Assembly: GCA_030602185.1 (NCBI GenBank)
Contig: JAUWAE010000003.1
Coordinates: forward strand, 1-45,834
Length of the DNA: 45,834 nucleotides
Source: Comamonadaceae bacterium
GTDB lineage: Bacteria > Pseudomonadota > Gammaproteobacteria > Burkholderiales > Burkholderiaceae_C
Direction of reading: 5' to 3'
The notes beneath the pieces were generated by a model, which did no database searches, had not been told where the DNA came from, and was given only the letters and a program-made list of their open reading frames with translations. Shown piece by piece: positions 1 to 45,834 of the stretch (its first letter is position 1; each line of letters begins with the position of its first letter). A program made the position numbers and the translations under genes.

Positions 1-1
1 C

Positions 2-412
2 CTGGCGCAGGGCGCCGAGCGGGTGGAGGTGCAGCTGCCCGGCGGCCAGTGGGTGGCCCCCGTGGCACGCACCCGCTTGCCGGCGGCGGACCCGGTGTCG
101 CAGACGATCGAATGGCGGCTCGACCTGAGCCCCGAACACGCCGCCCAGCAAGTGCCTGGCCAGCAGGTGCGGGTGCGTTTCGTGGCCGGCAGCCAGGAGC
201 GGCTGTTGGTACCCGCCAGCGCGTTGTTGCGCCGCGGCGAGCTCACCGGCGTGTACGTGGTCACCCCGACGGGGTTCGCCCTGCGGGCGGTGCGCGCGGG
301 CAGCGACCACGGCGAGACCGGCGTGGAAGTGCTCTCGGGCGTGAAAGCGGGCGACCGGGTGGCGCTGGACCCGGTGCGTGCCGGGCTGGCCGGCGCCCAG
401 GCAGCACAGTGA
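2..412 (+). CDS. RND efflux periplasmic adaptor (HlyD/MFP family), C-terminal part
   Basis: This is the C-terminal 136 residues of a periplasmic adaptor that links an inner-membrane RND pump to an outer-membrane channel; the N-terminus lies before the window. The fragment is open from base 2 to the TGA at 410-412. It shows a beta-barrel segment (VSQTIEWRLDLS) and a membrane-proximal domain with 'LLVPASALLRRGELTGVYVV' followed by 'VLSGVKAGDRVAL', the usual end of MFP subunits. The stop lies 10 nt before the permease start, so the two are co-transcribed. The assignment rests on these motifs and on the neighbouring permease; the exported substrate cannot be read from the fragment. Confidence 0.9.
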   Translation: MAQGAERVEVQLPGGQWVAPVARTRLPAADPVSQTIEWRLDLSPEHAAQQVPGQQVRVRFVAGSQERLLVPASALLRRGELTGVYVVTPTGFALRAVRAGSDHGETGVEVLSGVKAGDRVALDPVRAGLAGAQAAQ

Positions 413-422
413 GGGCCACCCC

Positions 423-3400
423 ATGAGCCACACCCCCACCCCAGAGACCGGCCAGACCGAAAAGCTGGGCTTCTCCGGCTCGGTGGCCCGCGCCTTCCAG
501 GCCAACGCCATCACCCCACTGCTGGCGCTGGTGGCGCTGCTGCTGGGCCTGTTCGCGGTGCTGGTGACGCCGCGCGAGGAAGAACCGCAGATCAACGTGA
601 CCATGGCCAACGTGCTCATCCCCTTCCCGGGGGCGGCGAGCGCGGACGTAGCCAAGATGGTGGCACAGCCGGCCGAGCAGGTGCTGTCGCAGATCCACGG
701 CATCGAGCACACCTATTCCGTGGCGCGGCCGGGCGTGGCGGTGCTGACGGTGCAGTTCCAGGTGGGCGTGCCGCGCACCGAGGCGCTGGTGCGCCTGTAC
801 GACGTGCTCAACGCCAACCAGGACTGGCTGCCCGCCGGGCTGGGCGTGCTGCCGCCCATCGTCAAGCCCAAGGGCATTGACGACGTGCCGGTGCTGGCCG
901 CCACGCTGTGGAGCCCCGACGCCACCAGCGCCCACGACCTGGAGCGGGTGGCGCACGCGATCGAGACCGAACTGAAGCGTGTGCCCGGCACCCGCGAGGT
1001 GCAAACCATAGGCGGGCCGGGCCGGGCGGTGCAGGTGTGGCTGGACCCGACGCGCCTGCGCGAGCGCGGTGTGCCGGTGGAAGCGCTGCACAACGCCATC
1101 CGCGGGGCCAATCAGGCCATGCCCTCGGGCAGCGTGGTCAACACCCTGGACCGCGACGCCGCCCGCAGCGACATGCTGACGGTGGAAACCGGCGAATTCC
1201 TGCGCACGCCCGAGGACGTGGGCGACATCGTGGTGGGCGTGCACCAGGGCCGCCCGGTGTACCTGCGCGAAGTGGCGAAGGTCGAAGCCGGCGCCCAGTT
1301 GCCGCAGCGCTACGTGTGGTTCACCCCCGGCGTGGGCGAGGCGGCGGTGGACGGTGCGCAGGCCGGCCAGAGCTACCCGGCGGTCACGGTCACCGTCACC
1401 AAGAAGCCGGGCGAGAACGCGGTGGACGTGGCCGCAGGCGCCCGGGCCCGACTGGCCGAGCTGCGCAACACCGTCATCCCCGACGGGGTGCAGGTCAGCA
1501 TCACCCGCGACTACGGCCAGACCGCCGCCGACAAGGCCAACAAACTGATCCAGAAACTCGCCTTTGCCACCGGCTCGGTGATTTTGCTGGTGGGCCTGGC
1601 GCTGGGCCGGCGCGAAGCCGTGATCGTGGGCGCGGCGGTGATCCTGACGCTCACGGCAACGCTGTTCGCCAGCTGGGCCTGGGGCTTCACACTCAACCGG
1701 GTGTCGCTGTTCGCGCTCATCTTCTCCATCGGCATCCTGGTGGACGACGCCATCGTGGTGGTGGAAAACATCCACCGCCACCGCCAGCTCACGCCCGACG
1801 CGCCGCTGGCCGTGATCATCCCGCGCGCGGTGGACGAGGTGGGCGGCCCCACCATCCTGGCCACCTTCACCGTGATCGCGGCGCTGCTGCCCATGGCCTT
1901 CGTGAGCGGCCTGATGGGCCCGTACATGAGCCCGATCCCGATCAATGCCAGCATGGGCATGGCGATCTCGCTGGCCATTGCCTTCACCGTGACGCCCTGG
2001 CTGGCGCTCAAACTGACGAAAACGGGCGAGCACGCCCACCACGGCCCCAGCAAGCTGACGAACGCGCTGCAGCACACCTTCACCCGCGTGCTCACGCCCT
2101 TCCTGCGCAGTGCGCGCAAGCGCTGGCTGATGCTGGGCGGCATCGTGGCGGCGCTGTTCCTCTCGGTGGGGCTGACCGTGGTGCAGGCGGTGGTGCTGAA
2201 GATGCTGCCGTTCGACAACAAGAGCGAATTCCAGGTGGTGCTGGACATGCCCGCCGGCAGCGTGCTGGAAAACACCGCCGCCGCGCTGCAGGACATGACC
2301 GCCTACCTCGCCCAGCAGCCCGAGGTGACGAACGTGCAGGGCTACGCCGGCACCGCCAGCCCCATCACCTTCAACGGTCTGGTGCGGCAGTACTACCTGC
2401 GCGCCGACGCCGAGCAGGGCGACCTGCAGGTGAACCTGGCAGACGCCAAGCACCGCCAGGAGCAGAGCCACGCGATCGCGCAGCGCCTGCGCCCCGCGCT
2501 GGAGGCCATTGCCCAGCGCCACGGCGGCCGCATCAAGGTGGTGGAAGTGCCGCCCGGCCCGCCCGTGCTCTCGCCCATCGTGGCCGAAGTCTATGGCCCC
2601 GACGACGCCGGCCGCGCCGAGCTGGCCCGCCGCGTGGCCCAGGCCTTTGCCGACACGCCCGACATCGTCGGCATCGACACCACGCTGAAAGAAGACGCCC
2701 CGCGCGTGTTCCTGCGCATCCACCGTTCGCGCGCCGAGTCGCTCGGCATCCCGGTGCAGGTGGTGGCACAGACGGTGTACACCGCCCTGTCGGGCAGCGA
2801 CGCGGCCTACCTGCACGACGGCCACGCCAAGTTCGCGGTGCCGGTGCGCCTGCAACTGCCGCGCGAGGCCCAGGTGGGGCTGGACAGCGTGCTGGCCTTG
2901 CCGCTGAAAACAGCGAATGGGCGCATGGTCCCGCTGTCGGAACTGGTGACGGTGGAACGCGGCGTGATCGACCAGCCACACTTCACCAAGAACCTGCTGC
3001 CCGTGACCTACGTGGTGGGCGACATGGCCGGCGAGCTCGACTCGCCGCTGTACGGCCTGTTCGGCATCCGTGGCCAGCTGGCCAGCGCGGCCCTGCCCGG
3101 CACCGGCGCGCTGGGCGAGTACTGGATCCACCAGCCCAGCGACCCCTACCGGCAATACGCCATCAAGTGGGACGGCGAGTGGCAGATCACCTACGAGACC
3201 TTCCGCGACATGGGCGCCGCCTACGGCGTGGGACTGATCCTGATCTACCTGCTGGTGGTCGCGCAGTTCCGCAGCTACCTCACGCCGCTCATCATCATGG
3301 CGCCGATCCCGCTGACCATCATCGGCGTGATGCCGGGCCATGCGCTGCTGGGTGCGCAGTTCACCGCCACATCCATGATCGGCATGATCGCGCTGGCCGG

Positions 3401-3698
3401 CATCATCGTGCGCAACTCCATCCTGCTGGTGGACTTCATCGAGCTCGAAACCGCCAAAGGCCTGCCGTTTGCCGACGCCGTGGTGCAGTCGGCCGCCGTG
3501 CGGGCCCAGCCCATCGCGCTGACCGGCATCGCCGCCATGATGGGGGCCTTCTTCATCCTGGACGACCCGATCTTCAACGGCCTGGCCGTGTCCTTGATAT
3601 TCGGCATCGCCGTCTCCACCTTGCTCACACTGGTGGTGATCCCGGTGCTGTACTACGCCGTGTACCGTCGCCGCCACATGGCCGCGGTACCGACCTGA
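423..3698 (+). CDS. RND efflux transporter permease subunit (AcrB/MdtB-like)
   Basis: Proton-driven inner-membrane pump of the RND superfamily, 1091 aa, the usual length. TM1 is near residues 30-47 (LLALVALLLGLFAVLV), followed by a large periplasmic pore/docking region. The TM4 proton-relay pair is visible in 'FSIGILVDDAIVVVENI'. The second half repeats the layout, ending in TM helices near 'GLILIYLLVVAQFRSYL' and 'LTLVVIPVLYYAVYRR'. The ATG at 423 was chosen because it follows a GAGGG Shine-Dalgarno stretch and begins 10 nt after the adaptor stop; an upstream in-frame codon at 378 would overlap the adaptor. It belongs to the broad-substrate RND pumps; no heavy-metal signature was recognised. 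Two further small membrane genes follow on the same strand. Confidence 0.96.
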   Translation: MSHTPTPETGQTEKLGFSGSVARAFQANAITPLLALVALLLGLFAVLVTPREEEPQINVTMANVLIPFPGAASADVAKMVAQPAEQVLSQIHGIEHTYSVARPGVAVLTVQFQVGVPRTEALVRLYDVLNANQDWLPAGLGVLPPIVKPKGIDDVPVLAATLWSPDATSAHDLERVAHAIETELKRVPGTREVQTIGGPGRAVQVWLDPTRLRERGVPVEALHNAIRGANQAMPSGSVVNTLDRDAARSDMLTVETGEFLRTPEDVGDIVVGVHQGRPVYLREVAKVEAGAQLPQRYVWFTPGVGEAAVDGAQAGQSYPAVTVTVTKKPGENAVDVAAGARARLAELRNTVIPDGVQVSITRDYGQTAADKANKLIQKLAFATGSVILLVGLALGRREAVIVGAAVILTLTATLFASWAWGFTLNRVSLFALIFSIGILVDDAIVVVENIHRHRQLTPDAPLAVIIPRAVDEVGGPTILATFTVIAALLPMAFVSGLMGPYMSPIPINASMGMAISLAIAFTVTPWLALKLTKTGEHAHHGPSKLTNALQHTFTRVLTPFLRSARKRWLMLGGIVAALFLSVGLTVVQAVVLKMLPFDNKSEFQVVLDMPAGSVLENTAAALQDMTAYLAQQPEVTNVQGYAGTASPITFNGLVRQYYLRADAEQGDLQVNLADAKHRQEQSHAIAQRLRPALEAIAQRHGGRIKVVEVPPGPPVLSPIVAEVYGPDDAGRAELARRVAQAFADTPDIVGIDTTLKEDAPRVFLRIHRSRAESLGIPVQVVAQTVYTALSGSDAAYLHDGHAKFAVPVRLQLPREAQVGLDSVLALPLKTANGRMVPLSELVTVERGVIDQPHFTKNLLPVTYVVGDMAGELDSPLYGLFGIRGQLASAALPGTGALGEYWIHQPSDPYRQYAIKWDGEWQITYETFRDMGAAYGVGLILIYLLVVAQFRSYLTPLIIMAPIPLTIIGVMPGHALLGAQFTATSMIGMIALAGIIVRNSILLVDFIELETAKGLPFADAVVQSAAVRAQPIALTGIAAMMGAFFILDDPIFNGLAVSLIFGIAVSTLLTLVVIPVLYYAVYRRRHMAAVPT

Positions 3699-3736
3699 CC
3701 GTTTTTTCCATCCCTGGCCTTTTGAGGAGTTTTGCC

Positions 3737-3964
3737 ATGAACGTTGAACGCTACATCCGTGTGATCGCCGGCCTGTTCGTTTTCCTGTCGGTCGCGCTGG
3801 GCGCGCCATCGAGCCCGCTGTTCGTCAGCGAATGGTTCCTGGCCTTTACCGCCTTCGTGGGCCTGAACCTGTTCCAGTTCGGTTTCACCAACTTCTGCCC
3901 ACTGGCCATCATCCTGAAGAAACTGGGCGTGCCCGAGGGTGCCCTGCCCTGCAAGGCCTGCTGA
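3737..3964 (+). CDS. DUF2892 (YgaP-type) inner-membrane protein
   Basis: Small 75-aa membrane protein. Two hydrophobic segments, about residues 7-24 and 30-48, are followed by 'FTNFCPLAIILKKLGV', the typical ending of the DUF2892 family, which is the membrane part of YgaP rhodanese. No rhodanese domain is present. The ATG at 3737 has a strong GAGGAG site at 3724-3729. It lies 38 nt after the RND permease stop and 13 nt before the TDT gene, so it is probably in the same transcript. Two Cys residues close the protein (CKAC). In stand-alone form the function is unknown. Confidence 0.88.
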   Translation: MNVERYIRVIAGLFVFLSVALGAPSSPLFVSEWFLAFTAFVGLNLFQFGFTNFCPLAIILKKLGVPEGALPCKAC

Positions 3965-3977
3965 GGCGGGCGCGGCC

Positions 3978-5000
3978 ATGTCCCTGGCGTCGCCCACCCC
4001 CCTGAAGTTCCTCATGCCCGGCTGGTTCTCGCCGGTGATGGGGCTGTGTGGGCTGGCGCTGGCCTGGCAGGCTGCGGCCCCGGCCCTGGGCGAACTCGCC
4101 ACCGGTGCGGCGCTGGTGCTGTCGGGCCTGGCGCTGCTGGTGGCGCTGGGGTTGGCGGCGGCGTCGCTGCTGCGCTGGCAGCGCTACCCACAGGCGCTGG
4201 ACGAGGACCTGAAGCACCCGGTGCGCCACGCCTTCGTGGCGACCGTGCCGGTGTCGCTGTTGCTGCTGGCCACCTGCGCCCAGGCGCTGGGGCTGGACGG
4301 CCCGGCGGTGCGCGGGCTGTGGTGGGCCGGCAGCGGGCTGCAGCTCTGGGCCACGCTCTGGGTGCTGGGCCGCTGGCTGGCCCCGGCGGTCGGCCCGCAG
4401 GCCGCGGCCGGTGGGCTGTGGCCCGGCGTCACCCCGGTGCTGTTCGTGCCGGTGGTGGGCAATGTGGTCGCGCCGCTGGCCGGCGTGGGCCTGGGCTACG
4501 GGGCCTGGTCGGCCACGCAGTTCGGTATCGGGGCGCTGTTCTGGCCGGTGGTGTTGACGCTGGTGTTGGCGCGCCGGCTGGCCCACAGCCCGGTGCCCGA
4601 TCGGCTGCTGCCCACCTGGGCCATCGCCGTGGCGCCGCCGGCCGTGATTGGCCTGGCGCTGCTGCAGTTCCAAGCGCCGGTGTGGCTGGCACAGGCCTGT
4701 TGGGGGGTGGCGCTGTTCACCCTGCTGTGGGTCGGCGCCCAAGGCAAGCGCCTCCTGGCCCAGCCATTTGGCCTCGCGTTCTGGGCGCTGTCCTTCCCGC
4801 TGGCGGCGTTCACTGCGCTCACGCTCAGGCTGGCCGCCCTGCAGGGCCTGGCACCGATGCAGACCGCCGGCCTGCTGGTGCTGGCCGTCGCGTCGCTCGT
4901 GGTGGTGGGGCTGGCCCTGGCCACGGTGCGCGGCCTGCGCCAAGGCACGCTGCTGGCGCCCGAGCCGGTGGCCACTATCGTGCCGGCGAACAGTCCATGA
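3978..5000 (+). CDS. TDT/SLAC1-family anion transporter
   Basis: A 340-aa protein with about ten hydrophobic helices, matching the tellurite-resistance/dicarboxylate (TDT, SLAC1, TehA-like) family. Family-type features are the opening 'FLMPGWFSPVMGLCGLALAWQ', with the Gly-Leu-Ala run of TM1, and 'PVLFVPVVGNVVAPLAG' in the middle. Members move small anions such as malate, chloride, nitrate or sulfite through a central pore; which one cannot be told here. The ATG at 3978 follows a GGCGGGCG stretch, and the first ten residues match the usual cytoplasmic lead. The last 26 nt overlap the 3' end of the convergent GT39 gene. Confidence 0.85.
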   Translation: MSLASPTPLKFLMPGWFSPVMGLCGLALAWQAAAPALGELATGAALVLSGLALLVALGLAAASLLRWQRYPQALDEDLKHPVRHAFVATVPVSLLLLATCAQALGLDGPAVRGLWWAGSGLQLWATLWVLGRWLAPAVGPQAAAGGLWPGVTPVLFVPVVGNVVAPLAGVGLGYGAWSATQFGIGALFWPVVLTLVLARRLAHSPVPDRLLPTWAIAVAPPAVIGLALLQFQAPVWLAQACWGVALFTLLWVGAQGKRLLAQPFGLAFWALSFPLAAFTALTLRLAALQGLAPMQTAGLLVLAVASLVVVGLALATVRGLRQGTLLAPEPVATIVPANSP

Positions 5001-6504
5001 AGCCGTAACGCTCGCAGAACGGGCTGCCCCACAGCGGCAGCCAGCGCGGGTAGGCGTGGAACTGGCGCGCCACCTCGGCCAGCACCGCCTCGCGGTAGGC
5101 CGCGTAGCGGAAACCGCTGCCGTCGAGCGTGTAGTAGGTCACGCCCGCCACCTCGAACTGGCCCGTGCGCACCTCGTCGAACCAGGCCTGGTGTGGCGCC
5201 GGGTCCACCGGGTCGCGGAAAAACACCCGCACGCGCTGTCCGTCCCAGGCGCGGAAGTCCACCAGCTGGTCGTCTTGCCGCGCGTGGTGCCGCCCCAGGC
5301 CGTACACCGGCACGTACTGGCCGCTGTAGTACGACAGGATAGCCGCCGGGCTGTAGGCGTGCGCCATCAGGCGGGTGCCGGCGGGCAGGTCGCGCTGCAG
5401 TTCGGCCAGGATGGCCGGCACCTCGCGCAGGAACACCGCCTTCTCGTGCAACCGGGTGGTCTGCCACCAGGCCAGCGGGGCCCAGGCCACCGCGGCCACC
5501 ACCAGCAGGTGCGGCAGCGACAGGGCCAGCGTCCAGCGCCAGGCGCGGCGCAGCGCCCGCGGGTCCAGCCGCAGGGCGGCCCACAACACGAACAGCGGCA
5601 CAAAGCCCAGCACCCAGTGCAGCCCGATGCTGCGGCGCAAGGCCAGCAGTGCGAACACCGCCAGCGGGAAGCCCCACAACACCGCCACCACCCGGCCCAT
5701 GGGCAGGGTGCGGCCGCGGGCCCGCAGCGCCTGCCAGAACAGCCAGGGGGTGCACAGGTACAGCGCCATGCCCACGTAGGTCGCGAAGGTCTGCCACTGC
5801 CAGCGGCTGCCTTCGTTGCGGTTGTACAGGTTGAACATGATGTTGGTCCAACCGTGGGTGACGTTGTAGTACAGGTTCAGCGCGATCGACGGCAGCGCGA
5901 ACAGAAACATCCACGGCAAGGCCCACCAGCGGTCGCGGCGCCAGCCCAGCACGTAGGCCGCATAGGCCAGGCCCAGCAGGGCGGCAAAGTATTTGGACAG
6001 GAAGGCCAGCCCCACGAACAGGCCAGCCAGCGCGTACCAGCCCGGGCGCCCCCCGGCCGCCTCGGCCCGCAGGAAGCACCAGGCCGACAGCGCCATGAAG
6101 AACACCAGCGGCGTGTCGGTGGTGACGAGCACGAACAGCCACGACCACGGCATGGCCAGGTACACCGCCCCGGCCCACCAGGCGGTCGCCTCGCGCTCGG
6201 CCGGCAGCCAGCGCCGCGCCAGGTCCACCACCCCCAGGGCGATGGCACTGGTCACCAGCAGCGTGAACGACCGCAATGCGAGCGGGTGCTCACTCACCTG
6301 CCGCAGCACGGCCAGCAGCCAGCCCACCATGGGCGGGTGGTCCGAATAGCCCAAGGCCGGGTACACGCCCCACTGGTAGAAAAAGGCCTCGTCGCCCGTC
6401 ATCGGGAAACCGGCCGCCAGCCCTACCTTCAGCATCAGCGTGAACCAGAACATGGCCCAGAACGCGCGGCGGGCCGGCGCCAGGCCGGCATCTTGTTGCA
6501 TCAT
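4975..6504 (-). CDS. GT39-family (PMT/ArnT-like) glycosyltransferase
   Basis: A 509-aa GT-C fold membrane glycosyltransferase that should transfer a sugar from a polyprenyl-phosphate donor on the periplasmic face. The first extracytoplasmic loop carries 'GDEAFFYQWG', with the Asp-Glu pair expected for the GT39 catalytic acid, followed by 'YSDHPPMVGWL', a typical PMT/ArnT stretch. About ten further TM helices follow, with a soluble C-terminal region (residues ~400-509). It is the last gene of a three-gene minus-strand operon (HAD-UbiA, SMR-like, GT39), 10 nt behind the SMR stop. The donor is therefore probably the lipid-linked sugar made by the upstream enzyme. The start could be either Met of the initial MM. 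Confidence 0.87.
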   Translation of the reverse strand: MMQQDAGLAPARRAFWAMFWFTLMLKVGLAAGFPMTGDEAFFYQWGVYPALGYSDHPPMVGWLLAVLRQVSEHPLALRSFTLLVTSAIALGVVDLARRWLPAEREATAWWAGAVYLAMPWSWLFVLVTTDTPLVFFMALSAWCFLRAEAAGGRPGWYALAGLFVGLAFLSKYFAALLGLAYAAYVLGWRRDRWWALPWMFLFALPSIALNLYYNVTHGWTNIMFNLYNRNEGSRWQWQTFATYVGMALYLCTPWLFWQALRARGRTLPMGRVVAVLWGFPLAVFALLALRRSIGLHWVLGFVPLFVLWAALRLDPRALRRAWRWTLALSLPHLLVVAAVAWAPLAWWQTTRLHEKAVFLREVPAILAELQRDLPAGTRLMAHAYSPAAILSYYSGQYVPVYGLGRHHARQDDQLVDFRAWDGQRVRVFFRDPVDPAPHQAWFDEVRTGQFEVAGVTYYTLDGSGFRYAAYREAVLAEVARQFHAYPRWLPLWGSPFCERYGFMDCSPAR

Positions 6505-6514
6505 GGCATTCCTT

Positions 6515-6880
6515 TCAGGCGTCGCTGGCCATCAGCAACACACCCAGCACGATCAGTGCGGCACCGGCCACGCGGGGCCACGACCACGGCTCCCCCAGCC
6601 AGAACACGCCGGCCAGCAGGGTGATGACGAAGCCCAGGCTGACCAGCGGGTAGGCCAGCCCAACGTCGAGCCGCGACAGCACCCACAGCCAGGCGACCGC
6701 GCTGACGCCGTACAGGCCCAGGCCCAGCCAGACCCAGGGGTTGGTCAGGGCCTGCCAGTAGGCGCTGCCCACGCCGGCCTGCGCCGACGGGGCCATGCCC
6801 CACTTCATGGCCAGCTGCGCCGCGGCCGACAGGCACACGCACACCACCGCCACCAGCAGGGGCACCCATTTGCCCGCCAC
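6515..6880 (-). CDS. SMR/EamA-type four-helix transporter (ArnE/ArnF-like candidate flippase)
   Basis: A 121-aa protein with four predicted TM helices: residues ~6-22, 47-63, 72-92 and 98-117. It resembles the small multidrug resistance/half-EamA group, including 'YPLVSLGFVITLLAGVFWLGEP', which corresponds to the conserved third-helix region. SMR-like proteins paired with a GT-C enzyme, such as ArnE/ArnF, flip undecaprenyl-linked sugars across the inner membrane. Being between a UbiA prenyltransferase (1-nt gap) and a GT39 enzyme makes that role more likely than drug efflux here. No Glu equivalent to EmrE E14 is seen in helix 1 (VPLLVAVVCVCLSAAAQL), which also argues against a classical drug pump. 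Confidence 0.8.
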   Translation of the reverse strand: MAGKWVPLLVAVVCVCLSAAAQLAMKWGMAPSAQAGVGSAYWQALTNPWVWLGLGLYGVSAVAWLWVLSRLDVGLAYPLVSLGFVITLLAGVFWLGEPWSWPRVAGAALIVLGVLLMASDA

Positions 6881-6881
6881 C

Positions 6882-8375
6882 TCAGAGCCCCCAGGACGCC
6901 AACGCGCCCAGCAACGTCAGCCCGGCCAGCACGGCCCAGCTGAAACGGTCGTGCAGGGCAAATTGCAGCGGGTCTTCGCCGTGCAGTTCGCGCCGGCCGG
7001 TCTTGAGCCAGATGCGCATGATCCACCACAGCAGCAACGGCACCGCCCCCCACAGCCACACCGGCTGAGCGTAAAGCTCGCGCCCGTTCTGGCTGTCGAT
7101 GTACAGCGCCAGCACCATCACCGTCAGGAAGCCGCTCGCCACCCCCATGGTGCGCAGGGCGGGCAGGTCGTCCTGGTGGTAACCGCGGCCACGGGCGCGG
7201 TCCACCGCGGTGTCTTGCAGCACCTCTTCCAGTTCGGCACACCGCTTGACCAGCGCCAGCCCCAGGAACAGGAACAGCGAGATCGCCAGCAACCAGTTGG
7301 ACAGGTCCACGTCGGCCGCCAGTGCCCCGGCCATGAGCCGCAGCGTGTACAGGCCCGACAGCACCAGCACATCGAGCAGGGCCACGCGCTTCCAGTGAAA
7401 GGAATAGGCCAGCGTGACGGCGGTGTAGAACGCCAGCACCCCGAAGAACCCGGGCGAAACCGCCCAGGCCAGGGCGTAGGCCAACGGGAACATCAGCGCC
7501 ATGGCGCCCACCGCGGGGGCGATGGCGATGCGCCCGGCCGCCAGCGGGCGGTGCCGCTTGTGGGCATGGCGGCGGTCGTTGGGCAGGTCCAGCAGGTCGT
7601 TGATGAGGTAGGTGGCCGACGCGCACAGGCCAAAAGCGACGAAGGCCAGCGCCACCTGGGCCCAGACCAGCAGCTCCCAGCGGTGCGCGGCCAGCAGCGG
7701 CACGAACAGCAAGGCGTTCTTGGCCCACTGGCTCAGCCGCACGGCCTTGAGCCACTGCCGCACCGTGGCCGGCTGGGCCGGGAACACCCGCGCCTGGGGG
7801 TGCTCGGCCAGCAGGCGGCGCAGCACGCCCGGCGGCGCATTCACGGCCACCGCCTCGTGCGCGCCGGCCCATACCGGCAGGTCGGCCGAGCTGTTGCCAG
7901 CGTAGGCGTAGTGGGTGTGCCCCAGGGCCTGGGCATGCCGCTCGATCGCCTCGCGCTTGCGGTGGCGGCTGAGGTTGACATCGGCCGCCCCGGCGTTGCT
8001 GGCCAGCACGGCGTCGAACAGCTGCAGGTGCTCGGCCACCGCCTGCGCCACCCGCGCATCGGCGGCGGTGGCCAGCACCAGCGTGCGCCCGGCGGCACGC
8101 TCGGCCCGCAACCACTCGAGCAGCGCGGGCGTGTAAGGCAGCTGGGCGGGATCGGGTCGGGCGTGCTCGGCCACGCGGCGCTTGAACGCCGCCTTGCCCG
8201 CCAGCACCCACCACAGCAGACGCAACAGGAACCACGGGCTGCGGCGCAACAACAGCAGCACCGATTCGTGCAGCGTGTCGCTGTGCACCAGGGTGCCGTC
8301 CAGGTCCACGTACAGCGGCGGCAAGGCGCGGCGGCGCTGGGTCGGGTCGGGAACGGGCGGGGCGGGGGTGGTCAT
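6882..8375 (-). CDS. HAD-UbiA fusion: polyprenyl-phosphate phosphoribosyltransferase-like prenyltransferase
   Basis: A 497-aa fusion. Residues ~20-195 are a HAD hydrolase with 'YVDLDGTLVHSD' (D24, D26) and 'GNSSADLPVW' (D165). Residues ~205-497 are a UbiA membrane enzyme with the Mg-binding 'NDLLDLPNDRRH' (N259, D260, D263, D267) followed by 'RPLAAGRI', a spacing typical of decaprenyl-phosphate 5-phosphoribosyltransferases. The inferred reaction is PRPP plus polyprenyl phosphate to polyprenyl-phosphoryl-phosphoribose, with the HAD domain removing the 5-phosphate. The ATG at 8375 (MTTPAPP) was chosen; an upstream extension has no family match. No DprE1/DprE2 epimerase genes lie beside it. The SMR and GT39 genes follow at once. 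Confidence 0.85.
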   Translation of the reverse strand: MTTPAPPVPDPTQRRRALPPLYVDLDGTLVHSDTLHESVLLLLRRSPWFLLRLLWWVLAGKAAFKRRVAEHARPDPAQLPYTPALLEWLRAERAAGRTLVLATAADARVAQAVAEHLQLFDAVLASNAGAADVNLSRHRKREAIERHAQALGHTHYAYAGNSSADLPVWAGAHEAVAVNAPPGVLRRLLAEHPQARVFPAQPATVRQWLKAVRLSQWAKNALLFVPLLAAHRWELLVWAQVALAFVAFGLCASATYLINDLLDLPNDRRHAHKRHRPLAAGRIAIAPAVGAMALMFPLAYALAWAVSPGFFGVLAFYTAVTLAYSFHWKRVALLDVLVLSGLYTLRLMAGALAADVDLSNWLLAISLFLFLGLALVKRCAELEEVLQDTAVDRARGRGYHQDDLPALRTMGVASGFLTVMVLALYIDSQNGRELYAQPVWLWGAVPLLLWWIMRIWLKTGRRELHGEDPLQFALHDRFSWAVLAGLTLLGALASWGL

Positions 8376-8424
8376 GGTGCGCAAGATGAAGCTGGGATTG
8401 TAGGCAGGGCGCCCCTGAATCCAC

Positions 8425-9444
8425 ATGACAACGGTTACGATCCACGCCATGACGCTGCCGCCGACTTCGCCGCTGGTGTTCGTTCACCTCCTCTCCGGGC
8501 CCGACCACCGCCTGGGCGCCCTGCATTGGCGCTGCGAACCTGGGCGCCCGCAGGCCCTGATGCCGTGGCTGCAGGCGCCCGCGCTGGCCGCACTGGCAGC
8601 GGCCTTGCCCTGCCTGTGGGACGCCCGCGACGTGGCCGACTGGCCCGCGGAGCTGGGCCTGGCCCTGCAGGCCGCGGGACAGCAGGTACTGGCCACCCCC
8701 GTCACGGTCCGGCAGGCTGGCGAGCCCTGGCCGGCCGGGGCCACCTGGGTGGCCGGCGACTGGTACACCGCCCCCCCCAGCAAGCCCAACGTCGCCCAGG
8801 CCGCCTCTCGCCAGCGCGCGATGCAGCTGCTGCAGATGGTGAATGCCGATGCCGACACCCACGAACTCGAAGAGGTGTTCCGCCACGACGCGGCCCTGTC
8901 CTACCAGTTGCTGCGGCTGGTCAACACGGTGTCCGCCGGCCACCGACGCGAGATCAGCAGCTTCGGGCAGGCCATCCTCCTGCTCGGGCGCCAGCAACTC
9001 AAGCGCTGGCTCAACCTGCTGCTGTTCGCCGCCCGCGACGACGACGAACGCAGCGCCATGCTCATGGCGCACGTCAGCCTGCGCGCCCGCGGCATGGAAC
9101 TGCTGGCCCAGGCCGCCGGCCAGGACCGTGCCACGCAGGACCAGGCCTTCATGACCGGCATGCTCTCGATGCTGGGCGTGCTGTTCGGCCAGCCACTGGT
9201 CGACATGCTGCGCACCATCCGGGTGCCCGAGGCACTGCACACGGCACTGGTGGACCGCGGCGGTGAACTGGGCGCGCTGCTCGGCGCCTGGGAGGCCGTG
9301 GAACGCGGCGAACCCGCGCCGCTGCTGGAGCACCTGGCCCGTCTGACGATCGAGCCGCCGGCCTTCAACGCGTTGCTGCTCGACGCGTGCGGCTGGATGC
9401 TGCAACTCACCCGTGGAACGCCCGGCGATGGGGCGCCTGCCTGA
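8425..9444 (+). CDS. HDOD-domain signalling protein
   Basis: A 339-aa protein with an HDOD output domain at residues ~130-325: 'ALSYQLLRLVNT' and 'QAILLLGRQQLKRWLNLLLF' are characteristic. HDOD proteins of this type resemble the YuxH family, where a degenerate EAL half precedes HDOD; the N-terminal 120 residues here show no EAL motif. The product is probably a cytoplasmic scaffold in second-messenger or stress signalling rather than an enzyme. The next gene, a PAS-GGDEF-EAL protein, overlaps the 3' end by 17 nt, so the two are probably translated together. Neither ATG 8425 nor ATG 8449 has a clear Shine-Dalgarno site; 8449 is an equally possible start. Confidence 0.85.
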   Translation: MTTVTIHAMTLPPTSPLVFVHLLSGPDHRLGALHWRCEPGRPQALMPWLQAPALAALAAALPCLWDARDVADWPAELGLALQAAGQQVLATPVTVRQAGEPWPAGATWVAGDWYTAPPSKPNVAQAASRQRAMQLLQMVNADADTHELEEVFRHDAALSYQLLRLVNTVSAGHRREISSFGQAILLLGRQQLKRWLNLLLFAARDDDERSAMLMAHVSLRARGMELLAQAAGQDRATQDQAFMTGMLSMLGVLFGQPLVDMLRTIRVPEALHTALVDRGGELGALLGAWEAVERGEPAPLLEHLARLTIEPPAFNALLLDACGWMLQLTRGTPGDGAPA

Positions 9445-11464
9445 CCCGTCGTCACGCGGCAGCGCCGAGGCGGCCACGGTGCGGCTGGACCTGGCCGGCT
9501 TCATCACCGGCTGGAGCGACGCCGCCACCACCCAGTTCGGCTACCGGGCCGACGAGGTGGTGGGCCGCCACCTGCTGCTGCTGAGCCACCCCGACGACAG
9601 CGACTTTGCCGAACTCGAGCCTCCCCCGAACGGGGCGCAAGAGGCCAGCACCACCGTCGTGCGGCGCAACAAGTCGGGCGAAACCGTGCGCCTGCGCCTG
9701 ACGCTGCGGGTGGCAACCGACGCCGATGGCGACCCAACCGGCCTGGTGGCCACCTACCAGCCGCTGAACACCGACGTCGCGCCCGAGGCGCGCCTGCGGC
9801 TCTACGTCAGCCTGATCGAGGACAGCAGCCAGGGCGTGCTGGTGACCGACACCGAAGGCCGCATCGTGATGGTCAATGCCGCGTTCAGCCGGCTGACGGG
9901 CTACACCGACCAGGAAGCCCTGGGCCAGACCGCCGACCTGCTGAGCGTGGGCCGCGACGGCAGCGATTTTCTGCCGCAGATCCAGGGCGCCCTGCGCGGC
10001 GCCGGGCTGTGGCTGGGCGAGGTGGTGGGCCGGCGCAAGAACGGCGAGGTGGTGCCGCTGTCGCTGAGCATCAGCACCGTGAGCGACGGCCATGGCACCC
10101 TCACGCACGCCTTCGTCATATTTTCCGACATCACCAGCCCCCGCGAAACCGAGTCGCGGCTACAGCACCTGGCCAACTTCGACACCGTCACCGGCCTGCC
10201 CAACCGCCTGCTGTTGAGCCAGCTGCTGGGGCAGACGCTGACCCAGGCCAAACGCGACAACGGCCTGGGCGCGGTGCTGGTGGTGCAACTGCTGCGCCTG
10301 AGCCACATTTACGACACACTGGGCCATGAGGTGGGCGACGACCTGGTGGCCCAGGCGGGGCAGCGGCTCAAACAGGCGTTGCGGGAGCAGGACATCCTCT
10401 CGCGGCTGGGCCACGACAAACTGGCGATCGCCCTGCCCAACATGCGCAAGCACGAACACGCCGCACTGGTGGCACACAAGGTGCTCGCGCTGCTGCGCCC
10501 GGCCTACGCAGTGGGTGGCCTGGCGGTGGACTGCCCGGTGAGCGTGGGCATTGCCCTCTACCCCGACAACGGCATGGACACCGCCGCACTGCTGCGCTGC
10601 GCCGAACTGGCCAACCAGCGCGCCGTGGCCGCCGACCCGCCGCTGGCCTACTTCAGCCAGGAGATGAACGAGCGCGCCACCGAGCGCTTCCGCGTCGAGG
10701 GCGAATTGCGCCACGCGCTGGCCCATGGCGAACTGCTGCTCTACCACCAGCCCAAGGTCAGCCTGCGCACCGGACGCATCGTCGGCGCCGAGGCCCTGGT
10801 GCGCTGGCAGCACCCGCGGCTGGGCCTGCTCGGGCCGGGTCACTTCGTGCCCATCGCCGAAGACTCCGGCCTCATCCTCGAGCTGGGCGACTGGGTGCTG
10901 CACGAGGCCTGCCGGCAGTTGCGTGACTGGCAGGCCCGCGGGCTCACCATGCCGCCGCTGGCCGTCAACCTGTCGGCCCGCCAGTTCGACAAATACCTGC
11001 CCAAGCGGCTCGACGCCCTGCTGGCCACGCACGACCTCGCGCCCCAGCAGCTCAAGCTCGAAATCACCGAAAGCCTGATGGTGCGCGGCGCCGACGAGGT
11101 CATCCCCATCATGAACGAGCTCGCCGCCATGGGCCTGGGCATTGCGCTGGACGACTTCGGCACCGGCTACTCCAGCCTGGCCTACCTCAAGAAATTCCCC
11201 ATCACCACGCTCAAGATCGACCGCGCCTTCGTCACCGGCATCCCCCACCAGGGCGACGACTGCGCCATTGCGCGCGCCATCGTCACCATGGGGCAGCAGA
11301 TGCGGCAGGAAATCGTCGCCGAAGGCGTGGAGACCACCGCCCAGATGGCATTCCTGCGTGCCCTGGGCTGCGACCAGCTGCAGGGTTACCTGTTCAGCCC
11401 CCCCGTGCCCGCGGCCGACTACGAACGCCTGGTGCAACAAGACATCCGACTCCCCCTGCATTGA
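9428..11464 (+). CDS. PAS-PAS-GGDEF(degenerate)-EAL c-di-GMP phosphodiesterase
   Basis: A 678-aa cytoplasmic protein. Two PAS domains (about residues 15-115 and 122-240) precede a GGDEF-like domain (~245-405) and an EAL domain (~420-670). The cyclase signature reads GHDKL at 328-332 instead of GGDEF, so synthesis of c-di-GMP is unlikely. The EAL domain keeps EAL at 455-457, 'VNLSARQF', 'LEITESLM', 'ALDDFGTGYSSL' and 'EGVET', all expected for a working phosphodiesterase. I infer that it degrades c-di-GMP in response to a PAS-sensed cue, with the dead GGDEF domain possibly binding GTP as a regulator. ATG 9428 was preferred over GTG 9413. A TSUP gene starts 5 nt after the stop. Confidence 0.95.
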   Translation: MGRLPDPSSRGSAEAATVRLDLAGFITGWSDAATTQFGYRADEVVGRHLLLLSHPDDSDFAELEPPPNGAQEASTTVVRRNKSGETVRLRLTLRVATDADGDPTGLVATYQPLNTDVAPEARLRLYVSLIEDSSQGVLVTDTEGRIVMVNAAFSRLTGYTDQEALGQTADLLSVGRDGSDFLPQIQGALRGAGLWLGEVVGRRKNGEVVPLSLSISTVSDGHGTLTHAFVIFSDITSPRETESRLQHLANFDTVTGLPNRLLLSQLLGQTLTQAKRDNGLGAVLVVQLLRLSHIYDTLGHEVGDDLVAQAGQRLKQALREQDILSRLGHDKLAIALPNMRKHEHAALVAHKVLALLRPAYAVGGLAVDCPVSVGIALYPDNGMDTAALLRCAELANQRAVAADPPLAYFSQEMNERATERFRVEGELRHALAHGELLLYHQPKVSLRTGRIVGAEALVRWQHPRLGLLGPGHFVPIAEDSGLILELGDWVLHEACRQLRDWQARGLTMPPLAVNLSARQFDKYLPKRLDALLATHDLAPQQLKLEITESLMVRGADEVIPIMNELAAMGLGIALDDFGTGYSSLAYLKKFPITTLKIDRAFVTGIPHQGDDCAIARAIVTMGQQMRQEIVAEGVETTAQMAFLRALGCDQLQGYLFSPPVPAADYERLVQQDIRLPLH

Positions 11465-11468
11465 CCCC

Positions 11469-12230
11469 ATGGAGACCCTGACCACCCCGGCCTTGCTGGC
11501 CACGGCCGCCTTTGCCGCCGGCGTGCTCAACGCCATCGCCGGCGGCGGCAGCTTCCTCACCTTCCCGGCGCTGGTGTTTGCCGGGGTGCCCCCCATCGTG
11601 GCCAACGCCACCAGCGCCCTGGCCGTGAGCCCCGGCTACCTGGGCAGCACGCTGGGCTTCAAGCACGAGCTGCTGCGCCTGCCGCGCGAGCGCCTGCGCC
11701 AGGAAACGCTGCTGGCGGCCGCCGGCGGCGTGGCCGGCGCCCTGCTGCTGCTGGTGACGCCGGCGCGGGTGTTCAGCGGCCTGGTGCCGTGGCTGCTGCT
11801 GTTTGCCACCGTGCTGTTCGTGGCGGGCCCCTGGCTGGCGCGGCGCGGGCACAGCGGCGACCCGCAAGACCACCCGTGGACGCGCTGGCGCCCGCTGGGG
11901 CTGCTGGCGGTGTCGGTGTATGGGGGCTACTTCAACGGCGGGCTCGGCATCTTGCTGCTGGCGCTCTACACCCTCACCGGCGAGCGCCACCTGATCACCG
12001 CCAACGCCATGAAGAACCTCAACTCGCTGGTGCTGTCGCTGCTGTCGGTGGCCACCTTCGCCGTGGCCGGGGCCATTGCCTGGGGCCCGGCGGTGCTGAT
12101 GATGGTGGCCGCCACCGCCGGGGGTTACGCCGGCGCGCACTGGTCCCGGCGGGTGCCGGTGGCCTGGCTGCGCGGGGTGGTGGTGGCCACCGGGCTGGGC
12201 ATGAGCGCGGTGTTCTTCCTGCGGGCCTGA
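11469..12230 (+). CDS. TSUP (TauE/SafE) family sulfite/anion exporter
   Basis: A 253-aa inner-membrane protein of the TSUP family, members of which export sulfite, sulfoacetate or related organosulfur anions. The two-repeat structure is visible: the first repeat opens with 'FAAGVLNAIAGGGSFLTFPAL', the second with 'VYGGYFNGGLGILLLALYTL', both with the conserved Gly-rich turn. About eight hydrophobic segments are present. It begins 5 nt after the EAL gene, so it shares a transcript with two signalling genes, a grouping without an obvious functional reason. Start ATG 11469. The substrate cannot be read from the sequence. Confidence 0.92.
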   Translation: METLTTPALLATAAFAAGVLNAIAGGGSFLTFPALVFAGVPPIVANATSALAVSPGYLGSTLGFKHELLRLPRERLRQETLLAAAGGVAGALLLLVTPARVFSGLVPWLLLFATVLFVAGPWLARRGHSGDPQDHPWTRWRPLGLLAVSVYGGYFNGGLGILLLALYTLTGERHLITANAMKNLNSLVLSLLSVATFAVAGAIAWGPAVLMMVAATAGGYAGAHWSRRVPVAWLRGVVVATGLGMSAVFFLRA

Positions 12231-12257
12231 GCCCACACACCGCGGACTTGGCGCATC

Positions 12258-13250
12258 TCAGTTGTCCGCCGTGAACCCGATGCGTTTGATGATGGGTGCC
12301 CAGTTCGCGCTGGAATCCTTGAGCGCCTGGGCCAGGGCTTCGGGGGTGGAGGGTGCCGCGGTCATCCCGAAGGTGTCCAGGGTTTCCTTGAGCTGCGGCT
12401 GCACCAGCACCTGCTGCAGCGCTGCGTTCAGCGCCTTGACCGTGGCTGGGGGCGTTTTGGCCGGCAGGTAAAAACCGTACCACTCGGTCAACGACACATC
12501 TTTGTAGCCCTGCTCGGCAAAGGTGGGCACATTGGGGGTGAAGGGGTTGCGCTTCAGGCCCGAGGTGCCCAGCACCCGGACCCGCCCTTCGGGCACGTAA
12601 CGCAAGAACTCCCCCACCGGGCTGATCATTGACGGCAGCTGGCCGCTCAACAGGTCGGGCATGGCCGCCACGGTGCCGCGGTAGCCCACGTGCGTCAGCC
12701 CCACGCCGGCCGAGCGGCTCAGCTCCACGCCCAGGAAGTGCAGCGTGGAGCCCAGCGCCGGCGAGCCAAAGTTGGCCGACTGGGGGTTGGCCTTGGCCCA
12801 GGCCATGAACTGCGGGATGGTCTTGACATCGGCCGGCACGCCGGGGCCCACGGCAAAGGCCGCGTCAAAGGTCGCCCCCATGGAGACGGGCGTCAGGTCC
12901 ACCTCGGGCTGGTAGGGCAACGATTTGTAGGTATGCGGGTAGATGCCCAGCATGGACATGGGCGTGAGCAGGATGGTGGCGCCATCGGGGGCGGCAGCCT
13001 TCACCGCCGACACCGCCACCTGGCCGCCGGCACCGGTGCGGTTTTCCACCACCACGCTCCTGGCATACACCGAGGCGAGCCGCTCGGCCACGCGGCGGGC
13101 CAGCACGTCGGGGGTGCTGCCGGGCGGGAAGCCGACCACGACCTTGGCCACGTCGAGCGTGGTTTGGGCATGGCTGGCACCAAAAGGCGCCAGCAACGAC
13201 GCGGCGAGGACGGCGCTGGCCACAAAGGTTCTGCGGGGCAAGGGGTGCAT
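12258..13250 (-). CDS. Bug-family tripartite tricarboxylate (TTT) substrate-binding protein
   Basis: A 330-aa periplasmic solute-binding protein. The signal peptide runs to about residue 28 (ASHA then QTT). The mature part shows 'VVGFPPGSTPDVLARRVAERL', 'VVENRTGAGGQVA' and 'AAAPDGATIL', all Bug family hallmarks. Bug proteins bind carboxylates and usually greatly outnumber their TctAB membrane partners in Burkholderiales genomes; no TctA/TctB gene is nearby. It lies 45 nt downstream of the acyl-CoA ligase gene on the same strand and probably shares its promoter, which suggests a carboxylate ligand that the ligase then activates. Confidence 0.95.
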   Translation of the reverse strand: MHPLPRRTFVASAVLAASLLAPFGASHAQTTLDVAKVVVGFPPGSTPDVLARRVAERLASVYARSVVVENRTGAGGQVAVSAVKAAAPDGATILLTPMSMLGIYPHTYKSLPYQPEVDLTPVSMGATFDAAFAVGPGVPADVKTIPQFMAWAKANPQSANFGSPALGSTLHFLGVELSRSAGVGLTHVGYRGTVAAMPDLLSGQLPSMISPVGEFLRYVPEGRVRVLGTSGLKRNPFTPNVPTFAEQGYKDVSLTEWYGFYLPAKTPPATVKALNAALQQVLVQPQLKETLDTFGMTAAPSTPEALAQALKDSSANWAPIIKRIGFTADN

Positions 13251-13295
13251 GGTGTCTCCGGTGGTTGGTGTTGAAAGAAAAGGGGGCGGGCGGGA

Positions 13296-14927
13296 TCAGG
13301 CGGCTTGCGGCTCGCCGGTGGCGTACCACTGGCGCAGCACGTTCTTTTGCACCTTGCCGGTGCCGCCCACGGGCAAGGCATCGACAAAGCGGACGTCGTC
13401 GGGCACCCACCACTTGGCCACCCGGGTGTGCAGGAAGTCGAGCACCTCCTGCTTTTCCAGCGTGTGCTGCGGTTTGCGGACGATGAACAGCAGCGGCCGC
13501 TCGTCCCACTTGGGGTGAGGAATGCCGATCACGGCCGCCATCGCCACCGCAGGGTGGGCCATGGCGGCGCTTTCCAGGTCGATGGAGCTGATCCACTCGC
13601 CGCCGCTCTTGATCACGTCCTTCACGCGGTCGCGGATGGTGAGCACGCCGCTGGCGTCGATGGTGGCGATGTCGCCAGTCGGGAACCAGCCGTCCACCAG
13701 CGCCGAACGGTCGGCCTTGTAGTAGCGCTCCACGATCCAGGCCCCGCGCACCATCAGCTCCCCCTGCGAGGTGCCGTCCTTGGGCAGGGGGTGGCCGCGC
13801 TCGTCGACCACCTGGATCTCGATGCCCGGCAAGGGCTTGCCCTGCTTGGCCAACAGCGCATAACGCTCCTGCGGCGGGCGTTTCAGGTCTTGCGGGCCCA
13901 GGGCGCTCAGGGTGGCGATGGCGGTGGTCTCCGTCATGCCCCAGCCGTGGCGCACCTCCACGCCGTACCGTTCCTGGTATTTGGCGATCAACGCCTCGGG
14001 CATGGCGGTGCCACCCACGCAAATCCGCTTCAGGCTGGACAAGCCCGCGCCGAGTTGCTCCAGGTGCTGCGCCACGCCCAGCCAGATGGTCGGCACTGCA
14101 CCGCCGACGGTGACCCGCTCGGCCTCCATCAGCCCGTAAAGGGACGGCGCGTCGAGCTTGGGGCCGGGCAGCACCAGCTTGGCGCCCGAAATGAGGGCCG
14201 CATACGGTATGCACCAGCCGTTGATGTGGAACATGGGCACCACGGGCAGCACCGCCTCCTGCGGCGACAGGCAGAGCACGGCCGGCAGGCAGGCGGTGGT
14301 GGCGTTGAGCACGAGCGCCCGGTGCGAGTACAGCACTCCCTTGGGGTGGCCGGTGGTGCCCGAGGTGTAGCACAGCGCGGCGCCGGCGGTCTCGTCCAGC
14401 ACCGGCCAGTCGAACTCGGTGCTGTGCGGGGCGATCAGGTCTTCGTAAACGAGCACGCCCGGCCCGCCCTCGATGGCCACCTGATTCGCCGCGTCGGTCA
14501 GGCAGATCCACGCCTTCACCGTTGGGCAGCGCGGCGCCAGCTCGCGCACCAGCGGCGCGAACGTGGCGTCGAAGCACACCACTTCGTCTTCGGCGTGGTT
14601 GATGATGTAGGCCAGCTGGTCGGGGTGCAGGCGCGGGTTGCAGGTGTGCATGACCATGCCGCTGCCCGAGACGGCGTAATACGCCTCCAGGTGGCGGTGG
14701 TTGTTCCAGGCGATGGAGCCAACCATGCTGCCCGGCCGCAGCCCCAGACCGCGCAGCGCGTGGGCCAGTTGCGCGGCGCGCTGCGCCATCTGCCCGAAGG
14801 TGTAGCGGTGCAAGGGCCCGTGCGTCTCACGGGAAACGATCTCCTGTTCAGCAAACTGGCTGGCCCCGTGTGACAGAACCCCGGAGATCAGCAGCGGGCG
14901 GTTCATCATCAGACCCGGTTGGTGCAT
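13296..14927 (-). CDS. AMP-forming acyl-CoA synthetase (fatty-acid or related carboxylate-CoA ligase)
   Basis: A 543-aa ANL-superfamily enzyme that activates a carboxylate to its CoA thioester through an acyl-adenylate. Visible motifs in order are the P-loop '[17 protein letters not shown]', '[10 protein letters not shown]', '[12 protein letters not shown]', the hinge '[19 protein letters not shown]' and the C-terminal catalytic Lys in '[12 protein letters not shown]'. It resembles medium/long-chain and methylmercaptopropionate-CoA ligases; the exact acid is uncertain. ATG 14927 was chosen over TTG 14954 and the MM at 14909-14906; none has a strong ribosome site. A candidate promoter and two MarR-type palindromes lie directly upstream, and a Bug receptor follows. 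Confidence 0.93.
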
Positions 14928-14949
14928 GGCAAGGCTTTCATGGCTTTTA

Positions 14950-14965
14950 GTCAACTACGATTGAC
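14950..14965. promoter_or_regulatory. MarR operator candidate, site 1 (acyl-CoA ligase leader)
   Basis: GTCAACTACGATTGAC reads GTCAA-N6-TTGAC, the same layout as sites 2 and 3. It lies 22 nt upstream of the ligase ATG, close to the transcription start predicted from the -10 at 14975-14980, where a bound repressor would block initiation. Confidence 0.6.
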
Positions 14966-14974
14966 ACTGCAATG

Positions 14975-15002
14975 ATTTTGCCGACTGGCCGACTTGTGTC
15001 AA
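14975..15002 (-). promoter_or_regulatory. Candidate sigma70 promoter of the acyl-CoA ligase gene
   Basis: On the minus strand TTGACA (15002-14997) and CAAAAT (14980-14975) are separated by 16 nt. The -35 box is one half-site of the palindrome at 14996-15015, so occupancy of that palindrome should block RNA polymerase. Confidence 0.45.
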
Positions 15003-15015
15003 TGCACATTGACAC
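14996..15015. promoter_or_regulatory. MarR operator candidate, site 2 (perfect 9-bp arms)
   Basis: GTGTCAATG-CA-CATTGACAC is an inverted repeat with perfect 9-bp arms and a 2-nt centre, in the divergent control region between the acyl-CoA ligase and the marR-type gene. Its left arm supplies the -35 of the ligase promoter. It is the best-conserved of the three sites and is the natural autoregulation site. Confidence 0.75.
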
Positions 15016-15082
15016 TTGATTCATCGGTGTTTTCCCGCGGGACATCCCGCTCTTACACTCCGCTCAGGACAAGGGACGCAAC

Positions 15083-15523
15083 ATGGCAACAAAGAAGGTT
15101 TACCTGCGCAACCTGCTGCTCAAGCGGTCCAGCTGGTTCGAGGACAAAGTACTGGAGAAGGCCAGGCTGCACGGGTACGACCGCATCACGCCGGCCATGA
15201 GCCGGATGTTCGGTCACATGTCCGGCCAGCCGATCGGCATCTCCGAGCTCGCCCGCCGGCTCGGCGTGAGCCGCCAGGCGGTGCACAAAACCGCCAGCGA
15301 AGCCGCCCAGCTCGGCCTGATCGAATTCGTGCCCGATCCGAACCACGCCCGCATCGTGCGCCTGCAGTTCTCGCAGGCAGGCTGGGCCATGTCGACGCAG
15401 GCAGCCAAGAATTTCGACGAGATCGAGGACACCCTCAAGGCGCGCCTGGGCAGCCGCCACCTGAACCAGCTCAAACGGTTGCTGGCCATGGCCTGGGACG
15501 AGGCCGACGACCCGACCACCTAG
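15083..15523 (+). CDS. MarR-family transcriptional regulator
   Basis: A 146-aa winged-helix regulator. The DNA-binding region is at about residues 50-95: 'GISELARRLGVSRQAVHKT' is the helix-turn-helix and 'LIEFVPDPNHARIVRLQ' the wing. The flanking helices at both ends fit a MarR dimer. MarR proteins of this size usually repress catabolic genes and release DNA on binding an acid or its CoA ester. Here it sits between the divergent acyl-CoA ligase and the co-directional acyl-CoA dehydrogenase, with palindromes of one consensus on both sides. I infer that it controls both units and itself. The ATG at 15083 is preceded by AAGGGA. Confidence 0.93.
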   Translation: MATKKVYLRNLLLKRSSWFEDKVLEKARLHGYDRITPAMSRMFGHMSGQPIGISELARRLGVSRQAVHKTASEAAQLGLIEFVPDPNHARIVRLQFSQAGWAMSTQAAKNFDEIEDTLKARLGSRHLNQLKRLLAMAWDEADDPTT

Positions 15524-15524
15524 T

Positions 15525-15542
15525 TGTCAATTTATGTTGACA
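15525..15542. promoter_or_regulatory. MarR operator candidate, site 3 (acyl-CoA dehydrogenase promoter)
   Basis: TGTCAATTTATGTTGACA has perfect 6-bp arms around 6 nt, the same pattern as sites 1 and 2. It begins just after the marR-type stop codon. Its right arm TTGACA (15537-15542) is a consensus -35 box, 18 nt before GATGAT (15561-15566), giving a likely repressible promoter for the dehydrogenase-thioesterase pair. Confidence 0.7.
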
Positions 15543-15595
15543 TAACTTTAGAAACTTTGAGATGATCCAGCCGTTCAAGCTTTCTGGAAAATCTC

Positions 15596-16756
15596 ATGGA
15601 GTTCTTGCCCCGCCCCCTGTTCAGCGCCGACCACGAAGCTTTCCGTGACCAGGTGCGCCGTTTCTGCGAAAAGGAAGTGGCCCCCCACCACGCCAGCGGG
15701 GAGCAAGCCCACGGGGTACCCCGTGCGGCCTGGCAACTGGCGGGCCGCAACGGCCTGCTGTGCTGCTGGCTGCCGGAGGAATACGGTGGCCCCGGCGGCG
15801 ACCTGCTGTTCGACCTGATCGTCTGCGAAGAGTTGGGGCGCATTGGCGCCACCGGCCCTGGCTGGCCCCTGCATTCGGTGATCGTGGCGCCCTACATCGC
15901 GCACCACGGCACGCCCCGCCTGAAACAACAGGTGCTGCCGCAGATGGTGAGCGGCGAGAAGGTGGGCGCCATCGTGATGACCGAGCCTGGCACCGGCAGC
16001 GACGTGGCGGCCATACGCACGCGGGCCGAACGGCGCGGCGACCAGTGGGTGATCAACGGCCAAAAAACCTTCATCACCAACGGCCACAACGCCGACGTGA
16101 TGGTGGTGGCCTGCAAGACCGACCCGGAGCGCGGCGCACAGGGGGTGTCGCTGTTCGTCGTGACCAGCGACATGCCGGGGTTCTCGCGCGGCAAGAACCT
16201 GCAGAAAATCGGCCAGCATGCGCAGGACACGGCCGAGCTGTTTTTCGACAACGTCGCAGTGCCCGACGACCACCTGCTGGGTGAAGTGAACAAGGGCTTC
16301 AAGTACCTGATGCAGGAGCTGGCGCAGGAGCGGCTGCTGGTGTCGGTGCAATGCCAGGCCCGGGCCGAGGCCGCTTTCGAATGGACGGTGCAGTACGTGA
16401 AGGAGCGCCAGGCGTTCAAGCAACGCGTGGCCGACTTCCAGAACACGCGCTTCAAACTCGCTGGGCTTTTCGCCGAACTGCAGGCCGGCCGCGCCTACTG
16501 CGACCGCCTGATCGAGCTCCACCTGGCCGGCCGACTCGATGCCGTGGGTGCCTCGTCGGGCAAACTGTGGCACTCGGAACTGCTGGCCCGCGTGACCGAC
16601 GAATGCCTGCAGCTCCATGGGGGTTACGGCTACATGCAGGAGTACCCGATCGGCCGCGCCTACGTGGATGCCCGCATCGAACGCATCTACGCCGGCACCT
16701 CGGAGATCATGAAAGAAATCATTGCCCGCTCGGTCTGCGACGACATCAAAAAATGA
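15596..16756 (+). CDS. Acyl-CoA dehydrogenase, long-chain (LCAD) type
   Basis: A 386-aa FAD enzyme that introduces the 2,3-double bond in acyl-CoA. Signatures seen are 'MTEPGTGSDVAAI' (residues 128-140), 'INGQKTFITNG' and 'LHGGYGYMQEYPI'. The position that holds the catalytic Glu in medium-chain enzymes is Ala ('IYAGTSEI'), but 'QELAQERLL' supplies E245 on the helix where long-chain and isovaleryl enzymes keep theirs, so it should be active. The ending 'AGTSEIMKEIIARSV' is also LCAD-like. It follows the MarR gene by 72 nt behind its own candidate promoter and overlaps the thioesterase gene by ATGA. Confidence 0.95.
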   Translation: MEFLPRPLFSADHEAFRDQVRRFCEKEVAPHHASGEQAHGVPRAAWQLAGRNGLLCCWLPEEYGGPGGDLLFDLIVCEELGRIGATGPGWPLHSVIVAPYIAHHGTPRLKQQVLPQMVSGEKVGAIVMTEPGTGSDVAAIRTRAERRGDQWVINGQKTFITNGHNADVMVVACKTDPERGAQGVSLFVVTSDMPGFSRGKNLQKIGQHAQDTAELFFDNVAVPDDHLLGEVNKGFKYLMQELAQERLLVSVQCQARAEAAFEWTVQYVKERQAFKQRVADFQNTRFKLAGLFAELQAGRAYCDRLIELHLAGRLDAVGASSGKLWHSELLARVTDECLQLHGGYGYMQEYPIGRAYVDARIERIYAGTSEIMKEIIARSVCDDIKK

Positions 16757-17205
16757 ACGACACCTTTTCCAACCCCGACCAAGCGCTGATCCACCGCTTC
16801 CTGGCGTCCGACCGCCAGCCTATGGCGTTCGACGCCAACCCCATGGCCGTGGCACTCGGGGCCAGCCTGCTGGCGGTGGACGTGGAGGCCGGCCGGGTGG
16901 AGCTGCGCTTTGCGCCGCAGGGCCTGTTCATCCAGGGCACCGGGGTGTTGCAAGGCGGGGCCGTCACCGCCATGCTGGACTTTGCCATGGCGTTTGCCAC
17001 CCTGGCGCGGCTGCCCGTGGGCCGCTCGTGCGCCACGGTCAACCTCAACACCGCCTTTCTGCGGCCGGCCCCCCAGGGCGCCTACATCGCCGTGGGCGAA
17101 GTGGAGCGCCTGGGTAAGGCCATGGCCTTCACCCACGCCCGGCTGTTGCGCGCCGAGGATGGCACCGCCGTGGCCACCGCCACCTCGACCCTGGCCGTCC
17201 TCTGA
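16753..17205 (+). CDS. PaaI-type hotdog thioesterase
   Basis: A 150-aa single-hotdog acyl-CoA thioesterase. The helix motif 'GTGVLQGGAVTAMLDFAMA' (residues 62-80) carries the Gly pair and D76 typical of the PaaI/4-hydroxybenzoyl-CoA thioesterase group; the following strands 'ATVNLNTAFLRPAP' match the usual beta sheet. It would hydrolyse an acyl- or aryl-CoA, perhaps to recover CoA from dead-end products of the upstream dehydrogenase. Its ATG overlaps the dehydrogenase stop by 4 nt (ATGA), showing translational coupling. Confidence 0.9.
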   Translation: MNDTFSNPDQALIHRFLASDRQPMAFDANPMAVALGASLLAVDVEAGRVELRFAPQGLFIQGTGVLQGGAVTAMLDFAMAFATLARLPVGRSCATVNLNTAFLRPAPQGAYIAVGEVERLGKAMAFTHARLLRAEDGTAVATATSTLAVL

Positions 17206-17215
17206 CGGCCGCGGC

Positions 17216-18103
17216 TCAGCCCCACACCTCGGCCAACGCCGCCCAGGCGGCCTCGATGGGCGGCTCGGCGGCGCGTTCGGCCAGGCAAACAAAGCTGAGC
17301 ACACAGTCCAGCGCCACCCGGTCGGCCACCACCAGGCCGCGCGCCTGCGCCTCGCGGATGGCCACCGAATCGCGCACCAGGCTGAGGCCCACGCCGGACC
17401 GCACCAGGTCCAGCATGGACGCTTCCTGGTCCACCTGCGCCACGCGGCGCACGCTCAGGCCCAGCGGCGCCAGCGCCCGCCGCAACAGCCGGTGGTGGGC
17501 GCTGGCCACGGGGGTTTCGATCCACGGCAGGCTGGCCAGACCGCGCCAGTCCTGCCCCAGCACCTGCGGGCCCCAGCCGGCCGGCGCCAGCACGCGGTAG
17601 GTGAAGGGGGTGAGCGCGCGCACCTTGAAGGGGGCGCCAGCGCGCTCCTCGTTCGGGTCGCCCAGGTAAAAGCCCACGTCGAGTTCACCGGCTTCCAGCC
17701 GCGCCAGCACCTCGCCGCTCATGCCCTGGCGCAGCACCGTCTGCAGCTGCGGGGCCGACTCCACCAGCGCTTTCAAAAACGCCCCCAGCCGGGTGAATTC
17801 GGGGTCAAGGATGGTGCCGATGCCCAGCGTGCCGCGCACCTGGGTGTGCAGGCGCTGCGCGGCGCCCACGAATTCGCGCTGGGCTTCCAGCACCTTGTCG
17901 GCCAGCGGCAGCAGCGCGGCGCCATCGGGCGTGAGGCGCATGCCGCGCGGGGTGCGCTCGAACAGGCGCAGATTCAGCCGCTCCTGCAGGGCTTTCACCT
18001 GCAGGCTGACGGCGGGCTGGGTGAGGTGCAGGCGCTCGGCCGCCCGCGACAGGCTGCCCTCGCGGGCCACGGCGGCGAACACGCGCAACGCGGCAATGTC
18101 CAT
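17216..18103 (-). CDS. LysR-family transcriptional regulator
   Basis: A 295-aa LysR regulator. The N-terminal helix-turn-helix is 'REGSLSRAAERLHLTQPAVSLQVKALQ' at about residues 14-40, shown here in outline, followed by 'LFERTPRGMRLTPDG'. A two-lobed effector domain fills the rest. It is divergent from mmsA with 109 nt between starts, the classical arrangement for control of a neighbouring catabolic operon. The intergenic DNA has an AT-rich stretch (18112-18160) suited to LysR T-N11-A boxes, but I could not single one out. The likely target is the mmsA-GMC pair; the effector is unknown. Confidence 0.93.
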   Translation of the reverse strand: MDIAALRVFAAVAREGSLSRAAERLHLTQPAVSLQVKALQERLNLRLFERTPRGMRLTPDGAALLPLADKVLEAQREFVGAAQRLHTQVRGTLGIGTILDPEFTRLGAFLKALVESAPQLQTVLRQGMSGEVLARLEAGELDVGFYLGDPNEERAGAPFKVRALTPFTYRVLAPAGWGPQVLGQDWRGLASLPWIETPVASAHHRLLRRALAPLGLSVRRVAQVDQEASMLDLVRSGVGLSLVRDSVAIREAQARGLVVADRVALDCVLSFVCLAERAAEPPIEAAWAALAEVWG

Positions 18104-18212
18104 GACCCGATATTAAACAAACTTATGCATTACCGCAGAATTTCTCAGTTTTCAAACCCGGCCGGCTCCGCTACAGTGAGGAGCATTGCCATATCTCATC
18201 CTTAGACGAACC

Positions 18213-19730
18213 ATGAGCCAGACCCCCACCCCCATCGGTCATTACATCCAGGGCCAAGTGGCTGCCGGTGCCAGCGGCCGCGCGCAAGACGTGTTCAACC
18301 CCGCCACCGGCGCCGTGACCGGCCGCGTGGCCCTGGCCAGCACGTCGGAAGTGAACACCGCCGTGGCTGCCGCGCACGCCGCCTTCCCGGCCTGGGCCGA
18401 CACCTCGCCGCTGCGCCGCGCGCGCATCATGTTCAAGTTCCTGGAGCTGCTCAACCAGCAACGGGACGACCTGGCCCGCCTGATCACCGCCGAGCACGGT
18501 AAGGTGTTCACCGACGCGCAGGGCGAGGTCACCCGCGGCATCGAGATCGTGGAATTTGCCACCGGCATTCCGCAACTGCTCAAGGGCGACTACACCGAGC
18601 AGGTCTCCACCGGCATCGACAACTGGACCATGCGCCAGCCCCTGGGCGTGGTGGCCGGCATCACGCCGTTCAACTTCCCCGTGATGGTGCCGATGTGGAT
18701 GTTCCCGGTGGCGATTGCCTGCGGCAACACCTTCGTGCTCAAGCCCAGCCCCATTGACCCCTCGCCTTCGCTGTTCATTGCCGACCTGCTCAAGCAGGCC
18801 GGCCTGCCCGACGGCGTGTTCAACGTGGTGCAGGGCGACAAGGAGGCCGTGGACGCGCTGCTGCACCACCCCGACGTGAAGGCGGTGAGCTTCGTCGGCT
18901 CCACCCCGATCGCCAACTACATCTACGAAACCGGTGCGCGCCACGGCAAGCGGGTGCAGGCCCTGGGCGGCGCCAAGAACCACATGGTGGTGATGCCCGA
19001 CGCCGACGTGAACCAGGTGGTGGATGCCCTCATTGGCTCGGCCTACGGTTCGGCCGGCGAGCGCTGCATGGCCATCAGCGTGGCGGTGCTCGTGGGCGAT
19101 GTGGCCGACAAGGTCATGCCCGCCCTGGTGGAGCGCACCAAGGCGCTCAAGGTGCTCAACGGCACCAACCTGGCGGCCGAAATGGGCCCCATCGTCACCG
19201 ACGTGGCGCGCCAGCGCATCAGCGGCTACATCGACGCCGGCGTGCAAGAAGGCGCCCAGCTGCTGGTGGACGGCCGCGGCTTTGACGGCACCCAGGCCGG
19301 CGAGGGCTGTGCCAACGGCTTCTGGCTCGGCGGCACGCTGTTCGACCACGTCACGCCCGAGATGAAGATCTACAAGGAAGAGATCTTTGGCCCAGTGCTG
19401 GCCTGCGTGCGGGTGCCCGACTTCGCCACCGCAGTGCAGCTCATCAACGACCACGAATTCGGCAACGGCACCGCCTGCTTCACCCGCGACGGCAACGTGG
19501 CGCGCGAGTTCGCCCGGCGCATCCAGGTGGGCATGGTGGGCATCAACGTGCCCATTCCGGTGCCCATGGCCTGGCACGGCTTTGGCGGCTGGAAGCGCAG
19601 CCTGTTTGGCGACATGCACGCCTACGGCGAAGAAGGTGTGCGCTTCTACACCAAGCAAAAGAGCGTGATGCAGCGCTGGCCCGAGAGCATCGGCAAAGGC
19701 GCCGAGTTCGTGATGCCCACCTCCAAGTAA
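18213..19730 (+). CDS. mmsA: CoA-acylating methylmalonate-semialdehyde dehydrogenase
   Basis: A 505-aa aldehyde dehydrogenase of the MmsA type, which converts methylmalonate or malonate semialdehyde to propionyl-/acetyl-CoA with NAD and CoA. '[16 protein letters not shown]' contains N154, '[13 protein letters not shown]' the catalytic C285, and '[15 protein letters not shown]' has N256 where ordinary aldehyde dehydrogenases have the general-base Glu, a mark of the CoA-acylating branch. ATG 18213 was chosen because the protein then starts at the family position. A LysR gene diverges upstream, and a GMC oxidoreductase follows 32 nt downstream. The pathway may be valine, inositol or another alcohol-to-acyl-CoA route. 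Confidence 0.94.
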
Positions 19731-19762
19731 GCCCGCCCACCACCCACCGAGGAGACAACCCC

Positions 19763-21442
19763 GTGGACCACACCTACGATTACATCGTGGTGGGCGCTGG
19801 CACTGCCGGCTGCCTGCTGGCCAACCGGCTCAGCGCCAACCCGGCACACCGGGTGCTGCTGCTGGAAGCCGGCCCGCCCGACAATTACCACTGGATCCAC
19901 ATCCCGGTGGGCTACCTGTACTGCATCGGCAACCCGCGCACCGACTGGCTCTACCAGACCGAACCCGACGCCGGCCTCAACGGGCGGCGGCTGCGCTACC
20001 CGCGCGGCAAGACGCTGGGTGGCTGCAGCAGCATCAACGGCATGATCTACATGCGCGGCCAGAGCCGCGACTACGACCAGTGGGCGCAGCTGACAGGTGA
20101 CGACGCCTGGCGCTGGGCCAACTGCCTGCCCGACTTCATGGCCCATGAGGACCATTACCGCCTGGACCCCGAACACGACGGCCAAAGCCACCCGGCCTTT
20201 GCGGCGGTGCACGGCAACGGCCGAATGGGCAGCACCGGCGAATGGCGGGTGGAAAAACAGCGCCTGCGCTGGGAGGTGCTCGACGCCTTCGCCCAGGCAG
20301 CCCAGCAGGCCGGCATCCCGGCCAGCAGCGATTTCAACAGCGGCAGCAACGAAGGCGTGGGCTACTTCGAGGTCAACCAGAAAGCCGGCTGGCGCTGGAA
20401 CGCGGCCAAGGCCTTTTTGCGCCCGGTGCGCCACCGGCCCAACCTCGCCGTATGGACCAACGCCCAGGTGAAACGCCTGACGCTGGAAACCGCCGGCGGC
20501 GGCCAGCGCTGCACCGGCGCCGAAGTGGTCAAAGGCGGCCAGACCCTGACCGTGCGGGCGGCCCGTGAAGTGGTGCTGAGCGCCGGGGCCATCGGGTCGC
20601 CACAGATCCTGCAGCTGTCGGGCATTGGGCCGGCCCAGCTGTTGCACCAACACGGCATTGCGGTGCAGGCCGACCTGCCCGGCGTGGGCCGCAACCTGCA
20701 AGACCACCTGCAGATCCGTGCCGTGTTCAAGGTGCAAGGCGTCAAGACCCTCAACACCCTGGCCAACAGCCTGTGGGGCAAGGCCATGATCGGGCTGGAA
20801 TACGCGCTCAAACGCAGCGGCCCCATGAGCATGGCACCCAGCCAGCTCGGCGCCTTCACCCGCAGCTCGCCCGCCCACGAATGGCCCAACGTGGAATACC
20901 ACGTGCAGCCGCTGAGCCTGGACGCCTTTGGCGAGCCCTTGCACCCCTTCCCGGCCTTCACCGCCAGCGTGTGCAACCTCAACCCCAGCAGCCGCGGCAC
21001 GGTGCAGATCCGCAGCCCGCGCTTTGAAGACGCGCCCGCCATCGCGCCCAACTACCTCTCCACCGACGACGACCGCCAGGTCGCTGCCGACAGCCTGCGC
21101 CTGACGCGCCGCATCGTGGCGCAGCCGGCTCTGGCCAAGTACCGGCCCGAGGAGTTCAAGCCCGGGGTGCAGTACCAGAGCGACGAGGACCTGGCCAAGC
21201 TGGCCGGCGACATTGCCACCACCATCTTCCACCCGGTGGGCACCACCGCCATGGGCCGCGACAGCGATCCGATGGCCGTGCTCGACAGCCAGATGCGGGT
21301 GCGAGACGGCCGCGGCGGCCGCATCGCGGGATTGCGCGTGGTGGACGCCGGTGCCATGCCCACCATCACCAGCGGCAACACCAACAGCCCCACACTGATG
21401 ATGGCGGAGAAAGCGGCACGCTGGATGGCGGCGGGGGTTTGA
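19763..21442 (+). CDS. GMC-family FAD alcohol dehydrogenase (choline dehydrogenase/AlkJ-like)
   Basis: A 559-aa glucose-methanol-choline oxidoreductase. The FAD Rossmann motif 'YIVVGAGTAGCLLANRLSA' is at residues ~7-25, the first GMC signature 'RGKTLGGCSSINGMIYMRG' near 84-102, and the second 'GAIGSPQILQLSGIGP' near 277. The C-terminal active site shows the His in 'FHPVGTTAMG' and Asn in 'GNTNSPTLMMAEKAA'. It oxidises a primary alcohol to an aldehyde, which could feed the CoA-acylating MmsA-like enzyme just upstream. The start is GTG at 19763, set by a GAGGAG site at 19749-19753 within ACCGAGGAGACAACCC. Confidence 0.94.
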   Translation: MDHTYDYIVVGAGTAGCLLANRLSANPAHRVLLLEAGPPDNYHWIHIPVGYLYCIGNPRTDWLYQTEPDAGLNGRRLRYPRGKTLGGCSSINGMIYMRGQSRDYDQWAQLTGDDAWRWANCLPDFMAHEDHYRLDPEHDGQSHPAFAAVHGNGRMGSTGEWRVEKQRLRWEVLDAFAQAAQQAGIPASSDFNSGSNEGVGYFEVNQKAGWRWNAAKAFLRPVRHRPNLAVWTNAQVKRLTLETAGGGQRCTGAEVVKGGQTLTVRAAREVVLSAGAIGSPQILQLSGIGPAQLLHQHGIAVQADLPGVGRNLQDHLQIRAVFKVQGVKTLNTLANSLWGKAMIGLEYALKRSGPMSMAPSQLGAFTRSSPAHEWPNVEYHVQPLSLDAFGEPLHPFPAFTASVCNLNPSSRGTVQIRSPRFEDAPAIAPNYLSTDDDRQVAADSLRLTRRIVAQPALAKYRPEEFKPGVQYQSDEDLAKLAGDIATTIFHPVGTTAMGRDSDPMAVLDSQMRVRDGRGGRIAGLRVVDAGAMPTITSGNTNSPTLMMAEKAARWMAAGV

Positions 21443-21507
21443 CGCCACACGCCCGCAACACGACAATTCCCGGGTTATTCCCTATGCCCCAGGCCGGTGC
21501 GCCTGCC

Positions 21508-21651
21508 TAGAATGCAGTCACTCGCAGGTTGCTGGCTCTGTCCAGGCACCTCACGCGAGAGGACCGAGGAGACAACCCAACTCGAACAACACAAGACCTA
21601 GCGTCCTCAGAGATGCAACCATTCAACGCCGGCCCCGTGCCGGCGTTTTCT
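21508..21651 (+). ncRNA. Candidate small RNA ending in an intrinsic terminator
   Basis: Between the convergent GMC and flagellar-like genes is about 220 nt of non-coding DNA. It has a -10-like TAGAAT at 21508-21513, an exact 16-nt copy (21563-21578) of the GMC ribosome-binding region with no gene after it, and a strong terminator at 21625-21651. This would give an RNA of roughly 130 nt. No good -35 was found, so it could also be a relict leader or simply the GMC 3' untranslated region. Confidence 0.3.
21625..21651 (+). terminator. Rho-independent terminator
   Basis: A 9-bp perfect stem (AACGCCGGC, 21625-21633, with GCCGGCGTT, 21639-21647), a 5-nt loop, and a T-rich tail on the plus strand. 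It closes the mmsA-GMC transcript or the candidate small RNA. Confidence 0.85.
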
Positions 21652-21663
21652 TTTGGGGTGGCG

Positions 21664-21960
21664 TCAGGCGCGTTCGTTCAACAGGCTGCCCACGGTGCGG
21701 TCGGCCGTGCGCAACACCTGCAGGTTGGCCTTGTAGGCAAAACTGGCCGACATCTGCTCCACCACTTCCTGCTCCAGGTTCACCCCCGGTCGATCGGCTT
21801 TCTGCACACGGGTCGCCACACCCCCCTCGGGCTGGGACTGGGCCTGCACCTCGTCGCGGCGAAAACCGGGCGTGTTGGCATTCGCCACGTTGTTGGCCGC
21901 GCTGTTCAAGCGCATTTGCGCCGACTGCATGCCCGACTGGGCGATGGATAAAACGTTCAC
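21664..21960 (-). CDS. Flagellar basal-body rod-like protein, short and solitary
   Basis: A 98-aa protein with both ends of a flagellar rod/hook protein and almost nothing between. The N-terminal 'GMQSAQMRLNSAANNVANANTPGFRRDEV' matches the Flg_bb_rod helix with its SANNxANxxTPGF core. The C-terminal 'QMSASFAYKANLQVLRTADRTVGSLLN' matches the Flg_bbr_C helix. The middle domain of FlgC/FlgG is missing. The GTG start at 21960 is supported by GGAG 8 nt upstream; longer reading frames to 22041 lack family similarity. No flagellar genes are near. It may be an accessory rod component or a remnant. Confidence 0.75.
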   Translation of the reverse strand: MNVLSIAQSGMQSAQMRLNSAANNVANANTPGFRRDEVQAQSQPEGGVATRVQKADRPGVNLEQEVVEQMSASFAYKANLQVLRTADRTVGSLLNERA

Positions 21961-22046
21961 TTTGAGTACTCCGCAGACGGGACCAGTGTACGCCCCGAGC
22001 CCTGTCGCGCCAAGCCCCGCGCAGAAAGCCCCCTTGTGCATGCGGT

Positions 22047-22060
22047 TTGATCTGGCTCAA
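22047..22060. promoter_or_regulatory. FNR/ANR-like box upstream of boxB
   Basis: TTGATCTGGCTCAA differs at one of the ten specified positions from the FNR consensus TTGAT-N4-ATCAA. It lies 86 nt before the boxB ATG and 87 nt before the GTG of the divergent flagellar-like gene, a suitable distance for control of either in response to oxygen limitation. Confidence 0.5.
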
Positions 22061-22145
22061 ATCTCGCCCCAGTATTAGGCACGATACTGCACATCGCTTC
22101 CAGAAAAGAAGCATTAAAGTGCACATCAACCACCCTGGAGACCCC

Positions 22146-23636
22146 ATGAGCCAAGAAGACACCCTGATCGAAACCCCCGAGTCCGTTCACAGCGACCGCT
22201 TTGTCGAAGTCAGCTACGACGACGCCATCCCCAACAACGTGGACCTGTCGTCCGACCGGCAGCTGCTCAAGGCGCTGGAAAGCTGGCACCCCGGCTACCT
22301 GGACTGGTGGAAGGACATGGGACCGGACGGCTTCCAGGAAGCCGACGTGTACCTGCGGACCGCCGTGGGCGTGGACCCGGCGGGCTGGGCCAAGTTCGGC
22401 TACGTGAAGATGCCCGAATACCGCTGGGGCATCCTGCTGGCACCCAAGGTGGAAGGCCGCACCATTCCCTGCGGCCGCCACAAGGGCGAGCCGGCCTGGC
22501 AGGAGGTGCCGGGCGAATACCGTTCGCTGCTGCGCCGTCTCATCGTCATCCAGGCCGACACCGAACCCGCTTCCGTAGAACAGCAGCGCTACCTGGGCAA
22601 GACGGCGCCCAGCCTGTACGACATGCGCAACCTGTTCCAGGTGAACGTGGAAGAAGGCCGCCACCTCTGGGCCATGGTGTATCTGCTCGTCAAGTACTTT
22701 GGCAAGGACGGCCGCGAGGAAGCCCAGGCCCTGCTGGAGCGCCGCAGCGGCCAGCAGGACAACCCGCGCATCCTGGGCGCCTTCAACGAGCGCACGCCCG
22801 ACTGGCTGAGCTTCTTCATGTTCACCTACTTCACCGACCGCGACGGCAAGATGCAGCTGGCCGCGCTGGCCGAAAGCGGCTTCGACCCGCTGAGCCGCAG
22901 CTGCCGCTTCATGCTGACGGAAGAGGCGCACCACCTGTTCGTGGGTGAAACCGGCGTGGGCCGCACCATCGAGGCCACCTGCGCCGCGATGCAGAAGGCC
23001 GGCATCACCGACCCGTACGACACCGAAGCCATCCGCAAGCTGGGCGTGGTGGACCTGCCGCTGCTGCAGCGCAAGGCCAACTTCCACATGAGCGTGACGC
23101 GCGACCTGTTCGGCTCCGAGATCTCCTCCAACGCCGCCGACGCCTTCAGCGCCGGGCTCAAGGGCCGCTTCAACGAAGCCAACCTGAAGGACGACCACGA
23201 ACTGCAGAACGACACCTACGCCGTGGAGCGCGTGGTGGACGGCCAGCTGGTGACCGAAGATGTGCCCGCCCTGCGCGCCATCAACAGCCGCCTGCTGGAC
23301 GACTACATCGCCGACTGCCAGGGGGGCATCGACCGCTGGAACAAGACGATCGAGAAGTACGGCATCGACTTCCGCATCCGCCAGCCGCACAAGGGCTTCA
23401 ACCGCCGCATCGGCGAGTTCGCCGGCCACCGCATCAGCCCCGACGGCCGACTGCTCACCGAAGCCGAATGGGCGGCCGGCCAGGGCGAGTGGCTGCCGAA
23501 CGACGCCGACATGGCCTTCATCAACTCGCTGATGCAGCCCTGCCACAAGCCGGGCGAGTACGCCAGCTGGATCGCCCCGCCCCGCATGGGCATCAACCAG
23601 CAGCCGGTGGACTACGAGTACGTGAAGATCGACTGA
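22146..23636 (+). CDS. boxB: Benzoyl-CoA 2,3-epoxidase subunit B
   Basis: A 496-aa diiron oxygenase component that, with the reductase BoxA, converts benzoyl-CoA to its 2,3-epoxide in the aerobic box pathway. The two iron-binding helix motifs are seen as 'VEEGRHLWAMVY' (E170, H173) and 'TEEAHHLFVGETG' (E260, H263); E140 is a plausible further ligand. The 'RDLFGSEISSNAADAFSAGLKGR' region and the C-terminal 'INQQPVDYEYVKID' also fit BoxB. The ATG at 22146 is preceded by GGAG. Length is slightly above the usual ~475 aa. boxA, boxC and the benzoate-CoA ligase are not within this window, so it depends on partners encoded elsewhere or acts on another substrate. Confidence 0.93.
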   Translation: MSQEDTLIETPESVHSDRFVEVSYDDAIPNNVDLSSDRQLLKALESWHPGYLDWWKDMGPDGFQEADVYLRTAVGVDPAGWAKFGYVKMPEYRWGILLAPKVEGRTIPCGRHKGEPAWQEVPGEYRSLLRRLIVIQADTEPASVEQQRYLGKTAPSLYDMRNLFQVNVEEGRHLWAMVYLLVKYFGKDGREEAQALLERRSGQQDNPRILGAFNERTPDWLSFFMFTYFTDRDGKMQLAALAESGFDPLSRSCRFMLTEEAHHLFVGETGVGRTIEATCAAMQKAGITDPYDTEAIRKLGVVDLPLLQRKANFHMSVTRDLFGSEISSNAADAFSAGLKGRFNEANLKDDHELQNDTYAVERVVDGQLVTEDVPALRAINSRLLDDYIADCQGGIDRWNKTIEKYGIDFRIRQPHKGFNRRIGEFAGHRISPDGRLLTEAEWAAGQGEWLPNDADMAFINSLMQPCHKPGEYASWIAPPRMGINQQPVDYEYVKID

Positions 23637-24917
23637 TCAGGCGCGGCGATTGAGCAGGGCGTGCAGGAGGATGGCCCCGAAAGTGGCCGTCCCGATGCCG
23701 CCCAGCGCGAAGTCGCCGAACTTGAGGGTGTAATCGCCCGTGCCCAGCACCAGGGTGATGGCCGCGACCAGCAGGTTCTTGTTGTCGGAGAAGTCCACCT
23801 TGTTGTCCACCCAGATCTTGGCGCCGGCAATGGCGATCAGGCCGAACACCACGATGGACACGCCCCCCATGACGGCCAGCGGAATGGCCTGGATGACGGC
23901 GCCGAACTTGGGGCTGAACCCCAGCAGGATGGCCATGGCACCGGCCACCACGAAGATGGCGGTGGAGTAGATCTTGGTCGCGGCCATCACGCCGATGTTC
24001 TCGGCGTAGGTGGTCACACCGGTGCCTCCGGCGCTGCCGGCCACCATGGTGGCGACGCCATCGCCCATGAAGGCGCGGCCCATGTAGATGTCGAGGTTCT
24101 TGCCGGTCATGGCCGTCACGGCCTTGATGTGCCCCAGGTTCTCGGCCACCAGGATGATGGCCACCGGCGCGATGAGCAACATGGCGTTGGCGCTGAACAC
24201 CGGCGCACTGAAGTTGGGCATGCCGATCCAGGCCGCATTGGCGATGCCGCTCAAGTCCAGGGGTTTGCCCAGGCCCATGCCATTGGTCAGCACCGCGTAC
24301 ACCACGCTGGCCACGATCAACCCCATGAGGATGAGCAGGCGTTGCACCATGCCCTTGGTGAACACCGCCACCAGCGCCACGCTCACGAAGGTGATGCCCT
24401 GCATCCAGGCATCGAACCCGGTGGGCGCCATGTTCTTGATCGGGATGTGCGCCAGGTTCAGGCCGATGACGGCCACCACCGAGCCGGTCACCACCGGCGG
24501 CATGAAGCGCTCAATCCAGCCGGTGCCGATGGCCTGCACGATGGCCCCGATGATGAAGTACAGCAGGCCACAGGCAATGATGCCGCCCAGCGCCACACCG
24601 ATGTTGGCGTTGGGCCCCTGCCCGGCGTAGCCGCTGGCCGCGATCACCACGCCAATGAAGGCAAAGCTGGAGCCGAGGTAGCTGGGCACCTTGCCGCCGG
24701 TCATGACGAAGAAGATGAGCGTGCCGATGCCGCTCATCAGGATGGCGACGTTGGGGTCGAAGCCCATAAGGATGGGCGCCAGCACCGTGGCGCCGAACAT
24801 GGCGATCAGGTGCTGCACGCCCATCACGGCCGTCTGGGGCCAGGGCAGGCGCTCGTCGGGGCCGATGACGCCGCCGGCCTGCAGCGCCGCGTCGGATTTT
24901 TCTGTCCACTGGAACAT
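23637..24917 (-). CDS. uraA: Uracil/xanthine permease (NCS2 family)
   Basis: A 426-aa nucleobase transporter with about 14 hydrophobic segments. Diagnostic parts are 'LPWPQTAVMGVQHLIAMFGATVL' at the N-terminus, 'IPLAVMGGVSIVVFGLIA', and 'AGSAGGTGVTTYAENIGVMA', the NCS2 signature loop with TTYAENIG as in uracil permeases. It imports uracil with protons. The ATG at 24917 has GAGGAG 10 nt upstream. It is convergent with boxB; the two stop codons abut with no intergenic base, so a shared terminator inside coding sequence or a Rho-dependent end must be used. Confidence 0.93.
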   Translation of the reverse strand: MFQWTEKSDAALQAGGVIGPDERLPWPQTAVMGVQHLIAMFGATVLAPILMGFDPNVAILMSGIGTLIFFVMTGGKVPSYLGSSFAFIGVVIAASGYAGQGPNANIGVALGGIIACGLLYFIIGAIVQAIGTGWIERFMPPVVTGSVVAVIGLNLAHIPIKNMAPTGFDAWMQGITFVSVALVAVFTKGMVQRLLILMGLIVASVVYAVLTNGMGLGKPLDLSGIANAAWIGMPNFSAPVFSANAMLLIAPVAIILVAENLGHIKAVTAMTGKNLDIYMGRAFMGDGVATMVAGSAGGTGVTTYAENIGVMAATKIYSTAIFVVAGAMAILLGFSPKFGAVIQAIPLAVMGGVSIVVFGLIAIAGAKIWVDNKVDFSDNKNLLVAAITLVLGTGDYTLKFGDFALGGIGTATFGAILLHALLNRRA

Positions 24918-25059
24918 GGGGTTCTCACTCCTCGAAGGTTGATTGGTGGCGAGATTCTGCCTGCGCGCCCCAGCTTGGGGCAAGTTTCGCGTCAGCTTTG
25001 ACGCCGACGCGATAGCCGCCGGGCCAACCATGCGAATAATGTGCCCACCGGAGACACGC

Positions 25060-27120
25060 ATGACCACAACCACATCGCCCGCACACCCCACCCACGCCGC
25101 CGCGCCCTACGTGCCGCAGATCCGCCTGTACCAGGACTGGCTGCGCGACCAGCGCGGCCTCGCCTTTGGCGACTACGACGCGCTGTGGCTCTGGTCCACC
25201 ACCGACCTCCCCGGCTTCTGGCAGAGCATCTGGGACTATTTCCAGATGCAGTCGCCCACACCACACACCGCGGTGCTGGAAGGGGGCCCAATGCCGCACG
25301 TGCACTGGTTCCCCGGTGCCCAGGTGAACTACGCGCAACAGGTGCTGCGCCACGCCGCGCCGGCGCATGCCGCCGGGCAGCCCGCCATCGTCAGCGAAGA
25401 CGAGCGCGGCCGCGTGCGCGTGCTCAGCTGGCCCGAACTGCGGCGCCAGATCGCCTCGCTGGCCCTGGCGCTCAAAGAGATGGGGGTACAGCGCGGCGAC
25501 CGGGTGGCCGCCTACCTGCCCAACGTGCCCGAAACCGCGGTGGCCTTCCTGGCCTGCGCCAGCATCGGTGCCATCTGGAGCGTGTGCGCGCCCGACATGG
25601 GCACCGCCGCGGTGCTCGACCGCTTCCAGCAGATCGAACCCAAGGTGCTGATCGCGGCCGACGGCGTGCACTACGGCGGCAAGCCGCTGGACCGCTCCGC
25701 CACCGTGGGCGAGCTGCGCGCGGGCCTGCCCACGGTGCAGCAGCTGGTGGTGCTGCGCACGCCCTACGCCGCCGAACGCGTGGCCGGCGCCGCCGATTTC
25801 GAGTCGCTCACCGCCCGCGACAACGCCGCCACCGCCGCCTTCGAGCCCGAGTGGCTGCCGTTCGAGCACCCGCTGTGGGTGGTGTATTCCAGCGGCACCA
25901 CCGGCCTGCCCAAGCCCATCGTGCACGGGCACGGCGGCATCCTCATGACCATGCTGGCCGCCAAGATCCTGCACAACGACATCGGCCCCAGCTACGCGCC
26001 CAACAGCTTTGGCGAGCGCTTCCACTGGTACAGCTCCACCGGCTGGGTAATGTGGAACGCCCAGGTGGCCGGCCTGGCCGGCGGCACCACCATCGTCATT
26101 TACGACGGCAACCCCGGCGGCAGCAAGGACCAGCCCGACTGGCACGTGCTGTGGCGCTTCGCGGCCCGGCACCGTGTCACCTTCTTCGGCGCCGGCGCGG
26201 CCTACTACGCCAACTGCATGAAGGCCGGGGTGGACCTGCCCGGCCTGCAGGCGCAGGGCTTCGACCTCACGCGCATCCGCGCGCTGGGCACCACCGGCTC
26301 GCCGCTGGCCGAGGACGTGCAGCGCTGGGGCACGGCCCAGTTCGCCGCCCTGGGCACCCCTGAGATCTGGTGGTGCAACATCTCCGGCGGCACCGATTTC
26401 TGCGGCGCCTTCATCGGCGGCCACCGCGAACTGCCCCAGGTACCCGGCCAGATGCAGTGCCGCCAGCTCGGCTGCGCGGTCGAGGCCTGGAGCGAAGACG
26501 GTCGCCCCCTCATCGGCGAGGTGGGCGAGCTGGTCTGCACCCAGCCCATCCCGTCCATGCCGCTGTACTTCTGGAACGACGAAGGCCACAAACGCTACCT
26601 CTCGAGCTACTTCGACATGTACCCCGGCGTCTGGCGCCACGGCGACTGGCTCAAGGTGGGGGCCGACGGCGGCTGCGTGATCTACGGCCGCTCGGACGCC
26701 ACCATCAACCGCCACGGCCTGCGCATGGGCACCAGCGAAATCTACGCCGCGGTGGAGGCCCTGCCCGAGGTGCTCGACAGCCTGGTGGTGGACCTGGAGT
26801 ACCTGGGCCGCGAGAGCTACATGCCGCTGTTCGTGGTGTTGCGCCCGGGGGTGGACTGGAGCGACGCCCTGCGCGAGCGCATCGCCGGCGCAATCCGCAC
26901 CGCGCTGTCGCCGCGCTTCGTGCCCGACGAGATCGTGCCGGTGGCCGAGGTGCCCCGCACCCTCAGCGGCAAGAAGCAGGAACTGCCGATCAAGAAGCTG
27001 CTGCTGGGCCAGCCGCTGGAGAAAGTGGTGAACAAGGATGCCATGGCCAACCCGGGCTGCCTGGGCTGGTACGTGGCGTTTGCACAGCAACACCGCGCGC
27101 AGGAGGCGGCGCGCGCCTGA
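25060..27120 (+). CDS. Acetoacetyl-CoA synthetase
   Basis: A 686-aa AMP-forming ligase that activates acetoacetate to acetoacetyl-CoA, linking ketone-body or polyhydroxybutyrate breakdown to central metabolism. It has the long N-terminal ACAS_N region ('FWQSIWDYFQMQS'), the adenylate P-loop 'VVYSSGTTGLPKPIVHGHGG', 'RSDATINRHGLRMGTSEIY' and the terminal Lys motif 'RTLSGKKQELPIKKLL'. The length and the 'NPGCLGWYVAFAQ' end fit AacS rather than acetyl-CoA synthetase. The ATG at 25060 follows GGAGAC; upstream in-frame codons are less likely. A strong hairpin and then a Bug receptor follow. Confidence 0.92.
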   Translation: MTTTTSPAHPTHAAAPYVPQIRLYQDWLRDQRGLAFGDYDALWLWSTTDLPGFWQSIWDYFQMQSPTPHTAVLEGGPMPHVHWFPGAQVNYAQQVLRHAAPAHAAGQPAIVSEDERGRVRVLSWPELRRQIASLALALKEMGVQRGDRVAAYLPNVPETAVAFLACASIGAIWSVCAPDMGTAAVLDRFQQIEPKVLIAADGVHYGGKPLDRSATVGELRAGLPTVQQLVVLRTPYAAERVAGAADFESLTARDNAATAAFEPEWLPFEHPLWVVYSSGTTGLPKPIVHGHGGILMTMLAAKILHNDIGPSYAPNSFGERFHWYSSTGWVMWNAQVAGLAGGTTIVIYDGNPGGSKDQPDWHVLWRFAARHRVTFFGAGAAYYANCMKAGVDLPGLQAQGFDLTRIRALGTTGSPLAEDVQRWGTAQFAALGTPEIWWCNISGGTDFCGAFIGGHRELPQVPGQMQCRQLGCAVEAWSEDGRPLIGEVGELVCTQPIPSMPLYFWNDEGHKRYLSSYFDMYPGVWRHGDWLKVGADGGCVIYGRSDATINRHGLRMGTSEIYAAVEALPEVLDSLVVDLEYLGRESYMPLFVVLRPGVDWSDALRERIAGAIRTALSPRFVPDEIVPVAEVPRTLSGKKQELPIKKLLLGQPLEKVVNKDAMANPGCLGWYVAFAQQHRAQEAARA

Positions 27121-27126
27121 GCGTCG

Positions 27127-27159
27127 GGCCGCCGCGTCACCGAAGTGACGCGGGCGGCC
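27127..27159 (+). terminator. Strong GC-rich hairpin between acetoacetyl-CoA synthetase and Bug genes
   Basis: GGCCGCCGCGTCAC (27127-27140) pairs with 27145-27159 around the loop CGAA, giving 14 bp with a single bulged G. There is no T-tract, so it is either a Rho-assisted terminator, an mRNA 3'-end stabiliser that lowers expression of the next gene, or a dispersed repeat. Confidence 0.5.
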
Positions 27160-27254
27160 GCTGGGCGCGGGGTTTCCCGCATCCGGCCGGGGCCGTGGCG
27201 CGTTACGGTGTCTGCTGTCGCCGCTCAGCGGCCTACAACACCAGGAGACAGCCC

Positions 27255-28259
27255 ATGACGCACCGCCCGAACCGCCTCAACCGCCGCCAAGCCCTGCAAC
27301 TGGGGGCCGCCGCCGGCGCCACCCTGGCCACCCCCGCGTGGCTGGCGGGCACCGCCCACGCCCAGGGCAAATTCCCGTCACGGCCCCTCACCCTCATCAC
27401 CCCCTGGCCGGCCGGCGGCAGCAGCGACGCGGTGATGCGCGCCTTTGCCGACAGCGCCTCGCGCGTGCTGGGCGTGCCGGTGATGGTGGAAAACCGCCCC
27501 GGCGTCGGCGGCACCCTGGGCGCCAGCGCCATGAAAAGTGCCGCACCCGATGGACACACCGTCACCCAGTTGCCACTGGGCGTGTACCGGCTGCCGCACA
27601 TGCAGCCCATGCCCTTCGACCCGGTCAAGGACCTCACCCACATCGTCTGCCTGACCGGCTACACCTTCGGCATCGCCTGCACCGCCGACGCGCCGTTCAA
27701 GACCATCCAGGAGTTCGTGGCCTACGCGAAAGCCAACCCGGGCAAGGTCGAGTACGGCCACACCGGTACCGGCACCACGCCGCACCTCGCCATCGAGGAA
27801 TTCGCTGCCAAGGCCGGCATCCAGCTCAACCACATTCCGTTCAAGGGCTCGGCCGAGATCATGAACGCCATCCTGGGCGGGCACATCCGCGTCATGAGCG
27901 GCACGACGGAGTTCGCGCCGCACGTGCAAAGCGGCAAGTTGCGCCTGCTCGCCACCCTGGGCAGCCAGCGCAACAAGGCCTTCCCCAACGTGCCCACGCT
28001 CAAGGAAAGCGGCTGGGACACCATCGTCGAATCGCCCTTCGGCATCGGCGGGCCGGCGGGCATGGCACCGGCGGTGGTGCAGGTGCTGCACGACGCCTTC
28101 AAACAGACGCTGGACGACCCCAAGGTGCTCGAGACCCTGGACAAGTTCTACATGCCCACCATCTACATGAACACCGCCGACTACACCGCCTACGCCCAGC
28201 GCACCTTCGCGGCCGAGAAGGCCACCATCGAACGCCTGGGCCTGGCGCGCAAGACCTGA
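27255..28259 (+). CDS. Bug-family tripartite tricarboxylate substrate-binding protein
   Basis: A 334-aa periplasmic receptor. The leader has a twin-arginine-like pattern ('RLNRRQALQLGAAAGATLA') with cleavage expected after residue 36 (AHA then QGK). Family hallmarks are 'LITPWPAGGSSDAVMRAFAD', 'MVENRPGVGGTLGA' and 'AAPDGHTVTQLPLG'. The ATG at 27255 has AGGAGA 10 nt upstream. It is 134 nt downstream of acetoacetyl-CoA synthetase across a hairpin; the ligand may be a short carboxylate. It is only distantly similar to the other Bug protein at 12258-13250, so the two are not recent duplicates. Confidence 0.94.
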   Translation: MTHRPNRLNRRQALQLGAAAGATLATPAWLAGTAHAQGKFPSRPLTLITPWPAGGSSDAVMRAFADSASRVLGVPVMVENRPGVGGTLGASAMKSAAPDGHTVTQLPLGVYRLPHMQPMPFDPVKDLTHIVCLTGYTFGIACTADAPFKTIQEFVAYAKANPGKVEYGHTGTGTTPHLAIEEFAAKAGIQLNHIPFKGSAEIMNAILGGHIRVMSGTTEFAPHVQSGKLRLLATLGSQRNKAFPNVPTLKESGWDTIVESPFGIGGPAGMAPAVVQVLHDAFKQTLDDPKVLETLDKFYMPTIYMNTADYTAYAQRTFAAEKATIERLGLARKT

Positions 28260-28264
28260 CGCGC

Positions 28265-28280
28265 CCCGCCGAGCGGCGGG
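28265..28280. terminator. Short hairpin between convergent genes
   Basis: CCCGCC (28265-28270) and GGCGGG (28275-28280) form a 6-bp stem with loop GAGC. It fills the 21-nt gap between the Bug gene and the convergent EamA gene. There is no T-tract, so terminator function is tentative. Confidence 0.35.
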
Positions 28281-29183
28281 TCAGCGCTTGCGGCTGACCA
28301 GCACGATGCCCACCGCCACGCCCAGCAGAGCCAGCACCAGCTGCAGCGTGAGCGGCTCGCCCAGCAAGCCCACGCCGAACAGCAGCGCGAACACCGGCGT
28401 GAGGAAGACGAAGGTGGACATCTGCGTGGCCGGGTAGTGGCGCAGCAGCCACATCCAGGTCAGGTAGCTGGCGAAGGCCCCTACCGCCGTCTGCAGGAAG
28501 ATCGAGACCCAGGCCTGGCCGGAATAATCGAGGCGCCACGGCTCGCCCAGCGCCAGCGACAGCAGCGGCGCCACCGCCGCCGTCACCGCCACCTGGTAGA
28601 ACAGGGTTTTCTCGGCACTGGCCTGGCCCAGCCGGCTGGTGCGGATGACCAGCGTCGTCAGGCCCCACATCACGCCCGCGGCCAGCGCGATCGCGTCGCC
28701 CATGAGCTGGGTGCGGGTAGAGTGGGCAAAGCCCTCGCTGAATGCCACCGCCACCGAGACGAAGGCCAGCAGCAGGCCCACCCACTGCACCGCCCGCAGC
28801 CGTTCGCTGGGCACGAACCGCGGCAACAGCAGCGCCACCACAAACGGCGAGGTGTAGAGGAACACCGTCAGCCGCGAAGCGGTGGTGTACTGCAACCCGA
28901 TGTAGATGCCGGCGAACTCCCCGGCGAACAGCAAGCCGGCCAGCACCCCCGCGGCCAGGGTGCCGTCGCGCGCGAACAGCGGGACGCCGCGCCACGCACA
29001 CCACACCCACAGCAAGGCGGTGGCGCCGGCAAAGCGCAGGCTGGCCTGCCACAGCGGCGGCACCTCGCCCACCGTGGTCTTGATGAGGATCTGCTGGAAA
29101 CCCCAGAAGGCACAGCACGCCAGCAGCAGGCCCACGGCCAGCCGGTCGAGGTGGGGCTTGCGCTGCACGGGGACCTGATTCAC
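28281..29183 (-). CDS. EamA-family DMT transporter
   Basis: A 300-aa protein with ten TM segments in two EamA repeats; the first contains 'LLLACCAFWGFQQILIKTTVGEVPP' and the second 'GDAIALAAGVMWGLTTLVIRTSR', each the start of a repeat. These carriers usually export amino acids or metabolites. The GTG start at 29183 shares GTGA with the flavin reductase stop, a 4-nt overlap indicating coupled translation. It is the last gene of a five-gene minus-strand run that begins with a response regulator. Confidence 0.9.
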   Translation of the reverse strand: MNQVPVQRKPHLDRLAVGLLLACCAFWGFQQILIKTTVGEVPPLWQASLRFAGATALLWVWCAWRGVPLFARDGTLAAGVLAGLLFAGEFAGIYIGLQYTTASRLTVFLYTSPFVVALLLPRFVPSERLRAVQWVGLLLAFVSVAVAFSEGFAHSTRTQLMGDAIALAAGVMWGLTTLVIRTSRLGQASAEKTLFYQVAVTAAVAPLLSLALGEPWRLDYSGQAWVSIFLQTAVGAFASYLTWMWLLRHYPATQMSTFVFLTPVFALLFGVGLLGEPLTLQLVLALLGVAVGIVLVSRKR

Positions 29184-29665
29184 AGCGGATGCTCGGTGTA
29201 GAACTGGCCGCCGTGGTAGAGCAGCGGCGGGATGTCGGTGCGGTGGGTGCAGCGCTCCACCTCCCCCACGAAGATGATGTGGTCGCCCTCTTCGTAGCGG
29301 CTGCGGTTGAAGCATTCGAACACCGCCACCGCGCCGTCGAGGAGGGGCGCACCGCTGGCGCCTTCGGTGTAGGCCACATCGGCCCAGCGGTCCACCCCGC
29401 GGGAAGCGAACCGCAGCGCCAGGTCGCGCTGCGGCGCACCCAGCACATTGATGGCGTAATGCGTACCGGCGTGGAACACCGGCAGCGACTGCGACTGCCG
29501 CGACAGGCTCCACAACACCAGCGGCGGCGCGAGCGAGACGGAATTGAAGGAGTTGGCGGTGAGCCCGACCAGCGAGCCGTCGTCGGCCCGGGCGGTGACG
29601 ATCGTCACCCCGGTGGCGAAACGGCCCAGCGCGGCACGGAAGCTCTGTGGCGTGGGAACTTGCAT
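29180..29665 (-). CDS. Flavin reductase-like FMN-binding protein
   Basis: A 161-aa split-barrel protein of the HpaC/flavin reductase family, which gives reduced flavin to two-component monooxygenases. 'FATGVTIVTARADDGSLVGLTANSFNSVSLAPPLVLWSL' spans the FMN-binding strand-turn-strand (residues ~16-54), and 'HYAINVLGAPQRDLALRFAS' with 'DHIIFVGEVERC' completes the fold. No partner monooxygenase is beside it. It begins 2 nt after the diguanylate cyclase stop and overlaps the EamA gene by GTGA, so it is co-expressed with a sensory module. Confidence 0.92.
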   Translation of the reverse strand: MQVPTPQSFRAALGRFATGVTIVTARADDGSLVGLTANSFNSVSLAPPLVLWSLSRQSQSLPVFHAGTHYAINVLGAPQRDLALRFASRGVDRWADVAYTEGASGAPLLDGAVAVFECFNRSRYEEGDHIIFVGEVERCTHRTDIPPLLYHGGQFYTEHPL

Positions 29666-29667
29666 CC

Positions 29668-30687
29668 CTAGGATTGTGCCGGCTCGCGGCCACCCGTGCT
29701 GGCGGCCGCCAGGACTTCCACGCGGTCACGGCCCAGGCGCTTGGCCTGGTAGAGGGCGCGGTCGGCCAGCAGCAAGAGGGTGTCGGCCACCATGCCGGGC
29801 AAGGGTCGCTCGGACGCCACCCCGGCGCTGAGCGTGACGACCCCGCCCGGGCTGACCACGTGGGGCATGGCAGCGCCCCGCACCGCGTCCACCACCTGCT
29901 GGGCCAGCTTGAGCGCCCCGGCCAGCGGGGTGTCGGGCAACAACATGGCGATTTCCTCGCCGCCATAGCGGCACACCACGTCGCGGGGGCGCTGCGCCAC
30001 CGCCTCGATCACGGTCGCCACCCGCTTGAGGCAGGCGTCCCCGCGCTGGTGACCGTAGCTGTCGTTGTACTGCTTGAAATGGTCGATATCGAACAGCACC
30101 AGGCTCAACGGCTGGTTCTGGCGCATGGCATGGTGCCATTCGCGTTCCAGCGTGGCGTCGAAATGGCGCCGGTTGCCGATGTCGGTCAGGGCATCGACGT
30201 GGGCCATCGCATGCATCCGCTGGGCCTGCTCCCGCAGCACGCGCTCGCGTGCGACCGCTGGCGACACGTCGGTCACCTGCACGAGCAGGTAGCGCTGACC
30301 GGCCTCGCGCGCCATGGCATGGCCCATGGGGACGATCTGGATCGACTGGTGCAGCCGCACCTGCCCGCTCGGGGCCGAGCCGAGCGCAAACAGCGGCAGG
30401 GGCGACAGGTGCAGGGTTTCCGACAGCACGGCCGGGAAGCCCGTGCGCAGCGCCTGCTGCAGGGCGCGCTCGAAATGGCTACCCGCCTGGCAGGGAAACG
30501 CCTCGGTCAGCGGGCGGTCCAGCACCTCGTCGGCGCTGCGGCGGGCGCGCCGCAACAACCAGGGATTGGCAAACACGATGCGCAGCTGGGCGTCCAGCAC
30601 CAGCAGACCGGACTGGATGTTGCCCAACACCCAATCGCCCAAGGGGCCCAGCGACAGACGGCCCTGTTCGTCCAGGGGAAGTGTCAT
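29668..30687 (-). CDS. PAS-GGDEF diguanylate cyclase
   Basis: A 339-aa protein: a PAS domain at residues ~15-145 and a GGDEF domain at ~163-330. The active-site loop is GGEEI (242-246), an accepted variant, with 'FDIDHFKQYNDSYGHQRGD' for Mg/GTP binding. R233-P-R-D236 five residues ahead is an RxxD inhibitory site, so product feedback is expected. It should make c-di-GMP in response to a cytoplasmic signal. Its ATG overlaps the CheC stop by 4 nt, and the flavin reductase starts 2 nt downstream. Confidence 0.94.
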   Translation of the reverse strand: MTLPLDEQGRLSLGPLGDWVLGNIQSGLLVLDAQLRIVFANPWLLRRARRSADEVLDRPLTEAFPCQAGSHFERALQQALRTGFPAVLSETLHLSPLPLFALGSAPSGQVRLHQSIQIVPMGHAMAREAGQRYLLVQVTDVSPAVARERVLREQAQRMHAMAHVDALTDIGNRRHFDATLEREWHHAMRQNQPLSLVLFDIDHFKQYNDSYGHQRGDACLKRVATVIEAVAQRPRDVVCRYGGEEIAMLLPDTPLAGALKLAQQVVDAVRGAAMPHVVSPGGVVTLSAGVASERPLPGMVADTLLLLADRALYQAKRLGRDRVEVLAAASTGGREPAQS

Positions 30688-31301
30688 GAGACGTTGGCGT
30701 CGAGGCTGCGGATGAAGGCGGCCACTTTTTCTTCGAGCCGGCCGCTGGACTGGATGTCGAGCAGGAAGGCCAGGTGCCCGACGATGCTGCGCGAAGCGAT
30801 CTCGAAACGCACCTGCAGGCTCAGCAGGGGCTCGGTCACGGACTCGTTGGCCAGCAGCACATCGGACAGCACGCCGAGCTCCACCTCGGGCAGTGAGCCG
30901 TCGAAGTCGATGCCCAGCGCATTGCCCACGCTGGCCACCACCGAATTGAGCAGGATGTTGCCGATTTCGGCCAACGCCTCCTGCTCCATTTCACCCAGCT
31001 GGTCCAATGGCACGGCGTCACCCACCATGATCTGCACCAGCTGCAGGCTCTGCTCGGCGGGGAACATGAGCAGCGCGTCGGTCACGATCTCGCCGTGGAA
31101 ACCCTGGCGCACCGCACTGACGCGGCGGTCACCCGCCTCGCCCAACCGGCGCACCACCTCGGCCTTGGGCAGCAGCTGCACTTCGGGGATGCTCAGCTGC
31201 ACCGACTCGCCGGCCAGCTGGCTGAGCGCGTCGGCGGCCTGCCCCACGCCGAGGTTGAACAGCTCGGCCAGCGCGTCCAGCTCCAGTTCATTGAGGTTCA
31301 T
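30684..31301 (-). CDS. CheC-like chemotaxis phosphatase
   Basis: A 205-aa protein of the CheC/CheX/FliY phosphatase fold. Both active-site helices are present: E13/N16 in 'LAELFNLGVGQAADALSQL' and E112/N115 in 'ALAEIGNILLNSVVASVG'. CheC proteins dephosphorylate CheY-type regulators. Two complete sites fit an active enzyme, and its natural substrate is the response regulator encoded just upstream, with which it overlaps by 4 nt (ATGA). No CheD gene is adjacent. It also overlaps the downstream diguanylate cyclase gene by 4 nt. Confidence 0.9.
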   Translation of the reverse strand: MNLNELELDALAELFNLGVGQAADALSQLAGESVQLSIPEVQLLPKAEVVRRLGEAGDRRVSAVRQGFHGEIVTDALLMFPAEQSLQLVQIMVGDAVPLDQLGEMEQEALAEIGNILLNSVVASVGNALGIDFDGSLPEVELGVLSDVLLANESVTEPLLSLQVRFEIASRSIVGHLAFLLDIQSSGRLEEKVAAFIRSLDANVS

Positions 31302-31738
31302 GGGGCGGCCTGGAAGTAGTCCACGGCCTGCTGGATCGCCGCCTCGGTCACGGGTTTTTGCACGAACTTCACGCCCATCGCGCAGGCGCGTTCGCGGCTG
31401 CTTTCCTGAATGTTGGCGGTCAGCAGCGCAATGCGGGCCTGGGGCAACAGCTTGATCAGGCGTTCCGTCGCCTCGAAACCACTGATGCCCGGCATGTTCA
31501 CGTCCATGGTGACGAAATCGGGCCGCAACTGTGGCGCAATTGCCACAGCCTCATCGCCGGTGGCGGCCTCGAACACCTCCCAATCGGGCCGCAGACTCGC
31601 CACTTTGCTCTTGATGATCATCCGGGAGACACGGCTGTCATCGACCACAAGCAATCGTTTTCCCACTCTCTGGCCTTTGTTGTTGAAGCACGGCAGCCTG
31701 GTGAGGGCCGCACGGCAAATTTTCGTATTTTGGCGCAT
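31298..31738 (-). CDS. CheY-like single-domain response regulator
   Basis: A 146-aa receiver with no output domain. The acidic pair is D33/D34 ('LLVVDDSRVSRM'), the phosphoacceptor D79 ('VTMDVNMPGISG'), the switch T107 and K128 ('KFVQKPV'). ATG 31738 has a perfect AGGAGG 10 nt upstream and adds about 24 residues before the receiver; GTG 31666, with AAAGG upstream, would give a standard-length CheY and is a serious alternative. It leads the operon with the CheC phosphatase and a diguanylate cyclase, so its phosphorylation is probably tied to c-di-GMP output. No histidine kinase is adjacent. Confidence 0.92.
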   Translation of the reverse strand: MRQNTKICRAALTRLPCFNNKGQRVGKRLLVVDDSRVSRMIIKSKVASLRPDWEVFEAATGDEAVAIAPQLRPDFVTMDVNMPGISGFEATERLIKLLPQARIALLTANIQESSRERACAMGVKFVQKPVTEAAIQQAVDYFQAAP

Positions 31739-31806
31739 GCAGGACAAACCTCCTAGCGCCAACCGGCAAAATCTGTAGCAATTCACTCAGTCATACGGCC
31801 TGGGCG

Positions 31807-33285
31807 TCAGCGCTTCACGGCCACGATGTCGCCGGCACACACCGCGTGCCAGTAACGTGCCAGTTCTTGCCGCACCACGGGCATCAGCACGTACAGCCCC
31901 ACCACATTCGCCAGGGCCATGGCAAAGATCATGGCATCGGAAAAATCGATCACTGGCCCCAGTTGCATGCTGGAACCCACCACCACAAAAATCAAAAAAA
32001 TGATCTTGAATGCCAATTCGGTGGCAAAATTATCGCCCAGCAAGTAAGTCCACGCCTTCAGACCATAGTACGACCAGGTGACCATGGTGGAATAGGCGAA
32101 CAGCACCACGGCCAGGGCCAGCACGTAGGGAAACCAGGCCACCGCACTGCCGAATGCCTGCGAGGTCAGCCCCACCCCGCGCACCTCCCCCGCCAGCGCG
32201 GTTACGCCACCGGCATCGACGTGTCCGGTGACGACGATCACCAGCGCCGTCATGGTGCAGATGACCACGGTGTCGATGAAGGGCTCGAGCAGCGCCGCAA
32301 ACCCCTGCGAGGCCGGCTGGTCGGTCTGCACCGCCGAATGCGCGATGGCGGCCGAGCCGACACCGGCTTCGTTGGAGAACGCCGCGCGTTTGAACCCCTG
32401 GATCATCGCCCCCACCACGCCGCCGGCCACGCCCTCGGGCGACCACGCCCCCAGCACCACCTGCCACAGGGCCCAGGGCAGCTGCTCCACGTGCAGGACC
32501 AGCACCACCAGGCCCGCGATCAGGTACACCCCCGCCATGAAGGGCACCACCCGGGCGGTGACCCGGGCGATGGAGCGGATGCCACCGATGATGACCAGCC
32601 CCACCAGGGCGGCCAGCCCCGCACCGAACAGCCAGCCCCGGCCGGCCAGCACGCTGGCCTCGCCGCCGGTCACCGTCAGCACCTGCTGGAAGCTCTGGTT
32701 GGCCTGGAACATGTTGCCACCGCCCAGCGCACCACCCACGCAGCAGACGGCAAAGAATGCCGCCAACGCCCTGCCCAGGCGGGGGTGGCCACGTTCGGCC
32801 AGGCCTTTGGAGAGGTAGCGCATGGGCCCGCCCGAGACCGTGCCGGCGGTGTGGTGCACGGCGCGGTACTTGACGCCCAGCGTCACTTCCACGAACTTGG
32901 TGGCCATGCCGAGCAGGCCGGCCACCACCATCCAGAAGGTGGCGCCCGCCCCGCCAATGCCCACCGCCACCGCCACGCCGGCGATGTTGCCCAACCCCAC
33001 CGTGCCCGACACCGCGGCGGTCAGCGCCTGGAACGGCGTCACCTCGCCGGCCATGCCGGGGTGCGAGTAATGGCCACGCACCACCGCCAGCGCGTGCCGA
33101 AAGCCCCACCACTGGATGAAGCGGAACTGCCAGGTGCACACCAGCGCCGCGATGATGAGCCAGCCGACGATGAGCGGGAACTCGGTGCCGGCCACCGGCA
33201 CGGCGTAGAAGATGAAGCCGGCCACCGCGTCGGCAGCGGGCTGGACCAGGGCGCTGATGCGCTCGTCAAGCGTGACTGGGGGCAT
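31807..33285 (-). CDS. AGCS-family sodium:alanine/glycine symporter
   Basis: A 492-aa amino-acid carrier of the AGCS family with about eleven TM helices. Family motifs are 'ALTAAVSGTVGLGNIAGVAVA', 'FKRAAFSNEAGVGSAAIAHSA' and 'FAYSTMVTWSYYGLKAWTYLLG'. It imports alanine or glycine with Na+. The ATG at 33285 has GAGGAG 5 nt upstream and overlaps the dadA 3' end by 20 nt. Uptake of alanine followed by oxidation by DadA makes a coherent pair. Confidence 0.95.
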   Translation of the reverse strand: MPPVTLDERISALVQPAADAVAGFIFYAVPVAGTEFPLIVGWLIIAALVCTWQFRFIQWWGFRHALAVVRGHYSHPGMAGEVTPFQALTAAVSGTVGLGNIAGVAVAVGIGGAGATFWMVVAGLLGMATKFVEVTLGVKYRAVHHTAGTVSGGPMRYLSKGLAERGHPRLGRALAAFFAVCCVGGALGGGNMFQANQSFQQVLTVTGGEASVLAGRGWLFGAGLAALVGLVIIGGIRSIARVTARVVPFMAGVYLIAGLVVLVLHVEQLPWALWQVVLGAWSPEGVAGGVVGAMIQGFKRAAFSNEAGVGSAAIAHSAVQTDQPASQGFAALLEPFIDTVVICTMTALVIVVTGHVDAGGVTALAGEVRGVGLTSQAFGSAVAWFPYVLALAVVLFAYSTMVTWSYYGLKAWTYLLGDNFATELAFKIIFLIFVVVGSSMQLGPVIDFSDAMIFAMALANVVGLYVLMPVVRQELARYWHAVCAGDIVAVKR

Positions 33286-34615
33286 GGGGTCTCCTCGACC
33301 CCGGCGGCTGCCGCAGCACATCGGCCGGTTCACCGGCAAAGCGCATGGCCAGGGCCGGGCGCTCACCGCCAATGAGTTCGGCCAGGGCCCGACCGGAGCC
33401 GGCGCCATGGGTCCAGCCGAGCGTACCGTGTCCGGCGTTGATCCACAAGCGCTCGATGGGCGTGCGGCCTATGAGCGGGATGTTGGTGGGCGTGGCGGGC
33501 CGCAAACCACACCAGAACTGCGGGTCGCCGCCGTCGGCGGGCAAGCGGGTGTCTGCCACGCCGGGGAACACCTGCTCGATGCGGCGCACCAACATCTCGC
33601 AGCGGGCGCGCGCCACCGGGGTGTCCAGGCGCAGGTCGAAACCGCCCAGCTCGATGGTGCCGGCCACGCGCAACCGGTCGCCCAGCCGGGAAATGGCGAT
33701 CTTGCGGCCGTCGTCGATCATGCTGACCTGCGGCGCCGCGTCGGGCCGCAGCAGGCGCAGCGTGGCGCTGTAGCCCTTGCCGGGGTAGATGGGCACGCGC
33801 ACGCCCACCGTGCGCAGCAACGGTGCGGTGTAGGAACCACACGCCACCACGAAAGCGTCGGCCTCCAGCGTGCGGGGCAGGCCGGTGGCGGCGTCGCGCA
33901 GCTGCACCCGCCGCAGGGCCCCGCCGTCCACTTCCAGCCGCTCGATGTGGTGGCCGAACAGCAGGCGGGCACCCCGCTGACCGCACAAGGCCGCCAGCCG
34001 CTGGGTGAACACGCGCGCATCGCCATGCTCGTCGGTTTCGGTGTAGGTGCCGCCCACCAGCCGGTCGGCAAACGGGGCCAGCGCCGGCTCGATGCGCAGC
34101 AGCTCGGCGCGGTCCACCACCCGGCGGCGCACGCCGTGGCGGCGCATCAGTTCGGCCGCTGCGGCCGCACCGTCAAACGATGCCGCGTCGGTGTAGTAGT
34201 GCGCGATGCCACGCTGCGAGCGCTGGTACTCGATGCCCGTCTGCGCCACCATGGCCTTGAGCGTCTCGTGGCTGTAGGCGCCCAGCGCCACCAGCTGGGC
34301 CACGTTGCGCTCGAAGGCGGCGTCGTGGCATTGGGCCAGGAACTGCAGGCCCCAGCGCCATTGGACCCAGTCGGCCTGCGGGCGGAACAGCAGCGGCGCC
34401 TCGCGGTCGAACATCCACTTCAGCGCCTTCCATGGCGCCTCGCGGTTGGCCCAGGGCTCGCAATAACTCACCGAAATTTGCGCCGCGTTGGCGAAGCTGG
34501 TTTCCAGCGCCGCGTCGGGCTGGCGGTCCACCAGCGTCACGTCATGCCCGCGCTCCAGCAGGTGCCAGGCCGTGCTGGTGCCGATGATGCCTGCCCCCAA
34601 AACCACCACTTGCAT
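33266..34615 (-). CDS. dadA: D-amino acid dehydrogenase small subunit-type (DadA)
   Basis: A 449-aa membrane-associated FAD enzyme that deaminates D-amino acids, chiefly D-alanine, to 2-oxo acids with electrons passed to the quinone pool. The FAD motif 'VVVLGAGIIGTSTAWHLLERG' starts at residue 3, 'FANAAQISVSYCEPWANREAP' is typical of DadA, and 'FWCGLRPATPTNIPLIGRTP' with 'NAGHGTLGWTHGAGSGRALAE' forms the C-terminal FAD part. The last ~25 residues are an Arg/Pro-rich tail. It is followed by the AGCS symporter and is divergent from an ArgP-like regulator, the probable controller. Confidence 0.94.
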   Translation of the reverse strand: MQVVVLGAGIIGTSTAWHLLERGHDVTLVDRQPDAALETSFANAAQISVSYCEPWANREAPWKALKWMFDREAPLLFRPQADWVQWRWGLQFLAQCHDAAFERNVAQLVALGAYSHETLKAMVAQTGIEYQRSQRGIAHYYTDAASFDGAAAAAELMRRHGVRRRVVDRAELLRIEPALAPFADRLVGGTYTETDEHGDARVFTQRLAALCGQRGARLLFGHHIERLEVDGGALRRVQLRDAATGLPRTLEADAFVVACGSYTAPLLRTVGVRVPIYPGKGYSATLRLLRPDAAPQVSMIDDGRKIAISRLGDRLRVAGTIELGGFDLRLDTPVARARCEMLVRRIEQVFPGVADTRLPADGGDPQFWCGLRPATPTNIPLIGRTPIERLWINAGHGTLGWTHGAGSGRALAELIGGERPALAMRFAGEPADVLRQPPGSRRPHAPSHA

Positions 34616-34709
34616 GCTGCGCTCCTTGGGCCCGCCGGGCCGATGTGTCTGTCTGAGGGGCAGTATGCGAAAGCGGCGCGCAAAAATAAAGACAAATTAA
34701 ACAAACAAC

Positions 34710-34735
34710 GTTAATATCAGAAAAGCTTATTTAAC
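34710..34735. promoter_or_regulatory. Candidate LysR-type operator in the dadA/argP-like intergenic region
   Basis: GTTAA (34710-34714) and TTAAC (34731-34735) are inverted in an AT-rich 133-nt divergent intergenic region. The position, 14 nt before the regulator ATG, fits autoregulation, but the arms are only 5 nt. Confidence 0.35.
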
Positions 34736-34748
34736 AGCCACACGCCCC

Positions 34749-35672
34749 ATGAGCACCTTCGACCCCGACGCCTTGGAATGCCTGGCCGCCATCGTGGAGG
34801 AAGGCGGCTTCGAACGCGCCGCGCAGCGCCTGTCGATCACGCAGTCGGCGGTGTCGCAGCGGCTGCGCTCGCTCGAGGCCCAGGTGGGCACGGTGCTGAT
34901 CGTGCGCAGCCGCCCGCTCAAGGCCACGGCGGCGGGCCAGCTCATGCTCAAGCACGCCAAGATGATGCGGCTGCTGCGCGCCGACCTGGAGCACGACCTG
35001 CGCGAGCTAGCGCCGAATTCGGCGCGCGGCCAGCGCGACGAAGACCGGGTCTCGGTCGCCATCAACGCCGACAGCATCGCCACCTGGGCGCTGCCGGCGG
35101 TATCGGCCCTGGTGCGCGGCGGCCTGCCGGTCGAGATCATCCACGACGACCAGGACTTCACCCACGAGTGGCTGCGCGAAGGGCAGGTGATGGGCTGCGT
35201 CACCTCGCTGGGGCAGGCGCTGCGCGGCTGCCGCCTGGAGCCGCTGGGGGCCATGCCGTACGTGGCAGTGGCCAGCCCGGCGTTCATGGCCGAGGCGCTG
35301 CCCGACGGCCTGACCCGCCACAACTTCCACCAGGTGCCGTTCATCGCCTTCAACCGCAAGGACGACTTGCAGCGCGATTTCGTCTGCCGGGCGTTTTCCC
35401 TGGCGCAGGTCACCCTCAAGCAGCTGTATGTGCCGTCGTCGGAGGGGCAGGTGCGCGCGGCCCACGCCAGCTGGGGCGTGACGGTGGTGCCCCGCCCGCT
35501 GGTGGCGACCGCGCTGGCCGAAGGCAGCCTGGTGAACGTGCGCCCGGCCTTGACCTACCACGTGCCGCTGTTCTGGCACTGCTGGAACCTCGCGTCGGAC
35601 GTGCTCGACCGGCTGAGCGCGGCCCTGCGCGAGGCGGCCACCACCAGCCTGGACCCGCTCACCCCACGCTGA
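34749..35672 (+). CDS. ArgP/LysG-type LysR regulator
   Basis: A 307-aa regulator with the helix-turn-helix 'GGFERAAQRLSITQSAVSQRLRSLE' near residues 19-43. The effector domain shows family-specific stretches of ArgP/LysG: 'VAINADSIATWALPAVSAL', 'DDQDFTHEWLREGQVMGCVTSL', 'FNRKDDLQRDF' and 'FWHCWNL'. ArgP-type proteins respond to basic amino acids and normally control LysE/ArgO exporters; here the divergent neighbours are dadA and an AGCS carrier, so the effector may be an amino acid such as alanine. The last 14 nt overlap the convergent metallophosphoesterase gene. Confidence 0.93.
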   Translation: MSTFDPDALECLAAIVEEGGFERAAQRLSITQSAVSQRLRSLEAQVGTVLIVRSRPLKATAAGQLMLKHAKMMRLLRADLEHDLRELAPNSARGQRDEDRVSVAINADSIATWALPAVSALVRGGLPVEIIHDDQDFTHEWLREGQVMGCVTSLGQALRGCRLEPLGAMPYVAVASPAFMAEALPDGLTRHNFHQVPFIAFNRKDDLQRDFVCRAFSLAQVTLKQLYVPSSEGQVRAAHASWGVTVVPRPLVATALAEGSLVNVRPALTYHVPLFWHCWNLASDVLDRLSAALREAATTSLDPLTPR

Positions 35673-36516
35673 CCAGGCCATCGGGCCGGAAAGCGCCCTG
35701 CTCGCCCTTCTCGGCGTAGCCCAAGGGGTTGGCCACCACCCGGCAGCGGCCCACGCGGTAGTCGTGCGGGCAATGCAGGTGACCGTGCAACCAGAGGTCG
35801 GCCTGCTCGAACAGGTCGTCGAGCGCGTTGCAGAAACCGGCGGTGCCGGGCGTCAGGCCGTAGCGCGGGTCGGCGCTGCGCAGGCTGGGCGCGAAATGGG
35901 TGATCGCCACCGTCGGGCCGTCGAAGGGCTGGGCCAGGGCGTCGCGCAGCCAGGCCTGGCTGCGCAACCCTTCCACGCGCATGGCCTCGGCATCGAACAG
36001 GCGGCCTTCGCGCTGGGTCTGCATTTTCTGCAGGTAGAAGTCGGCGGCGCGAAAGGCCTTGTGCCGCTGCTTGAGCCGCTGGGCTTCGGGGTCGGGCGCG
36101 TGGCCGGGTTGGGGCTTGCGGCGCGGCGGCAGGTCGGCCAGCGCGTCGTAATCGCTCCACAGCGTGGCCCCCACGAAGCGTACACCCTGCCAGAGCCAGC
36201 TCGTGCGGTCCAGCCAGACCAGCCCAAGGCGCTCGCAGGCCTCGCGCAGGCCGGCGTGGGCTTCGTCAAAGTCCAGACCGTCGTACTCGTGGTTGCCGGG
36301 CACGTAGACCACCGGCACCGGCCAGCCGGCGTACTCGGGCCGCGGCGAAAAGCGGCGCAGACCCCAGTCGGGCTCCTCCATGCGGCTGCCATCGGCGCGC
36401 AGCTGGTAGGAGCCGATGTCCCCCGCCAGCACCAGCAGGTCGGCGTCGGGGTGGGGCATGGGGCAGAAATCGGGGTTGGCCTCCAGGTGGAGGTCGCTCA
36501 GCAACTGCAGCTTCAC
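35659..36516 (-). CDS. Calcineurin-like metallophosphoesterase
   Basis: A 285-aa dimetal phosphoesterase. Conserved blocks are 'LLSDLHLEAN' (D8, H10), 'LAGDIGSY' (D33), 'YVPGNHEYDG' (N75, H76), 'AITHFAPS' and 'WLHGHLHCPHDY', the full set for binding two metals. The substrate is unknown. The GTG start at 36516 shares GTGA with the stop of the upstream LysR gene, so the regulator and the enzyme are translated together. The 3' end overlaps the convergent ArgP-like gene by 14 nt. It resembles many proteobacterial hypothetical phosphoesterases of this length. Confidence 0.9.
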   Translation of the reverse strand: MKLQLLSDLHLEANPDFCPMPHPDADLLVLAGDIGSYQLRADGSRMEEPDWGLRRFSPRPEYAGWPVPVVYVPGNHEYDGLDFDEAHAGLREACERLGLVWLDRTSWLWQGVRFVGATLWSDYDALADLPPRRKPQPGHAPDPEAQRLKQRHKAFRAADFYLQKMQTQREGRLFDAEAMRVEGLRSQAWLRDALAQPFDGPTVAITHFAPSLRSADPRYGLTPGTAGFCNALDDLFEQADLWLHGHLHCPHDYRVGRCRVVANPLGYAEKGEQGAFRPDGLVSVG

Positions 36517-37484
36517 TGGGGCAAGGCCTCCGGGTCGCCTTGCACGGTCCGCCACAGGGCGTCGCGCAGCCAGCGTTGCGCGCTCAGCCCGTGCGACTGG
36601 CGGTGCCACAGCACGTCCACGTGCACGGCCGGCACGTCCAGCGGCAGGGGGTGGTGCACCAGTTCGCTCTGGCGGCCGGTGCTGCCCACGAAGTGGCGCG
36701 GCAGCACCGTCAGCAGGTCCGACGACGACACCACCAGCCCGGCGGTGAAAAACTGGTTGACCGTCAGCACCACCCGGCGGTGCCGCGACACCGCCGCCAG
36801 CGCCTCGTCCACGAACCCGAACGGGCGGCCCGAGAAGCTCACCAGCAGGTGGCGCGCCTCGCAGTAGGCGTCCAGCGTCAACGGGCCGGCCGCCAGCGGA
36901 TGACCACGGCGCATGACCACCACGTACTCGCTGTCGTACAGCCGGCGCGACATGTAGCGCGGCGTGCTCTCCTGCAGGTGGCTGGCCCCGAGCTCGGCCA
37001 GTACACCCGGAAAATGACCGATGGCGATGTCCACATCGCCGTTGTCGAGCATGGCGCGGGGGTCGCGCGTGGTCAGCGGCAGCACCCGCAGGGTGACGCC
37101 GGGGGCCTCGCGGTCGAGGATGTCGACCAGACCGGGCATGATCTTCGACGCGGTGGCATCGGCCATGGCCAGCACGAAATGGTTTTGGGCCTGTGCGGGG
37201 TCAAAGGCGCCGGGAGCCAGCGAATCGCGCAACTGGCGCAGGGCGTCGCGCACCGTGGGCCACAGCGTGAGCGCCAGCGGCGTGGGCTCCACCCCATAGC
37301 CGGAGCGGCGCACCAGGTCGTCCCCCACCAGCTCGCGCAAGCGGCGCAGCGCGTTGCTGATCGCCGGCTGGGTGGTCGCCAGGTTGTGGGCCGCCCGCGT
37401 GAGGTTGCGCTCGGCCATCACCTCGTCAAACACGCGCAGCAGGTTGAGGTCGAGCGTACGGAAGTTGAGCTCATTCATATTCAC
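36513..37484 (-). CDS. LysR-family transcriptional regulator
   Basis: A 323-aa regulator with the helix-turn-helix 'AERNLTRAAHNLATTQPAISNALRRLREL' near residues 24-52, of the NodD/LinR-like LysR subgroup that starts 'LDLNLLRVFDEVM'. The C-terminal domain includes 'VDIAIGHFPGVL' and 'VNQFFTAGLVVSSSDLLTVLPRHF', as in that group. It overlaps the metallophosphoesterase gene by GTGA. Divergently, a small membrane protein gene starts 98 nt away, and an imperfect palindrome (37475-37498) covers its own start region. The start could be either Met of MNMN. Confidence 0.93.
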   Translation of the reverse strand: MNMNELNFRTLDLNLLRVFDEVMAERNLTRAAHNLATTQPAISNALRRLRELVGDDLVRRSGYGVEPTPLALTLWPTVRDALRQLRDSLAPGAFDPAQAQNHFVLAMADATASKIMPGLVDILDREAPGVTLRVLPLTTRDPRAMLDNGDVDIAIGHFPGVLAELGASHLQESTPRYMSRRLYDSEYVVVMRRGHPLAAGPLTLDAYCEARHLLVSFSGRPFGFVDEALAAVSRHRRVVLTVNQFFTAGLVVSSSDLLTVLPRHFVGSTGRQSELVHHPLPLDVPAVHVDVLWHRQSHGLSAQRWLRDALWRTVQGDPEALPQ

Positions 37485-37498
37485 AATGAATGTATGAC
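37475..37498. promoter_or_regulatory. Imperfect palindrome over the LysR start
   Basis: TCATATTCA (from 37476) and the reverse complement TGAATGTATGA face each other around CAA. It overlaps the LysR start codons and lies about 85 nt before the divergent gene, a position for autoregulation. Confidence 0.35.
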
Positions 37499-37582
37499 AT
37501 TACAAAAATAAAGTACACAAACATCGGGGTTTACCCTAGCATACGCCCCATTGATGTTGCACTGCAACACTTGGAGGTTCAC

Positions 37583-38101
37583 ATGACTGCTCTCGTTTCT
37601 TCTCATTCCGTTCCGTCCCTGTCCCAACCGTCCACCAAGGCCCCGGCCCAGCGGACCGCCAGCAAGGCCCCGCGCGCCCTGGTGGCGCTGCTGCTGGCCG
37701 CTTCGGTGGCCGCACTGACGGTGGTGGCCGACCAGCTCATCAGCACCTGGGCCGATGGCCACCTGCTGGTGGCATGGGTGCTGATGTGGGCGGTGGTGTT
37801 TGCCGGCAGCCTGCTGCTGGCCCATCCGGCCCGCCGTCTGGCTCAGCAATTGATGACCGTACTGGACGCCTGGGCCCAGCGCCGTGCCAAGGCCCGCGCC
37901 GAAGCCCGCTTCCTGGCCCTGGCCCGCGCCGATGAGCGCGTGATGTCCGACCTGCGGATTGCCCGGGACCGTGCCGATGGCGACACCGCCTTCACCGCCG
38001 ATGCCGTTCAGTCCACGCCCGCCACCACCGAGTGGACGCCTGGCGCCAGCGAGACGGTGTACTTCCACCACGGCCGCCGCTACATGCTGCACTACATCTG
38101 A
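37583..38101 (+). CDS. Unknown small membrane protein with two TM helices
   Basis: A 172-aa protein not recognised as any named family. Residues 1-30 are Ser/Pro/Lys-rich; TM1 is about 31-48 (ALVALLLAASVAALTVVA) and TM2 about 61-79 (LLVAWVLMWAVVFAGSLLL). A basic, Ala/Arg-rich helical segment (~85-130) follows, and a C-terminal 'ETVYFHHGRRYMLHYI'. The ATG at 37583 has TTGGAGG 7 nt upstream, and a clear terminator closes the gene, so it is a real monocistronic unit. It is divergent from a LysR regulator that may control it. Confidence 0.85.
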   Translation: MTALVSSHSVPSLSQPSTKAPAQRTASKAPRALVALLLAASVAALTVVADQLISTWADGHLLVAWVLMWAVVFAGSLLLAHPARRLAQQLMTVLDAWAQRRAKARAEARFLALARADERVMSDLRIARDRADGDTAFTADAVQSTPATTEWTPGASETVYFHHGRRYMLHYI

Positions 38102-38124
38102 CGCGGTTTCGCGCCGGTTGACCG

Positions 38125-38146
38125 ACCACCCTGCGGGGTGGTTTTT
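38125..38146 (+). terminator. Rho-independent terminator
   Basis: ACCACCC (38125-38131), loop TGCG, GGGTGGT (38136-38142), then a run of five T. It ends the small membrane protein gene and roughly marks the right edge of the core-like sequence; beyond it base composition and gene types change. Confidence 0.9.
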
Positions 38147-38311
38147 CGTTTGCTTGCCGGGTTTTACTACGCAGCTGACCCAAGAAGCCAGATTTTGTGA
38201 GTAGCGACAAGCACTTACGGCTGTCCTGCCGCAAAATTCGCTGCTGTCCAAGCTTTTACATTTTTCTTGATGCGCTGCGGCAACACCGCGTTGCCCGCCC
38301 TCCCGCCGAGC

Positions 38312-38950
38312 TTAGGCGGGGCTCTCGAACTGCGCGCTTTCCAGCCGTATCCGGCGCTCGTCCAGCAGTTCGCCTTCGAACATCCAATAGTCCGACCCGC
38401 TGACCGAGGTCGACTTGTAGCCCATCTCCTGGAGTGCCTTCAGCGCCGCACCTGACAGGCTGTAAGGCTCCCCCTTGTAGGAGACCTTGCCGCCGGGAAT
38501 CACCGTGGCCGTGACAGATTCGTCCCGTGACAGCACCAGCACATCACCGGGGTTGATGCCCAGGGCAGCCAGGTTGATGCGGGAGCGTCGCTGCTCTTTG
38601 GCTTTCTCCAGAGCTTGAGCTTCGGCGGGGTCTATATCAGCCTTGCCAGGCGTGGCCTCCTTGAAGTTTCCGATGCTCAGGGCCAGAACTGCCTTTTCCG
38701 GCTCTATCCGAAAGAACTCCCTCTTCGGATTCACGCGGTGCTCGGAAAACAGCTGGTGCAGGGTTTTTTCAACCTTCTCCAGGCTCATGTGTTCGGGTAT
38801 CTCGGCCGCGTAATGGCACTCAAACGGCAGTGGGACCGCGGAGCCTGAGCTCAGGCTGGAAATGCGGGACTCCACGCTGTCGGTCGTTAGTCCAATCTTG
38901 ACCAGCCCAGGCATGGCTTCGTTGGTCAGCACGTAAATGATGTTTGGCAT
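38312..38950 (-). CDS. GIY-YIG (T5orf172/MUG113-type) nuclease-like protein
   Basis: A 212-aa protein. Residues 1-95 match the T5orf172 branch of GIY-YIG domains: 'IIYVLTNEAMPGLVKIGLT' carries the modified GIY...YIG strands (here YVL and KIG), R29 is the likely catalytic Arg, and 'KREFFRIEPEKAV' is the end of the domain. A central acidic/basic helix (~105-125) joins a C-terminal domain (~132-203) with 'GDVLVLSRDESVTATVIPGGKV' and 'GSDYWMFEGELLDERR', similar to DUF4357-like ends of other GIY-YIG proteins. No Shine-Dalgarno site is seen at ATG 38950. Such genes are common in phage and defence islands; the role here is unknown. Confidence 0.82.
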   Translation of the reverse strand: MPNIIYVLTNEAMPGLVKIGLTTDSVESRISSLSSGSAVPLPFECHYAAEIPEHMSLEKVEKTLHQLFSEHRVNPKREFFRIEPEKAVLALSIGNFKEATPGKADIDPAEAQALEKAKEQRRSRINLAALGINPGDVLVLSRDESVTATVIPGGKVSYKGEPYSLSGAALKALQEMGYKSTSVSGSDYWMFEGELLDERRIRLESAQFESPA

Positions 38951-39021
38951 TATGTAATTTCAGCTGTATTAACCAAACGATGTCGTGGCAACAATCGAAA
39001 ATTATCGCCGGCCGACGAAAA

Positions 39022-40041
39022 CTAAGATGCCGACGTAACGCGAATCAGACAGACGCTCTCTTGTGCACGTTCGGTTATCGACTTCCCAGGTGTAGAGCGT
39101 GAATTATTGGCTTCCAAGTTGGGCAATAAGAGTCTAAGGTACTCACTTCGAACTGCCCAGTTGATGTTTTGAGGGAGAGTTCCAGTTAAGTTTAAAAAGC
39201 TACGTACAGCTGCAGCAGAAGTAACTACCCCTACTACTCGACCTTGCTCATCGATAAGGGGGCCGCCTGAGTTTCCTGGCTGAACCGGCACAGTGATTTG
39301 GAGAATGCTTGCTGCATCCCTCAGGCCACTCAGGGAGCTGACAACACCTTCGGTGTATTTGACGGAGGTGCCGAGTACGTCAGGAACAGGGAATCCGAGA
39401 GTAAAAACTTTTTGACCAACACGCAGTGACCTCTCTGGTGCTAATTCAAGAAAGTTTGACGACGGGTTCTCAATACGGAGAACGGCCAAGTCATTAGGCT
39501 GGTCAACACCGACTATCGTTGCTCGAGTTTCCACCTTATCGCCACAGGATAAGGAGATGCTTTGAGCTCCTTGAATAACATGATGCGCTGTCGCAATGGT
39601 ATATGGATTGCCTACTGCAAAACCGGTTCCTGTACTGGTAGCCGGTTTAACGGGTGCGGTGCGAGGCGGCGAAGCAATGACAGGTGCTGGCTGTTCGACG
39701 CACGCAAAAATAAGTTCAACTCGAGGGAAATTTCCCAGGATGTGTGGCGGCTGAGAAGAAGTCTCTCTCAAGAGCTTCAGCGTTTTTCCCATTCTGCCGC
39801 AATGATTGCTGGCACGTCTTTCTGCCTCACTACGGACGTCAGCCACTGATACAAATCCAGTCGCACCCTGATGGAAAACTCGAAATTCATCAGTGCCGGC
39901 AGGCGTAGGGCTAATTATCACCTCTCTTCCCCCGTAAACAGCACCATCAAAGGCGGATGGGCTTGAGGAAGCAAGGTGGACGGAAGTTGTTTGTGCACAG
40001 CCAGCCAAAAGCACTGCATACAAAAAAGCAAGGCGACTCAT
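39022..40041 (-). CDS. Lipoprotein with trypsin-like serine protease domain
   Basis: A 339-aa exported protein. The signal 'LYAVLLAGCAQTTS' contains a lipobox with Cys15, so it should be lipid-anchored. Residues ~50-115 form a small Cys-containing domain (C81, C114). Residues ~130-300 are a trypsin/HtrA-like peptidase with H154 ('TIATAHHVI'), D184 ('QPNDLAVLRI') and S258 ('PGNSGGPLI'), a complete triad. There is no PDZ domain. The ATG at 40041 has GGAGG 6 nt upstream. Base use is clearly more AT-rich than the core genes, indicating horizontal transfer. It lies beside the GIY-YIG gene on the same strand, 71 nt apart. Confidence 0.9.
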   Translation of the reverse strand: MSRLAFLYAVLLAGCAQTTSVHLASSSPSAFDGAVYGGREVIISPTPAGTDEFRVFHQGATGFVSVADVRSEAERRASNHCGRMGKTLKLLRETSSQPPHILGNFPRVELIFACVEQPAPVIASPPRTAPVKPATSTGTGFAVGNPYTIATAHHVIQGAQSISLSCGDKVETRATIVGVDQPNDLAVLRIENPSSNFLELAPERSLRVGQKVFTLGFPVPDVLGTSVKYTEGVVSSLSGLRDAASILQITVPVQPGNSGGPLIDEQGRVVGVVTSAAAVRSFLNLTGTLPQNINWAVRSEYLRLLLPNLEANNSRSTPGKSITERAQESVCLIRVTSAS

Positions 40042-40522
40042 GTATTACCTCCAAAAATGGTTGTTCTCGCTGACAAGCGCTCAGATGACTGAGTAGCAAA
40101 GAGCGGTGTCATCTTTCTTGACAGCCTCTGACGCGTGATACCAACTCTACGAGTGTACCGCTCAAGCGTTTGTTACGGCTATCTGTTTTGAACTTCCTCA
40201 GGTAGTCCAGGCAGAGCCGAGCCCCCTTGGATGACCAGTGGCCGCCTTGAAGAGAGCTCCTGTAAGTTATCACAATAAACCATCCACTTGTACGCACTAT
40301 GTCTACCACGTTATGTGTCCGAGATGTCAGATTAGTCTTCATATGTCGTGCTAGGTGCACCGATGGCACTAAATATCACCCACATCTAAGCCAGAAGTTC
40401 TTATAAATCCTGCGGGCAGTTAATAGAAAAATAAATAATCACCACAGATTAAGCTATAGGCATGCGCCAATTGCTAACTGCAAGGCTATACCTTGGCCTT
40501 ATATACATCGTTGATTTTAATA

Positions 40523-40537
40523 GTATTCATCGAATAC
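40523..40537. promoter_or_regulatory. Perfect short palindrome upstream of the methyltransferase
   Basis: GTATTC-ATC-GAATAC, 6-bp arms around 3 nt, lies 85 nt upstream of the methyltransferase ATG. It is a candidate operator, possibly for a controller protein, though no C-protein gene was found near. Confidence 0.35.
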
Positions 40538-40585
40538 GTTAGCTGCGCGTAGCCCGCTAGTTGCAAGGCTAAAAAATATCTCTAG

Positions 40586-40620
40586 ACGGTTTGTCGCCAC
40601 ATGGCATCACGACAAACCGT
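40586..40620. promoter_or_regulatory. 11-bp inverted repeat abutting the methyltransferase start codon
   Basis: ACGGTTTGTCG (40586-40596) and CGACAAACCGT (40610-40620) are perfect arms around 13 nt, ending 2 nt before the ATG. No Shine-Dalgarno site is visible, so the repeat may act as an operator or as an mRNA hairpin that limits translation of the methyltransferase. Confidence 0.65.
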
Positions 40621-40622
40621 AT

Positions 40623-41684
40623 ATGAAAAAACTATCCCCCATATCCTTCGGGTCAGTATGTTCAGGCATTGAGGCAGCTAGCGTAGCTTGGGAGCAACTT
40701 AATTTCTCTCCCGCCTGGTTTTCAGAGATTGATAAATTCACAAGCTCTGTATTGGCTCACCATTTTCCTGGAATAAGTAACCTAGGAGACCTAAAAGGTA
40801 TCAAAGAAAAAATTCAAACAAATATCGCTTCCGCCCCAGATGTGCTGGTAGGCGGGACTCCATGTCAAGCGTTTTCTGTTGCAGGCCTCCGTGCGGGGCT
40901 GGCAGACGAGCGCGGTTCCCTCTCCCTTGCTTTCGTAAAACTTGCAGATTCAATCGATGAAAAACGCCATGAAGAAAAAAAGCCCCCAGCCGTTGTCTTA
41001 TGGGAAAACGTACCAGGAGTTCTGTCGACAAAAGACAATTCCTTCGGCTGCTTTCTGGGAGGGCTTGCCGGAGAAGACTGCCCGTTGCTCTCGCCAAGGG
41101 GTGGATGGGCGGACGCTGGTTGTGTGTTTGGACCCAAGAGAGCAATCGCGTGGAGGGTCCTCGATGCCCAATATTTCGGCGTGGCACAACGGCGCAAAAG
41201 AGTCTTTGTCTGTGCTGTCGGAAATTCTCTTGGAATCTCCCCCGCTCAAATACTCTTTGAGTTTGAAGGAAGTCGACTTGATGCTGCGCCGAGAAACAGT
41301 TCGGGACAAGCCTTGGCCTCCGATGCTCAAGGCTGCTCTAATGACCATGAAAAAGTAATCGTTATCCAAGGGAATGTAATAGGAAGAACCCCGAGTAATG
41401 GTCCAGGCGGAAAAGGCTACAGCGAAACTGGTGTTGCGTTTACCTTAAATTGCACAGATAGACCTGCAATTGCAACAGCAAACGATGTTCCGGTGAGGAG
41501 GTTGACGCCTGTTGAGCATGAACGCCTCCAAGGTTTTCCAGACGGGTGGACAGATATTCCGTGGAGAGGAGCTGAGGGAGCTCCTGACAGCCATAGGTAT
41601 CACGCTATCGGTAATTCTATGGCTGTCCCAGTCATGCGTTGGATTGGCTCTAGGATTGCAGCTAGCTTGCGTGGAGGATGCTGA
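40623..41684 (+). CDS. DNA cytosine-5 methyltransferase (type II RM)
   Basis: A 353-aa C5-methyltransferase. Motif I is 'FGSVCSGIEAAS', motif IV 'GGTPCQAFSVAG' with catalytic C81, motif VI 'LWENVPG', motif VIII 'AQRRKRVF', the target-recognition region about 200-290, and motifs IX/X 'RRLTPVEHERLQGFPDGWT' and 'IGNSMAVPVM'. It should methylate cytosine in the site cut by the adjacent HaeIII-family endonuclease, inferred to be GGCC. It has no N-terminal helix-turn-helix, so autorepression by that route is unlikely. A perfect inverted repeat abuts the ATG. The DNA is AT-rich compared with the core genome. Its stop lies 2 nt before the endonuclease start. Confidence 0.96.
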   Translation: MKKLSPISFGSVCSGIEAASVAWEQLNFSPAWFSEIDKFTSSVLAHHFPGISNLGDLKGIKEKIQTNIASAPDVLVGGTPCQAFSVAGLRAGLADERGSLSLAFVKLADSIDEKRHEEKKPPAVVLWENVPGVLSTKDNSFGCFLGGLAGEDCPLLSPRGGWADAGCVFGPKRAIAWRVLDAQYFGVAQRRKRVFVCAVGNSLGISPAQILFEFEGSRLDAAPRNSSGQALASDAQGCSNDHEKVIVIQGNVIGRTPSNGPGGKGYSETGVAFTLNCTDRPAIATANDVPVRRLTPVEHERLQGFPDGWTDIPWRGAEGAPDSHRYHAIGNSMAVPVMRWIGSRIAASLRGGC

Positions 41685-41686
41685 AA

Positions 41687-42625
41687 ATGTCTCAGGTCCA
41701 AAATGGAAAAGCTTTCGAATGGGCGATAGCTATCTCTTTGGAGAGGGTTGTTGGGAAATTCCGAAAAGTGGTAATTGTGGAGTCTTTAGCTCAACAGGAC
41801 GCAAGCAGGCACTTTGAGTCCCTTTCGGATGTCAAAAAAATTGCAATGGGGAAAGCGGCTGTAGAGGCAGTGGCGCATATTTGCGAAGACTTGGAGAGAC
41901 GTCTTTCAACATTAAGAAGTGATGATTTGCCTATTTATGTAAGTATTATGCCAGATGCATCCGGTCAAGCGGGGGATGTTCGCGACCTTGTAATAATTGA
42001 AGGTCATGATTGGGAGGTGGGCATCTCGGCAAAGCACAATCACGCTGCACTCAAGCATCCTCGTGTGCCTGCTAAAAAGGGGATAGTGGATGCGTGGCTT
42101 GGTTTTCGCAGTTCAGAGGCGTGGTTCAAAGACATGGAACCTGTGTATTATTGGCTAAATCGCCATGCTGGCGAAAAGTGGTCTGACCGCTCTGACACAT
42201 TTAAAAATGTATACGCACCTACTTTGAGAGCTTTGTGTGCTGAGTTGTGGCATGTACAAGAGCAGGGCCATCCTGTAGCTGAGAGGTTACTACGGTATTG
42301 CATTGGAAATCATGATTTCTATAAAGTTATTTACTCCACAGCTGAAAAGAAAGTAATTGTGCAGGCGTTTAATTTATCGGGAACTCTTGGGAGGGACTCA
42401 TCAGGTGCTAGGTCCAGGAGGGTGAGTGTTTCCCCTCTTCCTAAAAGTCTGGGCAAATTTCACTTGTCCGGAAATACACTTTACATTCGCATGGATGAGG
42501 GTTGGCAGATTTCTATGAGAATTCACAGTGCCGATAGCGAAATTAAGCGAAGTGGGTTGAAATTTGACGTGCAATTGGAAGGGCATCCTCCACAGCTATA
42601 TACTCACCATATTTCAATTAAATAG
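41687..42625 (+). CDS. HaeIII-family type II restriction endonuclease
   Basis: A 312-aa protein matching the HaeIII endonuclease family pattern: 'NGKAFEWAIAISLER' at the N-terminus, then 'MPDASGQAGDVRDLVII' and 'WEVGISAKHNHAALKHPRVP'. D97/D100 of GDVRD together with E110 and K116 form a plausible PD-(D/E)xK-like centre. HaeIII cuts GGCC; the same target is inferred here but not shown. ATG 41687 was preferred because GGAGG (41673-41677) is 9 nt ahead; the in-frame ATG at 41678 directly follows GGAGG with no spacer. It is tightly linked to the C5-methyltransferase in an AT-rich, laterally acquired cassette. Confidence 0.85.
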   Translation: MSQVQNGKAFEWAIAISLERVVGKFRKVVIVESLAQQDASRHFESLSDVKKIAMGKAAVEAVAHICEDLERRLSTLRSDDLPIYVSIMPDASGQAGDVRDLVIIEGHDWEVGISAKHNHAALKHPRVPAKKGIVDAWLGFRSSEAWFKDMEPVYYWLNRHAGEKWSDRSDTFKNVYAPTLRALCAELWHVQEQGHPVAERLLRYCIGNHDFYKVIYSTAEKKVIVQAFNLSGTLGRDSSGARSRRVSVSPLPKSLGKFHLSGNTLYIRMDEGWQISMRIHSADSEIKRSGLKFDVQLEGHPPQLYTHHISIK

Positions 42626-42756
42626 ATAGTACGTAAACCATGAGCCTACGCAAGCTGAGGGCTGGAGCCTTCGATTTCCAATCCCCTTTGCTCACCTACT
42701 GTGCGACGGTCTGAAGTCCTGCTGGGTAACTCAGTCAAGCTCGAGCTCATGAAGAG

Positions 42757-42785
42757 TTGACTTTTTATACGGGTAGTCTTACAAT
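42757..42785 (+). promoter_or_regulatory. Sigma70 promoter of the WYL-regulator operon
   Basis: TTGACT (42757-42762) and TACAAT (42780-42785) are separated by exactly 17 nt, each one mismatch or two from consensus. The start of transcription would be near 42792, giving a leader of about 18 nt without a Shine-Dalgarno site before the ATG at 42810. Confidence 0.75.
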
Positions 42786-42806
42786 ACCCATAAAGTAAGA
42801 CTACTC
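42771..42806. promoter_or_regulatory. Large palindromic operator over the WYL promoter
   Basis: GTAGTCTTAC (42773-42782) and GTAAGACTAC (42795-42804) are perfect 10-bp arms around 12 nt; extended to 12 bp the arms match at 11 positions. The left arm covers part of the -10 and the right arm the transcription start, as expected for autorepression by the BrxR/CapW-like protein encoded 3 nt downstream. Confidence 0.8.
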
Positions 42807-42809
42807 ATC

Positions 42810-43679
42810 ATGAAGCAATCAGACAAAATCCGCTGGGGCACAGAGCGAAGACTCGAGTTCATCGAGTTCCGAATCCACTGGGAGGGCGGTGTCCGCCGAG
42901 GCGACCTGACCGAGGCTTTTGGCATCTCAACACCCCAGGCTTCCGGGGACCTGACCTTGTACCAGGACCTGGCACCCGGCAACATGGTTTACGACAGCAG
43001 CGAGAAAAAATACGTTGCCACAGCCGAGTTCAAGGCAAAGTACTGCGACATCAGCGCCGAGCGCTACCTGACCTACCTGCGTGACTGGGCCGGCGAGCGT
43101 CTCAACCTTACCGACAGCTGGATGAGTCAGGTGCCCGCAGCCGAGACCATGCCCTTGCCGGCAAGAAGGCTCAACACGGAAGTCGTCAAAAAGGCCGTGG
43201 CGGCTGTCCGCAAAAGGCGCTCTCTTGAGATTGCATACCGCTCCCTCAGCCCAGAAGGGGCGGAGCAAAGCTGGCGACTGGTGTCGCCGCATGCCTTTGC
43301 CTTCGATGGCACACGTTGGCATGTCAGGGCCTTTTGTCATCGCGACCAGAAATTCAAGGACTTCGTCCTCTCCAGGTTCACCGATGTCCGTGAAGGTAGC
43401 GAGCCTGGGTTCGACCCCGAGCAAGACCGGCTCTGGCATGAGCAGGTCGATGTCGTGTTGCAGGCCAACCCCCGCTTGAAGCCCCATCAGCGGGCAGCCA
43501 TCGAGGAGGACTACGCCATGGTCGAGCGCGTCCTGGTGCTGACTGTGCGTAAGGCCTTGCTGTTCTACCTAGAAAAACACCTGCGACTGGACTATCCCGA
43601 TGAGGGGCTACCGCCAGAAGCCAAGCCTCTGTGCGCGGTCAATCCGGAGGTCTTCTCCATCCCAGGAGCAGACAGATGA
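42810..43679 (+). CDS. WYL-domain transcriptional regulator (BrxR/CapW-like)
   Basis: A 289-aa regulator with the three-part layout of the BrxR/CapW group: a winged helix at ~1-80 ('RRGDLTEAFGISTPQASGDLTLYQ'), a WYL domain at ~130-200 ('RSLEIAYRSLSPEG', 'RWHVRAFCHRDQKFKDFVLSRF'), and a C-terminal WCX-like region ending near 'LFYLEKHLRLDYP'. The WYL motif itself reads WHV. Such proteins are dimeric repressors found ahead of BREX, CBASS and other anti-phage systems and probably sense a nucleic-acid or nucleotide signal. Here it precedes two unknown genes and an IS1595-like DDE gene. GC content is higher than in the neighbouring restriction genes. Confidence 0.9.
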   Translation: MKQSDKIRWGTERRLEFIEFRIHWEGGVRRGDLTEAFGISTPQASGDLTLYQDLAPGNMVYDSSEKKYVATAEFKAKYCDISAERYLTYLRDWAGERLNLTDSWMSQVPAAETMPLPARRLNTEVVKKAVAAVRKRRSLEIAYRSLSPEGAEQSWRLVSPHAFAFDGTRWHVRAFCHRDQKFKDFVLSRFTDVREGSEPGFDPEQDRLWHEQVDVVLQANPRLKPHQRAAIEEDYAMVERVLVLTVRKALLFYLEKHLRLDYPDEGLPPEAKPLCAVNPEVFSIPGADR

Positions 43680-43691
43680 GGTCTAAAGCGT

Positions 43692-43725
43692 GTTTAGTGT
43701 GGGCCACCTTTGATGGTGGCTAAAC
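43692..43725 (+). promoter_or_regulatory. Hairpin between the WYL gene and the downstream unknown genes
   Basis: GCCACC (43703-43708) and GGTGGC (43715-43720) are perfect arms around TTTGAT, flanked by an outer pair GTTTAG (43692-43697) and CTAAAC (43720-43725). There is no T-tract. It may reduce read-through, process the transcript, or bind a regulator. Confidence 0.4.
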
Positions 43726-43754
43726 CGCCCATCAGCAGTTCACACAGGCCAATC

Positions 43755-44051
43755 ATGAAAGTCGAAATCAAACTCCTCAACGACAAAGGGCGTCCAGTGC
43801 CGCCTGCAGCCTTGAGGTCTCAGAAGCGGTTTACCGGCGAGCTCGCACTGGCGGAGGTCCGCAGTACTGAGTTTGGCCGCATCTTGGTTGCAGCCAACTT
43901 GTTGTCAAACGACAAGGACGAGGTCTTGCCTCGCCTGCACGACGCCGTTGTTTTGCGCGTGGAGGGAGAGCGCTTGCGCATTCGAGGCTTTGAGACGGTG
44001 AACGGGGTTCAGCATGGTCAGACTTGGGACGTCAAGGTGTTGGCATGCTGA
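43755..44051 (+). CDS. Unknown 98-aa protein (operon gene 2)
   Basis: Not recognised. It starts at ATG 43755 (MKVEIKLLNDKGRPVPP), 75 nt after the WYL gene, with CAGGCC in place of a strong ribosome site. The pattern is mostly alternating hydrophobic residues, as in a small beta-rich domain ('GELALAEVRSTEFGRILVAAN', 'DAVVLRVEGERLRIRGFETV', 'TWDVKVL'). There are no TM helices and no catalytic motif. Its 3' end overlaps the next gene by 7 nt, so the two products are probably made in fixed ratio and may act as partners. Confidence 0.75.
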   Translation: MKVEIKLLNDKGRPVPPAALRSQKRFTGELALAEVRSTEFGRILVAANLLSNDKDEVLPRLHDAVVLRVEGERLRIRGFETVNGVQHGQTWDVKVLAC

Positions 44052-44767
44052 AGGTGTTCTTGCACAGCTGCGCGCCAGGCGGTGTGAGCGCCTTCAACAG
44101 GCTTGGGCGCCTGGACATTGGCTACGACAAGCTCGACGCTTACGCTGATTACAAGGTCATCCTCCAGCAGGCGGGCATCGGCGAGTTCCCGCCAGCGAAG
44201 TTGAAGGGCTATCCCCGCTGGTCAGCCTCTATCTGGGACCTGGTGGCGCGCTCCGTCTGCCTGTCCCTCTGGCAAGAAGAAGTGCTGCCTCCGGTCGGGC
44301 TCGCCCGCCGTGGCGCGTACACGGAGCACCTCACGGCCATGGTCGAGCATTGGCCCGATGGCTTTGAAACCGGCCGCTCAACAGTCGGCATGGCCAGCAT
44401 TCGCATGCTGCGCAAGAAGTGCCACTATGTGGCCAGCTTTGAGGACGACATCCTGGGCGAGCAGCACAGCAGCGAGTTTGTCCACACCCCAGACGCATTG
44501 TCACCATGGGATTTGTTGGCAAGGGCCTACGCTTGGACATGCCACGAGATTTTTCGGCTGCCGGCACGTCCTGAGATTTACACCAAGCTCACCGTCGAGG
44601 AGAACGGCCAGACCTTGGTGCCCCTCGAGATGGTCAAGGAACCGGCCAGGACGGGGTTGTCGCGTTGGATGCTCGGCAAAGAGGTTCAGCCGCTGGAATG
44701 CGAGTTGGTCACAGGGCCTTGCGTTCGCGAATCAGACTATGTTTGTTTCCTGAGGACCGCGGTATGA
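44045..44767 (+). CDS. Unknown 240-aa protein (operon gene 3)
   Basis: Not recognised. A soluble protein with mixed composition. Aromatic-rich parts are 'GYPRWSASIWDLVARSVCLSLW' and 'SPWDLLARAYAWTCHEIFRLP'; 'FEDDILGEQHSSEF' is an acidic stretch. No signal peptide, TM helix or standard nuclease motif is seen. Four Cys (11, 61 region, 116 and 172 region) do not form a clear zinc site. ATG 44045 overlaps the upstream gene by 7 nt, and the stop overlaps the next start as ATGA, so it is translationally coupled on both sides. Confidence 0.78.
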   Translation: MLKVFLHSCAPGGVSAFNRLGRLDIGYDKLDAYADYKVILQQAGIGEFPPAKLKGYPRWSASIWDLVARSVCLSLWQEEVLPPVGLARRGAYTEHLTAMVEHWPDGFETGRSTVGMASIRMLRKKCHYVASFEDDILGEQHSSEFVHTPDALSPWDLLARAYAWTCHEIFRLPARPEIYTKLTVEENGQTLVPLEMVKEPARTGLSRWMLGKEVQPLECELVTGPCVRESDYVCFLRTAV

Positions 44768-45834
44768 GCGAGGCCGCCGCCCAGAAGCCCCGAGTTCGGC
44801 GAGCCAGCTCTGACGCGACGCGCTTTCACATGTCGCCCAAGGCCGTCGACCGGTCTGTGGAAGAGTACGCCACCTGGTCCGAGAAGAAGTGCGTCAAGCA
44901 CCTGGCGGTTATCCGCTGGGGCAGCTTTGAGGTCATGCCCTGCCCACATTGCGGCACCTGCACGAAGCACTATTTTTACGAGCAAGACTTGCGCTGGAAG
45001 TGCAAGCATTGCGGCAGCAAGTTCAGCGTGACGTCACAGACGGTCTTTTCTGGTCGCAAGTTGCCCTATCGCAAGCTGTTGGCGGCTATCCATCTGTGGG
45101 TTTGCGGGGCGGCAGGGCAGCCTGCGCTTGAGCTACGGCGCATGCTCAATCTCAAGAGCTACAACAGCGCATTTACCCTTGTGAGCAAAATGCGCGAGGG
45201 GCTGATGCGGGGGTTCAACACTGGGCTCATCAGCGGTGTGGTGGAGATGGACGGGGCCCATGCTTCTGGCCGAAGGGCAGGCACAAAGCGCGGTAAGCCT
45301 CTGAACTACCAGTCGCCTGAGTCGGTGCAGAGCCTTGAAGAGCAGGCCTTGCTCACAACGTCCGCCAGGCAGCGAAAGCGCCGAGAGGAAAAGGCGGCAT
45401 TGTTGGCCGCAGGCGGCCGCGTGGACCCCAATACGGGGGCTGTGCACGAGGCCAATCGCCGCGTGGTCGTGACGATACGCCGGCGCACCGCGGCGAAGGG
45501 GCAAGGCGCGGTGTTGACCAGGGTGGGCATTGGGCTGGCTGAGACGCCCGACGTTGTGGAGGCCTTGGCCAACAACTACATCGCCGTGCCGGAGTCGGTG
45601 CTGGCCACGGACACAGGGACTGCGTTCTCAAAGTTGGGCAAGCGGTTTCAGCTTCACCTGCAGGTCAATCACAGCGAGACGCTTCGCGGGCCGAACGGCG
45701 AAAACAACAACCTAGCGGAGAGCTTCAGCGCTCGGCAGGACCGTTCCGAAAAAGGCGTGTACTTGAACATCGAACCCAAGGACCTGCATGACTATGCAGT
45801 GGAGACCGCGTTCAGGGAAGACCACCGGCGTAAA
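44764..45834 (+). CDS. IS1595-like zinc-ribbon DDE transposase-type protein, 3' end outside the window
   Basis: Open for 357 codons to the last base, so the C-terminus is missing. A zinc ribbon is present as C60-x2-C63 ('MPCPHCG') and C80-x2-C83 ('KCKHCGSKFSVT'), as in IS1595-family transposases. The DDE core is D163 ('VVEMDGAHASG'), D283 ('LATDTGTAFSKL') and E319 ('NNNLAESFSAR'). About 50 extra charged residues (~180-230) lie between the first two acids. The ATG overlaps the previous stop by ATGA, an unusual link for a transposase. It may be an active IS1595 element with passenger genes, or a domesticated member serving the WYL-controlled operon. Confidence 0.85.
   Translation, partial: MSEAAAQKPRVRRASSDATRFHMSPKAVDRSVEEYATWSEKKCVKHLAVIRWGSFEVMPCPHCGTCTKHYFYEQDLRWKCKHCGSKFSVTSQTVFSGRKLPYRKLLAAIHLWVCGAAGQPALELRRMLNLKSYNSAFTLVSKMREGLMRGFNTGLISGVVEMDGAHASGRRAGTKRGKPLNYQSPESVQSLEEQALLTTSARQRKRREEKAALLAAGGRVDPNTGAVHEANRRVVVTIRRRTAAKGQGAVLTRVGIGLAETPDVVEALANNYIAVPESVLATDTGTAFSKLGKRFQLHLQVNHSETLRGPNGENNNLAESFSARQDRSEKGVYLNIEPKDLHDYAVETAFREDHRRK

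Follow-up and report, generated by a model that had tools for sequence, protein, structure and literature searches.

The window (the whole stretch of DNA analysed, 45,834 nucleotides of a Comamonadaceae bacterium contig) ends in four head-to-tail genes, g1 to g4, that encode a BrxR/CapW-type WYL regulator, two unknown proteins and an IS1595-type DDE protein. These genes are best read as the transposition module at the right end of a large IS1595-family transposon, which starts at position 38159. Very probably, this is a multi-gene DDE transposon that is derepressed by single-stranded (ss) DNA, lands beside terminator hairpins and spreads defence cassettes. In the proposed mechanism, the g4 protein would cut and join at 23-bp inverted repeats and make 8-bp target duplications, and the products of g2, g3 and a convergent gene, which is expected beyond the contig end, would serve as accessory proteins. 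One or more of these probably takes part in selecting target sites next to terminator hairpins. Until ssDNA accumulates, as may occur upon DNA damage or phage entry, the WYL repressor would keep the module off. A LexA/UmuD-like repressor would fill this role in relatives.

The module and the left end of the element

The initial annotation placed a unit of four co-directional genes at 42757-45834, behind a palindrome-covered promoter and beside a restriction-modification (R-M) pair. The gene arrangement is confirmed, including the 7-nt overlap of g2 with g3 and the ATGA overlap of g3 with g4; the coordinates are too narrow, with the unit appearing to start at 38159 and passing the contig end. 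The module consists of the following features.

42757..42785, + strand: sigma-70-like promoter of the transposition operon, TTGACT-17-TACAAT, a consensus match only (10/12)
42773..42804, + strand: inverted repeat over the -10 region, presumed operator of the WYL repressor
42810..43679, + strand: g1, BrxR/CapW-family wHTH-WYL repressor, 289 aa (WYL E=4.2e-13)
43755..44051, + strand: g2, presumed transposon accessory protein, 98 aa, adjoining g3 in 8 genomes (phrog_5560 E=1.9e-10)
44045..44767, + strand: g3, presumed transposon accessory protein, 240 aa, with no Pfam family and no convincing relative in the PDB
44764..45834, + strand: g4, IS1595-type DDE transposase with zinc ribbon, 357 codons, open at the contig end

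The palindrome is present, with perfect 10-bp arms (42773-42782 and 42795-42804) separated by a 12-nt gap and overlapping the promoter. Because shuffled sequences give as many promoter-like sites as positions 38000-45834 (mean 3.3 versus 3), the promoter match is unremarkable by itself. The window contains no tRNA genes, and no Rfam family reaches its gathering score within 35000-45834. The gene set, on the other hand, is more than chance, since all four genes recur in identical order, with 70-80% protein identity, at a locus in another genome (L005). There, the full-length g4 product is 421 aa; the window copy is cut by the contig end.

Assignment of g4 to the IS1595 family is based on its domains (DDE_Tnp_IS1595, E=1.2e-17; Zn_ribbon_IS1595, E=1.2e-8) and on a score of 76.4 bits against NF033547, for which the cut-off is 75. 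The DDE triad (D, D, E) and four cysteines are kept in 25/25 aligned g4 proteins. A PDB profile search with g4 gave no match up to E=1. In the plasmid collection g4 matches 143 records, all below 60% identity, and in two of these one place covers at least 80% of the query; the g4 of another locus (L083) has no plasmid match at 1e-20. The viral contigs gave no match to g4, to the profiles of g3 and g4 or to the exact terminal repeat.

Upstream of the module, the left part of the element and its immediate flank contain the following.

38124..38143, + strand: intrinsic-terminator-like hairpin directly outside the element, putative target-site landmark (8 pairs, 5 GC)
38151..38158, + strand: left copy of the 8-bp target-site duplication expected from 15 relatives, whose partner would lie beyond the contig
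38159..38181, + strand: left terminal inverted repeat (IRL), 23 bp, the same sequence as at the left end of the complete G399 element
38312..38950, - strand: cargo, T5orf172-domain protein, PADLOC candidate defence family PDC-S57 (7.1e-69)
39022..40041, - strand: cargo, trypsin-like serine protease domain protein (Trypsin_2 8.8e-28)
40623..41684, + strand: cargo, C5-cytosine DNA methyltransferase of the R-M pair (2.4e-40)
41678..42625, + strand: cargo, HaeIII-type restriction endonuclease (RE_HaeIII E=2e-66)

The IRL agrees with the G399 left end at 23/23 positions, and 100 shuffles gave 0 matches. Given a left repeat at this position, the T5orf172 gene, the trypsin-like gene and the R-M pair, which consists of a C5 methylase and a HaeIII-type endonuclease, are cargo. 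Since the genome of the window has one copy of the terminal repeat (allowing up to 3 mismatches) and the right end is not assembled, we infer the window's own element from its relatives. Past the contig end, a right repeat followed by TGCTTGCC would be expected, and the window copy presumably has such an end and may still be moving. In an order-wide sample, sites with up to 3 mismatches were found in the window's own genome and in two others (G186 and G293, 3 mismatches each); a reversed control gave 7 sites, which places these at chance level. A repeat-like match of 25 nt (92%) in the Polaromonas plasmid pPNAP01 has E=0.2, with no IS1595 gene annotated within 20 kb, and is likewise taken as chance.

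Ends and cargo in related elements

G399 holds a complete element of 15,329 bp that has the same module, 23-bp repeats (at C36:186833 and 202161) and an exact 8-bp target duplication, GATTTAGG, after a 99-nt contig overlap. Together, g2, g3 and g4 occur in constant order in 8 genomes (7 of 389 family genomes plus G399). Both ends were found in 6 of these 8, each with an exact 8-bp duplication (6/6); paired ends were not found for the window or for G562, in which one 1-mismatch repeat site was seen and the ends are counted as not found. More broadly, paired inverted repeats are present at 15 of 25 related g4 loci, with exact 8-bp duplications in 15/15, and the other 10 loci are without resolved ends. 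The scan that first located four of the 15 elements demanded an exact duplication; the other 11 were found without that requirement. A relaxed repeat scan gave no ends for the 15 loci tried, and shorter patterns then resolved 7 elements in six genomes. Reversed-pattern controls gave 0 in 13 genomes.

The elements with known ends measure 5,062-25,588 bp. Their repeats lie outside the cargo and enclose it together with the regulator, g2, g3, g4 and the further convergent gene, which by eye has a coiled-coil/winged-helix appearance. The terminal inverted repeats and 8-bp duplications are those of an IS1595 element; the gene content is not, since such elements are usually described with a single transposase gene (passages of PMC8101967). 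As a refuting result, the initial annotation had named terminal repeats that closely bracket only the DDE gene; these were not seen. The IS1595 domain scores of g4 would fit an ordinary short insertion sequence that had landed by chance behind unrelated genes, but the constant order of g2-g3-g4 and elements of ~5-26 kb with ends outside the cargo make this extremely improbable. In L005, moreover, a limited test comparing 160 bp around the g4 start with 670 bp behind g4 found no exact 8-nt inverted match.

The cargo is best explained as exchangeable anti-phage genes, which in the window comprise a HaeIII-type R-M system. PADLOC matches are present in the cargo of 6 of the 9 elements scanned, the defence genes vary between these elements, and candidate defence genes lie beside the L005 copy. 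Because the module looks like the movement machinery of an element that carries anti-virus genes, the element is probably a vehicle for defence genes rather than a new defence system.

The opposite proposal, that g2 and g3 are effectors of a BrxR-regulated anti-phage system which, with a domesticated DDE nuclease, is parked in a defence island, draws on the regulator at the operon head, on the defence genes adjoining the window and L005 modules, and on the lack of a Pfam family for g2 and g3, whose family searches gave one weak single-member match (E=0.0046). It is nevertheless very unlikely: in relatives the set lies between inverted repeats with 8-bp duplications, g2-g3-g4 do not keep the same regulator, the defence genes differ among the elements scanned, and g4 retains its catalytic triad. 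With g2-g3-g4 inside duplicated ends in 6/8 genomes and WYL in 2/8, a role for g2 and g3 as defence effectors is unsupported. Of the two alternatives in the initial annotation, a "regulated IS1595 transposon with passenger genes" fits, and a domesticated recombinase/nuclease system is not supported.

As components of the transposon, g2 and g3 are presumed to be accessory proteins. PDB profile searches gave best E values of 0.72 (g2) and 0.066 (g3), and structures predicted from two sequences each are of low confidence (pLDDT 50.4 for g2, 38.7 for g3). The g3 protein has no match in the plasmid and phage collections, and within the class its profile matched 1 of 340 genomes, the window's own.

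Regulator exchange

The initial annotation likened g1 to the BrxR/CapW-type WYL regulators known to head anti-phage operons. The homology holds: g1 has the wHTH-WYL architecture of the solved members and matches CapW and BrxR structures over most of its length (CapW 7tb6, E=5.8e-61; 7t8k, 1.3e-45; 7qfz, 3.6e-30). Like BrxR/CapW repressors of defence operons, g1 heads an operon behind an inverted repeat, a possible operator whose 12-nt gap is wider than the <8 bp used in PMC9122601. An anti-phage operon is not supported; g1 heads transposition genes, not defence effectors, and LexA-like proteins replace it in relatives. The expected co-occurrence of all four genes is seen for g2-g3-g4 (8 genomes) and not for the WYL gene, which adjoins them in 2/8, with a LexA/UmuD-like repressor in 6/6 others. 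Nor is the regulator conserved with the genes downstream, as in a BrxR defence operon. Because these six genomes have a LexA/UmuD-like regulator, WYL appears as a swapped-in "switch", and in a tree the WYL pair (99/99) is nested inside a clade (100/100) of LexA-type g2-g3-g4 elements. Derepression by ssDNA has been reported for BrxR/CapW regulators in a portion of PMC13373217. The strings "transpos" and "IS1595" appear 0 times in the main text of the survey PMC9122601.

The WYL gene might instead be part of the R-M cargo. Relatives of the module do without it, BrxR homologues often accompany defence genes (sections of PMC9122601), and R-M, BREX or ubiquitin-like genes were found in 3/5 plasmid neighbourhoods inspected (669 records matched). 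This is improbable given that the WYL gene is upstream of and co-directional with g2 in both carriers, just as the LexA-like gene is in the other six, and that the cargo differs between the two WYL-carrying elements. A WYL gene heading an operon beside defence genes should not be equated with a defence operon.

Hairpin-adjacent insertion and known systems

In the window, the GC core of the hairpin stops 17 nt upstream of the element's left end. All GGG-type elements, which have the window's type of end, have a left end 14-17 nt behind a terminator hairpin (7/7). Overall, a terminator-like hairpin is present at 10 of 16 left ends, always at a distance of 12-17 nt (10/10), and at 0 of 15 right ends; outside the GGG group adjacency is mixed (3/9 left ends positive). 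The figure of 10/16 comes from a test that was loosened once, after a first version (7/16) that overlooked stems containing G-T pairs or having 5 GC pairs and scored AT-extended stems in another way. The background is 438 of 60,000 random positions (0.7%), or 67 of 9,102 in the 12-17-nt window just downstream of 246 long ORFs. By eye, nothing clear is seen at the ends of G625 and G771.

The same transposon could occupy these positions through selection against harmful insertions rather than target choice: insertions behind terminators are mostly harmless and would therefore persist most readily, the 16 left ends are a small sample of survivors, and by eye the G553a copy has its hairpin on the other side, at the right end. 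We consider this unlikely, although less so than the other alternatives, since the distance is narrow in 10/10 positive left ends, right ends are negative, the excess persists against positions just downstream of long ORFs, and three insertions (two in G281, one in G182) sit by eye within the loop or arm of palindromes.

With target choice as the preferred reading, we lean, on balance, toward a so far undescribed group of IS1595-type DDE transposons that rely on several proteins and would target hairpins, chiefly intrinsic terminators, at a near-fixed distance and orientation. Their transposition would be controlled by interchangeable ssDNA/DNA-damage switches, either LexA/UmuD-like or CapW/BrxR-like. 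Among related bacteria they would serve as all-purpose carriers of defence systems (R-M, DUF499/PLD-helicase type, Avs2-like). Passenger genes are already known from IS1595 elements; in the literature searched, an IS1595 element with this module, size and targeting was not found. A DDE transposon that inserts at a near-fixed distance from terminator hairpins would follow a target-choice rule not met there for IS1595. Such a group would be a tangible vehicle by which defence islands turn over, would link movement to a damage signal of the sort that phages can cause, and might be of use for its gene-sparing landing site.

Tn7-like transposons are also large, cargo-carrying DDE elements in which accessory proteins select the target. 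Tn7 duplicates 5 bp, in contrast to 8 bp in the window family. No TnsABC/TniABQ-type or TnsABCD family was matched by the assembled g1-g4 in Pfam, PADLOC and NCBIfam or by the g2 and g3 families in Pfam. The passenger-carrying IS1595 elements (tIS) share the IS1595 DDE transposase, inverted repeats, short duplications and passengers. According to parts of PMC5704250, tISCpe8 and MTnSag1/tISSag10 are 1.7-2.0 kb long, have 25-bp inverted repeats and short duplications, carry a lincosamide resistance gene and insert with low specificity. The elements described here, by contrast, span ~5-26 kb, carry defence cargo and insert beside hairpins, and their module combines a dedicated repressor with three closely packed genes and one convergent gene. 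Bacterial-C group II introns insert directly after rho-independent terminators (passages of PMC8919778); only the landing place is alike, and these are ribozyme retroelements, not DDE transposons. Finally, TnGBS/ISLre2/ISKra4 elements insert 15-17 bases upstream of the -35 region, in a set orientation for one of the families (portions of PMC3942029). These too are DDE elements found at a fixed distance from a transcription signal, but they have a Mutator-type transposase and use promoters where the window family uses terminators.

Gene module, promoter and complete relative

The assembly of the window's genome consists of 2.8 Mb in 333 contigs, and the window, the entire contig C37 (45,834 bases), ends inside the last gene of the module.

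Features in the window
38159-38181, left repeat, identical to the left end of the element in G399 (a Burkholderiales MAG)
42810-43679, + strand, g1, WYL domain
43755-44051, + strand, g2, 98-aa protein, 7-nt overlap with g3
44045-44767, + strand, g3, 240-aa protein, ATGA overlap with g4
44764-45834, + strand, g4, IS1595 zinc-ribbon and DDE domains, cut by the contig end

These positions and overlaps, as first noted in the initial annotation, were confirmed from the sequence, and domain searches agree with its assignment of g1 to a WYL regulator and g4 to an IS1595-like zinc-ribbon DDE protein. The products of g2 and g3, described there as unrecognised, have no family match of useful score in Pfam, PADLOC or NCBIfam. 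Both parts of the reported palindrome-covered promoter, a promoter-like site upstream of g1 and an overlying inverted repeat, are present; the count of σ70-like sites in 38000-45834 is not above that of shuffles.

A pattern-based g3 scan of the species-genome collection, which detects close relatives only, yields one second copy, on the G399 contig JABEVE010000004.1 (L005). Gene order is the same, protein identities are 70% (g1), 72% (g2), 76% (g3) and 80% (g4), and g4 is complete (421 aa). Far from the genes, positions 38158-38184 of the window match the last 27 bases of L005 at 26 of 27 bases on the opposite strand, the arrangement that terminal inverted repeats have. G399 has three copies of the repeat, GGGTTTTACTACGCAGYTGACCC (C36:186833, +; C36:202139-202161, -; and the start of contig C6), with 0 sites for the reversed-pattern control. 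C36 and C6 overlap in the assembly by 99 bases (end of C36, start of C6), so C6 supplies the right flank. The left flank ends in GATTTAGG and the right flank begins with GATTTAGG, an exact 8-bp target duplication around an element of 15,329 bp. From left to right its cargo is a PLD-helicase, PDC-S14, a DUF1156 methylase, DUF3780 and DUF499 (all PADLOC families), followed by WYL, DUF6471, g2, g3, g4 and a convergent 178-aa gene. The latter matches no Pfam or PHROGs model; by eye, we would read it as a coiled-coil/winged-helix protein.

Given the left repeat, the interval first proposed for the window (42757-45834) was too narrow, although the observation itself stands. This repeat is separated from the WYL gene by a T5orf172/PDC-S57 gene, a trypsin-like gene and a HaeIII-type restriction-modification (R-M) pair. 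The window's assembly contains no second repeat copy at ≤3 mismatches; thus, the right end is missing and, judged from G399, would be expected about 1 kb past the contig end.

Distribution, ends and integrity

Relatives of g4 are present at E≤1e-15 in 13 genomes in a search of 389 family genomes, and neighbourhoods were compared for 11 of the 12 others (all except G704). The g2-g3-g4 set occurs in seven of the family genomes (the window's own, G492, G463, G736, G529, G562 and G744) and in G399, eight in all; of the eight, only the window's genome and G399 have the WYL gene. Order-wide, 24 of 399 genomes have g4 relatives at E≤1e-10; g2-g3 is absent beside g4 at the 10 loci compared, from 9 of the 23 other order genomes. 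Three of the 399 have g3 relatives, two of them weak and with no g4 inside the 13 kb taken around them, and among 340 genomes of the class the g3 profile finds only the window's own. A g3-like protein without g4 is seen in L055 (G387 C4, 5845-7735), flanked by LexA-like and HAD_SAK-like genes, companions as in the transposons, and another in L054 (G167, 7439-8128).

In a tree of 25 g4 proteins, the eight accompanied by g2-g3 form one clade (100/100), inside which the two WYL-bearing members are sisters (99/99). The convergent gene is detected by sequence at 16 of the 25 loci. Beyond the transposon, g2 is related to phrog_5560 and has weak full-length matches on Massilia and Methylomonas plasmids (L008, L009, L010), where no WYL, g3 or g4 is annotated alongside; the g2 family thus extends beyond it. 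One of these plasmid genes adjoins a DNA polymerase Y gene.

At 15 of the 25 g4 loci, both inverted repeats were located, and the 8-bp duplication around them is exact.

Elements with two ends and a target duplication
GGG-type ends (the window's type)
G399, 15,329 bp
G492, 12,222 bp
G463, 9,478 bp
G529, 5,062 bp
G736 (L084), 25,588 bp
G744, split over two contigs
Second repeat type
G553, two elements, 24.4 kb and 12,390 bp
G625, 5,577 bp
G444, 5,486 bp
G434, split over two contigs
G771, 6,326 bp
G281, two elements, 13.9 kb (C13:50932-64802) and 11.6 kb (C20:59918-71526)
G182, 15.4 kb

Eleven were found from repeat sequence alone, and four (the second G553 copy, G625, G444 and G771) first through a scan requiring the duplication; reversed-pattern repeats gave 0 in 13 genomes. 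The ten loci without two ends are the window, L044, L045, L046, L047, L048, L050, L053, L086 (G562) and L091, several of which are cut off by the end of a contig or of the stretch examined. L053 (G387, 4359-6865), where no paired ends were found, carries on one strand a distant WYL gene and, 400 bp further downstream, a distant IS1595-type DDE gene, a pairing that possibly arose independently.

All 25 aligned g4 proteins have the DDE triad and the four cysteines of the zinc ribbon, which speaks for enzymes rather than relics. The g4 reading frame of G736 is interrupted and falls into two pieces, of which the larger carries the triad; further IS-like genes lie inside this 25.6-kb element (by eye), and its matching ends and duplication persist. 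Some other g4 loci in family and order genomes have stops within the aligned stretch. The initial annotation, which had raised a domesticated recombinase/nuclease system or a regulated IS1595 transposon with passenger genes, was half right in the interpretation that it favoured.

PADLOC matches to cargo occur in 6 of 9 elements, from each of which chosen proteins were scanned (G744, both G553 copies, G625, G434, both G281 copies and G182 being left out). They include T5orf172/PDC-S57 (window), the families named above (G399), Fic (G492), PDC-S37/Mko-like (G736), AlwI-type R-M (G771) and, in G444 (L093, 10696-13720), an Avs2-like sequence split over two frames, possibly an Avs2 that is truncated or has decayed. 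None was obtained in G463, in G529 or for one protein beside the G562 module, where no ends were identified.

Insertion beside hairpins

The flanks were scored for a GC-rich hairpin followed by T's, reading toward the element and ending 8-20 nt before its end. The first version was positive at 7 of 16 left ends, 0 of 15 right ends and 157 of 40,000 background positions. Loosened once (G-T pairs and 5-pair stems allowed), the test gave 10/16, 0/15 and 438 of 60,000 random positions in 37 sequences, elements included. All seven GGG-type left ends, the window's among them, are positive, at 14-17 nt, as are 3 of the 9 others, at 12-14 nt; in a control 10-120 nt downstream of 246 long ORFs, using a 12-17-nt window, 67 of 9,102 were positive. 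Hairpin-adjacent insertion is a large, oriented effect, in a small sample and with a test tuned once. By eye, such a hairpin adjoins the right end of the first G553 copy, and the G625 and G771 flanks have no clear one. Both G281 insertions lie at the same position on the loop of the same kind of palindrome, the 8-bp duplication GGCAAGAC covering the loop, and that of G182 lies in an arm of another palindrome.

Regulator exchange and known elements

All six g2-g3-g4 elements other than those of the window and G399 encode a LexA/UmuD-like protein upstream of g2 and co-directional with it (in G736 about 7 kb upstream, with IS-like genes between); three of these proteins were scanned, and they match Peptidase_S24 (1.7e-26, 2.2e-26 and 1.7e-24). 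A DUF6471-like HTH gene lies beside g2 on the opposite strand in 6 of 8 elements (L059, L082, L083, L084, L085, L086); in L005 the DUF6471 gene is small and stands, in opposite orientation, between g1 and g2, and the window and L087 showed none. HAD_SAK_2-like genes occur near the module in L082 (16031-16429), L084 (8304-8972), L086 (6145-6609, by eye) and L087 (5248-5784).

RecA bound to single-stranded (ss) DNA is the signal to which LexA-type repressors respond. CapW/BrxR proteins are reported to repress until ssDNA is bound (PMC13373217), and PafBC, a WYL activator, is turned on by ssDNA (PMC11804915). Given this shared tie to ssDNA, the WYL and LexA-like regulators plausibly read the same signal.

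Bacterial-C group II introns insert directly after rho-independent terminators (PMC8919778), and Mutator-type DDE elements insert at a fixed distance beside promoters (PMC3942029). Under IS1595 with defence, R-M or passenger genes, or transposon insertion at terminators, no published description of this group was found in a literature covered, apart from the papers cited here, by title and abstract opening, with subscription journals mostly outside; the family-defining Siguier 2009 may describe larger members.

By its transposase, and by the ends and duplication of its relatives, the window element belongs to the IS1595 family. A single transposase gene is usual for IS1595 elements, as are duplications of 8 bp (PMC8101967), the latter also reported, some within genes, for an ordinary 712-bp member (PMC12561309); the relatives of the window element share the duplication but have g2-g3-g4 and a convergent gene. 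The passenger-bearing members tISCpe8 and MTnSag1 measure 1.7-2.0 kb, carry lincosamide resistance and have low specificity (PMC5704250), in contrast to the 5,062-25,588 bp seen here. The window element differs from these IS1595 members in make-up, size, regulation and, apparently, target choice, and appears to be a new variant.
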